Shown here: positions 1 to 44,046 of the stretch, one piece after another
How the letters are laid out: each line of letters opens with the position of its first letter
Numbering within the stretch: the stretch's first letter is position 1
Source: an uncultured Desulfosoma sp.
GTDB taxonomy: Bacteria; Desulfobacterota; Syntrophobacteria; Syntrophobacterales; DSM-9756
NCBI GenBank assembly: GCA_937960435.1
Contig: CALGPN010000029.1
Coordinates: 1 to 44,046, forward strand
Direction of reading: 5' to 3'
DNA length: 44,046 nucleotides
Notes under the pieces: generated by a model
The model's input: only the letters and a program-made list of their open reading frames with translations
Told to the model about the DNA's origin: nothing
Databases searched by the model: none
Program-made: the position numbers and the translations under genes

Positions 1-447
1 AGCAGGGAGGGGGGGCCCGTCGGCATTTTGTCCTTGTCCGGAATACGACACCGCCCAAGATCCAAAAAGCTCGGACAAATTTTGAGGAAGCAGTCAAAAC
101 TCCCATTTGCGAGGGACCAGCCCTGCGAGATGAGCGTCGGCAAGGTTCAGACCACACAGAGCAACCTCGTGCTCCGAGTCGCCATGCCCAAACACGCGGC
201 GCACAGGAACAGGTCTCCGGAGGGTTGATCCAGAGGCAGAACTCTTGGGGAAACCGGGTTTTGCCAGGAGGACAGGCCCCGAGAATCGACAAAAGGTTTT
301 CGGTCTCTGGACGCTGAAGGCACAGAACCTGGAACTGCAATGAGTTTCGTGAAATCGGAGGCCAAGCCCAGGCCATGTGCGTGCTCTTCAGGTCAGCCCG
401 ACGGGATCGGGATTCAACGCCTGCGGGATACCGCCGGGCGGTTCACC
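1..447. other. Region without a recognisable gene
   Basis: I find no convincing coding sequence here; the short open frames on both strands show no recognisable family features or ribosome binding site. A 13-base palindrome (ACCGCC-G-GGCGGT, 430-442) lies just past the stop of the minus-strand response regulator ending at 448. It has no following T-run on the minus strand, so it is at best a weak terminator. A 7-base inverted repeat (TTGTCCG / CGGACAA) lies near 33-77 with wide spacing. Confidence 0.4.
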
Positions 448-876
448 TCACCACGACTTTTCGGTCATGATCTTGCGCAGTTTTTCTTCGGTCTGTTTTT
501 CCACGAGAATCATCTTTGTGGCCTTGGCCTTCTTGATCTTTTCCGTCAGCACTTCCACGTCGGCGGGTTTTTCGAGAAAATCGGTGGCCCCCAGTTTCAT
601 CGCCTCAATGCCCTTGTCCAACGAGGCATAGCCGGTGAGCAAAATGACCTGCATCTCGGGACGCTTGGTCTTGATCAATTCCAGGGCCTGAATGCCGTCC
701 ATACCGGGCATTTTCAGGTCGAGAATGATGACGTCGTAAGAATCGGCCTCAACCTTTCCGATGGCTTCCTGGGCGGAAGTGCTGGTATCCACCTTCATGC
801 CTCGGTTGCGCATTCTTTCCGCCAAGGTTTCCACGAACTCCACTTCGTCGTCCACCAACAACACCCGTTCATTCAT
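448..876 (-). CDS. Single-domain response regulator (CheY-like receiver)
   Basis: A 142-aa stand-alone receiver domain that would accept phosphate from a histidine kinase. The acidic pair D9-D10, phospho-acceptor D53 (in ILDLKMPG), T81 and K103 are all present, so it should be phosphorylatable. A charged 30-residue tail follows (KATKMILVEKQTEEKLRK), and there is no DNA-binding output domain. The start at 876 is chosen because AAAGGAG lies 7 bases upstream of the ATG and the homologous fold begins at once; a longer frame reaching 978 adds only non-homologous residues. It is the last gene of the minus-strand signalling operon and is separated from the kinase-like gene before it by 98 bases. Its receiver closely resembles the receiver of the fusion protein at 3904-5124 (DLKMPGxDGI, LLTGxxS). 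Confidence 0.9.
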   Translation of the reverse strand: MNERVLLVDDEVEFVETLAERMRNRGMKVDTSTSAQEAIGKVEADSYDVIILDLKMPGMDGIQALELIKTKRPEMQVILLTGYASLDKGIEAMKLGATDFLEKPADVEVLTEKIKKAKATKMILVEKQTEEKLRKIMTEKSW

Positions 877-974
877 GATTGCTCTCCTTTGCGCTTGGGG
901 GGATGGTATGAACGCCGGGCCATCGGTCGCAGGGTTGCCCTTTGGGGCCTGGTCTCGGGAGAACGGCCGAATCG

Positions 975-1631
975 TCACCGGCTGTGATGTTTGAGCCGCA
1001 GGATCAGAGTCCGCCCTTCCAGAGTGCGGGTTATTCCCAGGCGAGCGTCGAGGGCCGCCAGCACTTCCGGATTCGGGCCCGAGTCGGCCGGCTCCAGCCC
1101 TTCCTGTAACCCATCGATCAGGATCACTGTTTCAGGGCCCGATGTTTTGGCGCTCAGCACGAGGCTTTTCTCATGGCCGGCATGGGCCATGGCGAATTCC
1201 AGTCCGGTCCACACCGCCAGCTCAAGCATAAAGCGATTGGTCAGCACCGTTACCGGCGTCTCCGGTGCCTCGGCGCTAAGGCTCACCCCTTTCATAGAAG
1301 CAGGGCGTTGCCCCAAAGCCGCCATCAAACCGATCAGCTCGCCCACCTCCACCACCTCCATCGGCTCATCCACGCTGTGGGCAAAGCGGTTCATGTCCTT
1401 GACAATCACATCGGCCCGCCCAGTCTGTCGCCGCACGCGCTCGGCCAGTGTGGCCAATTTTTCCACGTCCAGCGGCATTCCCTTCCGATGCATCGCCAAC
1501 AGATCTTCCATGAGGCCGGTGCTTTCCCGAATGACCGCGAGAACGTTTTTAATCTCATGGGAAATGGAGGCCAAGATTCGGCCGAAAATTTGCAACCCGG
1601 CAGTCGCTACGGGATCGTGATCCGTCGTCAT
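975..1631 (-). CDS. Histidine-kinase-like protein with H-box but degenerate ATPase part
   Basis: A 218-aa protein whose N-terminal third is a HisKA-type dimerisation helix pair carrying the H-box SISHEIKNVLAVI, with H25 as the expected phosphorylated histidine. The second half (about 100-218) sits where a HATPase_c domain would be, but I cannot see an N-box asparagine, a DxGxG box or a GxGLGL box. It therefore probably cannot bind ATP and may act as a phosphotransfer intermediate or as a scaffold for the neighbouring kinase. There is no membrane segment, so it is cytoplasmic. Its ATG overlaps the stop of the preceding receiver gene by 4 bases (ATGA type), indicating translational coupling. 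The H-box identification is secure; the role is inferred. Confidence 0.75.
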   Translation of the reverse strand: MTTDHDPVATAGLQIFGRILASISHEIKNVLAVIRESTGLMEDLLAMHRKGMPLDVEKLATLAERVRRQTGRADVIVKDMNRFAHSVDEPMEVVEVGELIGLMAALGQRPASMKGVSLSAEAPETPVTVLTNRFMLELAVWTGLEFAMAHAGHEKSLVLSAKTSGPETVILIDGLQEGLEPADSGPNPEVLAALDARLGITRTLEGRTLILRLKHHSR

Positions 1632-2002
1632 CGGGGGGCTGCCTCCTTTGTTGTCGCCTGGTGGATCTTTTCCATAAGCACCTCGATATTGACGGGTTTC
1701 ACCAAGTAGAACTCGGCTCCGGCCTCGCTCGACCCGGCTTCGAAATCCTCCAAAGACCCATGGCCGGTCATGAAAATAAAGCGCAGATTCGGCTGGATGC
1801 GTTCCATCTTTTTTTTCATTTCCAGACCGCCCATTTTAGGAATTTTAACATCCAAAATAGCAATATCATACGGCGTGTTTCGAACCGCCTCAAGCGCTTC
1901 CTGCGGGGCTGCGAACCAGTCGACTTCATAACCTCTTAAAGTTAGGCGTTCGGCCAGCGTGGACACCAGCTCCACTTCGTCATCAACTAACAAGATGCGC
2001 AT
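1628..2002 (-). CDS. Single-domain response regulator
   Basis: A 124-aa receiver domain with acidic residues D7-D8, phospho-acceptor D51 (ILDVKIPK), T79 and K102. No effector domain follows. The start at 2002 is chosen because MRILLVDDE is the canonical first strand; a longer frame exists upstream but runs into the end of the sensor kinase gene (stop at 2022) and adds no domain. It lies 19 bases downstream of the sensor kinase and overlaps the next kinase-like gene by 4 bases, so all three should be made together. The acceptor-loop sequence DVKIPKMGG departs slightly from the usual DxxMPxMDG, lacking the methionine. It is the probable first acceptor of the kinase at 2022-3740, by inference from position. 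Confidence 0.88.
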   Translation of the reverse strand: MRILLVDDEVELVSTLAERLTLRGYEVDWFAAPQEALEAVRNTPYDIAILDVKIPKMGGLEMKKKMERIQPNLRFIFMTGHGSLEDFEAGSSEAGAEFYLVKPVNIEVLMEKIHQATTKEAAPR

Positions 2003-2021
2003 CGGCTTCTCCCAGATCGGT

Positions 2022-3740
2022 TCAGCGCACAAGGGGCAGAGTGAAGGTGAAGGTGGTCCCCTTTCCCAATTGGCTTTCCACATGAATCTCGCCGCCAAGC
2101 TCCTTCACCAGTCCGTAGGTGATGGAAAGTCCCAGCCCCGTTCCACCGCGACTGCGTTTCGTGGTAAAAAAGGGTTCAAAGATCTTCTTGAGGTCCCCTT
2201 CCGCAATTCCGCAGCCATCGTCGGCCACGTCTATGGCCAGGACGCCATCTCGTCTGCGGACCCGGATGGCGATGTGCCCACCCTCGCTGACTGCGGCAAA
2301 GGCATTGTTCAAAAGATTGACCAACACCTGCTGAACCTTGCCGAGATCACTCTCGACCGCGGGAAGGTCGTCGGGCACCTCGGCCCTGAGTTCGATCGAC
2401 CGATAGCTCGCTTCCTTTTCGAAGAACCCTGCCACTTCGCCGATCACGTCCTTGATGTTGAACGTCTGAAGGGCCGGCGGGCCGCCCATGTGCCGGGCAA
2501 AGCCCAACAGTCGCCGAGTGATGGTCCCGCAGCGTTCCACTGATTTCAGGATGGAATCCACCAGGGCGAGCAGTTTTTCGTCGGCCGCATAATTTTCTTT
2601 CAACAGAAACAGATCCTTGATCAGCCCAGCCTTTTCGTTGATCACCGCCAGCGGATTGTTGATTTCATGGGCGACGCCCGCAGCCAATCGGCCGATGGAC
2701 GCCATCTTGTTTGAATATTCCACCTGGTGCAAGGTTGCGACACGCTTTTGGTCCGCATCATAGATTTGTGAAACCAGATAGGTCGTGCCCCAGAGGATCA
2801 CCACGATGATGGCGGCTACGCTCACCGTGAGGAACATAAGGATTTCCAGTTGGGCTTTTTTCCAAGACTGAAACAGTTCGCCCTTGCTTTTGCAAATCAT
2901 CAAAATGAAAGGCGTGTTTTCGATGTAGGCGTATCCGAGCACCAGAGGATTTTTCCCTGGGTCGACCGCGTCGATCACCTCGGAGCGTTCCGAATGTGGT
3001 GGTACCGGGAGGGGAATGGGATTGAGGACGGGGCCGAAGATGCGCGAGGGTGTCTGGAGGATGCCCGAGCGGTTGACGAGGAAGGCGTCGCCGTGGCCGG
3101 CGAGGTCGAGTTCGGCGAACAAGTGGTTGAATTTATCGGTGTCGATGGTGGCCCGGAGCACATAAGGCCGACCGGTAAGGCAACGGCAGTGAATGGCGAT
3201 GACGAAATGAGGCATCTGTCTCACCCCAAGGAACACATCGCTTACATAAATTCCCTCTTGAAGCACGTGCCGGTACCAATCTTCACCGCTGTAATCGATG
3301 CCCTCAAGCAGAAAGGGACCGGCGTAGGCGCGCTGGATTCCCTGTTCATCGATGACGCCGAGATCAATGAAACCGCCGAAGGCCCGTTTCAAATTCTCGA
3401 GAATCTGGGCCAAGCGCACCGGGTTCATGATGTCTTCCAAAAGGGTGTCCTCGATCACATAGGCCAGGGCCGATTTGCGCTCTTGCAAGAAAAAGCTCAC
3501 ACTGCGGCGCGTGTTCGAAACCAATCGGGCGGTGCGCAATTGAATGTCGCTCTCGATCGCTTTCCGACTCACTCGGTAGTCGATGGCGGCCATGAAAATC
3601 AACGGTGTCAGCGTCACCGTCAGGGTGAGAAAGACGGTTTGCTTCCATATGCGGCGGAAATTGAAAAGATGCTTGAAGGGACCCGCCGCCACATCTTCGT
3701 GGTCCCAGAAGTCAGGCTTGAAGATCGATTTCAGCCTCAT
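2022..3740 (-). CDS. Membrane sensor histidine kinase with Cache-type periplasmic domain
   Basis: A 572-aa kinase. Residues about 34-53 form the first membrane segment and 298-318 the second. The roughly 245 residues between them look like a double-Cache ligand-binding domain (IDYSGEDWYRHV, YVSDVFLG, PHFVIAI). A HisKA domain follows with H358 in GVAHEINNPLAVI, then a HATPase domain with N-box residues near 475-479, DDGCGI at 507-512, FEPFFTTK and GTGLGLSI at 533-540. All catalytic motifs are intact. It would sense a periplasmic small ligand and autophosphorylate, and the two small receivers and the fusion receiver nearby are likely partners. The start at 3740 has only a poor ribosome binding site. 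A 163-base gap separates it from the upstream fusion gene. The ligand is unknown; the linkage to a SulP transporter suggests an anion or carboxylate. Confidence 0.92.
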   Translation of the reverse strand: MRLKSIFKPDFWDHEDVAAGPFKHLFNFRRIWKQTVFLTLTVTLTPLIFMAAIDYRVSRKAIESDIQLRTARLVSNTRRSVSFFLQERKSALAYVIEDTLLEDIMNPVRLAQILENLKRAFGGFIDLGVIDEQGIQRAYAGPFLLEGIDYSGEDWYRHVLQEGIYVSDVFLGVRQMPHFVIAIHCRCLTGRPYVLRATIDTDKFNHLFAELDLAGHGDAFLVNRSGILQTPSRIFGPVLNPIPLPVPPHSERSEVIDAVDPGKNPLVLGYAYIENTPFILMICKSKGELFQSWKKAQLEILMFLTVSVAAIIVVILWGTTYLVSQIYDADQKRVATLHQVEYSNKMASIGRLAAGVAHEINNPLAVINEKAGLIKDLFLLKENYAADEKLLALVDSILKSVERCGTITRRLLGFARHMGGPPALQTFNIKDVIGEVAGFFEKEASYRSIELRAEVPDDLPAVESDLGKVQQVLVNLLNNAFAAVSEGGHIAIRVRRRDGVLAIDVADDGCGIAEGDLKKIFEPFFTTKRSRGGTGLGLSITYGLVKELGGEIHVESQLGKGTTFTFTLPLVR

Positions 3741-3903
3741 CCGCTTACTCGCTCACCCGCCGACCCTGACCTTTCCCCCGCCGACGTCCGCCCCATTTTC
3801 GCCCCCGTCCGGGTTGCCGCCCGGGGATGGGTCGTCACAAGGCGGAGGTGCAAACGACATGGGAGAGGGTTCCCACTTCTAAGAAAAAACCCGTCGACTG
3901 AAA

Positions 3904-5124
3904 TCAATTTTCTTGCCGGCTCCTGATTCGGTCGTAGGCCCGGCGCAGGGTCTCGCTCAGCAGCTCGATGTCCACCGGTTTTTGCAGGTACGCGAAAGCC
4001 CCCAGCTCCATGCACTGCTTGCGGTCCTCTTCGCTGCCGTGACCGGTCAGGATAATCACTTCGATGTCCGGTCGGGTGCTCTTGACTCGACGCAGCACTT
4101 CGATGCCGTCGATCCCCGGCATTTTGAGGTCCAGGATCATGACTTCGGGTTCCTCTTCTTCAATCATGGTCAAGGCCGATTCTCCGTCATAGGCCACAGC
4201 GGAACCCATGTCGCGCATGATCAGGCGTTCCGAGAGAGTCTGAACGAATTCCCGCTCGTCATCGACCAGTAACACTTTGGAGGGCGTCTGAAAATCATAG
4301 CGGCGGTAAATATCGGCCTGATAGAAACCCTCTCCGACCTTGACGGTGACCCGGCGGACCCCAGGCACTTTCGCGGCGATGGCTTTGAGTTCCTCTTCCA
4401 AGCGGCTGAGGAGCAGCACGTGCTTGTTGATGGTCAGGAGGACCTCACCCCTTTCGGCGCGTACGCCGACACTATGGCCTTCCTTGGCGAGCGCCACCTC
4501 GACCTCGGCGGCGAGCAGAAAGTCCGCCGCCGCCTGCCGCGATTGAGCACTCGGCTGTAAAAGGGGCTTGTTCAGGTAGTCCCGAATCAAGGCCACCGCC
4601 TGTTCGGGCGTACTCTTATCGGTCGGCAAAACAATATCGTAAAGTTCCGCAGCCCAAGGGTCTTCTTTGCCGCGCACCTCCCGCACCCAGGCGGCACGCT
4701 CCTGGTCCTGAGCATGCAGAAGCTTCAGGGCTTCTCTTTCCTCCATTCCTTCCTGGGACCTGGCGACTTCCAGCCGGCTGCGGGTGTCGGCGATCAGGCA
4801 CACCCGAAGCACATGGCTGATGGTCGCCGGGACCAAATGGCTTGAAAAGCCGTAGATCAGGAGATGATCGGCGGAGAGCCGTTGGGCTAGGGCGAGTCGA
4901 AGGTAGGCAATGGACCGTTCCCTTTCATGGGTAAAGCGGTTGAACACCGAGGTCTTGCCGGTAAAGACTCGAGCGATGTTGGCTTCGCCCAAATTCGACA
5001 AGCGTGAGGCCTGGGCCACCAGTTCGGCGTCGGAAACGAGCTGGTAACCGGTCGCCGAAAGCAGGCCGCTGATGATCTGGTCGGCATTGCAAAAACTCCC
5101 ACTGAAGACACTGATAACGGCCAT
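3904..5124 (-). CDS. Cytidylate-kinase-like / BON-like / receiver fusion protein
   Basis: A 406-aa protein with three regions. Residues 1-185 resemble the cytidylate kinase-like (Cytidylate_kin2) family in their later motifs: LRVCLIADTRSRLE near 106-119, then a helix with QDQERAAWVREVRGKEDPW and LYDIVLPTD near 161-169. The N-terminal P-loop expected as GSGGREI is replaced by SGSFCNADQI, so nucleotide phosphorylation is doubtful. Residues 200-263 look like a BON-type fold (EVALAKEGHSVGVRAERGEV, VPGVRRVTVKVG). Residues 283-406 are a complete receiver with D288-D289, D332 and K382. GGAGG precedes the ATG at 5124 by 7 bases; a longer frame overlaps the sulP gene and adds no domain. It lies 22 bases downstream of the SulP gene. 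It could be a phosphorylation-gated partner of the transporter, but that is inference. Confidence 0.82.
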   Translation of the reverse strand: MAVISVFSGSFCNADQIISGLLSATGYQLVSDAELVAQASRLSNLGEANIARVFTGKTSVFNRFTHERERSIAYLRLALAQRLSADHLLIYGFSSHLVPATISHVLRVCLIADTRSRLEVARSQEGMEEREALKLLHAQDQERAAWVREVRGKEDPWAAELYDIVLPTDKSTPEQAVALIRDYLNKPLLQPSAQSRQAAADFLLAAEVEVALAKEGHSVGVRAERGEVLLTINKHVLLLSRLEEELKAIAAKVPGVRRVTVKVGEGFYQADIYRRYDFQTPSKVLLVDDEREFVQTLSERLIMRDMGSAVAYDGESALTMIEEEEPEVMILDLKMPGIDGIEVLRRVKSTRPDIEVIILTGHGSEEDRKQCMELGAFAYLQKPVDIELLSETLRRAYDRIRSRQEN

Positions 5125-5146
5125 GAGATCCTCCGCCTTTCCTGAT

Positions 5147-7279
5147 TCAATTTTCGGCAAGCCGGCAGACCCGAACCAGCGGGCAGACCTGCTCGGCGCT
5201 TTCGCGATGGGTCCGGTCGTAAATGGCGGCAATCGCTTTTTCCATGGTCGGGAAAATGTGATCTTCCCCGATTTTTTCCCACAGATAGGTTCGCTTCAAC
5301 ACCCGCATCACCGCTTCGTTGACCCCGCTCAGTGACACATCGATGCCCGCGGCTCGGACCCGGTCGATCATGAGTGATAGCATTTCTTCCCCCGAGGCGT
5401 CGATATCGTTGATGCCGTTGGCAACGATCACAATATGCTTGAGATCTTTAGAATCTTGCATGCGTTCGGTGATCTTGTCCTCAAGATAGCTGGCGTTGGC
5501 AAAGAACAACGGGCCATCGAAACGGACCATGGCCACATAGCGGCACTCCCGCAGGCCGTGATCGCGGGCGCTGCGCAGCGCTCCGTCCTCGGTGCGGGCC
5601 AAGGTCACCACCTTTGGGCGCATGCTCTTGTAGAGGAATACCCCCAGCGACAGCACAACCCCGACCATGATCCCGCGGTCAAGGTGGGGAGCAAAAGCCA
5701 GGGTGCTGATGAAGCTGAGAATGGAGATCAGGCCGTCATACCATTGGGCCCTCCAGGCGTGGACGAACCCGGAGACGTTGAGCAGGCCCACCACCGCCAT
5801 CATGATGATGGCGGCCAAAACGGACTGAGGCAGGTGATAAAGCAGCGGAGTGAAAAAGAGCAACACGATGACCACGGCAAGGCTGGTAAACACGCTGGAC
5901 AAGCCGCTCACGGCGCCGGCCTGAAGGTTCACGGCAGACCGGGAAAAAGAGCCCGAGACAGGATAGCTTTGCCCTAGGGATCCCAAAACGTTGGCCAGGC
6001 CCTGGCCGATCAATTCCTGGTTCGGGTCCAGGCGCTGGCCGGTCTTCGCGGCCATGGCCTTGGCGATGGAAATGGCTTCCATAAAACCCAACAGCGAAAT
6101 GATGGCGGCAAACGGCAGCAGCCGAAGCATCACATTCAGCTCCAGCTTCGGCACACCGAAAGCCGGCAGCCCTCTGGGAATGTTGCCGACCACCGCGCCG
6201 CCCCCCATCATGCGAATGGCTTCGGGCTTGAGTGCCGAATTGCCTACGCGGATATGCCAGACCGCTCCCTGGGGTTTGACTTCCGGCGGCAGTCGGTCGG
6301 CCCGGTAAAAACGCCATCCATCGGCCCTTCCGTTCACGCCGTAAAATTTCAGGCGGCGCAGCGCCTCGCGCTGAACGTGCGCTTCCTCCTGCAATCGCTC
6401 CATCTTCATGGCGATCACCTCGACTCGGTGCTTGGCATCGAGCACCGCCAAGGGATCATGGTCCTTGCGGGCGGCCTCCAGGTCCCGATAGGCTTCTGTG
6501 CGCTGTTCGGCGAGTGCCGACATTGCTTTGACCGTTTCGTTGAAAGTGCCGATCATGTGCCGCGCCTCTTGATCCTGGATGGCTTCCAGCGGGACCTCCA
6601 CGTTCTTCTCGAAGCCGATCGCCCAAGAAATGGCCGTGGTGACCACCACCGCCACCAAGACGTTGGGAATCTTTGGGGAAATCCGACGCAGCCCGTACAT
6701 GATGACAAAAGCCAGGATGCCCATGGCCAGGGTCGGCCAATGGATGTAATGGGAAGCCGCCACCAACACGCGCACAATGGTCTCGTAATGATGCTCCGCA
6801 CTGTCCACGTAGACGCCGAACATTTTCGATAATTGCGACGTAGCGATGATGATGGCGGCGGCGTTAGTGAAACCGTTGACCACCGGGTGGGACAAAAAGT
6901 TGACCAGCAGCCCCAGGCGCAACAGACCCAGAAGGAATTGAAAGAGGCCGACGATGAACGCCAAAAGGATGGCGTAAGCGATGTAAGAGGGGCTGCCGGC
7001 GGTCGCCAGCGAGGCGAGGGAGGCGCTCGTCATGAGCGAGACCACGGCGACCGGCCCGGTGGCAAGCTGCCGGCTGGAACCGAACAGCGCCGCAATCATC
7101 GGCGGGAGGAAGGCCGCGTAGAGCCCGTAATACACCGGCAAGCCGGCCAGTTGGGCGTAGGCCATGGATTGGGGAATCAAGACCAGTGCCACCGTAATCC
7201 CGGCAACGAAATCCATCCGCAAATCGTTGAGCCGGTAACCCTTGAGCCAGACGATGAAAGGAAAAAACTTGGCAATCAT
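5147..7279 (-). CDS. SulP-family anion permease with coiled-coil insertion and STAS domain
   Basis: A 710-aa inner-membrane transporter of the SLC26/SulP family, which moves sulfate, bicarbonate or dicarboxylates. The N-terminal core has the family signatures (GITVALVLIPQSMAYAQLAG, GLYAAFLPP near 51-60, TGPVAVVSLM near 74-83), the second half has GQGLANVLGSLGQSYPVSGSF near 425-445, and a cytoplasmic STAS domain occupies about 570-700 (VRFDGPLFFANASYLED, IDASGEEML). Between the membrane helix ending near 222 and VGNIPRGLPAFGVP near 364-377 there are about 140 residues, where typical members have roughly 10-20. This insertion includes a heptad-rich helix (near 245-312) and a short domain. The gene overlaps the tetR stop by 4 bases. 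Substrate cannot be read from sequence; sulfate is plausible given the sulfate-reducer context. Confidence 0.9.
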   Translation of the reverse strand: MIAKFFPFIVWLKGYRLNDLRMDFVAGITVALVLIPQSMAYAQLAGLPVYYGLYAAFLPPMIAALFGSSRQLATGPVAVVSLMTSASLASLATAGSPSYIAYAILLAFIVGLFQFLLGLLRLGLLVNFLSHPVVNGFTNAAAIIIATSQLSKMFGVYVDSAEHHYETIVRVLVAASHYIHWPTLAMGILAFVIMYGLRRISPKIPNVLVAVVVTTAISWAIGFEKNVEVPLEAIQDQEARHMIGTFNETVKAMSALAEQRTEAYRDLEAARKDHDPLAVLDAKHRVEVIAMKMERLQEEAHVQREALRRLKFYGVNGRADGWRFYRADRLPPEVKPQGAVWHIRVGNSALKPEAIRMMGGGAVVGNIPRGLPAFGVPKLELNVMLRLLPFAAIISLLGFMEAISIAKAMAAKTGQRLDPNQELIGQGLANVLGSLGQSYPVSGSFSRSAVNLQAGAVSGLSSVFTSLAVVIVLLFFTPLLYHLPQSVLAAIIMMAVVGLLNVSGFVHAWRAQWYDGLISILSFISTLAFAPHLDRGIMVGVVLSLGVFLYKSMRPKVVTLARTEDGALRSARDHGLRECRYVAMVRFDGPLFFANASYLEDKITERMQDSKDLKHIVIVANGINDIDASGEEMLSLMIDRVRAAGIDVSLSGVNEAVMRVLKRTYLWEKIGEDHIFPTMEKAIAAIYDRTHRESAEQVCPLVRVCRLAEN

Positions 7280-7881
7280 GACCCGCTGTGACCCTCCGTC
7301 GTGAGTGGTTGAAACATCCGCGTGCTCATGGCGAGCAATTCCGCGACCAGCGCCGAAGCCTCGTAAAGCCGGTAATTTTTGAGCCGGACCACGCCGTCGA
7401 CCATGGTGAACAAGATCAGTGCGGCCTTGCGCGAGGGAACGTCAATGATGGAGCCGTCGCTTTGCCCCTGCAGCACCACCTGCTCGAAAACATCCACCAG
7501 ACAGTTATAAATGTCCACCAAGTGGCTTCGATACTCGCTGTTGGTTTCGGCCAGCCGGTAGAGGTAATGATTTTGCAGGAGCAAAAACTGGCTTTCCATC
7601 TTGCCCGCCAGATAGAGATAAAAGAGCAGGACGTCCTGAATTTGATCCAACCCCTTCATCGCCGGGCGATTCTTCCGATAGTGTTCGACCTCACGGACAA
7701 TGGTGTCCTTGATTTGCTTCAAGATCGCCAGAAGCAGGTCTTCCTTGCTCTTGAAATGGTAGAAGATGGTGCCTTCGGCGACGCCGGTGGCGCCGGCGAG
7801 TTCGGCGATGGAAGTGTTGGTGAACCCTTTTTCGGCGAACAACCGTGTTGCGGCATCGAGGATGGCCTCTCTACGGGTCAT
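7276..7881 (-). CDS. TetR/AcrR-family transcriptional regulator
   Basis: A 201-aa repressor-type protein. The N-terminal helix-turn-helix (residues about 3-50) has the usual TetR signature: ILDAATRLFAEKGF, then TSIAELAGATGVAEGTIFYHFKSKEDLL. The remaining 150 residues are the helical ligand-binding and dimerisation part, with no recognisable specificity signature. It is the first gene of the minus-strand operon and overlaps the SulP start by 4 bases, so it likely governs expression of the transporter and signalling genes. A perfect 14-base palindrome 25 bases before its start is the probable operator. This class often responds to acyl-CoA or toxic organics, but the effector here is unknown. 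Confidence 0.93.
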   Translation of the reverse strand: MTRREAILDAATRLFAEKGFTNTSIAELAGATGVAEGTIFYHFKSKEDLLLAILKQIKDTIVREVEHYRKNRPAMKGLDQIQDVLLFYLYLAGKMESQFLLLQNHYLYRLAETNSEYRSHLVDIYNCLVDVFEQVVLQGQSDGSIIDVPSRKAALILFTMVDGVVRLKNYRLYEASALVAELLAMSTRMFQPLTTEGHSGS

Positions 7882-7905
7882 AGGTCCTCCAGACTCAACA
7901 TCCTG

Positions 7906-7919
7906 ACTGAGTACTCAGT
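7906..7919. promoter_or_regulatory. Palindromic TetR-type operator
   Basis: The 14-base sequence ACTGAGTACTCAGT is a perfect palindrome starting 25 bases upstream of the tetR ATG. Its size, dyad symmetry and location match operators of TetR-family repressors, so autoregulation of the whole minus-strand operon is likely. The binding itself is inferred. Confidence 0.7.
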
Positions 7920-8256
7920 TCAATTTTATGTACCTTGTCTCACAAGCGCGGTCAAGCCAAAAAATCAGGGCAAAAGCAAACAAGGGAGGCGGCCCCCGGC
8001 CGTGTGCCGAACCCGAAGCCTGTCGGTCACCCCCACACCCTCTCCTCCACCGACACATTCTGAGCGCCCCCTGGGTCCCCCCACAGGCTTTCGACATTCC
8101 CGTTGTTCCCGTAGGTTGGGGTGAGCGCAGCGAACCCCAACACCGACGCCCCGCTCCTCACCAATAAAACTTACTGTGTGGCCGTTTCGGGGCCGCCGCG
8201 AAAAAGGCGTGGAGAACGGCGCGGAGCTCTTTACAGAATGACGGGGGATTGGGGAT
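7920..8256. other. Intergenic stretch between dnaE2 3' end and tetR promoter
   Basis: No gene is visible. The right-hand third carries a REP-like hairpin (8115-8141). No strong T-tract terminator for dnaE2 (ending at 8257) could be identified. The tetR promoter probably lies close to the operator, where AT-rich sequence (CAATTTTATG) begins at 7921. Confidence 0.4.
8115..8141. repeat. REP-like palindromic unit
   Basis: GTTGGGGT (8115-8122) and ACCCCAAC (8134-8141) form an 8-base-pair stem around an 11-base GC-rich loop (GAGCGCAGCGA). The motif GGTTGGGGTGAGC...GAACCCCAAC resembles dispersed intergenic palindromes I know from many proteobacterial genomes. Only one copy is seen in this window, so its repeat status here is inferred. 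Confidence 0.5.
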
Positions 8257-11200
8257 TCACGCCACCGGTTCCAAATGGGAGACGGCAAGGTTCACGGCAC
8301 CGAAGGATTCCTCGACCGTTCCCCGGAGAGCATAGGGCCGTTCCCAGCCCAAGGTTTGGCAAAAACGGCGGTAGGCGTCGGGGAAAAAAACCGTTTCGTA
8401 AATGGCCGTCTCGTCTTCGAAAGAAACAAACGCCATGGGATCCCCTTCCCGAGTGACCACCTCTTTGCGGGTGATGGGCCAGCCTTTGAGCCACACCGTT
8501 TCCCCCACAAGACGGGGCATGTCCGCGGCGCGCACCCACGGCCGAGGGCGCTTGCGGTAGGCGGCTTCGTCACAAGCCAGGGGATGCGCGGACAAAACAA
8601 AGCCCAAGGCTTCTTGCTCGTGACGCCACAAGAGCGTGGCGTCCGGAACCGGTAAAGCCGGCACAGGAACTGTGTCGGATCCTCGTTCCAAAAGATTGTT
8701 TTTCGCCCCAAGCTTCCCCTGTGTTTTCCCAAAACCCCGTGCCCGCCCCCTCGTCGAGGCGATATGCCGGACACCTTTGTCTCCGGGCTCGGTGCACCGG
8801 GCGTGAATCCACCACAGGAGCTGGGCCCGGTGGAATGCCCCGGCCAGGCCGTCCAACGCCCCGCTTTTGGCCAAGACCACCGCATCCGACGGCAGCAAAG
8901 CCACCCGTGTCCAAAGATCGTCCAACGACGCAAAAGGGCCGTTTCGGGAGCGCTCTTCCAGCAACCGTTCTACGGCTTCACGCCGAATGCCCCGTAGAAG
9001 CTGGAGCCCCAGCCGGATCTTCCGCCCTTTGCCCCAACACTTCCAACGACTCTCGTTCACATCGGGCCCAAGCACTTTCAACCCCATGCGCCGCGCCTCG
9101 GAAACATAGGCGAAGGCCGTGTAGTAGCCACCTCCGTTGGCGATGACCGCGGCCATGAATTCGGCAGGATAATGAACCTTGAGCCACGCCGATTTGAAGC
9201 TCACCAAGGCGTACGAGGCGGAATGGGGCTTACAAAACGAATAGCCGGCAAAGGACGTGAACATATCCCAAACCGCTCCGATGACGTCCTCGCCGACTCC
9301 CCGAGCCCGACAGCCGTCCTCGAAACGGCGCCGATAATCTTCGATCTGTTCCCGGCTTTTCTTGCTCAACACCTTGCGCAGCCCGTCCGCTTCCGCCCAG
9401 GAGAAGCCGGCCAGAGCCATGGCGCACAGAACCACGTGTTCCTGGTAAACCAAGATGCCGTAGGTTTCTTCCAGAAGGTCTTTTAAAGCGGGGTGGAACG
9501 GTTCGTAAGGCTTTCCATGGAGCCGTTCGATATAGGCGTGGATGTAACGGTTGGCGGCGGGCCGAATGATGGAGGAATGGATCACGAGATGCTCGAAATC
9601 GCCCCGGCAGGTCTTTTGTTGGAGCTGGCGCATGGCGGGCGATTCCACGTAGAAGACGCCCATGGTGTCGCCTCGAGCCAGCAGGGACTGGGTTTGGGGG
9701 TCATCCAGCGGGTTCAGGGAGGCGTAATCCATCCGGCGGCCCGTGTTTTCCTCAACCATGGTCAAAGCGTCCCGGATCACGCCCAGAGAGCGGTTTCCCA
9801 AAAGGTCGATTTTGACCAGCCCCCCTTCTTCCGCCTGATCCTTTTCCCACTGGATAATCCGCACCCCCTTGGCCGCCCGTTCCACCGGCACCCGGCGATC
9901 CACCCGATCCGGGGCGAGGACCATGCCGCCGCAATGCACCGAAAGATGCCGAGGAAGCCCTTCCAGCCGCGCGGCCAGTTCAAGAATTTCCGGCCACGGC
10001 GGGTCCAAAGGAAAGCCGCGAAACGCCGGGTGGGATCGAATCCGTTCCCCGATGCGTTCCGGTCGCGTCCAGCCGCTCAACCGCCGCGTCACTTCCGCGA
10101 TGTCGGCGGCGGACATTCCGTATACCTTGGCCGTTTCCCGCACCGCCGCCCGGGCGCCGAAACCCACGTGGTTGGCCACCATGGCGAACCGGTGCGACCC
10201 GTAGAGTCGTTCCACTTCTTCCAAGAGAAGATCCCGCTCGTCCCAGGGGAAGTCCACGTCGATGTCCGGGTGGTCCATGCGATGCGGGTTGAGGAATCGC
10301 TCGAAAACCAGCCGGTGCCGGATGGGATCCACATGGGTGATCCCCAAAAGGTAGCTCACCAGGCTCGCGGCGGCGCTCCCTCGGCCGCAATGGATGGGAC
10401 GACGGCCGACGATGTCGGCCACCACGAGGAAATAATCCACATAGCCCTTGGCGTGAATGAGTTCCAGTTCCACCGCCAGGCGCTTTTCCAACTCGGGAAA
10501 GCTTCGCCCGTAGCGCCGGACAATTCCTTCCCGGCAGCGTCGGACCAACTCATCGAAGCGATCTCCGGGACCGTCCCCGTAATGGGGGAAAACGGTTTCA
10601 AAACGCCCCCAATCCGCAAAGCACCCGCGCATGAGCGCTTCCCCACGGGCGACGGCGTCGGGACAGTGGGGGAAATGGCGTTCGGCATCTTGGGGCGGCT
10701 TCAGGAACGCTTCGGGCGATGCCAGTTCCCGGGGATCCAGGGTGCTCAAGGTGCTGTTGGTGTCAATGGCCCGAACGAGCCGGTGCAGGGAAAAATCTTC
10801 GGGATCGGCAAAATAGACGGGATGAAGGGCCACCGGAGGAATCCCCAGTTCCCGAGCCAGGCGCAAAGCTTTCCGCCCGACAGGTCCGGCAACGACGCCG
10901 ACATAGGTTTCCACCTTTGAAGAAACAGCCTGAAGAAAGCCGGCGTCGGCACTGATCACCGCCACGTGGGATCCCGCGTCGGGAAAATCCTTTTCCAGAG
11001 AGAAAGAGGGGTCCAGATGTCTCCGAGACACCCAAGGGCAAAGGATTTCGTAACCCTTCGGGTCTTTGGCGACGGCGATCACATGCCGTCCTTCATGTTC
11101 CAGATGCACGCCCACAACCGGAGCGACCCCGAAACGGCGGGCGGCGGCAAGGAAGCGCACCAGGCCGTAAAATCCGTTCCGGTCGGCGCACAAAACGGCC

Positions 11201-11292
11201 GTGTGGCCCCGTTCGGCCGCTCTTCGGCATAACGCTTCCGGGGAACTCGCCCCCCTCATGAAGGAATAAAACGTATGGACCACGCACAGCAT
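8257..11292 (-). CDS. dnaE2: Error-prone DNA polymerase III alpha subunit (DnaE2/ImuC type)
   Basis: A 1011-aa C-family DNA polymerase. The polymerase core motifs are clear: GRGSAAASLVSYLLGIT at 303-319, PDIDVDF at 342-348 with catalytic D343 and D345, and VKIDLLGNRSLGVI later in the palm. The C-terminus holds helix-hairpin and OB-type regions (VWLKGWPITRKEVVTREGDPMAFVSFED). The N-terminal PHP domain is eroded: where replicative DnaE has HxHSxYSLLDG this protein has VVHTFYSFMRG, missing one histidine and the aspartate. That erosion and the shortness compared with replicative DnaE (about 1160 aa) fit the DnaE2/ImuC class, which performs translesion synthesis. It follows imuB by 90 bases. The ATG has no good ribosome binding site; a GTG three codons later is an alternative start. 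Confidence 0.9.
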   Translation of the reverse strand: MLCVVHTFYSFMRGASSPEALCRRAAERGHTAVLCADRNGFYGLVRFLAAARRFGVAPVVGVHLEHEGRHVIAVAKDPKGYEILCPWVSRRHLDPSFSLEKDFPDAGSHVAVISADAGFLQAVSSKVETYVGVVAGPVGRKALRLARELGIPPVALHPVYFADPEDFSLHRLVRAIDTNSTLSTLDPRELASPEAFLKPPQDAERHFPHCPDAVARGEALMRGCFADWGRFETVFPHYGDGPGDRFDELVRRCREGIVRRYGRSFPELEKRLAVELELIHAKGYVDYFLVVADIVGRRPIHCGRGSAAASLVSYLLGITHVDPIRHRLVFERFLNPHRMDHPDIDVDFPWDERDLLLEEVERLYGSHRFAMVANHVGFGARAAVRETAKVYGMSAADIAEVTRRLSGWTRPERIGERIRSHPAFRGFPLDPPWPEILELAARLEGLPRHLSVHCGGMVLAPDRVDRRVPVERAAKGVRIIQWEKDQAEEGGLVKIDLLGNRSLGVIRDALTMVEENTGRRMDYASLNPLDDPQTQSLLARGDTMGVFYVESPAMRQLQQKTCRGDFEHLVIHSSIIRPAANRYIHAYIERLHGKPYEPFHPALKDLLEETYGILVYQEHVVLCAMALAGFSWAEADGLRKVLSKKSREQIEDYRRRFEDGCRARGVGEDVIGAVWDMFTSFAGYSFCKPHSASYALVSFKSAWLKVHYPAEFMAAVIANGGGYYTAFAYVSEARRMGLKVLGPDVNESRWKCWGKGRKIRLGLQLLRGIRREAVERLLEERSRNGPFASLDDLWTRVALLPSDAVVLAKSGALDGLAGAFHRAQLLWWIHARCTEPGDKGVRHIASTRGRARGFGKTQGKLGAKNNLLERGSDTVPVPALPVPDATLLWRHEQEALGFVLSAHPLACDEAAYRKRPRPWVRAADMPRLVGETVWLKGWPITRKEVVTREGDPMAFVSFEDETAIYETVFFPDAYRRFCQTLGWERPYALRGTVEESFGAVNLAVSHLEPVA

Positions 11293-11382
11293 CGTTTGGA
11301 CTACGCCCCAAACCCCCAGAGGCCACAGAGAAAAACGCCTCGAGAAAAACTTCGCCGCCCTCTGCGCCTCCGCGGTGAACTC

Positions 11383-12567
11383 TCACGCCCCCTCTCCCGC
11401 ATGCCCGCAGATCGTCACGCCCCAGAAGACGGCTTGTCGGCCGTAACGGCGGCGCACCGCATCCAAGGCCGCCTGGATCCGCCGTTCCCGCCCTTCGGCC
11501 CATCCCGCCTCGGGAAACAGGGCCAGTTGCCGCAAAGGCACCCGAAACCGGCTCCAGGTGACGGCAATCCGGCGCACCGCCACGCGCCTTCGGATCACCG
11601 AACGGGCACAATCGCGGACCGTTTCGAAAAGGAGTCGATCCAAGACCTGCCCCATGGGCTTCACATCCCGGGCCACCTGGACCTCTACCCCGTCGGCGTA
11701 GCGCACTTCCACAAGAACTCTGCCGGGAATGCGGTTCCGGCGTCTCAATATCCATCCCCCCTCTTCTGTGAGATCGAACAGCAGGGCCTCGATCCGATCC
11801 CGATCGATCTCGTCCCGTTCCAAGTCGCGAACCAGCCGAAGGGTGGCCTCTTTCTCGAAAGGCACCACCGGAAGATCATCTTCGCCGCGGGCCAATCGAA
11901 GGAGCCGCGGGGCATGCCCCCCGAAAACGGGCAGGAGCTCCCCCGGGCTCAAGGCCGCTAGATCTCCCACCTTGCGGATGTTGAAATCCATGAGGCGCCC
12001 CGCCGTCTTAGCCCCCACACCGGGCAAGGCTTCCACGGAAAGCCCGTGGAGAAAGGTGCGTTCCCCGCCCGGAAACACCCAACTCACATCCCCCACCCCG
12101 ACACATTCGGCGGCCACCTGACTCACCAACTTGTTTCCCGCAAGGCCCGCCCGGGTCGCCAGACGATGCCGGTGCAAGAAATGCTCTTCCATGCGGCAGG
12201 CCGTGTCCGTCGCCGGACCCCATAGACGCCGGGTTCCCGAAAGATCGACGAAGTACCGACCTAAGGCGCCCCCTTCCACCAAAGGAGAAAAGGCCCCAAG
12301 ATCCCGCAGGAGGGTTTCATGGGCGTGCCGGTAGAAGGCTCGGTCGGGAGGCACCACCTGCAGGGCGCGGCAACGCCGCAGGGCCACGGCGCACGGCATT
12401 CCTTCGCGGATGCCTTCGCGCCGGGCCAAGGGGTTGAGCGCCAAAATCACCGCCCGCCCGCCGGGATCGGCCACCACCAAAGGGCGGCGCGCCCGGGACG
12501 GATCCCGCAGTCCTTCCAAGACCGCACAAAAATCCGGCACATGAAGATGCACTACCGCCCGTTCCAT
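11383..12567 (-). CDS. imuB: ImuB-like Y-family polymerase homologue, catalytically inactive
   Basis: A 394-aa Y-family (DinB/ImuB) protein. The fold is recognisable from VVHLHVPDFCAVLE at the N-terminus, YFVDLSGTRRLWG near 105-117, GLAGNKLVSQVAA near 141-153 and the helix-hairpin-helix LPGVGAKTAGRL. The metal-binding carboxylates are gone: the usual DMD reads HVP (9-11), and the SIDE motif reads ALGR (101-104). ImuB proteins are known to be inactive polymerases that tether DnaE2 to the sliding clamp, and a clamp-binding motif QLALF is present at 347-351. GGAAGG precedes the ATG by 7 bases. With the dnaE2 gene downstream it forms an ImuBC mutasome cassette. No imuA-like gene lies next to it. 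Confidence 0.82.
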   Translation of the reverse strand: MERAVVHLHVPDFCAVLEGLRDPSRARRPLVVADPGGRAVILALNPLARREGIREGMPCAVALRRCRALQVVPPDRAFYRHAHETLLRDLGAFSPLVEGGALGRYFVDLSGTRRLWGPATDTACRMEEHFLHRHRLATRAGLAGNKLVSQVAAECVGVGDVSWVFPGGERTFLHGLSVEALPGVGAKTAGRLMDFNIRKVGDLAALSPGELLPVFGGHAPRLLRLARGEDDLPVVPFEKEATLRLVRDLERDEIDRDRIEALLFDLTEEGGWILRRRNRIPGRVLVEVRYADGVEVQVARDVKPMGQVLDRLLFETVRDCARSVIRRRVAVRRIAVTWSRFRVPLRQLALFPEAGWAEGRERRIQAALDAVRRRYGRQAVFWGVTICGHAGEGA

Positions 12568-12810
12568 GACTCATCCTTCCGGCACTTTCCCCCACACGAC
12601 GCCGTGGCTTTCGAGACGCTTCGGCGTTCCTAAGAGCCCAGGCATCCCCCTCCCGGTTTTTCGCCAACCCGGGGACCCCGCGCCCGGTCACGGGAGCACA
12701 CGCCTTGCCTTCCGGGGCTTATCGCCCCTTTGAGCGTCTTTTCGAGGCGTCCCGGCTCTCTCATGGTAAGGTGAATGAAAGGTGAAAGTCAAGGGTCGGA
12801 GAAGGGGTTT
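12568..12810. other. Intergenic region upstream of imuB
   Basis: About 240 bases with no gene. I searched by eye for a SOS box (E. coli CTGT-N8-ACAG or Gram-positive GAAC-N4-GTTC type) and found none that is convincing. An imperfect CCCGG / CCGGG hairpin lies near 12655-12676. The regulation of the imuB-dnaE2 pair is therefore not explained by the visible sequence. Confidence 0.3.
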
Positions 12811-13932
12811 TTACAGCGGGGCGTCGAACGCACGGGCATAGCCGGTCAGTTCCACATAGCCGAGGCCTTCCACAACGGCGCCTTCCCGCGTGCCGCGACC
12901 CGCCACAGACCCCTCCCAGTAGGTGACTCCCGTGCTGGACCCGGTTTCCAACTCCTGATCCGCCAGGTTCGGCGTCAGCTGCACGTCCAAAGCCAGCGCG
13001 GGCACTCGAAGACGCCATTGGGCCGGGTAAGTCGCTTCGGATCGAGGGCTTTTCCAAACGGAGAGGACGTCGACGGAGAAATCTTTCCGGTCAAGATGCC
13101 GCACGGCTCCCGAAGCGTCCACAAAGGTCCCGCTGGATGCGGCATGCCATGATCCGTCTTTTTGTCGCAAACCGAAGAGCATCAGCTCGGTTCCGTCGGA
13201 AAGCTGCACACTGAACCAGTCCCAACCTTGAAGGCCCGGCTCCAAAGGTTCGGAACTGTATTCGTGATCCATCCAGGCAGTGCCGGCAACGGAAAACGTC
13301 TCGGCACCCACGCGCACCGCCCCTTCGGCGGCCAATCGCGTGAAGCTGTAGTAACAACTGGCCCGTTCGGGGCTCGACCCTTTGACGCTGTAGCCGTCAT
13401 GACCGTGAAGGATCACGTTTTTTTGGGGAACAAGGCGAAGATCCAAACCGAAATCCGAAGTCTCCGCTCGCAGCTCCTGTCGGCTCGGCCCGATGGAAGC
13501 CCACCAGGGATGCACCCGAACCGTCACGGTATCCTGCGTCGTTTCCACTCCGGCCAGGCCCGACACCCCCCGCAACGCCTTTTCTTCGTAAAGAAAACGC
13601 CTTCCGGAAATATCGCTCAGCGCCGCATGGGCAAAATACAAATGGTTCGTCCGCCACGGAGACACCGGCCCGTCACCGGCCGCCGCATCCCCCCCGGGGG
13701 ACAACTGGGAACGGAAGAAGGTCAATTGGAAACCGAAGAGCCGCCCCGATTCCGTGCGCACGTTCCCCGTGTAGTACCACCATTCGGTGCGATAGCCGGG
13801 ATGGGCCCCGTGATCCTTGGGAAAGGTCATGCCGCACGGGCCGGTGACTTTGAGAAAGTCCACCGACGGCTCTTGAGCTTGCACGGTTACGCAAAGCACC
13901 AGGGACAAAATGACGGCCACAGCCCACTTCAC
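12811..13932 (-). CDS. Exported AttH/CrtC-type lipocalin-like protein
   Basis: A 373-aa protein with a Sec signal peptide (positively charged start, hydrophobic 4-16, cleavage near VQA-QE at 19-20). The mature part begins with the hallmark of the AttH / carotenoid 1,2-hydratase-like family, EWWYYTGNV at 50-58, and continues with LFGFQLTFFRS, TAWMDHEYSS and LQGWDWFSVQLSDG. In this family the fold is a pair of lipocalin-like barrels; members accompany AttEFG-type ABC exporters or act on carotenoids, but no such partner genes are nearby. Translation starts at a GTG with a strong AAGGAGG eight to nine bases upstream. It is divergent from the FAD oxidase gene with 123 bases between them. A periplasmic hydrophobic-ligand protein is the best description; the substrate is unknown. 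Confidence 0.8.
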   Translation of the reverse strand: MKWAVAVILSLVLCVTVQAQEPSVDFLKVTGPCGMTFPKDHGAHPGYRTEWWYYTGNVRTESGRLFGFQLTFFRSQLSPGGDAAAGDGPVSPWRTNHLYFAHAALSDISGRRFLYEEKALRGVSGLAGVETTQDTVTVRVHPWWASIGPSRQELRAETSDFGLDLRLVPQKNVILHGHDGYSVKGSSPERASCYYSFTRLAAEGAVRVGAETFSVAGTAWMDHEYSSEPLEPGLQGWDWFSVQLSDGTELMLFGLRQKDGSWHAASSGTFVDASGAVRHLDRKDFSVDVLSVWKSPRSEATYPAQWRLRVPALALDVQLTPNLADQELETGSSTGVTYWEGSVAGRGTREGAVVEGLGYVELTGYARAFDAPL

Positions 13933-13965
13933 CGTCGTTTCCTCCTTTAGTTGTTCATCATGACA

Positions 13966-13993
13966 TTGGACGACTCTTTCCGGTTAGTATATT
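13966..13993 (+). promoter_or_regulatory. Sigma-70-type promoter for the FAD oxidase gene
   Basis: TTGGAC (13966-13971), a 16-base spacer, and TATATT (13988-13993) make a good -35/-10 pair. Transcription would start near 14000, giving a leader of about 55 bases before the ATG at 14056. Confidence 0.55.
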
Positions 13994-14055
13994 TTTTCCC
14001 TACACTAAGGTGCACACGTGGAGAACCCCCCACCGAAGAGGCCGCCGAAAAAACG

Positions 14056-15483
14056 ATGAAAGCCGATGCTTCTTCCCTACCCGACGCGGTTTTTCACACG
14101 CTCCGAGAGATCGTCGGCCGTGAACATGTGCTCACGGCCCTGGAAGACCGAGTCCCCTACGGCTACGATGCCAGCAAGCTTTCCACGCCCCCCCAGGCTG
14201 TGGTCTTTCCGGGCGACGCCGCCGAAGCGGCCGAAATCATCCGGGTCGCCAACCGCTTTCGCTTTCCCGTTTACCCTCGTGGCGCCGGCAGCGGCATGGT
14301 GGGCGGGGCCGTGCCCGATCGCGGCGGTGTGGTCCTCTCTCTCGCGCGACTCAACCGAATCCTGGAACTGAACCCCGACGACATGATCGCCGTCGTGGAA
14401 CCGGCCGTGGTCACCGGTGTCCTCCAAAAAACCGTGGCCCAGTACGGCCTTTTCTACCCGCCGGACCCGGCGAGTCTGGACTTTTCCACCATCGGCGGCA
14501 ATGTGGCCACGTGCGCCGGAGGTCCCCGGGCCGTGAAATACGGGGTGACCCGAGATTACATCCTCGGCCTGGAGGCGATCCTGCCCACGGGAGAACTGAT
14601 CACCACGGGCACACGCACCATGAAAGGCGTCGTCGGCTATGATCTCACACGCCTTTTGGTGGGATCGGAAGGCACCTTGGGCGTCATCACCAAAGTCGTG
14701 CTGCGCCTCATCCCCGCTCCGGAAGCGGTGATGACCGCCTCGGCCGTCTTTGCCGCCATCGACCAGGCCGGCCGTGCCGTAAGCGCCGTGCTCAAAGCCC
14801 GGATTGTGCCCACCTGTTTGGAGCTTCTGGATCGGGCTACGCTCTGCGCCGTGGAAAACCACGTGCCCTTGGGGATTCCCCGGGAGGCCGACGGACTGCT
14901 CATCGCCGAAGTGGACGGCCCTTTGGAAGTTCTTCCCCGTCAGATGGCCGCCATGGAAAAGATTTTCCGCGATCACGGCGCCTTGGCCGTGTCGGTCGCG
15001 GAAACCGCTCAAGAAAGGGAAAAACTCTGGGCCGCCCGGCGGGCCATTTCTCCGGCCTTGGGCCGCATTCGTCCCGGAAAGATCAATGAAGACGTCACCG
15101 TGCCTCGCTCGCGCATCGCTGATCTCATCAAGTTCAATCAGGCCCTCGCCCGAAAATACGATCTCGTCATCGTCAGTTTCGGCCATGCCGGGGACGGCAA
15201 CATCCACACGAATATTATGGTGGACCGCTCCAATGGGGATGAAATGGCGCGGGCCGAAAAGGCTGTGGAAGAACTCTTCCGGGAGGTGCTCCGCTTAGGG
15301 GGCACGCTTTCGGGAGAGCACGGCGTCGGGATCACCAAGAGCCCTTTTTTCCAATGGGAAATCCACCCTGGGGCCTACGACGCCATGCTGCGCATCAAAC
15401 GCGCTCTAGACCCCAACAACATTTTGAATCCCGGCAAAATGTTCATTCCCAACCGCGCCTTTTTCCACACCCGATCCGGCTAA
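14056..15483 (+). CDS. GlcD/D-lactate dehydrogenase-type FAD-linked oxidase
   Basis: A 475-aa flavoprotein of the glycolate oxidase subunit GlcD / D-lactate dehydrogenase family, oxidising a 2-hydroxy acid to the 2-oxo acid. The FAD-binding PCMH domain (about 45-225) shows VYPRGAGSGMVGGAVP near 72-87 and the STIGGNVATCAGGPRAVKYG stretch; the C-terminal FAD-oxidase domain shows FGHAGDGNIHTN, GTLSGEHGVGITK and DPNNILNPGKMF. No Fe-S domain is fused to it and no GlcF-like subunit is beside it, so its electron acceptor must be encoded elsewhere. A longer frame reaches 13951, but it would include the -10 region of the likely promoter, so the ATG at 14056 is preferred although its ribosome binding site is weak. 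Natural substrate (lactate, glycolate or 2-hydroxyglutarate) cannot be told. Confidence 0.9.
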   Translation: MKADASSLPDAVFHTLREIVGREHVLTALEDRVPYGYDASKLSTPPQAVVFPGDAAEAAEIIRVANRFRFPVYPRGAGSGMVGGAVPDRGGVVLSLARLNRILELNPDDMIAVVEPAVVTGVLQKTVAQYGLFYPPDPASLDFSTIGGNVATCAGGPRAVKYGVTRDYILGLEAILPTGELITTGTRTMKGVVGYDLTRLLVGSEGTLGVITKVVLRLIPAPEAVMTASAVFAAIDQAGRAVSAVLKARIVPTCLELLDRATLCAVENHVPLGIPREADGLLIAEVDGPLEVLPRQMAAMEKIFRDHGALAVSVAETAQEREKLWAARRAISPALGRIRPGKINEDVTVPRSRIADLIKFNQALARKYDLVIVSFGHAGDGNIHTNIMVDRSNGDEMARAEKAVEELFREVLRLGGTLSGEHGVGITKSPFFQWEIHPGAYDAMLRIKRALDPNNILNPGKMFIPNRAFFHTRSG

Positions 15484-15840
15484 AACCTCCTGCGCCCAGA
15501 ATGATTCGCCGCTGGACGTTTTGATCGAAGGCGCCACGTGTCCCGGAGATCATTCCGGGAGCCTCGTTTTTGGGGGGCGTCTTGGGTCTGTCTTCGGGCT
15601 GGAGGGGAAAATTTCGGGCAAGGAACGCATGGCAAAAGGCACCCCGCAGGGGCTCCATGAAAATTCGCGAGAGAGCCTTCGCCTTCCAGAGCGAGAACGG
15701 CACGTTATCAGGTGTCTCTGAAATCTGCTCTTTGAACAGGGGCGGTTCCGGCGGTAACAGCCCCCAGGTCGTTGGTGCCTAGCATTTTTGACTCTCCCTC
15801 CCCTCCTCCAGGAGGAGAGGGAGAGTTTTCCATTCGTTCC
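15484..15840. other. Convergent intergenic region with two hairpins
   Basis: This gap lies between the FAD oxidase (plus) and qmoC (minus). It holds a GGGGC / GCCCC hairpin (15739-15764) and a larger stem-loop at 15792-15826. A 41-codon open frame (ATG at 15657, ending at 15782) has GGGG upstream, but its product resembles nothing I know; I do not call it a gene. Confidence 0.4.
15792..15826 (+). terminator. Stem-loop with short T-run
   Basis: CTCTCCCT...CTCCTCC pairs with GGAGGAG-AGGGAGAG, interrupted by a three-base bulge, and TTTTC follows on the plus strand. It would terminate plus-strand transcription from the FAD oxidase gene some 300 bases upstream. On the minus strand there is no T-run, so it is not a good terminator for qmoC. 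Confidence 0.5.
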
Positions 15841-17058
15841 TTAGGCCTCGGCTTGGGCCGGTTCGGCTGCCGGGGCTTCCGCCGTTTGACCTTGCACTTC
15901 CGCAAAGTACTTTTCCTTCACCCCTTTGAGGTAGGCCGCTATAGGCCTGTAAGCCAAATGAGACCATTTGGAGAAAGGAACCTCCAGGACCAGCATGGGG
16001 ACGGCAATCATGAGGTGCAGGATGTACATGGCGTAGGTGGCGAAGGGGATGTCCAGAAGCCGCAGAATGTGTACCGAAATCCCTGTGATGACCGTGAGCT
16101 CTAAGAGCACCAGGAACATCCAGTCGGTCCCGTGGGAATTCTTATACGGTGCCTTGCTCTTCCTGAAACGGCCGATGAGGGCGTACGTGGCACCGATCAA
16201 AACGGCGATGGTCGCATAGTAGCCCAAAAGGCGGATGGGGTGGAACAAGGGATACTCGATGTCCCGCCCGAGGACCGGATCGAAAGGCCGTTGGAACCTG
16301 AGAGGTTCCCATGTCAGGCCCAAGACGGCCAAGCCGCCCGCCAGAAGCACCGCGACCAGGATGAAAGCGGTCGTGTAACCCGTCATCATCAGAAGGTGGA
16401 TGACCCACTGGGTACGGTCTTCACATTTGGCCCATCGCTTTTGTGTGAGGAAGTGGAGCACCAGCTCCTTGGCTTGGCTCGCGTAGATCCGAAGAGGAAT
16501 CTTGGTGAGAAGATCCCCCATGGTGAATTTGATGAACCGATACACGTTGGTCAAAAGGAAAAACGACAGGATGGAAGCCATGATCAAATCGGCGATTTCC
16601 ATCCCATGGGCCGGCCAGGCCTTTTCCAGGGAGGCGTGCTGCCAGTCAAATTCCCCATGGATGAGCAGCATGAGCACCCCGACGATAAGGCCGGTCACGA
16701 TTACGGCCATGATTTCAAACTTTTCCGAAGTGTAAAACTTCCTGGAGAATCCCGTCCAGTCGTATTGGCTGGTGAGATATCGGCGCAGGACCATCATGGT
16801 CTCGCCGGGATCGGCGCCGCGCGGGCAATTGTCCGAGCAGTTGCCGCAGTAGTAGCACAGCCACGGTTCCGAAGATTGGAGGAGTTTCTCCTTCAGACCC
16901 ATCTGGGCGTATTTGACGAGCTTACGCGGGAAAGGGGTGCCCGTTTCGGACAAGGGGCACACGGCGGTGCAGTTCCCGCAATGGAAGCACTTGCTCCCGT
17001 CTTTCATGCCGAAGTGCTTGAGATCCTTCATCAAATTTGGATCCACCTTGATACTCAT
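15841..17058 (-). CDS. qmoC: QmoC, membrane subunit of the quinone-interacting oxidoreductase
   Basis: A 405-aa fusion of a HdrC-like Fe-S part and a HdrE-like cytochrome b part. Two [4Fe-4S] motifs lie at the N-terminus: CFHCGNCTAVCP (C24, C27, C30, C34) and CYYCGNCSDNCP (C68, C71, C74, C78). Several membrane helices follow from about 115 to 365, with histidines suited to haem b ligation (for example in VIHLLMMTGY and ILHLMIAVP). QmoC takes electrons from menaquinol and passes them to QmoA/QmoB for APS reductase. The C-terminus ends in an Ala/Glu-rich tail. AGGAGG lies upstream of the ATG, and the gene follows qmoB by 41 bases. Length and domain order match QmoC of known sulfate reducers. 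Confidence 0.95.
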   Translation of the reverse strand: MSIKVDPNLMKDLKHFGMKDGSKCFHCGNCTAVCPLSETGTPFPRKLVKYAQMGLKEKLLQSSEPWLCYYCGNCSDNCPRGADPGETMMVLRRYLTSQYDWTGFSRKFYTSEKFEIMAVIVTGLIVGVLMLLIHGEFDWQHASLEKAWPAHGMEIADLIMASILSFFLLTNVYRFIKFTMGDLLTKIPLRIYASQAKELVLHFLTQKRWAKCEDRTQWVIHLLMMTGYTTAFILVAVLLAGGLAVLGLTWEPLRFQRPFDPVLGRDIEYPLFHPIRLLGYYATIAVLIGATYALIGRFRKSKAPYKNSHGTDWMFLVLLELTVITGISVHILRLLDIPFATYAMYILHLMIAVPMLVLEVPFSKWSHLAYRPIAAYLKGVKEKYFAEVQGQTAEAPAAEPAQAEA

Positions 17059-17099
17059 CCTCAGGCCTCCTCGCTTTGATCGTCCTTTGGGCGCACCGG

Positions 17100-19340
17100 T
17101 TAGAATCCCTTATAGGGGTTGGGCCCCACGCCTTCCAGGGTTTCCGCGAAATCATCCAAAATCTTGGGCAACTTGTCGTAGTCGGAAATGGCCACGGTTT
17201 CGAAACGCACACGGTCGGATTCCAACACGAGGCGGTCCAAGGTTTCTTTCACCTTGCTCAGACGGATGTTGGCCAGTTCCGATCCCTTGACGAAGTGGCA
17301 CTGATAATCGTCGCCGTATTTGCATCCGAGGAGCAGCACGCCGTCGATACCCTTGGACAGCGCGTCGGCGATGAAGATGAGGTTCATGGATCCCAGACAG
17401 CGCATGGGGATGACCCGCACCCAGGCGTTGTAGCTCATGCGGCGAAGCCCCGCCATGTCGAGGGCCGGATAGGCGTCGTTTTCGCACGCCAGGACCACGA
17501 TCCGAGGTTTTTCCTCGTCTTCTTCTGGCACTTCGATGGACTTGATCATTTCGCCGATCATGCCCACAGAGTAGTTCTTGAAGGAGATGATGCGTTCCGG
17601 GCATGCGCCCATGCACACGCCGCATCGGCGGCAGCGGGTCGGTTGCGGCAGGGGGTTGCCCTTTTCGTCTTCGTTGATGGCCCCGAAAGGACATTCTTCC
17701 GTGCACCGTTTGCACTGGGTGCAGCGCTGCATGAAGAATTCGGGGAAGCTCATGTCCCCGGCCCTGGGGTGCACGGCTTTGCCCTGGCTCACCATTTCCA
17801 CGCATTGGATAGCTTTCATGGCTGCGCCGGCCCCGTCCTCAAAAGCCGCCGCAACACCCATGGGGCGACGCACGCAACCCGCGGCATAGATGCCGGTCCG
17901 GCGGGTTTCGTAAGGGAAGCAGATGAAATGGGAATCGGGGAAGCCGTAGCGCAACCCGGGAAGTTCCGGTCCTTGGCGGTATTCCAGATTGAGGATGTCC
18001 GAAACCAGGATGGCGTCTTGAGGAACTTCCAGTTCCTCTTCTTCCTTCTTCTGTTCCGTCTCGCCCGCTCTCATGCGCGCCCGCACCTGGGCGTAGTCCT
18101 CGCCGAAGGCGGTGACCGGCACCATCCCTGTGGCCAATACGACCAGATCCAAATCCTCCAAGACCACCGTTTCCCCCAAAAGGTCGTCCAAGGCTTCCAC
18201 GGTGACCCCCGCCCCCGAGGCTTTGACCTGCGGGTCCTGGCAACGGATGAAGATCACGCCTTCTTCTTGAGCCCTTCGGTACAGGTCTTCCGCCTGCCCA
18301 GGGGTTCTCATTTCTTTGAACACAATGAACACATTGGCTTCGGGGCTGGTTTCCTTGATGAAAATGGCCTGCTTGAGGCTCGTCGTGCAGCATACGGACG
18401 AACAATAGGGGAGCTTTTCCGGATCGCGCTGTCCGGCACACTGCAGGAAAGCCACGTTGGCCAAAGCGCCGCCGTCACTGGGGCGTTTGGCGCCGCCGTT
18501 TTTGACCATCTCTTCAAATTGGACGTTGGTGATGACGTTGGGCGATTGACCGTATCCCAGCTTGGGGTCCAACTGAGCGGGATCATAAGGTTTCCAGCCG
18601 GCCGCCATAACGATGGCGCCCACTTTGTGTTCCTTGACGGCACCGCTCTGGGCGATGCTCACTTTGAACACCCCCGGGCCGCCCACGGTCTTTTCGATCT
18701 TGGCGCCCGTATAGACGGTGATGTTGCCGTCCTTGGAAACGTCCTGAACGAGGCTTTCCACGTCGTTGTCTTTGATGCCCTTATAGGGGAACGTGGCGAT
18801 TTTGGCCACTTTTCTCTGAAAACCGCCCAGTTCTTTTTCCCGTTCCACCAGCACGGCTTTGTACCCGGCCTTGGAGACCTCTTTGGCGGCCGTCAAACCG
18901 GCCACGCCGCCGCCAACGATCAAAATGTCTTTGGAAATCTCTTCTTCGGGCTTGTAGGGTTCCGGCGGGTCCATCTTGCCGATCTTCGCCGCTGAGATGC
19001 GCAAATAGTCTTCGGCCATCATCTGGGTGTCTTCATCTCCCGGCTTTTGGCTCCAGGCCACCTGTTCGCGGAGATTCACCCGGTCCACAAGGCAGCCGTC
19101 GAAGCGGAAGACGTCGTACATGACCCGAGGCGAACACGCGGCAATCATCAAGCAGTTGACACCCTCGTTTTGGATGTCCCCTTTCAGCATGGCGACGCCT
19201 TCCTGACCGCACAGGCACGGATGTGTCTTCACCAAGGCGGCCTTGCATTCCTTCTGGGCCACCTTGGACAGCTGTTCTATGTCCAGGGCATCGCCGATGC
19301 CGCATCCGGTACAGATATACGTGGCAAGCTTCTTATCCAT
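17100..19340 (-). CDS. qmoB: QmoB, HdrA/MvhD-like flavoprotein subunit
   Basis: A 746-aa HdrA-like flavoprotein fused to a MvhD-like domain. After an N-terminal cysteine-containing region (C10, C13, C42, C44) comes a FAD-binding Rossmann motif, IVGGGVAGLTAAKEV (GGGVAG at 143-148), and AGCVRRPMGVAAAFEDGAGAAMKAI as the distal FAD contact. Two ferredoxin-type [4Fe-4S] motifs follow: C540, C543, C546, C550 and C570, C573, C576, C580. The last 140 residues resemble MvhD, with cysteines C619, C648, C673 and C681 that could hold a [2Fe-2S] cluster. QmoB works in the cytoplasm beside QmoA and may take part in electron confurcation. The acidic linker near 420-440 (QKKEEEELE) is an added feature. It begins 4 bases after the qmoA stop. 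Confidence 0.95.
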   Translation of the reverse strand: MDKKLATYICTGCGIGDALDIEQLSKVAQKECKAALVKTHPCLCGQEGVAMLKGDIQNEGVNCLMIAACSPRVMYDVFRFDGCLVDRVNLREQVAWSQKPGDEDTQMMAEDYLRISAAKIGKMDPPEPYKPEEEISKDILIVGGGVAGLTAAKEVSKAGYKAVLVEREKELGGFQRKVAKIATFPYKGIKDNDVESLVQDVSKDGNITVYTGAKIEKTVGGPGVFKVSIAQSGAVKEHKVGAIVMAAGWKPYDPAQLDPKLGYGQSPNVITNVQFEEMVKNGGAKRPSDGGALANVAFLQCAGQRDPEKLPYCSSVCCTTSLKQAIFIKETSPEANVFIVFKEMRTPGQAEDLYRRAQEEGVIFIRCQDPQVKASGAGVTVEALDDLLGETVVLEDLDLVVLATGMVPVTAFGEDYAQVRARMRAGETEQKKEEEELEVPQDAILVSDILNLEYRQGPELPGLRYGFPDSHFICFPYETRRTGIYAAGCVRRPMGVAAAFEDGAGAAMKAIQCVEMVSQGKAVHPRAGDMSFPEFFMQRCTQCKRCTEECPFGAINEDEKGNPLPQPTRCRRCGVCMGACPERIISFKNYSVGMIGEMIKSIEVPEEDEEKPRIVVLACENDAYPALDMAGLRRMSYNAWVRVIPMRCLGSMNLIFIADALSKGIDGVLLLGCKYGDDYQCHFVKGSELANIRLSKVKETLDRLVLESDRVRFETVAISDYDKLPKILDDFAETLEGVGPNPYKGF

Positions 19341-19344
19341 TGAG

Positions 19345-20607
19345 CTACCTCCTCACGACGGATTGAATGGCTTTGAGAGCGGCTGCCGTGCCGTCGGCGA
19401 CGGATTCGGCCACATTGCACGGGGTTCGGGTCGTGCCCGCAGCGTAGATGCCCGGCATGGCGTCCATGGACGCCACAAAACCGTATTCGTCGTAGGGAAC
19501 CGGCGTGGGCAGCGGGGCTTCGGATGTGTTCGGCTGCATGCCGGTGGCCAAGACGACCAGATCCACGGGGATTTCATGGAGCTCTTCCGTCATGGTGTTT
19601 TCCACGCGGCAGATGAGGTTCTTGGTGGCGCCGTCTTCGGTGATCTTGGCCACTTTGCCCTTGAAGAAGATAAGCTTGTCGTCGGCCTTCACCCGGTTGA
19701 TAAAGTCTTCGAGACGGTCTGTCGCCCGCACGTCGATGTAGAAGAAATAGATCGTGGCATCGGGAATCTGTTCGCGAACATAGGTCGCTTGTTTCAAGGA
19801 GGCGAGGCAGCAAATGCCGGAACAGAACGGGAGGTGATTCTGGTCGCGGGATCCGGCACACTGGACGAACGCGACCGTCTTGGGCGGCTGTCCGTCGGAG
19901 GGGCGCAAAATTTTGCCCTGGGTCGGGCCATTCCAGGCAGCCAAACGTTCCATCTGGACGTTGGAAATGACGTTGGCATAGGCGCCCTTGCCGTAGTTTT
20001 CCAGCTTGGTCATGTCGTAGGGCTTCCAGCCCGTGGCCCAGACGATGCTGCCGACCTTGAGATCCACTGTTTTTTCGGCCATTTCCAAATCGATGGCATC
20101 ATAGGGGCAGGCTTCCTTGACCTTCTGGGCTTCGGCGCTTTTGACCAGGCTGGGGTCCAGCACATAGCGCATGGGGAAGGCCATGTCATGAGGAAGGTAG
20201 GCCGCCTTGACCATGTCCATGCCGTAGTTGAAGGGATTGGGAATCTCCAGAGTGCACGCTTCGGCGCATTTGCCGCAGCCTGTGCACTTTTCGTTGACGT
20301 AACGGGGGCTGATCTTGACCGTGACGTCGAAGTCGCCTTCCACCCCGCGGATGGCGGCCACTTCCGCCATGGTGAACACCTTCACCCGGGGATTGTCCTT
20401 GATGCGACGGAAGTTGATTTCCAACCCGCAGTAAGGCGGGCACAATTTCGGAAAATACTGATGCAGCTGCGCCACACGCCCTCCCAGATAGGGGTTTTTC
20501 TCCACCAGGAAGACCTCGTAGCCCGCCTCGGCGGCTTCCACCGCGGCACTCATGCCGCTCATGCCGCCTCCGACCACCATGATGCTTTGTGTCACCGTGT
20601 TTGCCAT
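19345..20607 (-). CDS. qmoA: QmoA, HdrA-like flavoprotein subunit
   Basis: A 420-aa HdrA-like protein, first gene of the qmo operon. The FAD-binding motif MVVGGGMSGMSAAVEAAEAGY is at 10-30 (GGGMSG 13-18), followed by conserved C56 and C60 in KLCPPYCG, and a cluster motif CTGCGKCAEAC at 108-118. The C-terminal FAD contact AGTTRTPCNVAESVADGTAAALKAI closes the fold. With QmoB and QmoC it forms the complex that reduces APS reductase (AprAB) with electrons from the quinone pool. Two nearby ATGs exist; 20607 is chosen because AGGAGG lies 6 bases upstream of it, while the ATG at 20613 directly abuts the ribosome binding site. A longer frame to 20760 would cross the likely promoter. Confidence 0.95.
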   Translation of the reverse strand: MANTVTQSIMVVGGGMSGMSAAVEAAEAGYEVFLVEKNPYLGGRVAQLHQYFPKLCPPYCGLEINFRRIKDNPRVKVFTMAEVAAIRGVEGDFDVTVKISPRYVNEKCTGCGKCAEACTLEIPNPFNYGMDMVKAAYLPHDMAFPMRYVLDPSLVKSAEAQKVKEACPYDAIDLEMAEKTVDLKVGSIVWATGWKPYDMTKLENYGKGAYANVISNVQMERLAAWNGPTQGKILRPSDGQPPKTVAFVQCAGSRDQNHLPFCSGICCLASLKQATYVREQIPDATIYFFYIDVRATDRLEDFINRVKADDKLIFFKGKVAKITEDGATKNLICRVENTMTEELHEIPVDLVVLATGMQPNTSEAPLPTPVPYDEYGFVASMDAMPGIYAAGTTRTPCNVAESVADGTAAALKAIQSVVRR

Positions 20608-20731
20608 GCTCATCCTCCTCGGTATATGAAAGATGTCCCGTGAACCCTCGAGAGCGTGGGCAGGGAGTGCCTCCGCGGAATGGGGCGCGCCGTGGTTCGA
20701 TCCGCAACCGGCTCGGGGCGCATCATGTGCA

Positions 20732-20760
20732 ACTATACACAAAGCGACCGGGAGGAGCAA
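20732..20760 (-). promoter_or_regulatory. Candidate qmoABC promoter
   Basis: On the minus strand TTGCTC (20760-20755) and TATAGT (20737-20732) are separated by 17 bases. The -10 element is close to consensus and the -35 is weak. Transcription would begin near 20725 and leave a leader of about 118 bases before qmoA. Confidence 0.4.
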
Positions 20761-20888
20761 ACAAAAACTTGGGAAGTCTCAACGGTTATTCTACTATAGA
20801 ATCGGATTTTCCTCTTAATGAGGCCGCACCCGGGATGCCGCCGCCGCGGACGTTGTGAAAAAAAGGTCGAACCTCCCACCATTCGGCC

Positions 20889-20917
20889 TTGAAAAAAAAG
20901 CTCCTGTCGGGTAATAA
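20889..20917 (+). promoter_or_regulatory. Sigma-70-type promoter for the small membrane protein
   Basis: TTGAAA (20889-20894), a 17-base spacer with an A-tract, and TAATAA (20912-20917) form a strong promoter. A transcript starting near 20924 would run through the 65-aa gene to the terminator at 21241, about 345 bases in all. Confidence 0.6.
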
Positions 20918-20995
20918 AAAAAGGGTTTTGACTGCGAAAGAGAAAGAATGGTGTGTCCCCTTCATTTCACACGTGATTCAGCAACGGAGTCGCCC

Positions 20996-21193
20996 ATGGA
21001 CGAAAGACAAGAAAGCGGCAAATGGATCGAAACTGCGGCCAAGATCGCCGTGTCCCTCGCGGTGCTCTTCCCCGTCTACGCACTTCTCTACTTGACCTTT
21101 CCCGCATCCATCATCGCTTTTTACCTCATTTCCGCAGGGCTTCTCGCCGCCTTCGCCCCGTGGGACAAAATCAAGCAAAAATTCCTCTCCTGA
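20996..21193 (+). CDS. Small two-helix membrane protein, function unknown
   Basis: A 65-aa protein with a short charged N-terminus (MDERQESGKWIETAAK) followed by two closely spaced hydrophobic helices (about 17-35 and 37-52) and a basic end (WDKIKQKF). It should be a hairpin in the inner membrane. The start at 20996 is chosen because GGAG lies 6-7 bases upstream; a longer frame to 20948 has no ribosome binding site. It is monocistronic, with a strong promoter ahead and a perfect terminator behind, which supports it being a real gene. It is divergent from qmoA. I recognise no family. Confidence 0.7.
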   Translation: MDERQESGKWIETAAKIAVSLAVLFPVYALLYLTFPASIIAFYLISAGLLAAFAPWDKIKQKFLS

Positions 21194-21240
21194 AGGCCAA
21201 TCCCCGTTCCATTCCGGCCGAGGTTCACCCCGCGACGCTC

Positions 21241-21269
21241 AAAGCACGGGAATTCTCCCGTGCTTTTTT
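21241..21269 (+). terminator. Rho-independent terminator
   Basis: AAAGCACGGG and CCCGTGCTTT form a perfect 10-base-pair stem with a 6-base loop (AATTCT), ending in six T residues on the plus strand. The A-tract in front makes it possibly bidirectional. It ends the small membrane protein transcript. Confidence 0.9.
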
Positions 21270-21653
21270 CATGTCTCAGCCCCCGACGCGGTTTGATCCT
21301 ACACCACGACCGGATTTCCCCTCAAAAGCTCCATCGCCCCCAAAGGCCCCCCCAAGTTCGAAAAAACGCGCGGCTCCGGCTGTCCGTACCGAAGCCCCGA
21401 GGGGTGTCCATAACTCCGGCAATGCTTCCGACGGCCAACCGTAAAGCAACACCGCATGGTCAGAGACCCAACGGCTCATGATGGGACACCCTCTGCCCCG
21501 CGATGCTCTTCCCTTCAGAGGAAATGTCTTCACCCGACGACACCCCTCGGCCCCACAGCCCTAAAGTTGTCGAAAGGGTCGACACCCACTGCATCCCCCA
21601 CGGGGACCTCGGCCGAGCAATTCTAAACTCGTGCATCGCGGCACATCCCTGCC

Positions 21654-21682
21654 TTGACCCCGCCGAAGCCGTAAGCGACAAT
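21654..21682 (+). promoter_or_regulatory. Candidate promoter for the release-factor-like gene
   Basis: TTGACC (21654-21659), 17-base spacer, GACAAT (21677-21682). The leader to the ATG at 21789 would be about 100 bases. Confidence 0.4.
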
Positions 21683-21788
21683 GCGTTATGAGAAAAGCTC
21701 GCATTTTGGCTGAAGCGGTCCACAAAGGCGGCCGGCTGCGAAAAGTTCGAAAGTTTCCCCCAAAACCCATGATGGAAGGAGGTCCTCG

Positions 21789-22952
21789 ATGAAAGCGCTG
21801 CATCCCAGTTCCCTGGAAAGCTTGGCGCGTCGACACGCTCCGGAAGGATCTTGGATACTCAGCGTGTATCTGAACCTGGACCCCCAAGTGCGCGCCAATC
21901 GCCGAGGCGCCCACAAACTGGTTCTCGACCGTATGCTCAAGGAGCTGGAGGCTACTCTGGAGGATCCTCAGGCAGTCGCGCACCTTCAGGAAGACGCCGA
22001 ATGGGTGCGAAACCAGGTGGCACTCCATATCCCCAAAGGGAAAAGCCTGGTGCTGTTTTGCGACCTCTCGGAGGGATACACCTACCAGGAAGACCTTCCC
22101 ATACGGCTGCCCAACGGCGTGTGGTATGAACGACGGCCCTATATCCGCCCGCTGCTGGACGCCTGGAAGGAATACGAGCGCACGGGAATTGTCGTCGTCG
22201 ACCGGGAAAAGGCACGCTTCCTCGTGGCGTCCATGGGGGAAGTGGAAGAACTGGAAGAGGCGTTTCAAACGCCCGCCGTGCGCCACCGCGCCACCGCCGG
22301 CACCGACCATATGCGCTCCCAGATGATTTTCCAGCGCCGGGCCGCCACGTGGAGCCACTGGTTCTTGAAGGAGGTGGCCGATTCCCTGCACGATATGATC
22401 GAAGCGCACGGGATCGACCGTGTGGTCTTGGTCGGCCCCGAAGAGGTCACCGCGGAACTCAAGCGCATCCTTCCCAAAGGGGTCCTGGCCCGCGTGGCCG
22501 CCCGAGTCCGCGCGCCGGTCACCGCCAAACCCAAGGAGCTCCTGGACGTGGTGCTCCCGGCCCTTCGAGAGCTCGACGCCGCCCGGGAAAGAGACTTGGT
22601 GGCCGAATGCATCACGTCGGCGCGCAAAGCGCAGGCCGAGTCCCCCAAGGCCGTTTTGGGGCTCGATGCCGTGCTGAATGCCGTCAACCAAAGCCGCGTC
22701 TATCAGATTTTGGTCCCGGCGGGCTTTTCGGCTTCCGGGTGGCACTGTCCCGCATGCGACGTCCTGCTGGATCATGCCCCCTCAGAAGAAACCTGCCCTT
22801 ACTGCTCAGGGTCCCTCCAGGAAATGGATGATGTGGTGTGGGCTGCCTGCGACCGCGTGCTCGCTTTGGGCGGCAAGGTCGAAGAAATCGGCACCGACGG
22901 CGCCAAAGAAACACTCCAAAAAGATGGGCCTCTGGGCGCTTTTCTCCGTTAA
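21789..22952 (+). CDS. Bacterial eRF1-like (baeRF) protein lacking GGQ
   Basis: A 387-aa protein that I place in the bacterial archaeo-eukaryotic release-factor-like group. The central domain shows GIVVVDREKARFLVASMGEVEELEEAF near 133-159, followed by the loop that in active release factors carries GGQ and precedes QxR.QR. Here the loop reads ATAGTDHMRSQMIFQRRAA (168-186), so GGQ is absent. Domain 3 (about 205-387) contains a zinc-ribbon with C320, C323, C336 and C339 (CPAC...CPYC). In the family, GGQ catalyses peptidyl-tRNA hydrolysis, so this member may bind ribosomes without hydrolysis. GGAGG lies upstream of the ATG (AAGGAGGTCCTCG). It appears monocistronic and converges on the porin gene. 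Confidence 0.72.
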   Translation: MKALHPSSLESLARRHAPEGSWILSVYLNLDPQVRANRRGAHKLVLDRMLKELEATLEDPQAVAHLQEDAEWVRNQVALHIPKGKSLVLFCDLSEGYTYQEDLPIRLPNGVWYERRPYIRPLLDAWKEYERTGIVVVDREKARFLVASMGEVEELEEAFQTPAVRHRATAGTDHMRSQMIFQRRAATWSHWFLKEVADSLHDMIEAHGIDRVVLVGPEEVTAELKRILPKGVLARVAARVRAPVTAKPKELLDVVLPALRELDAARERDLVAECITSARKAQAESPKAVLGLDAVLNAVNQSRVYQILVPAGFSASGWHCPACDVLLDHAPSEETCPYCSGSLQEMDDVVWAACDRVLALGGKVEEIGTDGAKETLQKDGPLGAFLR

Positions 22953-22973
22953 AGCCCTTTCTCCTAAAAAGAA

Positions 22974-23008
22974 CTCAAAAAAAGGAACCCGGAAAGTTTC
23001 CGGGTTCC
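22974..23008 (-). terminator. Rho-independent terminator of the porin unit
   Basis: GGAACCCGGA and TCCGGGTTCC pair over 10 bases around a 5-base loop (22984-23008). On the minus strand the stem is followed by seven T residues, so it ends transcription of the porin genes; the plus-strand side has no T-run. Confidence 0.88.
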
Positions 23009-23042
23009 CTGAATCATTTGGGGTCGTTCAACCCACCCTGCT

Positions 23043-24383
23043 CTAGAAGCGCCACTCGAACATAGCGCCGAGCTCATAGGCGTCGTCGTCGCCTTTGAAG
23101 GCCTTGAAGGCCTCGTCCGCAAAAAGATAGGCCGCCACTAGACGGAGGTTCAGCCCGTCCACAACGCCTTGGTCCAGGTAAAAGTCGATTTCATGCCCGA
23201 TGGAATCGTCTTTCTTTCCCGGAGCGCTCTCTACCTTTTTGGCCGTTCCGATGTAGTAGTAATTGAAGGTGACGGCCGTTTCCTCCATGGCCTGCCACTG
23301 GAGGCCGGCGGTGAGCATCCACAGGTTGGACGGCCCGTCTCCCGGCATATAGGCCCCTTGACCCATAGAATTATAAGTATCAAAGCCGAAGGAGTTGACG
23401 TCCAAGGTCCCGAGGCCCATGATTTCCGACCAGTAGTAGGAACGCCCGATGGGATAGACAAAGGCTTTCACGTCGTTGTCGTCCAAATTGTCGTCCCCCG
23501 AAGTGTAGAATCCGCCGGCGCTCAGGACAAAACTGGAGATTGTCAAATCGCCTCGGGCTTCCACCATCCAGCCCTTGTAGTCCCCGGAGCCGCCTCCGAC
23601 GATGTCGTAGCTTCCGAAGTTCTTCACAAAATTCACATATGCGTTGATCCAATCGGTCTTATAAGCGAGGTTCACGCCCAGGTCGATAAGGTCGTTACCT
23701 CGCACATCCCGCCCGTTGAGCCAGTCCACGGGCTGATCGTAGTTGTAGTCTTCAAAAAGGCTTGTCCTGTTGTTGTTGGCCGATTGGTAGAACCCGACCA
23801 GGGTTGCGGAAAACGGCCCTTGGGCGTAGGAAACTTCCACGAAAAAGTCGTCGATGTTTTCCGAAACATCTGTAACGTTCTCGTTCTGGCCCGCAATATA
23901 ACCCACCCGGACATTCACCGGGTCAAAGCTCCTGGTGAGCACGACGCCGGAGAAATCATCCGAAAAAATCCAACCGCTCAGAATGTCCGTTCCCTGCACC
24001 CCGAGCGTGACCGTAGCCTCGATCCCCGGAACCAGGAATTCCAAGTAGACGTTTTTCATTTCCAGGTTTGTGGCATCGGCCCCAATGTCGCCGCCGCCAT
24101 GACGGCCGGCTCGTTCCGATTCACGCCCCCATTGAGTGTCCGCTTCCCATTTGGTCACCAGCTGGAGTTTCTCACTCCCGACGAAGTTGAAATACATCCG
24201 CACGCGCTGGTCGAACCAATTGCCGTTGTCGTCCACATCGTCGTTTCCGTCCGTCACATTGTTTTGAGACTGCCAGCGGGCAAAGTACATCCCCCCGTAC
24301 TTGAAGTCCACCGCATGGGCAGGAAACGACAACGCCGAGGCCACGAGAAGGCCCGGAAGCATCCACATGAAAAGCTTTTTCAT
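23043..24383 (-). CDS. Outer-membrane porin, second copy
   Basis: A 446-aa beta-barrel porin. It has a signal peptide (MKKLFMWMLPGLLVASALSFPAHA, cleaved after AHA), then alternating beta-strand sequence with aromatic girdles and a terminal strand ending in FEWRF, the C-terminal phenylalanine that the BAM machinery recognises. It is strongly similar to the neighbouring porin (shared stretches WFDQRxRMxF, AGRHGGGDIGADATNLEMKNVYLEF, DDAYELGA), so the pair arose by tandem duplication. The start at 24383 has GGAGG 6 bases upstream; a longer frame to 24425 adds residues that do not look like a signal peptide. Several Asp-rich loops (DGNDDVDDNGN) might bind calcium. Substrate is unknown. Confidence 0.9.
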   Translation of the reverse strand: MKKLFMWMLPGLLVASALSFPAHAVDFKYGGMYFARWQSQNNVTDGNDDVDDNGNWFDQRVRMYFNFVGSEKLQLVTKWEADTQWGRESERAGRHGGGDIGADATNLEMKNVYLEFLVPGIEATVTLGVQGTDILSGWIFSDDFSGVVLTRSFDPVNVRVGYIAGQNENVTDVSENIDDFFVEVSYAQGPFSATLVGFYQSANNNRTSLFEDYNYDQPVDWLNGRDVRGNDLIDLGVNLAYKTDWINAYVNFVKNFGSYDIVGGGSGDYKGWMVEARGDLTISSFVLSAGGFYTSGDDNLDDNDVKAFVYPIGRSYYWSEIMGLGTLDVNSFGFDTYNSMGQGAYMPGDGPSNLWMLTAGLQWQAMEETAVTFNYYYIGTAKKVESAPGKKDDSIGHEIDFYLDQGVVDGLNLRLVAAYLFADEAFKAFKGDDDAYELGAMFEWRF

Positions 24384-24441
24384 CACCACCTCCAACATCG
24401 GCAGTTTCACTACATATTGAGCCATTATTTTTAGAAAACTC

Positions 24442-24463
24442 GGCGCCCCAAAATGACGGCGCC
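24442..24463 (-). terminator. Weak hairpin between the two porin genes
   Basis: Two GGCGCC hexamers (24442-24447 and 24458-24463) can pair around a 10-base loop, followed on the minus strand by GAGTTTTCT. It may partly terminate transcription after the first porin and so lower expression of the second. Confidence 0.35.
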
Positions 24464-24528
24464 CGGGAAGAGCGAATCCCCCCGGGCCCGTTCATTGCGT
24501 TACGCCTTAGGCGTCACAGGCATTTGCC

Positions 24529-25899
24529 TTAGAACCTCCACTGCAGCACCGCACCCAATTCATAGGCGTCATCGTCGTCTTTGTAGATGGTGTAGGCATC
24601 ATCCGCAAAGAGGTACGCGCCCACCACGGTCAGGGTCAACTTGTCCACCAGGTTCTGGCTGATGTAGAGGTTGACTTCGTGACCCACGGTGTCGTCGGTG
24701 GCACCCGTCGCCGCATCGGCCAGCACGTCCGTCGCCGTCGCCACATAGTAGTAATTGAATGTGACCTTGGTCTCGGGAAGCGCCTGCCAGATCACACCCG
24801 CATTCAAAGCCCACAGGTTGGACGGGATATCCCCCGCACGGTACGCGCCCTGATGGTTCGGGTTCAAATGGTCAGCCCCCAAAACGCTCACGTCCAAAAG
24901 GCCCATGCCGAGAAGTTCCGACCAGTAATAGGAAGCACCGCGCGCGTAGGCGAAGGCGTCATAGTCGTCCGCATAGTCGAACTTGGCTCGGTTGTCTTTA
25001 TCCCCGCTGGTGTAAAAGGCGCCCAGGTGGAACGTGAAAGGATTCCACAGGAAATCGGCCGTACCTTCCAGCATCCAACCCGTGTAATCTTGACCTTTCC
25101 CACCCACGAGATCATAGCTTCCAAAGTTCTTGATGCCCGTGAGGCCCAAGACCATCATGTCGGTCTTGTAGCCCAAGCTCAGGCCCAAGTTGAACAGGTT
25201 GTTGTCCGTCACGGCCGGCGTGCTGGTCGCGTAAAATGTGCCCGTGGACATATCCGGATAGGTGCTCAGGTTGGTATTGTGGGCATATTGATACCAACCC
25301 ACCAAGCTCGCCGTAAACGGCCCGTTGGCGTAATCCAGGGACAAGAAGAAGTCGTCGACGTTTTCCTGAGTGGTGGTTACATCGGTGTTCTGAGCCGCCA
25401 CGTAACCGAACGTGACCTTCACCGGATCCAACTTTGTGCTGAGGACGGCCCCGGAGAAATCGTCGGCAAAAATCCAACCCTTGAGAAACGTGGCACCCTG
25501 CACGCCCAGCTTCGCCCGCATCGGGGTGTTGGGCACGTTGAACTCAAGGTAGACGTTTTTCATTTCCAGGTTGGTCGCATCGGCGCCGATGTCGCCGCCG
25601 CCGTGACGGCCCGCACCCGGAGATTCACGCCCCCAGAGGGTGTCCGCTTCCCAATGGGTGACCAACTGCAGGTTTTCGCTGGCCACGAAGGTGAACAGCA
25701 TGCGGAGTCGCTGGTCGAACCAGTTACCGTTGTCGTCAAAAGCGCTGCCCTTGTCCTTGTCTTGGCCGTCGGCCACATTGTCTTGGGATTGCCAACGCAG
25801 CCGGTACAAGCCGCCGTACTTGAAATCCACGGCGAAAGCCGGCATGGCGATGGCGACCGCCGCCAAAACCGCCACGAGCACAACCAAATTCTTCTTCAT
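24529..25899 (-). CDS. Outer-membrane porin, first copy
   Basis: A 456-aa beta-barrel porin with a typical signal peptide (MKKNLVVLVAVLAAVAIAMPAFA, cleavage after AFA) and C-terminal LQWRF. Most of the sequence consists of amphipathic strands; loops are rich in Asp, Asn and Gly. It stands upstream of its paralogue by 145 bases and directly behind a near-consensus promoter, so it is probably the major porin of the outer membrane. A good ribosome binding site (GGAAAGAG) precedes the ATG. General diffusion or anion (sulfate, organic acid) uptake is plausible but cannot be read from the sequence. Confidence 0.92.
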   Translation of the reverse strand: MKKNLVVLVAVLAAVAIAMPAFAVDFKYGGLYRLRWQSQDNVADGQDKDKGSAFDDNGNWFDQRLRMLFTFVASENLQLVTHWEADTLWGRESPGAGRHGGGDIGADATNLEMKNVYLEFNVPNTPMRAKLGVQGATFLKGWIFADDFSGAVLSTKLDPVKVTFGYVAAQNTDVTTTQENVDDFFLSLDYANGPFTASLVGWYQYAHNTNLSTYPDMSTGTFYATSTPAVTDNNLFNLGLSLGYKTDMMVLGLTGIKNFGSYDLVGGKGQDYTGWMLEGTADFLWNPFTFHLGAFYTSGDKDNRAKFDYADDYDAFAYARGASYYWSELLGMGLLDVSVLGADHLNPNHQGAYRAGDIPSNLWALNAGVIWQALPETKVTFNYYYVATATDVLADAATGATDDTVGHEVNLYISQNLVDKLTLTVVGAYLFADDAYTIYKDDDDAYELGAVLQWRF

Positions 25900-26008
25900 C
25901 TCTTTCCTCCATGAAAAGCGTTGAAGAAAACCCCGAAATCTTTACAATGCGAGCCCCTGAGATGCTTCCTGCGCCTCTGCCTCACCCCCTTTCTTCATAA
26001 GATGCCCC

Positions 26009-26026
26009 AGCGCCTGGGAAGGCGCT
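26009..26026 (-). promoter_or_regulatory. Hairpin at the 5' end of the porin mRNA
   Basis: AGCGCCT (26026-26020 on the minus strand) and AGGCGCT (26015-26009) form a 7-base-pair stem around a four-base loop. It begins about three bases after the predicted transcription start. Such 5'-terminal stems are known to protect ompA mRNA from decay; the same role here is inferred. Confidence 0.55.
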
Positions 26027-26035
26027 TCTGACGTC

Positions 26036-26063
26036 TTTATAACGGGCGCGTTTTCCGTGTCAA
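26036..26063 (-). promoter_or_regulatory. Strong sigma-70-type promoter of the porin genes
   Basis: On the minus strand TTGACA (26063-26058) matches the consensus exactly, and TATAAA (26041-26036) lies 16 bases further on. Transcription should start close to 26029, giving a leader of about 130 bases before the porin ATG at 25899. Confidence 0.75.
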
Positions 26064-26202
26064 ACAAAAATTCTCGGCGCGTCTTCCAAAAAAATGTTAT
26101 TGCGTGATCGTCGCCTTTCTCGATACTGTTTCAGCGGCATCGCCCCTGTGCTGTTTGGTGCGGCACCGTGTTTTTGAATGGAAGCAAAGGAAGGGTACAC
26201 TC

Positions 26203-27957
26203 ATGGTGACTCATGGCTTTGTGGGAAAGTCCATCGTTTCGTCCATCTTTATCATCTTTTTCAGCACCGCCGCGGCGACTTCGGTCCTCGGCGAGGAGCC
26301 CGGCACCAAAACCATCGCCCTCGTGCCGTTTCAAATGAACACGCCCAAGGACCTTCACTATCTTCAGGACGGCATTTGGGACATGCTGCGATCCCGCCTG
26401 GCCTGGCCCGGCAAAGTCCGCGTCCTTGACAAAACGTCCGTCCTGGAGGCCGTCAAAAGCGTCGGCACGGTCCAAGACACCGATGGCGCCCGAAATCTCG
26501 CCAAGCGTCTCAGGGCGGACTACGTCCTTTACGGCAGTGTGACCGCCTTAGGGGAAGCCGTCAGTGTGGACGCCGCGGTCGTCGCCGCCCAGCCCGATGA
26601 AGCGCCCATGCAGTTCCCCTTCCAAAGCCCGAATCTGAACCAACTGATCCCTACGGTCAATCACATGGCCGAAACCATCAACCGCCAGATTTTCAACCGA
26701 TCGGTGGGCGCAGCGACGCAGCCCACCTCCTCCGAAGGAGCGTCGACGCGAAACCCTGAACTGCTCCTCCCGGAATCGGTCATGCCCGGCCAGGCGATTT
26801 CCTATCTCAATCCGAACTTTATTGAAGTCACTCCCGAGGGTTCTCTGCGCCAGCCGGGTTTGTGGCGCAGCCAAACTTTCACGGATGCCCTCCTTTCCAT
26901 CGACGTGGGCGATTTGGACGGCGACGGTCGGGATGAGCTGGTGGCTGCGAGCGCCAATCGGGTGACGGTCTATCGACGCGTCGATCAAGGGCTGCAGGCC
27001 GCCGGGGAACACCGCGCCGGAAACCTCGATACGTTCAAATGGGTCGCTTTGGCCGACGTGGACGGCGACGGGCGGCTGGAGATTTTGCTCACCAACATCT
27101 TCCAGCGCAACAAAGGGAGAAACCCCGGCCCGGAAAGCATCAAGCTTTCGGACACGGAATGGGAACCGTCTTCCTTGGTGCTGAAATTCGACGGCAAGCG
27201 TCTCAACGTCATCGCCCAACGCATCCCCTACTTTGTCAACGCCGTTTCTTTCCCCAATCGGGGTCGCGTCCCCATTGCCCAGACCAAAGGCCGCTACGGC
27301 GAATTGTTCGAGTCGGAAATTTTTGAGTGGCGCCTGCGGGACGGCAAGGCCGTCACAACGGCGCCTGTCCCCCTTCCGCCTCAGTGCAACGTGGCGAACT
27401 TTGCTGCGGGCGATTTCAACGGGGACGGCGCCCTGGAATACGCTGTGATCACGGCCGATAACCGGCTGCTTCTTGTGGATTCGGCGGGAAATCGCCTGTG
27501 GAGAAGCCGTCAGCAACAGTTCGGCGCGACGACCAATTACCTTCTCGGCAAAGTGGAAGACCTGCGCTATAATAACGTTGAGTACTACTATATTCCATCC
27601 CCGATTTTGGTGACCGATGTCAATAAGGACGGTATCGCCGAAATCGTCATCAACCGCAGTCCGGACACGACGAGTCGATTCCTGCCCCAAGGGTTCAAAT
27701 ACTACGAAGCCGGGGAAGTGGTGAGTTTTTCCTGGGATCAGATGGGCCTCGTGGAAAATTGGAAAACCCGTGAGGTCAGCGGGATGGTGTCGTCCATCCG
27801 CCTCGGGGACCTCAACGGGGACGGCACAACGGAGCTCATTGCCAGTGTTGTCCTGGGAAAAGACCTTCTCAAACTTTGGGAAGCCCGAAGCACTATATTT
27901 TCCTATGACCTCAATGTGGGGAAGAAAGCCCACGCCGCCGCGGGCGCCAAGCCCTGA
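26203..27957 (+). CDS. Exported FG-GAP/VCBS repeat protein with FlgO/TolB-like N-terminal domain
   Basis: A 584-aa protein with a signal peptide (hydrophobic about 8-28, cleavage near VLG-EE). Residues 36-118 (IALVPFQMN, DGIWDMLRSRL, VLDKTSVLEAV, LAKRLRADYVLYGSV) resemble the FlgO/TolB-N type fold, which usually binds envelope partners. Residues 230-550 contain five calcium-loop repeats: DLDGDGRDE (237), DVDGDGRLE (285), DFNGDGALE (404), DVNKDGIAE (472) and DLNGDGTTE (536), as in integrin-like FG-GAP propellers. The ATG at 26203 has AAGGAAGG upstream; a longer frame to 26104 gives a worse signal peptide. It is probably periplasmic or surface-attached. The lipid A acyltransferase gene follows 22 bases later. 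Confidence 0.8.
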   Translation: MVTHGFVGKSIVSSIFIIFFSTAAATSVLGEEPGTKTIALVPFQMNTPKDLHYLQDGIWDMLRSRLAWPGKVRVLDKTSVLEAVKSVGTVQDTDGARNLAKRLRADYVLYGSVTALGEAVSVDAAVVAAQPDEAPMQFPFQSPNLNQLIPTVNHMAETINRQIFNRSVGAATQPTSSEGASTRNPELLLPESVMPGQAISYLNPNFIEVTPEGSLRQPGLWRSQTFTDALLSIDVGDLDGDGRDELVAASANRVTVYRRVDQGLQAAGEHRAGNLDTFKWVALADVDGDGRLEILLTNIFQRNKGRNPGPESIKLSDTEWEPSSLVLKFDGKRLNVIAQRIPYFVNAVSFPNRGRVPIAQTKGRYGELFESEIFEWRLRDGKAVTTAPVPLPPQCNVANFAAGDFNGDGALEYAVITADNRLLLVDSAGNRLWRSRQQQFGATTNYLLGKVEDLRYNNVEYYYIPSPILVTDVNKDGIAEIVINRSPDTTSRFLPQGFKYYEAGEVVSFSWDQMGLVENWKTREVSGMVSSIRLGDLNGDGTTELIASVVLGKDLLKLWEARSTIFSYDLNVGKKAHAAAGAKP

Positions 27958-27979
27958 AAAAGACCTTGAAGTTCGCTCT

Positions 27980-28852
27980 ATGGCTGAAGAAAGCAGGGAA
28001 GAGAGCTTGTCCTCCCCCGGCGGCCGAGCCGCCCGCTTTGCGGGCGCGGTCTTCGGGGCGCTGTGGTACGCCGTAGACCGCCGGCATCGAAAAACCGCCG
28101 AGGAAAACATCCGGCTGGCGCTGGGGGTGAACGGCAAGGCGGCGCGTCAGATCGCCCGAGCCAATTTTCGGCACCTTGCCCGGGTTTTCGCCGAATTTTT
28201 CACTCTGGCCCGAATCAACGCTCAAAACATTGACCGCTTCATTGAGCCCCACGGCGTGGACCACATCCGTCGCTCTTTGGAAAAGAAGCGCGGCGTGCTC
28301 ATCCTCACGAGCCACTTCGGCAACTGGGAGTGGATGGCCTACGCCGCCCCATTTTTCCTCCCGACACGGCTCCACATCGTCGCCCGCCCCATCCGTCCGG
28401 AAGCGCTCAACCGCTGGGTCACGGCCATGCGGGAACGTTCCGGAAACCGGGTGATCACCAAACAGCACGCCCTGATCCACGCGCTGAAAGCGCTCAAACG
28501 AAACGAAATCGTGGGTTTCCTCATGGATCACAATGCAGGGAAAAAGACGGGGGTCTGGGCACCCTTCTTCGGCGGCTATGTCCTCACCCATAAGACTTTG
28601 GCGCACATCGCCCTCAAGACCGGAGCCCCCGTGCACCCGGTGTTCAATCGTCGTATCCCCGACGGGCGTTACCGCATCGACGTAGGCCCGGAAATCCCCT
28701 CTCCTCTTTCGGGCTCAGCGGAAGAGCGCGCCGACGCCATGACCGCGGCGTTCAATCAAATTATTGAAAACGAGATCCGGCAGACTCCAGAACAATGGTA
28801 TTGGATCCACCGGCGCTTCCGCCGCTTCCGCTATGAGAAACCGCACCCCTAG
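27980..28852 (+). CDS. LpxL/HtrB-family lipid A acyltransferase
   Basis: A 290-aa enzyme of the lysophospholipid/lipid A acyltransferase family that adds a secondary acyl chain to the Kdo-lipid A precursor at the inner membrane. The catalytic HX4E motif is HFGNWE (H112, E117), followed by ARPIRPEALNRWV and FLMDHNAGKKTGVWAPFFGG near 185-205, and EQWYWIHRRFR at the end. A single weak N-terminal hydrophobic stretch (about 18-32) may anchor it. The start at 27980 is 22 bases after the FG-GAP gene; its ribosome binding site is weak, so translation may be coupled. A frame extending upstream overlaps the previous gene and is not supported. Confidence 0.9.
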   Translation: MAEESREESLSSPGGRAARFAGAVFGALWYAVDRRHRKTAEENIRLALGVNGKAARQIARANFRHLARVFAEFFTLARINAQNIDRFIEPHGVDHIRRSLEKKRGVLILTSHFGNWEWMAYAAPFFLPTRLHIVARPIRPEALNRWVTAMRERSGNRVITKQHALIHALKALKRNEIVGFLMDHNAGKKTGVWAPFFGGYVLTHKTLAHIALKTGAPVHPVFNRRIPDGRYRIDVGPEIPSPLSGSAEERADAMTAAFNQIIENEIRQTPEQWYWIHRRFRRFRYEKPHP

Positions 28853-29250
28853 AATCAAAGGAAGAGACGCCGGCGTTCTCCGTGACCGATTACCGAAAGA
28901 ATCCAAAACTCTATGATATCGGACGTCAAAATCTCGATGGATGAAAAGGTGCGGGGGCGCGGTCTCGAGGCGGACTCGCCGGTCGGGATGTCCGAGGGCA
29001 GGGTCATCCGGCCTTATCGATCACGCCTGCTGAAGCGAAATCAGGACGCCAGGGGGACGGCCTGCCACAGAGGGTGACACTTCAGCGCCCCTTGCGCTCT
29101 GCTCGCGGGATGGATCCATAATCCCTGGAAAACATTCACGTAGGAAATTCGAAAAGCCCCTCGAAAAGAGGTCAAATTCGCTCCCCCCGCGGGGAGCTAA
29201 AAGTCCTCGCGCCGTTCGGCACCGGCCCGGCGGCGCGAGGCGCGAGAGCC
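28853..29250. other. Intergenic region with hairpins
   Basis: About 400 bases between convergent genes. Visible structures are a CTCCCC-CCGC-GGGGAG hairpin (29181-29196) and the terminator-like stem at 29206-29239. I see no gene, repeat or RNA that I recognise. Confidence 0.4.
29206..29239 (-). terminator. Terminator-like stem after the hypothetical gene
   Basis: CTCGCGCCG (29206-29214) pairs perfectly with CGGCGCGAG (29231-29239). On the minus strand it is followed by GACTTTTAGC, a short T-run, so it probably ends transcription of the gene at 29251-29661. Confidence 0.6.
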
Positions 29251-29661
29251 TTAGAGCTCGTATTCCCCTTCCATGTCCAGGATGTATTCCCGGTCATGGG
29301 CTCCCGGCTTTACGGTGAAGGTGCCGCTGCCTTTAATGGTGGCCAGTTTGCCCATCCCCTTGTAGATGGTCCAGGTGCCTTTGGTCAGCTTGCTCTGAGC
29401 GTCCCTCTCTCCTTCGTATTTGCTGTAGATGGACCCTTCCTCGAAGTGCGTGACCGCATAGCCCATCATTTTGCCCGCGCCTCGAATGCGGTCGTGGAAT
29501 GTGACGCTTCGGCGGGAGACAAATTTGCCCGCAACGCCCACCTGGTATTCAATGGGCTCCCCTTCCATTTCTACCAGCATCAGGGTGTGATCGAATTCGT
29601 CATGCACATAGAGCATTTCCCGGCGGGTGACCAACAGTCGATACGTGGCTTTGCGCTTCAT
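29251..29661 (-). CDS. Hypothetical beta-rich protein
   Basis: A 136-aa protein without signal peptide or membrane segment. It is made of alternating strand-like sequence with a glycine-rich repeat toward the end (GTWTIYKGMGKLATIKGSGT, near 91-110), a pattern like small barrels of the allene-oxide-cyclase or dirigent type; this is a resemblance of style, not an assignment. It has many charged residues and no cysteine, so it is probably cytoplasmic. The start at 29661 is fixed by AAGGAGG seven bases upstream; a longer frame to 29754 is rejected because it has no such site. It is transcribed alone. Confidence 0.65.
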   Translation of the reverse strand: MKRKATYRLLVTRREMLYVHDEFDHTLMLVEMEGEPIEYQVGVAGKFVSRRSVTFHDRIRGAGKMMGYAVTHFEEGSIYSKYEGERDAQSKLTKGTWTIYKGMGKLATIKGSGTFTVKPGAHDREYILDMEGEYEL

Positions 29662-30052
29662 AGGTTCCTCCTTGCCGCAAAGGGGTTCGAGGGATGTGGG
29701 GCCAGCCCGTCGGCCCCGGGTCCACGATGTGATCCGCTGCCTGTTCTTTAGCACAAGAAAGGGCGTCTGCCTAGAAGCTTCTCCGGTCTCAGCGAAGAGA
29801 TGACATCCCCCTCAAGCGCATACTGCGCGGCCTCACGCACGCCCCCCTTCCTAACGACTTTTTCCCGGAAATGAAGAACACCCCAAAGTGGAAAGGCGAA
29901 TACACATGCCATCTCTTATATCATCCTGGCTTTGCAGGGACTGCGGCCGGGCTCGTTCCGCCTAGGGTTGCCGGCCTCATCCTCGCCTTCCGCGCAGAGG
30001 CCAAATGGGCACCCTCTAGATGCGACGAAAAAACGCCGTGACGGAATTCGGC

Positions 30053-30081
30053 TTGACAGGGGCCCTTGCTTCTGTTAACCA
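30053..30081 (+). promoter_or_regulatory. bioY promoter
   Basis: TTGACA (30053-30058) is a perfect -35 box; the -10 would be TAACCA (30076-30081) after 17 bases, a weak match that overlaps the left arm of the BirA operator. This overlap fits repression by steric exclusion. Confidence 0.5.
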
Positions 30082-30104
30082 AACCGACTTCGTATGGTTG
30101 ACAG
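30072..30104 (+). promoter_or_regulatory. BirA operator
   Basis: CTGTTAACC (30072-30080) and GGTTGACAG (30096-30104) are inverted with one mismatch and are separated by 15 bases, the arrangement of bacterial BirA operators (TTGTAAACC-N14 to 16-GGTTTACAA type). It lies about 70 bases before bioY. Biotin-bound BirA would thus repress biotin uptake. The assignment is strong because the genes downstream are a biotin transporter. Confidence 0.88.
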
Positions 30105-30175
30105 TTAACGACTTCTTTTCTTCCAACATTTCGAGGTCAGCCGACCTCCTGAAGAAAACACAAGGAGAGTGAGCC

Positions 30176-30739
30176 GTGGCTTTAGAAACATTGCGTTGGA
30201 TGGTTTTCACGTGCCTGATGACCGCCTTGACCGCCGTGGGCGCTCAAATCGCCGTGCCCATCGGCCCGGTTCCCATGGTGTTGACGAATCTTTTCGTCTT
30301 GCTCTCCGGGTTGCTCTTAGGTCCCAGGCGGGGCGCCGCCGCCATAGGGTTGTATGTGCTTCTGGGCGCCGTCGGTCTTCCGGTGTTCGCCCAATTCAAG
30401 AGCGGTTTGGCCCACCTGGCGGGTCCGACGGGGGGCTATCTCGCCGGTTTTGTGGCGGCGGCTTGGGTCACGGGAGTGTTCAGCCGGGCATCTGCCCACA
30501 AGGCCTTCGATGTGGTTGCCGTGATCGCGGGGTCTTTGACCATTTACGCCATGGGCGTCCCGTGGCTCAAATGGGTCACGGGCATGCCGTGGGCCAAAGC
30601 TCTCACTGTCGGCATGGCGCCGTTCCTTGTCGGGGACGGCATCAAAGCGGCGGCCGCCGTTGCCCTGGCATGGTCGCTCCGTCCGGCGCTGTTCCAGCGG
30701 TTCCGAACAGCTCCCGTTTCCTCGCCGAACCTGCCATGA
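30176..30739 (+). CDS. bioY: BioY, biotin-binding S component of an ECF transporter
   Basis: A 187-aa membrane protein with about six hydrophobic helices. BioY-family sequence marks are present: TALTAVGAQIAVPIGPVPMVLTN at the N-terminus (residues about 16-38), LLGPRRGAAAIGLYVLLGAVGLPVFA near 47-72, and GPTGGYLAGF near 83-92. It captures biotin and works with the BioM ATPase and BioN membrane subunit. Translation starts at a GTG with AAGGAG 9 bases upstream. Its stop overlaps the bioM start (ATGA). Biotin demand is expected for carboxylases. Confidence 0.95.
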   Translation: MALETLRWMVFTCLMTALTAVGAQIAVPIGPVPMVLTNLFVLLSGLLLGPRRGAAAIGLYVLLGAVGLPVFAQFKSGLAHLAGPTGGYLAGFVAAAWVTGVFSRASAHKAFDVVAVIAGSLTIYAMGVPWLKWVTGMPWAKALTVGMAPFLVGDGIKAAAAVALAWSLRPALFQRFRTAPVSSPNLP

Positions 30740-31482
30740 TCGAGGCTGTGGATCTTCGATTCACCTATCCCGACGGGACCGAAGCTCTTCGAGGAATCAC
30801 TTTCCGAATCGCCCATCCCGCTTTCGTCCTGTTGTGCGGCGCCAACGGTCAAGGCAAGAGCACACTGCTCCATCTTTTGGCCGGGCTGTATCCGCCCACG
30901 GGGGGAACGCTCACCGTCTTCGGCCGGGACGTTCGTCGCCAGCCGGAAGTCGTGCGCACCACGGTCGGTCTGGTTTTCCAGGATCCGGACAGCCAAATTC
31001 TTGGGGAAACGGTCGCCGAGGATGTCGCTTTCGGCCCGGAAAATCTGGGGCTTTCCCGAGAGGAGCGGGAACGTCGTGTGGCCCAGGCACTGGCTCTTTT
31101 CGATCTTGAGGAAGTGGCGGAAAAGCCCTGTTACGCCCTATCCGGGGGGCAGAAACGACGTGTCGCCCTGGCGGGGGTTTTGGCCATGGCCCCCCAGGCT
31201 GTGCTCTTTGACGAACCTTTTACGCACCTCGACTGGGAGGGTTCGTGTGCGCTGCTCCGGGCCATGAGGCGTTTGCGTTGCGAGGGGCGCACCGTGGTGG
31301 TGGCCACCCATGATGTGGAAAAACTCATCGCCCACGTGGACCAAGTGATCGTCCTGCGGGAAGGGAGCGTCGTTCGATCGGGCTCCCCGCACGAAGTGGT
31401 GCCCGACCTGGGTCGCTACGGCATCCGCCCGCCGTGTTCGGTTCTTTTGGGAAAAGGGCTCATGCCGTGGCCTTGCGATTAG
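30736..31482 (+). CDS. bioM: BioM, ATPase of the biotin ECF transporter
   Basis: A 248-aa ABC ATPase of the EcfA type. It contains Walker A GANGQGKST (35-43), Q-loop FQDPDSQI with the ECF-style DPDxQ, signature LSGGQKRR, Walker B AVLFDEP and switch histidine in VVATHD. It powers BioY/BioN. The ATG at 30736 overlaps the bioY stop by 4 bases; a longer open frame extends upstream through bioY but is non-homologous and rejected. As a single ATPase it presumably acts as a homodimer. Confidence 0.95.
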   Translation: MIEAVDLRFTYPDGTEALRGITFRIAHPAFVLLCGANGQGKSTLLHLLAGLYPPTGGTLTVFGRDVRRQPEVVRTTVGLVFQDPDSQILGETVAEDVAFGPENLGLSREERERRVAQALALFDLEEVAEKPCYALSGGQKRRVALAGVLAMAPQAVLFDEPFTHLDWEGSCALLRAMRRLRCEGRTVVVATHDVEKLIAHVDQVIVLREGSVVRSGSPHEVVPDLGRYGIRPPCSVLLGKGLMPWPCD

Positions 31483-32231
31483 CGCTCCACTACATTCCCC
31501 GCTCCTCGAGGGTCCACCGCTGGGACGCCCGCACCAAGCTCTTCGGGGTCATGGCCGTGGGCGGTGCGATGCTTTTTTCCAAAGCCGCCGTGTTTCCTGT
31601 CGCCTTCAGCGGGCTTCTGGGCCTTTGGGCCGCTGCTCGGCTGCCATGGCTTCTTTTGCTTCGGACCTTCCGGGCCTGGGCTCCATTTGTCGGCCTTCTT
31701 TTCATCGTGCAGGCCGTCTCATGGGAAGCTCTGCTAAGTCCTGAGAAAGCCGTCACTCAGGTCGTCCCTCTGAATTTCGTCGCCATGGCGGCCGCCTCTT
31801 CAGCGCGTCTCATGCTCATGATTCTCTGGGCCGTCCTTTTTACGGCCACAACCAAAACCGTGGATGTCCAAAGAGCCGTCCTCTGGGCCTTGCGTCCCGT
31901 CCCCTTCGCTCCAGCGCGAAGGATCGCCGTGATGGCCGGCTTGTCTATGCACCTCTTTGCAACGCTCTTGGATGACCTGGAAGAAATCCGTAACGCCCAG
32001 CGTGCTCGCTTGGGGGACCGTTCCAAAAATCCTTATCGGCGCATAAAAACAATCATTTTGCCGCTGTTCCGAAAGGCTTTTCACCGCGCGGAATCCACGG
32101 CGCTGGCCTTGAGCGCCCGGGGGTATCGGGACGACGTCACCGTGGACGTGACGCCATGGCGGCGAGCGGAAATGCTGAGCTGCGTGGGTCTCTGCGCCCT
32201 TCTTCTCGCGCTGCACCGAGGAATGCCATGA
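31467..32231 (+). CDS. bioN: BioN, EcfT-type transmembrane subunit
   Basis: A 254-aa membrane protein of the EcfT/CbiQ family. The N-terminal SRVHRWDARTKLFGV is typical, and the cytoplasmic coupling helices carry NAQRARLGD (Ala-Arg motif) near 180 and a second ALSARGYRDD near 225, which dock onto BioM. The start is uncertain: GTG at 31467, with AAAAGGG about 9 bases upstream, gives the usual N-terminus and overlaps bioM by 16 bases; a GTG at 31434 would add 11 residues. The stop overlaps the next gene (ATGA). Confidence 0.9.
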   Translation: MALRLALHYIPRSSRVHRWDARTKLFGVMAVGGAMLFSKAAVFPVAFSGLLGLWAAARLPWLLLLRTFRAWAPFVGLLFIVQAVSWEALLSPEKAVTQVVPLNFVAMAAASSARLMLMILWAVLFTATTKTVDVQRAVLWALRPVPFAPARRIAVMAGLSMHLFATLLDDLEEIRNAQRARLGDRSKNPYRRIKTIILPLFRKAFHRAESTALALSARGYRDDVTVDVTPWRRAEMLSCVGLCALLLALHRGMP

Positions 32232-33760
32232 CGGCACCTTTCATGGCCTACGATGATGCTTTGAACCTTTTGGAAACCTTCGAAGAGGCCTTGGAGACCG
32301 GGGCGCTGTGGGTGGGGAAAACCCCGGCGGAGCACCGGAGTCTCCGACGGAATCTGTGGCAGGCTCTCGATGCTCTTACGGTTCGGCACCGTCCCCGGCT
32401 GGAAGCCGGCCCGGGATTAGACTTTCCATACGCCTGGATGCGCCGGACGTCACTCTTCCTCACAAGCTGCGCCGCCGAGGACCCCAATCCATCCGTTCGG
32501 GAACAAGCCCGGCTGTACCTCACGCTGCTCCCTTACTCCGGCCAATGGCGCCGTTTGGAAGCGTGCCGAATGGCGGCTTTCGGGCAGCGAGAGCCTTCGA
32601 CCGGTGCGCCTGTTCTCAGAGCCAACGGATCCGGCAGCGCTCAGAGCTTTGAGCTTGATGCGGAAATCACGGCCTTTTTCCAAAAAGAACGGCAGAAACT
32701 CCATCGGAAGCTCCGGGAAAAGTCGGATCGAATCTTCAAAGTCCGCCATTTCATCCAGGTCCTCAAGAAACCGAAAAAGGACGGGGAAAAGGGCGTTCTT
32801 CGGCTTTTTTCCTTGCCTTACCTCCTGACCGATAAAGAACTTCTGTCCCGAATCAGCCGGCGTTTCATCTTTTTCGTGGAACCGCCCATGGGGGTGGTGT
32901 GGCGGCACAGCTGGTGGCGTCTTTTTTGTGGGCTCCACGATCCTTGCCTTTTTGGGGTGGGCGGTCCTGAAGATGCCGCGTTTTTGAAGACGCAAGGCGG
33001 TGCCGTCCCCATCCCGCTGGCGCACGGCGATTTTCTGGAAGATCTCAATCCGGTGCTCGAGGACGGGCCCAAACATTTCGATATCGTTTTCAACGCAACT
33101 TTTGACGATATGGAACGAAAACGCCACGGCCTCATGCTGGATCTGTTGAACCGGCCGGAGCTTTCCAAAAAGACGGCGCTCTTTGTCGGCCGGGGAAGCC
33201 CCGACAACGTGGCTCTTTTCCAGAAGGAGATCGAGATTCGTTCTCTGAAAAGTCGGGTCGTGGTGGCCGCCAACGTGCGTCGGGCCGACATTCCCGGCCT
33301 TCTGGCCCGATGCCGTCTCGGCGTCCACTTGTCTCTCTACGAGAACGCCTGTCGGGCCGTGATGGAATATTTCCGGTCGAACCTCCCCTGTGTTGTGAGT
33401 TCATCCATGGCCGGCATGCGGCCCGAGATTTTTAACGAGGAAACGGGCGCCGCCGTACCCGATGCGCGCCTTGCGGAAACGATCGCCGAAGCGCTGGAAA
33501 ACATTCCCTTCCATGCCCCGAGACGGTGGTTCGTTCGGGAAAGCGGAAGCCGAGTGTCTTCGGCGCGCCTCAATGCGTTGGTCAAGGGATTTTTTCTTGA
33601 AAGGGGCATGCCTTGGACCGAGGATATGGTTCGGCTGACGAGCAGCGGCGCCTCGCGGTACGCCTCCGCCGATGACGAAGCCCGTTTCCGAGACGAACAC
33701 GTCTGGGTCGCCGAATTGCTCCAGGGGGTGATGCCCGAAGGGTTTCAGGTAATTCCATAA
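32228..33760 (+). CDS. GT-B-fold glycosyltransferase-like protein
   Basis: A 510-aa soluble protein. The C-terminal half (about 275-450) has glycosyltransferase family 4-type features: FVGRGSPDNV, then VVVAANVRRADIPGLLARCRLGVHLSLYENACRAVMEYFRSNLPCVVSS, in which the E-x7-E-like motif reads ENACRAVME. The N-terminal 190 residues are helical with charged stretches (FFQKERQKLHRKLREKSD) and resemble nothing I know. The ATG overlaps the bioN stop by 4 bases, so it is co-translated with the biotin transporter, although a functional link is not obvious. Donor and acceptor sugars are unknown. Confidence 0.75.
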   Translation: MTAPFMAYDDALNLLETFEEALETGALWVGKTPAEHRSLRRNLWQALDALTVRHRPRLEAGPGLDFPYAWMRRTSLFLTSCAAEDPNPSVREQARLYLTLLPYSGQWRRLEACRMAAFGQREPSTGAPVLRANGSGSAQSFELDAEITAFFQKERQKLHRKLREKSDRIFKVRHFIQVLKKPKKDGEKGVLRLFSLPYLLTDKELLSRISRRFIFFVEPPMGVVWRHSWWRLFCGLHDPCLFGVGGPEDAAFLKTQGGAVPIPLAHGDFLEDLNPVLEDGPKHFDIVFNATFDDMERKRHGLMLDLLNRPELSKKTALFVGRGSPDNVALFQKEIEIRSLKSRVVVAANVRRADIPGLLARCRLGVHLSLYENACRAVMEYFRSNLPCVVSSSMAGMRPEIFNEETGAAVPDARLAETIAEALENIPFHAPRRWFVRESGSRVSSARLNALVKGFFLERGMPWTEDMVRLTSSGASRYASADDEARFRDEHVWVAELLQGVMPEGFQVIP

Positions 33761-33764
33761 AGGC

Positions 33765-33782
33765 ATGGCTGCTTTGAGCCAT
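33765..33782. terminator. Short hairpin between convergent genes
   Basis: ATGGCT (33765-33770) and AGCCAT (33777-33782) pair around a six-base loop in the 33-base gap between the glycosyltransferase and the SYLF gene. It has no T-run on either strand, so it is only a weak candidate. Confidence 0.25.
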
Positions 33783-33793
33783 CCGGATGCGCG

Positions 33794-34498
33794 TCATCGT
33801 CCCGAGGCGGCAGCCTCCAAGCTTTGCTGAAGCGGCGCCGATCGAGGGTTGCTGACCAGTTTTTGGATGATGATATCCATCGGGCCGACAGCTCTGCCGT
33901 AATATTCTTGGTTCCAGTCGTCTCGAACTTTGAGGACGGCGCCCTCGAGTGAAATACCGGCGTAGAGACCTTTGGTTTTGGCGAAAGAGAGGATATCCGC
34001 ACTGAGGTTATGCGGCGTGGATCCCTCCATGCCCATCCCTACGGGTCCCACGGCGGCCGAGGCGTCCCCGCCCAGTTTGAAAGTCGAGGTGTAAAAAGCC
34101 TCTACCCCCCGCTCGGTCCTCACCATGAGGATCACTTCCGCGGCGCTGGCCCCGATCTGCAACCCGATGCTCCCGCCGCCCATGGTGTAAAAAACCGGCT
34201 CGCTCCATTTGCCGGTTTGGGGTTCACGGGCGAGGAAAACCCCGGATCCTCCCGACCCGCCGATAATGAAGCCTCCTCTGAGAAACTGGGGAACGATGAG
34301 CACGCCGCGGGCGTATTGCAAGTAGTTTCTGAGCCAGGAAAAATTGGGGTCCGACGTCATCCGTTCCACGGTCACGCGAGCCCGCTCCACGAGCGCTTCC
34401 GGCGCGCTCAAGGCCCCCGCCGTCGTCGCTGCCGAAAAGACGATCCACGCGGCCACGACAAGGCTTCCACAAACTTTTTGTCGAGACTTTCTTTTCAT
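33794..34498 (-). CDS. Exported SYLF-domain (YSC84-type) protein
   Basis: A 234-aa protein with a signal peptide (basic start MKRKSRQK, hydrophobic 11-28, cleavage near AGA-LS). The mature part is a SYLF / Ysc84 actin-and-lipid-binding-type domain: ARGVLIVPQFLRGGFIIGGSGGSGVFLAR, YTMGGGSIGLQIGASAAEVILMV, LGGDASAAVGPVG and YAGISLEGAVLKVRDDWNQEYYGR. Bacterial members are periplasmic lipid-binding proteins of unclear function. The start at 34498 is set by AGGAGGG five to six bases upstream; a longer frame to 34582 would hide the signal peptide. It is divergent from the U32 gene. Confidence 0.9.
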   Translation of the reverse strand: MKRKSRQKVCGSLVVAAWIVFSAATTAGALSAPEALVERARVTVERMTSDPNFSWLRNYLQYARGVLIVPQFLRGGFIIGGSGGSGVFLAREPQTGKWSEPVFYTMGGGSIGLQIGASAAEVILMVRTERGVEAFYTSTFKLGGDASAAVGPVGMGMEGSTPHNLSADILSFAKTKGLYAGISLEGAVLKVRDDWNQEYYGRAVGPMDIIIQKLVSNPRSAPLQQSLEAAASGR

Positions 34499-34674
34499 GA
34501 ATCCCTCCTGAGACGATCGTTGTCTTCCCGTTCCTTCATCTTCGGGCGGCGTCAAAAGCCGCCGCGGGGCCCCTGTCTTCACCTCCTCGCCCTTACAATG
34601 GTCACAGGCCGCTCGGCAAGCGCTTTTGCATCCTGCCGGTCATCGACAGGCAGGAGCACAAGGTCATGAGGCTC

Positions 34675-34702
34675 TTGCGTTCACCAAACTCTTTCATATA
34701 GG
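34675..34702 (+). promoter_or_regulatory. Candidate promoter for the U32 gene
   Basis: TTGCGT (34675-34680), 16-base spacer, TATAGG (34697-34702). The leader before the ATG at 34770 is about 60 bases. A CCTGCC / GGCAGG inverted repeat lies just upstream (34632-34654). Confidence 0.4.
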
Positions 34703-34769
34703 ATTGGCCCAAACGACAAATCCTGCTCTCTTCGGACTCGGGCGGCAGCCAACGGTAAAGGAGGCCCCT

Positions 34770-35801
34770 ATGAACGAACTACTGGCCCCGGGTGGCAGTT
34801 TGGAAATGGTGGAAGGTGTCCTGCGCAGCGGCGCCGATGCGGTCTATGTGGGATCCAAAGGGTTCAGCCGTCGCAAGTGCGCCTGGGAGATGGAAGACTC
34901 CCAAATCCGGGAAGCCATTGAAGTCGCCAAGCCCTTTAACGGCAAAATCCGCGTGGCGCTCAACGCGGAAATCCCCGAAGACAAGTTCATGCTCGCCATG
35001 AAGAAAATCGCCAAGTATGCCGCGTGGGGTGCCGAAGGCGTCATCGTCAAGACCCCGGCGGTCATGCAGATGGTTTCCCGGAATTTTCCCGAACTGGTCA
35101 TCCACGCCAGCGTGGGCTGTAACATTCAGACCCGGTCTCAGATCGCCCAATACAAGGCCTACGGCGTGCGCCAAATCGTGGCCAGTACGGAAATCAACAC
35201 GGTGGAAAAGCTTCGCCGCTTTAAAACCGATGCCGATGCGGAAGGCGTGGGCACGGAAGTTCTCATCCACGGCAATCGCTGCGTGGGCGGGGTCGGCAAT
35301 TGCAGCTTTCACGAACTCATCAGCGACTCCTATATCAAGAAAATCTACTATGATGAAGACGGCAATGAGATCGTGGAATACGAAGGTTGGCCGGATCGAA
35401 GCGGGAGCTGCTTCCGGCTGTGCCTTTTGACCGACGAACAAAGGGAAAAGGTGCTGAAAAAGCGCGGGCGAAGCGATCAGGAAATCCTGAGCATCAACGA
35501 TCGGATCCGCCGCCACCCCAATGTGGCCTTCGCCATCAACGGCAAGGAGCTTTGGGATTACATGGACCTGGGGCTGAGCACCCTCAAGGTTCAGGGACGG
35601 GAATATGCCGTAAGCCTCATCAGCCGCATGATCGCTCTATACCGGACCATGATCGATGCGCACCGAGAGGGAAAATCCCACGACAATCCTGATCTCCTAC
35701 CGCTTCAGAAGGAACTGGACGCCATCGCTTTGGATCGGGATCGCGCCCGCATGGAAAAAACCCGAGAACTGCACCGAAACATCAAAGGCCTCTACAGCTG
35801 A
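34770..35801 (+). CDS. U32-family (peptidase U32-like) Fe-S protein
   Basis: A 343-aa member of the U32 family, TIM-barrel proteins once called collagenases and now known mostly as RNA- or ubiquinone-hydroxylation factors. The N-terminal [25 protein letters not shown] is the family hallmark. Cysteines C171 and C178 ([12 protein letters not shown]) and C214 and C218 (GSCFRLC) match the four [4Fe-4S] ligands of this family. AAAGGAGG lies upstream of the ATG. It is monocistronic with a terminator-like hairpin behind it. In an anaerobe, a tRNA/rRNA hydroxylation or prephenate-dependent role is possible, but the exact subgroup (UbiU, TrhP, RlhA) cannot be decided from this sequence alone. Confidence 0.88.
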
Positions 35802-36231
35802 AGCCTTCCCTTTTTTGCTTCCTCGCCAAGGGCGCCCCGAGGGTGCGCCCTTGGCCGAACTTTGAGGGCCGCTAGGGAAATTTCCCGGCGAGGATTCTCC
35901 CATGCGTTTCTCTCGCACCGTTTCCTTCAGGACCGCCCTCTTCAAAAGAAGCCGACATATGCCGTCACCGGCCCATGGCTCCATCATCTGGACCTGACCT
36001 GTCCACTGCTGTCATAATCTTGACGCCCTTCCCACTCCTTCAGGTCTTTTCAACGTGTGATCCCGGAACCGGTCGAATCGTCGGGGCCGAAAACGGACAC
36101 GAAACCGACGTTGGGCAAGCCTCGTCGTTGCCCCCTGGCAAGGGGCCCCGGCCTCCCTTGGGCGGTTTCCCCCTAGGCACAGAGCGTCTGACACACGCGA
36201 CGGCATCAGAGGGCCCGTCGGCTAGCAGCCT
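35802..36231. other. Intergenic region before the flagellar regulatory operon
   Basis: About 430 bases with no gene. It begins with a strong hairpin (35826-35854) and ends with a sigma-54 promoter (36232-36248). I see no other element I can name; possible activator-binding dyads are not evident by eye. Confidence 0.4.
35826..35854 (+). terminator. Strong hairpin after the U32 gene
   Basis: CCAAGGGCGC and GCGCCCTTGG form a perfect 10-base-pair stem with a 9-base loop, 25 bases after the U32 stop. No proper T-run follows (CCGAACTTTG), so termination would be inefficient or Rho-assisted. Confidence 0.5.
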
Positions 36232-36248
36232 GTGGTATGAGCGTTGCT
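36232..36248 (+). promoter_or_regulatory. Sigma-54 promoter before the AMIN-TPR/activator operon
   Basis: GTGGTATGAGCGTTGCT has GG (36234-36235) and GC (36246-36247) separated by exactly 10 bases, as in the -24/-12 consensus TGGCAC-N5-TTGCW. It differs at only two positions from the element before flgB. It lies about 100 bases upstream of the ATG at 36349. Confidence 0.8.
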
Positions 36249-36348
36249 AGTTCGGGGAACGGGGACGGCGCCGTTGCCTCTGTGGCGGATGCAAAACCCG
36301 CGGCGGCTCATCCCCGTGCCGAGGATCGCCAACGGGGGGCGAAACACC

Positions 36349-38784
36349 ATGAAAAGCGTGAAAGTTTGGGTTCTTGCGATCCTTCTATGGGAATCCCTTG
36401 CGTTCCCATCCTGGGGCGCCACGCTGATTCGCCAGGCACGGATCGGCATCCATCCCACCCACACGCGCTTCGTCTTGGATTGTGAAGGAGATCGGCCCAC
36501 AGAAGTCAGCCGCCGCACGGAGCGTGAATGGGTGATCGTTTTCGATCGTCTTGAAAATTCGCAATCACGGAACATCCTGCCCCAGAAGCCTCGAGGCGCC
36601 GTCCAAACCGTCCAATGGGAATCCCTCGATCAAAAATCGGCAGTCAAAGTCCTTTTGAAGAAACCTTTTGAACAGGCGAAAATTTTTACTCTGGAGGATC
36701 CCGCGCGCACTCCGAACAGTTATCGCCTCGTCATCGATTTCGGCTTGCCCGGGGTGTCCTCTCTGAAGTTCAGCGCCGGTTCCCAACTTTCCTCCTCGGA
36801 GTCAGAGCCCGGAAAATCCCGGGAAGCAACGCCGGTGTCCGGGCTCCATGGAAAACCCCTTTCAAGTTCAGTCCCAGCGACAGGCGGGGACTCAGAAGCT
36901 TCCTCACAAGAGTCAGAGACGATTCAGACGTCTGCGCCCGCTGCGACGACTTCGGAAATCCTTGGAAAAAACGGGGCTTCGGGATCGAAAATCGTCCGTC
37001 CCATTCAGGTCCAGTCCCCATATGAACTGGCGGAGATCCTCGATGCAGAACTCAAGGGCGCCCTTCCCGACGCTGCGGAACAGATCATCGCCGCCTACCA
37101 AAAGGCGGTGCAGAAGGAGCCCAAAGATCCTCGCCGTCCCAAGGCCCTGCTTCGCATGGCGACACTTTGTGAATCCACAGGGGACGTGAAAAAAGCCGAA
37201 CGATTCTACCAAAAACTCATCGACGAGCACCCCGGGGACGAGACCACTTCCATGGCGTGGATCCGACTGGGCGAAATCCATGCCGAGCGAAACCGACTCA
37301 TGGAGGCGCTCAAGGCCTTTCAGGAGGCGGAAAAGTTCACCCTGAAACCTCCGGAAGCCATTCGGCTGCATTGGGGCATCGCCCAAATCTACGCGCAAAG
37401 CGGCAAACCGTCGGAAGCGCTGGACACCCTTCGGCGCCTCCTCCAGACCTATCCCCAGGCCTATCTCCACAAACCGGAAATCTTCAGGACCATGGGGGAA
37501 GCCGCTTTCGCCCTCAAAGATTTCGCCGCAAGCCGTGATTTCCTCATGCGTTACCTGAACCTTGCGCCAAGCGTTTCGGACAAAGACATCGTTCTGGCCC
37601 GAATCGCCGAATGCTACCTTCATGAGGGCAACCGCTCCCAGGCCGACAAGCTGTACGCCTACATTCAGGCGCACTACCCCGATTCCGAAGGGGACCTCAT
37701 CGGTCGGCTGCGCAAAGCCGAATACTATGAGACCCAAGGTCCCGAACTCAGAGAGGAAGCCTTTCACATTTACACCGATCTGGCATCCCGCCCCCTCGCG
37801 GGCCCGCTCAAGCATTTCGTTGAGTTCAAACTGGCTTACAGTGAATACGCAGCGGGCCGATACGAAAAAAGCCTGGAGCGCATCGACGCCGTCTTGAAAG
37901 CAAATGAAAGGGACCCGGTCTATGACGATATGCGGCAGCTTCGGCGAACAGTCCTCCAAGCGCTCGTCAAAAAGCGCTTCGAAGTGGGGGATGCCAAGGG
38001 TGTGATCGATCTTTATGCGGAGGATCCCTTCGCTTTTCAGGAAGAGAACGGCCGCGAGGCCCTGGCGTGCGTCGCTCAGGCCTATGAGGCTCTGGGCATC
38101 GATCCCGAAGCCTTGAGACTTTACGAAACCTTGGCTCAAAAAGACCCCAACGAGCGCTGGAAGTTGGCCGTGGCGCGCATGGCCTACGAGATGGGTCAGG
38201 TGGACAAGGCCCGTTCCTTGTGTCTGAACCTCACCGAGGCTTCCCTTCTGGACGCAAAAGAAGAACTCCTGGCCCGGATCGCTTTTTCCCAAAAGGACTA
38301 CCCTTCGGTGATCCGATACGCCGAACCCCTTGTCAAACGCCGAGGCGGTGCAGAACGCTGCCCCATCGATGTGGCCGCCATGCTGGCCCTCAGCCTCCTT
38401 GAAACCGGAAAGGAAGACGCCGCCATGGGATGGGCGGAACAGATCCTGCGTCGATCCGACGAGGGAGACGCGGCGCTGGTCGTCGCCCTCTGTTTAAAGG
38501 CCAGTCGATATCGCCACAAAAAACGCCTGGCAAACGAAGCCCTCCAGCTCCTGGATCTGGGGATCGCCAAGGTGCAGTCGGAAGACTTGCGCAACCAACT
38601 GGTCTACCAAAAGGCTTTGCTGCTGCTGGAAGTGGGCCAAAGAGACCAGGCCGAAAAGGTACTTTCGGAGCTGCTTCGGTCCTCCAAAGAATTGTGGAAA
38701 ACCGCCGCGAAGCAAAAACTTGACGACCTAAAATTGCAGCCTCTGGATCTGCCGGCACGGGAAAAGGACGCGGGAGCCTCATGA
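36349..38784 (+). CDS. Periplasmic AMIN-domain / TPR-repeat protein
   Basis: An 811-aa protein with a signal peptide (MKSVKVWVLAILLWESLAFPSWGA, about 24 residues). Residues about 25-140 form an AMIN domain (RIGIHPTHTRFVLDCEG, WVIVFDRLEN, YRLVIDFGLPG), a peptidoglycan- or secretin-associated fold. A low-complexity Ser/Glu linker (about 140-225) follows, then from about 245 to 800 many degenerate TPR helices (for example KALLRMATLCESTGDVKKAERFYQKLIDEHP, AWIRLGEIHAERNRLMEALKAFQEAEKF). It probably scaffolds an envelope machine, and the context argues for the flagellar basal body or motor. Its stop overlaps the start of the sigma-54 activator gene (ATGA). GGGGGGCG upstream of the ATG serves as ribosome binding site; a frame reaching 36244 is not supported because it overlaps the promoter. 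Confidence 0.82.
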   Translation: MKSVKVWVLAILLWESLAFPSWGATLIRQARIGIHPTHTRFVLDCEGDRPTEVSRRTEREWVIVFDRLENSQSRNILPQKPRGAVQTVQWESLDQKSAVKVLLKKPFEQAKIFTLEDPARTPNSYRLVIDFGLPGVSSLKFSAGSQLSSSESEPGKSREATPVSGLHGKPLSSSVPATGGDSEASSQESETIQTSAPAATTSEILGKNGASGSKIVRPIQVQSPYELAEILDAELKGALPDAAEQIIAAYQKAVQKEPKDPRRPKALLRMATLCESTGDVKKAERFYQKLIDEHPGDETTSMAWIRLGEIHAERNRLMEALKAFQEAEKFTLKPPEAIRLHWGIAQIYAQSGKPSEALDTLRRLLQTYPQAYLHKPEIFRTMGEAAFALKDFAASRDFLMRYLNLAPSVSDKDIVLARIAECYLHEGNRSQADKLYAYIQAHYPDSEGDLIGRLRKAEYYETQGPELREEAFHIYTDLASRPLAGPLKHFVEFKLAYSEYAAGRYEKSLERIDAVLKANERDPVYDDMRQLRRTVLQALVKKRFEVGDAKGVIDLYAEDPFAFQEENGREALACVAQAYEALGIDPEALRLYETLAQKDPNERWKLAVARMAYEMGQVDKARSLCLNLTEASLLDAKEELLARIAFSQKDYPSVIRYAEPLVKRRGGAERCPIDVAAMLALSLLETGKEDAAMGWAEQILRRSDEGDAALVVALCLKASRYRHKKRLANEALQLLDLGIAKVQSEDLRNQLVYQKALLLLEVGQRDQAEKVLSELLRSSKELWKTAAKQKLDDLKLQPLDLPAREKDAGAS

Positions 38785-40169
38785 ATACGGAAAGGGCCGT
38801 GATTCAAGACCCTGACAAAGGAGCCAGGGAAACAATGCACGTGGTCGTTTTCGAAGGCCGCAGCGCCTCGAGCCCCGCTTTGCAGCCCCTGGTGGAAGCC
38901 CTGGGCCATCGATGCACCACGGTTCGAACCCTTGCTCAAGCCCTGCTCCTCCTCGAACACGATCTTCCCCAGGCGGCTTTCGTCACCCTGAACGGCACGG
39001 GAACCGAAGCCTTTGAATTCCTGGAGAAAGTCCAGACCTTAGAGGAGCCCTTTCCTGTGATTTTCCTCAGCCCGGAACCCTCCATGGAAGACGCCGTTCA
39101 AGCCATGAGGCGGGGCGCTCAGGATTTTTGGGTCCTGCCCGTCAATCGTCAAAGGTTGGAACAAACCATCGCTTGGCTCCAGGACCGCTTTCAAGCGGAA
39201 ACACGTCATGCCGCACAGAGCCACCCAGGCCCCTGCGATGAGATCGTGACGCGCCATCCGATGATGCTCAAAGTGAAAGCCGTGGCGCTCAAAGTCGCCC
39301 CCAGCAACGCGTCGGTCTTTATCCAGGGGGAAAGCGGCACGGGCAAGGAACTCTTCGCCCGTTTTATCCATCGGCACAGCCGCAGAGCGCACGGGCCTTT
39401 CTTGGCCGTCAACTGCGCGGCACTTCCCGAAAGCCTCCTGGAAAGCGAACTTTTCGGCTACGAAAAGGGAGCCTTTACCGGAGCCAACCGACTGAGGAAA
39501 GGCAAATTTGAACTGGCCCATCAAGGAACGCTCCTTTTGGACGAGATCACGGAGATTCCCGTCCATCTTCAGGCCAAGCTTCTGCGCGTCTTGCAGGAAG
39601 GGGAAATCGACCGCCTCGGCGGCCGTTATCCCGTCCCCGTGGACGTGCGGGTGCTTTCTACCACCAATCTCAACGTGGCGGAAGCCGTCCGCGAACAGCG
39701 CTTTCGAAAGGACCTGTACTACCGGCTCAACGTCATTCCCTTGAAAATCCCGCCCCTGCGGGACCGCCCCGAAGACATCCCGCTCCTGGTGGAACACTTT
39801 CTCAAACGCTTCCAAAAAATCCACGGCACAACCTGTCGTGGGGTGTCCCCGGAGGCTCTACGAAAACTTCAGCAATACCCGTGGCCGGGAAACGTCCGGG
39901 AACTGGAAAACGTCCTCCAACGCGCCCTGCTCCTTGCCGGGGGAGCCGTTCTGGAGCCGGACGACCTGGAATTCGATCCCGTCGACACCCTCCCCCAGGC
40001 CCCCATTCCTCTCATGAGCCTCGATGAGATGGAACGACATCTCATCCAAAAGGCCCTCACCACCACCGAAGGCAACCGCACCCGGGCCGCTGAAATCCTG
40101 GGGATCAGCGTCCGAACCCTCCGAAATAAACTCCACGAGTACGCCCAAGATTTCCCGAACGAGCTCTAA
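38781..40169 (+). CDS. Sigma-54-dependent flagellar activator with pseudo-receiver (FlrC/FleQ-like)
   Basis: A 462-aa NtrC-family enhancer-binding protein. The AAA+ domain has Walker A GESGTGKE (183-190), the sigma-54 contact loop GAFTGA (230-235), Walker B LLLDE (251-255) and arginine finger region RFRKDLYYRLNVIPL. A Fis-type HTH ends the protein (GNRTRAAEILGISVRTLRNKL, 431-451). The N-terminal 130 residues have a receiver-like outline, but the phospho-acceptor is absent (AAFVTLNGTG at 65-74) and there is no acidic pair, as in FleQ. Translation may start at 38781 (ATGA overlap with the AMIN-TPR gene) or at 38835, where AAAGGAG lies upstream. It likely activates the sigma-54 promoters at 36232 and 40289. 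Confidence 0.9.
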   Translation: MNTERAVIQDPDKGARETMHVVVFEGRSASSPALQPLVEALGHRCTTVRTLAQALLLLEHDLPQAAFVTLNGTGTEAFEFLEKVQTLEEPFPVIFLSPEPSMEDAVQAMRRGAQDFWVLPVNRQRLEQTIAWLQDRFQAETRHAAQSHPGPCDEIVTRHPMMLKVKAVALKVAPSNASVFIQGESGTGKELFARFIHRHSRRAHGPFLAVNCAALPESLLESELFGYEKGAFTGANRLRKGKFELAHQGTLLLDEITEIPVHLQAKLLRVLQEGEIDRLGGRYPVPVDVRVLSTTNLNVAEAVREQRFRKDLYYRLNVIPLKIPPLRDRPEDIPLLVEHFLKRFQKIHGTTCRGVSPEALRKLQQYPWPGNVRELENVLQRALLLAGGAVLEPDDLEFDPVDTLPQAPIPLMSLDEMERHLIQKALTTTEGNRTRAAEILGISVRTLRNKLHEYAQDFPNEL

Positions 40170-40288
40170 AGCGTGTCGTCATGGTATTGACGCAAGAAAC
40201 CGCCCACACACGCGTCAAGGATTTGGCAACCAGGGCCCCCAGGCCCCTCGCGCGTTTCCCAGCGGCCGCATCGGGTGAAGTGTCGGCT

Positions 40289-40305
40289 CTGGTATGAGCC
40301 TTGCT
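40289..40305 (+). promoter_or_regulatory. Sigma-54 promoter before flgB
   Basis: CTGGTATGAGCCTTGCT has GG (40291-40292) and GC (40303-40304) with the obligatory 10-base gap. It is 51 bases upstream of flgB and downstream of the activator gene. Class of promoter is clear; the activator is inferred to be the adjacent gene product. Confidence 0.85.
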
Positions 40306-40355
40306 TCTCATCCCGGCAGGCTTGTGGTTTTTGTGGTACCGGCGAGGAGGAGACA

Positions 40356-40742
40356 ATGGCGGCAACGCATCCCATCGATCGCACTGTGGGTTTAATGCAG
40401 GATCGGCTCAATTTGAGCGCCCTCAACCAGAAGGTCGTGGCGTCTAATGTGGCCAACATCAACACGCCCCGCTACGTGGCCAAGCGTGTTTCTTTTGAAG
40501 AGGCTCTTCGGGAATCCTTGGAGGAAGACGCCATTTCTTTGGTGCGGACGTCCGCGGCGCACCGCGATCCCACGTCCGTAGAGGAAATCATGAAGGAACC
40601 GCAGATCGTGGAAACCGGTCCTGTGGATTTGGACGCGGAAATGATGCTCTTGGCGCACAACAGCGTCGAGTATCAGTTCATGCTCACTCTGCTTAACAAG
40701 AAATTCAGTCTGCTTCGTACGGCCATTGAAGGAGGGCGCTGA
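40356..40742 (+). CDS. flgB: FlgB, flagellar proximal rod protein
   Basis: A 128-aa rod protein. The N-terminal ALNQKVVASNVANINTPRYVAK motif (about residues 22-43) is the hallmark of the flagellar rod/hook family, and the C-terminal helix VEYQFMLTLLNKKFSLLRTAI packs against the other rod subunits. FlgB is exported by the flagellar type III system and starts the rod. GAGGAGGAGACA precedes the ATG at 40356; a longer frame to 40275 begins upstream of the sigma-54 promoter and is not used. Its stop overlaps flgC by one base. Confidence 0.95.
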   Translation: MAATHPIDRTVGLMQDRLNLSALNQKVVASNVANINTPRYVAKRVSFEEALRESLEEDAISLVRTSAAHRDPTSVEEIMKEPQIVETGPVDLDAEMMLLAHNSVEYQFMLTLLNKKFSLLRTAIEGGR

Positions 40743-41179
40743 TGGATTTTGAAACTTCCATGAAAATCAGCGCATCGGGGCTTCAGGCCCACCGCGCGTG
40801 GATCAACGTCCTTTCGGCCAACTTGGCCAACATCCACACGACCCGAACCGCCGAGGGGACGCCCTATCGCCGCCGGACGCTCATTTACGAGAGTGTCCCT
40901 CAGGACGAAAGCTTCGAGGCCGCCCTGCGCGAAGCGGCGGAAGGCGAACTGGAGCGGGTGGAGGTGGTGGCGGTGGTGCCCGACCGACGAAATTTCAGCA
41001 TGGTCTACGACCCCAACCACCCGGACGCCGACGCCGACGGCATGGTGCGTATGCCCAACATCAACCCTGTGGAAGAAATGGCCAACCTGCTCAATGCCGC
41101 TCGTTCCTATGAAGCCAACCTCACGGCGTTGAACACGGCGAAGACTTTGGCCCTGAAGGCCCTGGAACTGGGCCGGTGA
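40742..41179 (+). CDS. flgC: FlgC, flagellar rod protein
   Basis: A 145-aa rod protein, similar in length to known FlgC. The N-terminus has MKISASGLQAHRAWINVLSANLANIHTTRT (rod signature with SANLAN), the centre carries YDPNHPDADADGMVRMPNINPVEEMANLL, and the end has the conserved AARSYEANLTALNTAKTLALKALELGR. The start overlaps flgB by one base (TGATG), indicating translational coupling. It assembles on the FliE/FlgB base inside the periplasm. Confidence 0.97.
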   Translation: MDFETSMKISASGLQAHRAWINVLSANLANIHTTRTAEGTPYRRRTLIYESVPQDESFEAALREAAEGELERVEVVAVVPDRRNFSMVYDPNHPDADADGMVRMPNINPVEEMANLLNAARSYEANLTALNTAKTLALKALELGR

Positions 41180-41201
41180 GGCCCCATAGGAGGGCGACCC
41201 C

Positions 41202-41498
41202 ATGCGTATCGAGCAGCCTTGGAGCTTACCTCATAAAGCCGCGGAGTTGGTTTCCTCCGGGACAAACTCGGAAACGAAATCTTCTTTTGCCGCGGAGCTC
41301 AAAGACGCCGTCGGACAGGTGAATACGCTTCAGAACAACGCCGAAGAGGCCATGAGAAACGGGGCGGTTCGGGGTGCGCAAAACATCCACGAAACCATGA
41401 TCGTCCTTCAGGAAGCCGAAATCGGGTTGAAGATGCTCATGCGCGTCCGGGACAAGGCTCTCGAGGCCTACCATGAAGTGATGCGCATGCAATTTTAG
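41202..41498 (+). CDS. fliE: FliE, hook-basal body junction protein
   Basis: A 98-aa protein with the FliE C-terminal pattern, HETMIVLQEAEIGLKMLMRVRDKALEAYHEVMRMQF (about 63-98), and a Ser-rich flexible N-terminus. FliE links the MS ring (FliF) with the rod. GGAGG upstream of the ATG at 41202, 22 bases after flgC. Order flgB-flgC-fliE-fliF-fliG is the usual one. Confidence 0.96.
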   Translation: MRIEQPWSLPHKAAELVSSGTNSETKSSFAAELKDAVGQVNTLQNNAEEAMRNGAVRGAQNIHETMIVLQEAEIGLKMLMRVRDKALEAYHEVMRMQF

Positions 41499-41524
41499 GC
41501 CCATGAAAAGGAGGCTCGCGATTC

Positions 41525-43105
41525 ATGGAAAAACTGAAGCTCCTTTTCACCAAAGCCCGGGAAAGTTTCGATCAGCTGTCCCTGCCCCAGAAAATCCTCT
41601 CCATCGGCTCCGCGCTGCTCCTGGCCGGCAGTTTGACTTACCTGGCCTATGTCTTCAATCGCGTCGACTATGCGCCGCTTCTTTCCGATTTGTCCGAAGC
41701 CGACTTGGCGGCTGTGGTCAATGTGCTCAAGGAAAAGAAGATCCCCTACAAGCTGACGGGATCGCACGCCGTGGCCGTCCCGAAAGAAAAGCTCTACGAG
41801 ACCCGTCTCGTTCTGGCTTCCGAAGGGCTTCCCAAAGGCTCCGGAGTCGGCTTCGAAATTTTCGACCAGCAGCGTTTGGGAAGCACCGAATTCGTTCAGC
41901 AGATCAATTACCAAAGAGCCCTCCAGGGAGAGCTGGGCCGGACCATTTCCCAGTTGGAAGAAGTCCAGGAATGCCGGGTTCATTTGACCCTGCCGGAAGA
42001 GAGCCTTTTTGTCGAGGATCAAAAACCGCCTCGGGCATCGGTGTTTCTGAAGTTGAAACCGGGAGCCAAACTGGGATCCAAACAGCTGCAGGCCGTGGCC
42101 CATTTGGTTTCCAGCGCCGTCAAGGGCCTGGATCCCGAGAATGTCACGATCATGAGCACCGACGGGAAGGTCTTCTTCAAGAAGGACGGAACGGCGGAGG
42201 CTCAGGAGATGAGCCCGGCTCAATGGGAGCTGAAAAATCGCCTGGAAGAGGACCTGCGATCCAAAGTGGAAGGCATGCTCGCCCGAGTGGTCGGCATGGA
42301 CAAAGTCGTCGCTCAGGTGTCCGTAGACTTGGATTTCAGCCGCATCCAGATCGCCGAAGACATTTATGACCCGGACAGCGCCGTCGTGCGGAGCCAGCAA
42401 AGAACCCTGGAAAATTCTCAGGGCACGGCTCCTCAGCCCCGGGGCAACCCCGACGCCCCCATCAACATCGAAGGCAAAGTCCTGGAAGCGGAGGACAAGC
42501 AGCAAAAAAGTTTCAACCGCCAAAAAGAAACGGTCAATTACGAGATCAACCGAGTGAACCGCCAAATTGTGCGATCGCCGGGAACCATCAAGAAACTCTC
42601 GGTGGCCGTGATTGTGGACGGTCCTTATCAAATCCAGGCGAGCCAGAACGGCGCTGAGGAAAAAGTCTTTGTGGGTCGAAGCCCTCAAGAACTGAAAACC
42701 CTTGAGGAACTCGTCAAAAAGGCCGTGGGGTTCGATGACGGCCGCGGGGACCAGGTGACGGTTTCCAGCGTGGCTTTTGCCGCAGAACACGAAGGCACCT
42801 CGCCCCCGGTCCCGGAAAACAAATACGTGGCGCTGCTGCGAAAGCACCAGCAGCTCCTCCTCAACGTGCTGCTTACCGTCTTGGTTTTCCTTTTCGTGGT
42901 TCGGCCGTTTATGAAGCGGTTTCAAAAGATGGGCGAGGAAGCCACGGCTTCACAGGCTCCTCCCGCTTTACCTCAAGGGGCGGCCGAGGAACTGCTCGAA
43001 GGCCCGACGGTCCTTTCTCTGCGGGACCGGGTCATGGCCCTCGTCCAGGAAAACCCCGTGCAGGCGGCTCAGATCATTCGCTCGTGGATGCGTGAGGAGG
43101 CATAA
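41525..43105 (+). CDS. fliF: FliF, flagellar MS-ring protein
   Basis: A 526-aa protein with two membrane helices (about 25-44 and 441-459) that flank the large periplasmic region. Known segments include YAPLLSDLSEADLAAVVNVLKEKKIPYKL, the ring-building motif DQQRLGSTEFVQQINYQRALQGELGRTI, and VHLTLPEESLF. The cytoplasmic C-terminal segment (VLSLRDRVMALVQENPVQAAQIIRSWMREE) is the FliG-binding tail. AAGGAGG before the ATG. It forms the 26- to 34-fold MS ring and houses the export gate. Confidence 0.97.
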   Translation: MEKLKLLFTKARESFDQLSLPQKILSIGSALLLAGSLTYLAYVFNRVDYAPLLSDLSEADLAAVVNVLKEKKIPYKLTGSHAVAVPKEKLYETRLVLASEGLPKGSGVGFEIFDQQRLGSTEFVQQINYQRALQGELGRTISQLEEVQECRVHLTLPEESLFVEDQKPPRASVFLKLKPGAKLGSKQLQAVAHLVSSAVKGLDPENVTIMSTDGKVFFKKDGTAEAQEMSPAQWELKNRLEEDLRSKVEGMLARVVGMDKVVAQVSVDLDFSRIQIAEDIYDPDSAVVRSQQRTLENSQGTAPQPRGNPDAPINIEGKVLEAEDKQQKSFNRQKETVNYEINRVNRQIVRSPGTIKKLSVAVIVDGPYQIQASQNGAEEKVFVGRSPQELKTLEELVKKAVGFDDGRGDQVTVSSVAFAAEHEGTSPPVPENKYVALLRKHQQLLLNVLLTVLVFLFVVRPFMKRFQKMGEEATASQAPPALPQGAAEELLEGPTVLSLRDRVMALVQENPVQAAQIIRSWMREEA

Positions 43106-43108
43106 GCC

Positions 43109-44046
43109 ATGGCCAAACTGACGGGTCTCCAGAAAGCCGCCGTCGTGCTCTTGGCTTTGGGCGAACAAGGCTCGGCCCAAATCCTCAAGAACCTCACCCC
43201 TCAGGAAATCCAAAAACTCGGCTCCCAGATCGCTCGTTTGGACACCATGGGCAAGGAAACCGTAGACGAACTCCTCAAGGAATTTCTGGAAAACTTGGAG
43301 CGTGAACAACCCGTGCAAATCCCCGGGAACCTCTTCCTGAAAAAGCTCCTTCCGGCCGTGCTCCCCCCGGAGGAAGCCAGGGTCGTGCTCAACAAAATCG
43401 AAGAAGAAAACCAAAAGATCCCCTTTAAAAACCTCCAGGATCTTGATTCGCGGGTCCTCGCCAACTTCATTAAGAACGAACACCCTCAGACCATCGCCAT
43501 CATCCTTGTGCATTTGGAGCATGAAAAGGCCAGCGAAATTCTATCCCTTCTCCCGGAGAATCTGCAGTTCGAGGTGACCAATCGAATCGCCACGTTGGAA
43601 ACGGTCCCCCCCGATTTGCTTCGGGAAGTGGATGAGGTTTTGGAGAAGGAACTCCTTTCCATGGCCGATGAGGGCTACAAAGTCGTGGGGGGGGTGCAGA
43701 CGGTGGCGGAATTGCTCAACCGCTGTGATCGTCGCACCAGCGACAGTATCCTCCAGGCCTTGGAAGACTACGACGCGGAGCTTGCGGACAGCGTCCGCAA
43801 CCTCATGTTTGTGTTCGACGACTTGGTGAACGTCAACGACCAGGGCATCCGGGAACTGCTCAAGGAAATCACCAACGAGGACCTGACTCTGGCTTTGAAA
43901 ACCGCATCGGAGGAGGTCAAGCAAAAGATCCTCAAGAACTTGTCCCAACGTGCGGCCCAGATGCTTGTGGAAGACATGGAGGTGATGGGCCCTGTGCGGT
44001 TGAGCGACGTGGAAGCTGCCCAACGCAACATCCTCAATGTGGCCCG
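43109..44046 (+). CDS. fliG: FliG, flagellar motor switch protein (truncated by window end)
   Basis: The reading frame opens at the ATG at 43109 with TGAGGAGG upstream, 3 bases after the fliF stop, and stays open through the last base, giving about 312 residues; family members have about 330-345, so only the extreme C-terminus is missing. The N-terminal domain (KAAVVLLALGEQGSAQILKNL) binds FliF, the middle domain carries the EHPQ motif (NEHPQTIAIIL), and the C-terminal domain has the torque helix MFVFDDLVNVNDQGIRELLKEI with charged residues that meet the stator. It also forms the switch with FliM and FliN. Confidence 0.97.
   Translation, partial: MAKLTGLQKAAVVLLALGEQGSAQILKNLTPQEIQKLGSQIARLDTMGKETVDELLKEFLENLEREQPVQIPGNLFLKKLLPAVLPPEEARVVLNKIEEENQKIPFKNLQDLDSRVLANFIKNEHPQTIAIILVHLEHEKASEILSLLPENLQFEVTNRIATLETVPPDLLREVDEVLEKELLSMADEGYKVVGGVQTVAELLNRCDRRTSDSILQALEDYDAELADSVRNLMFVFDDLVNVNDQGIRELLKEITNEDLTLALKTASEEVKQKILKNLSQRAAQMLVEDMEVMGPVRLSDVEAAQRNILNVA

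Follow-up and report, generated by a model that had tools for sequence, protein, structure and literature searches.

A protein of the sulP operon in an uncultured Desulfosoma sp. that joins a cytidylate-kinase-like domain, a BON-like domain and a receiver

Sulfate respiration begins with sulfate uptake. A gene cluster described from Desulfosarcina variabilis and further sulfate-reducing bacteria encodes the transporter SulP alongside two-component systems and contains a TetR operator (PMC11887813, Sci Adv 2025). According to the part of that paper available to us, the sulP cluster is widespread among Desulfobacteraceae, its kinases are proposed to sense external sulfate, and sensing of intracellular APS or of energy status is speculated to occur through CBS proteins in the DASS cluster and through TetR in the SulP cluster. 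For SulP itself, the available text of a second paper (PMC5840216) sets out a group Ci in the sulfate clade, of about 710 residues with an insert of about 90.

Here we describe a further component of such an operon, a protein that joins a cytidylate-kinase-like, a BON-like and a receiver domain (CK-BON-REC), in a window of 44,046 nucleotides from an uncultured Desulfosoma sp., the window being the whole stretch of DNA that was analysed. The word 'cytidylate' is absent from the main text of PMC11887813 as available to us, although the gene may be drawn in its figures as a response regulator. Among open-licence full texts, no paper was found that combines a cytidylate-kinase-like protein with a response regulator or with Desulfo, and searches for PF13189, or for cytidylate kinase with BON, returned the DolP paper alone (PMC7806268), whose Table 1, in the portion available, lists no cluster that pairs the two; joining SulP to cytidylate kinase and two-component systems led to a single cyanobacterial genome paper. 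The sulP gene cluster is known; on these partial texts, its CK-BON-REC member seems undescribed.

The gene and its operon

The gene is read from the minus strand; the plus strand of 3904-5124 is broken by stop codons, and a GGAGG stretch precedes the start ATG at 5124. The operon runs in the order TetR, SulP, CK-BON-REC, Cache histidine kinase, receiver, HisKA-only protein, receiver, and comprises the following features, with the starts of RR1 and RR2 picked by eye as a methionine ahead of the receiver:

7906..7919, strand not applicable: perfect palindrome ACTGAGTACTCAGT, possible operator, upstream of tetR
7276..7881, minus: TetR-family repressor
5147..7279, minus: SulP anion (probably sulfate) transporter with STAS domain, 710 aa
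6200..6610, minus: insert of about 130 aa in SulP, residues 224-360
3904..5124, minus: CK-BON-REC gene, P0001, 406 aa (open reading frame and Pfam)
4567..5124, minus: PF13189 cytidylate-kinase-like domain, residues 1-186, without Walker A, GxGG or GR motif
5074..5103, minus: SGSFCNADQI, residues 8-17, at the position of the P-loop; Cys12 shared by all 37 core members
4333..4548, minus: BON-like domain, residues 193-264, predicted helix-strand-strand-helix-strand
3925..4278, minus: receiver domain, residues 283-400, phospho-acceptor D332
2022..3740, minus: dCache sensor histidine kinase, 572 aa
1628..2008, minus: stand-alone receiver RR1, no DNA-binding domain found
975..1631, minus: HisKA protein, 218 aa, no recognisable ATP-binding motifs, possible histidine phosphotransferase
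448..876, minus: stand-alone receiver RR2, no DNA-binding domain found

An earlier note on this DNA had described a cytidylate-kinase-like domain in the first 185 residues, a BON-like linker and an intact receiver within one protein next to an anion transporter, and this observation is confirmed; phosphorelay genes lie beside it as well. PF13189 matches residues 12-170 with 58.5 bits, against a Pfam cut-off of 28, which excludes a chance match; it is also matched at E <= 1 by all 43 aligned CK-BON-REC members, the window's included (best 7.4e-33). PF00072 matches residues 284-393 with 98.6 bits. The receiver residues D288, D289 and D332 are present in 30 of 30 aligned members, and T360 and K382 in all 29 that reach so far. 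These are the only two Pfam families above cut-off in P0001, no DNA-binding output domain being among them, and of the 25 NCBIfam models listed out of 103, all of which match via the receiver, none is over its cut-off.

RR1 and RR2 have no other Pfam domain over cut-off and, since Pfam finds a DNA-binding domain in none of the window operon's three receiver proteins, CK-BON-REC is best read as a regulator that does not bind DNA. The 218-residue HisKA protein matches HisKA alone, at 26.8 bits, just under the cut-off of 26.9. Its H box is kept in 21 of 21 aligned members and DxGxG is absent in 20 of the 21, a pattern expected of a histidine phosphotransferase; the 14 PDB sequences that it matches are all named sensor or histidine kinases or regulators, and none is named ChpT.

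How constant is this arrangement? SulP is the next gene upstream in 37 of the 47 CK-BON-REC loci where this can be decided, at -82 to 213 bases, distances measured on frames taken from the first possible start, so that small overlaps are not real; upstream of the other four of the 51 (L038, L053, L157 and L163) the contig end lies at or near the gene. On the downstream side the Cache kinase follows directly in 34 of 51 loci, at -37 to 274 bases, with the contig of L159-L162 ending within 1.6 kb downstream of the gene. SulP is absent beside the gene in 10 of the 47. Three of these (L055, L074 and L149) keep TetR, the kinase, the receivers and the HisKA protein, implying that the regulator may have other targets; L066-L069 have a DASS transporter downstream, and the others are L070, L071 and L076. 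In a control set of 20 single-domain PF13189 loci from the same phylum, SulP, DASS and CitMHS genes were found in none of the fetched flanks, several of which are cut by contig ends.

The palindrome ahead of tetR is perfect over 14 bp and lies 24 bases before the start codon. With one mismatch allowed, the 12-base core has a single occurrence across the window, where 0.03 would be expected. A palindrome CTGAnnnnTCAG is found near the TetR start in L040, L045, L047, L048 and L050, and GAGTACTC in L004; with palindromes in 7 of 24 loci examined, the window included, the perfect form is not general.

Elsewhere in the window, a DNA polymerase III alpha-like protein (1011 aa) adjoins an impB/mucB/samB-family protein (Pfam) at 8257-12567, a pair that we take to resemble the DnaE2-ImuB mutasome pair. 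Two adjacent outer-membrane porin-like genes lie at 23043-25899 (DESULF_POR1 model, below cut-off). The stretch 15841-20760, some 8 kb away from the sulP operon, encodes a QmoC-like protein (212.8 bits, cut-off 300) and two HdrA-like proteins below cut-offs, which together perhaps form a Qmo-like complex.

Distribution of the family and its neighbouring permeases

A search with residues 1-289 of P0001 found matches at E <= 1e-5 in 130 of 395 genomes of the phylum. Matches reaching query residue 288 or 289 with at least 164.8 bits were called CK-BON-REC; the next hit has 135.1 bits, and below this gap the open frames are mostly of 260-335 aa, with a match that ends before the receiver, as for a CK-BON protein without one. 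The three-part protein defined in this way occupies 51 places in 49 of the 395 genomes, which rules out a sequencing or frame artefact. CK-BON-REC is not peculiar to the window genome, and our confidence in the family and its operon is high. The window genome has three PF13189 hits, comprising CK-BON-REC, a single-domain gene and a third that is read as a canonical cytidylate kinase because of its GPAGSGKST loop.

For alignment we used 43 of the 51 proteins, the window's included, as seven were not among the fetched loci and L034 was omitted for unread bases. A quick tree built from 92 kinase-like domains separates these 43 from the rest by a branch with SH-aLRT support of 98, and two receiver-less types, a and b, have support of 91 and 100, respectively. 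The simplest reading of the tree is that one receiver fusion gave rise to CK-BON-REC.

Beyond the search of the phylum, an exact-pattern scan of genome contigs yielded L004, a relative of full length, and two matches confined to the receiver; viral contigs, scanned with the alignment of the kinase part, gave one match, a 467-aa frame judged by eye to be unrelated; and among 3015 plasmid records none covers 80% of the query, the five matches listed falling in its receiver end. The gene dsrA is over cut-off in 46 of the 49 carrier genomes and in 142 of the 346 others (Fisher p 2.7e-13, kinship uncorrected), an association that is confounded by shared ancestry. Of the three remaining carriers, G043 and the incomplete G078 gave no match and the incomplete G042 a weak one.

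Receiver-less CK-BON genes of types a and b, where they occur as tandem pairs, stand directly behind a CitMHS-TrkA_C permease in all nine fetched pair loci (L058, L059, L060, L063, L064, L072, L134, L136 and L140; Pfam check of two), a count made with DASS and CitMHS profiles that were built partly from the counted loci, six of the nine having given sequences. A UspA-like protein often accompanies these pairs, and in six pairs examined a receiver follows in six and a histidine kinase in four. A DASS transporter is nearby in four of the six outer members of CK-BON-REC, and six core loci (L037, L038, L039, L046, L049 and L056) also contain DASS genes within the sequence fetched. Unpaired receiver-less CK-BON genes (>300 bits) have none of SulP, DASS and CitMHS nearby in 13 of 15 cases, the exceptions being L057, which has SulP, and L039, which adjoins a SulP operon. 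Six more distant receiver-less loci gave one weak CitMHS hit.

In four loci from two genera, SulP-STAS itself carries a C-terminal receiver, giving proteins of 845-864 aa (Pfam check of two):

L073:6755-9292: SulP-STAS-receiver fusion
L146:4947-7481: SulP-STAS-receiver fusion
L158:10042-12633: SulP-STAS-receiver fusion
L159:5189-7771: SulP-STAS-receiver fusion

After each other, the nearest relatives of these four receivers are CK-BON-REC receivers (among the best ten matches of each); a receiver of the CK-BON-REC kind is here joined to SulP in cis.

The insert of about 130 residues is present in the 11 operon SulPs aligned and missing from the SulP of L057. The known topology of SulP places the insert between TM7 and TM8, so that it may be periplasmic and could there contact the kinase's Cache domain. 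Among solved structures the best match of the window SulP is the chloroplastic sulfate transporter 4.1 (E 2e-99). Likeness to group Ci was judged by length, insert and PDB relatives. The PDB ranking and the group Ci size make bicarbonate the less likely cargo.

The kinase-like and BON-like domains

The earlier note singled out the replacement of the P-loop by SGSFCNADQI. The motif is indeed absent, but its loss is not distinctive. Walker A (GxxxxGK[ST]) is found in none of the 37 core and six outer CK-BON-REC members aligned, in none of 21 type a, seven type b and two other receiver-less proteins, and in none of 19 single-domain PF13189 proteins, a sample of high-scoring hits from one phylum; it is present in the one canonical kinase aligned. 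Since the full motif is missing from all 92 sampled PF13189 domains, its loss is not special to CK-BON-REC and is ruled out as the key trait of the protein. The GxGG loop, by comparison, is kept in 15 of the 19 single-domain proteins and in none of the 43 CK-BON-REC members, so that the check proposed in the note, whether relatives keep the P-loop, comes out negative for core and outer members alike. The GR arginine at column 93, which we take to have a role in CMP kinase, is present in 17 of 19 single-domain proteins, against 0 of 43 CK-BON-REC and 0 of 28 type a and b proteins. The shorter pattern GxxxxGK, without the S/T, is seen in 15 of 21 type a and 0 of 7 type b proteins, and GxxxxG[KR] in one of the 37 core members. 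Position 15 is acidic in 25 and basic in one of the 37 core members, acidic in two and basic in two of the six outer ones, and K or R in 19 of 21 type a proteins.

Other positions are strongly kept. All 43 aligned members keep F61, E67, G92, R117 and D163, and the conservation of D140 and Y162-D163 is full or nearly full. The note's claim that the later motifs of the family survive is thus upheld for R117, D140 and Y162-D163; the GR arginine has disappeared, and the clade does not conserve the LID arginine. Core members also share Cys12 (37/37), Cys109 (35/37), W146 (37/37) and W157 (37/37). Both cysteines are missing from the six outer members and from all 30 receiver-less proteins sampled, and Cys371, in the receiver, is present in all 29 CK-BON-REC members that reach that position.

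Among solved structures the family profile matches 3fdi (E 2.8e-9) and 3hdt (E 1.6e-8) essentially over the C-terminal half; an extra stretch at 14-48 in the match to 3hdt is worth just 2.7 bits, and the hit ranked third (E 0.0087) is to a protein unrelated to these. A profile of the receiver-less proteins aligns to 3fdi across the whole kinase part, implying that the N-terminal, phosphate-binding half is the part of CK-BON-REC that has diverged. AlphaFold2 models, made from an input of two sequences (window and L004), were set aside as a judge of the kinase fold, their mean pLDDT being 50 for the whole protein and 45 for residues 1-282.

The domain does not behave as the nucleotide-kinase relic that the note had envisaged. 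For the kinase-like part dN/dS is 0.07-0.16 in six pairs (Nei-Gojobori; dS > 1 in three), which with the invariant residues rules out a degrading relic; judged by these ratios, this part is under purifying selection. We hold with fairly high confidence that it is non-catalytic, as far as the missing motifs can tell. The suggestion that it senses or binds a nucleotide is not supported: with GxGG and the GR arginine both lost, and with a mostly acidic position 15 in the core, nucleotide binding by the pocket would not be favoured by the residues that are conserved.

For the middle region, the note's linker at about 200-263 can be placed at residues 193-264. PF04972 (BON) scores 15.9 bits on the window protein, under its cut-off of 27, and is matched at E <= 1 by 27 of the 43 members (best 9e-5). 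Against the PDB, the family profile of this region finds YraP/DolP (E 0.0018) and OsmY (E 0.08), and the receiver-less profile finds OsmY at E 4.8e-5. Both AlphaFold2 models, at low confidence, give the region a helix-strand-strand-helix-strand topology; Foldseek on the low-confidence model, used here for the BON region alone, ranks DolP and OsmY first and second (probability 1.00, E 0.036 and 0.038), with no hit at E <= 0.001. The receiver fusion leads us to infer that this BON domain is probably cytoplasmic.

Proposed role, rival readings and relation to known systems

What might a receiver control, when it is joined neither to a DNA-binding domain nor, apparently, to an active enzyme? We propose, with belief and doubt about equally weighted, that CK-BON-REC is a phosphorylation-switched regulator that acts not on DNA but on SulP, with CK-BON as its effector. 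The Cache histidine kinase would sense an extracellular signal, perhaps sulfate; phosphate would pass to D332 by way of RR1, RR2 and the HisKA protein that lacks ATP-binding motifs, a route suggested by their motifs; and the phosphorylation state of D332 would alter the contact of CK-BON with the cytoplasmic side of SulP, at its STAS domain, so tuning import post-translationally. TetR would govern transcription separately. This response regulator would have as its output a BON-like domain and a domain of kinase fold in which the known catalytic motifs are missing.

In favour of this reading are the place of SulP next upstream in most loci, set against its absence from the control loci; the likeness of SulP-fused receivers to those of CK-BON-REC; the lack of a DNA-binding domain in the operon's three receiver proteins; the occurrence of dsrA in carriers; the match of SulP to sulfate transporter 4.1 and its likeness to group Ci; the low dN/dS of the kinase-like part; and the receiver-less pairs behind CitMHS-TrkA_C and the DASS genes near outer members. 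The mechanism is weakened by the loci without SulP, by the unpaired receiver-less genes that lack all three permeases and by a family profile that meets the solved PF13189 proteins essentially over the C-terminal half, and we put its SulP-targeting part at about one half. A broader view, which we advance tentatively and with somewhat more doubt than belief, is that CK-BON serves anion permeases in general as a regulatory cartridge, having been attached to at least three transporter types (SulP, DASS and CitMHS-TrkA_C); the receiver would have been fused on a single time, in the SulP line, and at times passed on to SulP itself, so that a catalytically dead kinase fold would give phosphorelay control of sulfate import.

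A rather unlikely alternative is that CK-BON is an intracellular, receiver-gated nucleotide sensor that binds, without catalysis, a sulfate-reduction nucleotide such as APS, AMP or ATP. The retention of R117 in 43 of 43 members, with D140 and Y162-D163, would suit such a pocket, as would the speculation on intracellular APS or energy-status sensing in the accessible text of PMC11887813; the loss of GxGG and the GR arginine, the mostly acidic loop and the many invariant or nearly invariant residues elsewhere (F61, E67, W146, W157 and, in the core, Cys12) argue against it. The same losses make it extremely improbable that the protein is an active enzyme whose site is unusual, be it a nucleotide kinase or another phosphotransferase, even though PF13189 activity cannot be judged by Walker A alone, given that the sampled domains lack the full motif group-wide and most single-domain ones keep GxGG.

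Two further readings set the pocket aside. CK-BON might be merely a dimerisation or docking scaffold, with the whole protein serving as a phosphate store or relay intermediate in a three-receiver HisKA phosphorelay; the operon does have more receivers than kinases, and its HisKA protein has the motifs of a phosphotransferase. Receiver-less CK-BON pairs behind another permease imply, however, that CK-BON has a role of its own, and we consider this scaffold unlikely. The conservation of Cys12 and Cys109 in the core, and of Cys371 in the receiver, would be expected if a redox or sulfide switch coupled redox state to output, but the first two are missing from the outer and receiver-less members and their conservation may be structural, so that such a switch seems very improbable. 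The regulator of SulP proposed above remains our preferred reading. As a conserved, non-DNA-binding regulator in an importer operon, CK-BON-REC is a candidate for fast post-translational control of sulfate uptake, which is absent from the published cluster model in the available text of PMC11887813. If the proposal is true, a kinase fold without catalytic motifs serves as a response-regulator output, a combination that was not found in open-licence full texts.

Finally, the locus can be set against the systems that it most resembles. The window operon shares SulP, a Cache histidine kinase and TetR with an upstream palindrome with the sulP cluster of Desulfobacteraceae, as given in the part of PMC11887813 available to us; the regulators of that cluster are termed WalR type and drawn binding promoters, whereas the three receiver proteins of the window are without a DNA-binding domain. 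The window SulP has the length of the group Ci proteins in the accessible part of PMC5840216, about 710 residues, and likewise an insert, of about 130 residues compared with about 90. The solved members of PF13189, 3fdi ('uncharacterized protein') and 3hdt ('putative kinase'), are matched by the C-terminal half of the family profile; CK-BON-REC differs from them in lacking GxGG and the GR arginine and in adding BON-like and receiver domains and invariant residues of its own. Its middle domain is like DolP/YraP, OsmY, BonA and Kbp in the topology that low-confidence models predict, with DolP and OsmY as top Foldseek hits at E above 0.03 and a weak match in sequence; in contrast to these proteins, the BON domain of CK-BON-REC is probably cytoplasmic and follows a kinase-like domain.
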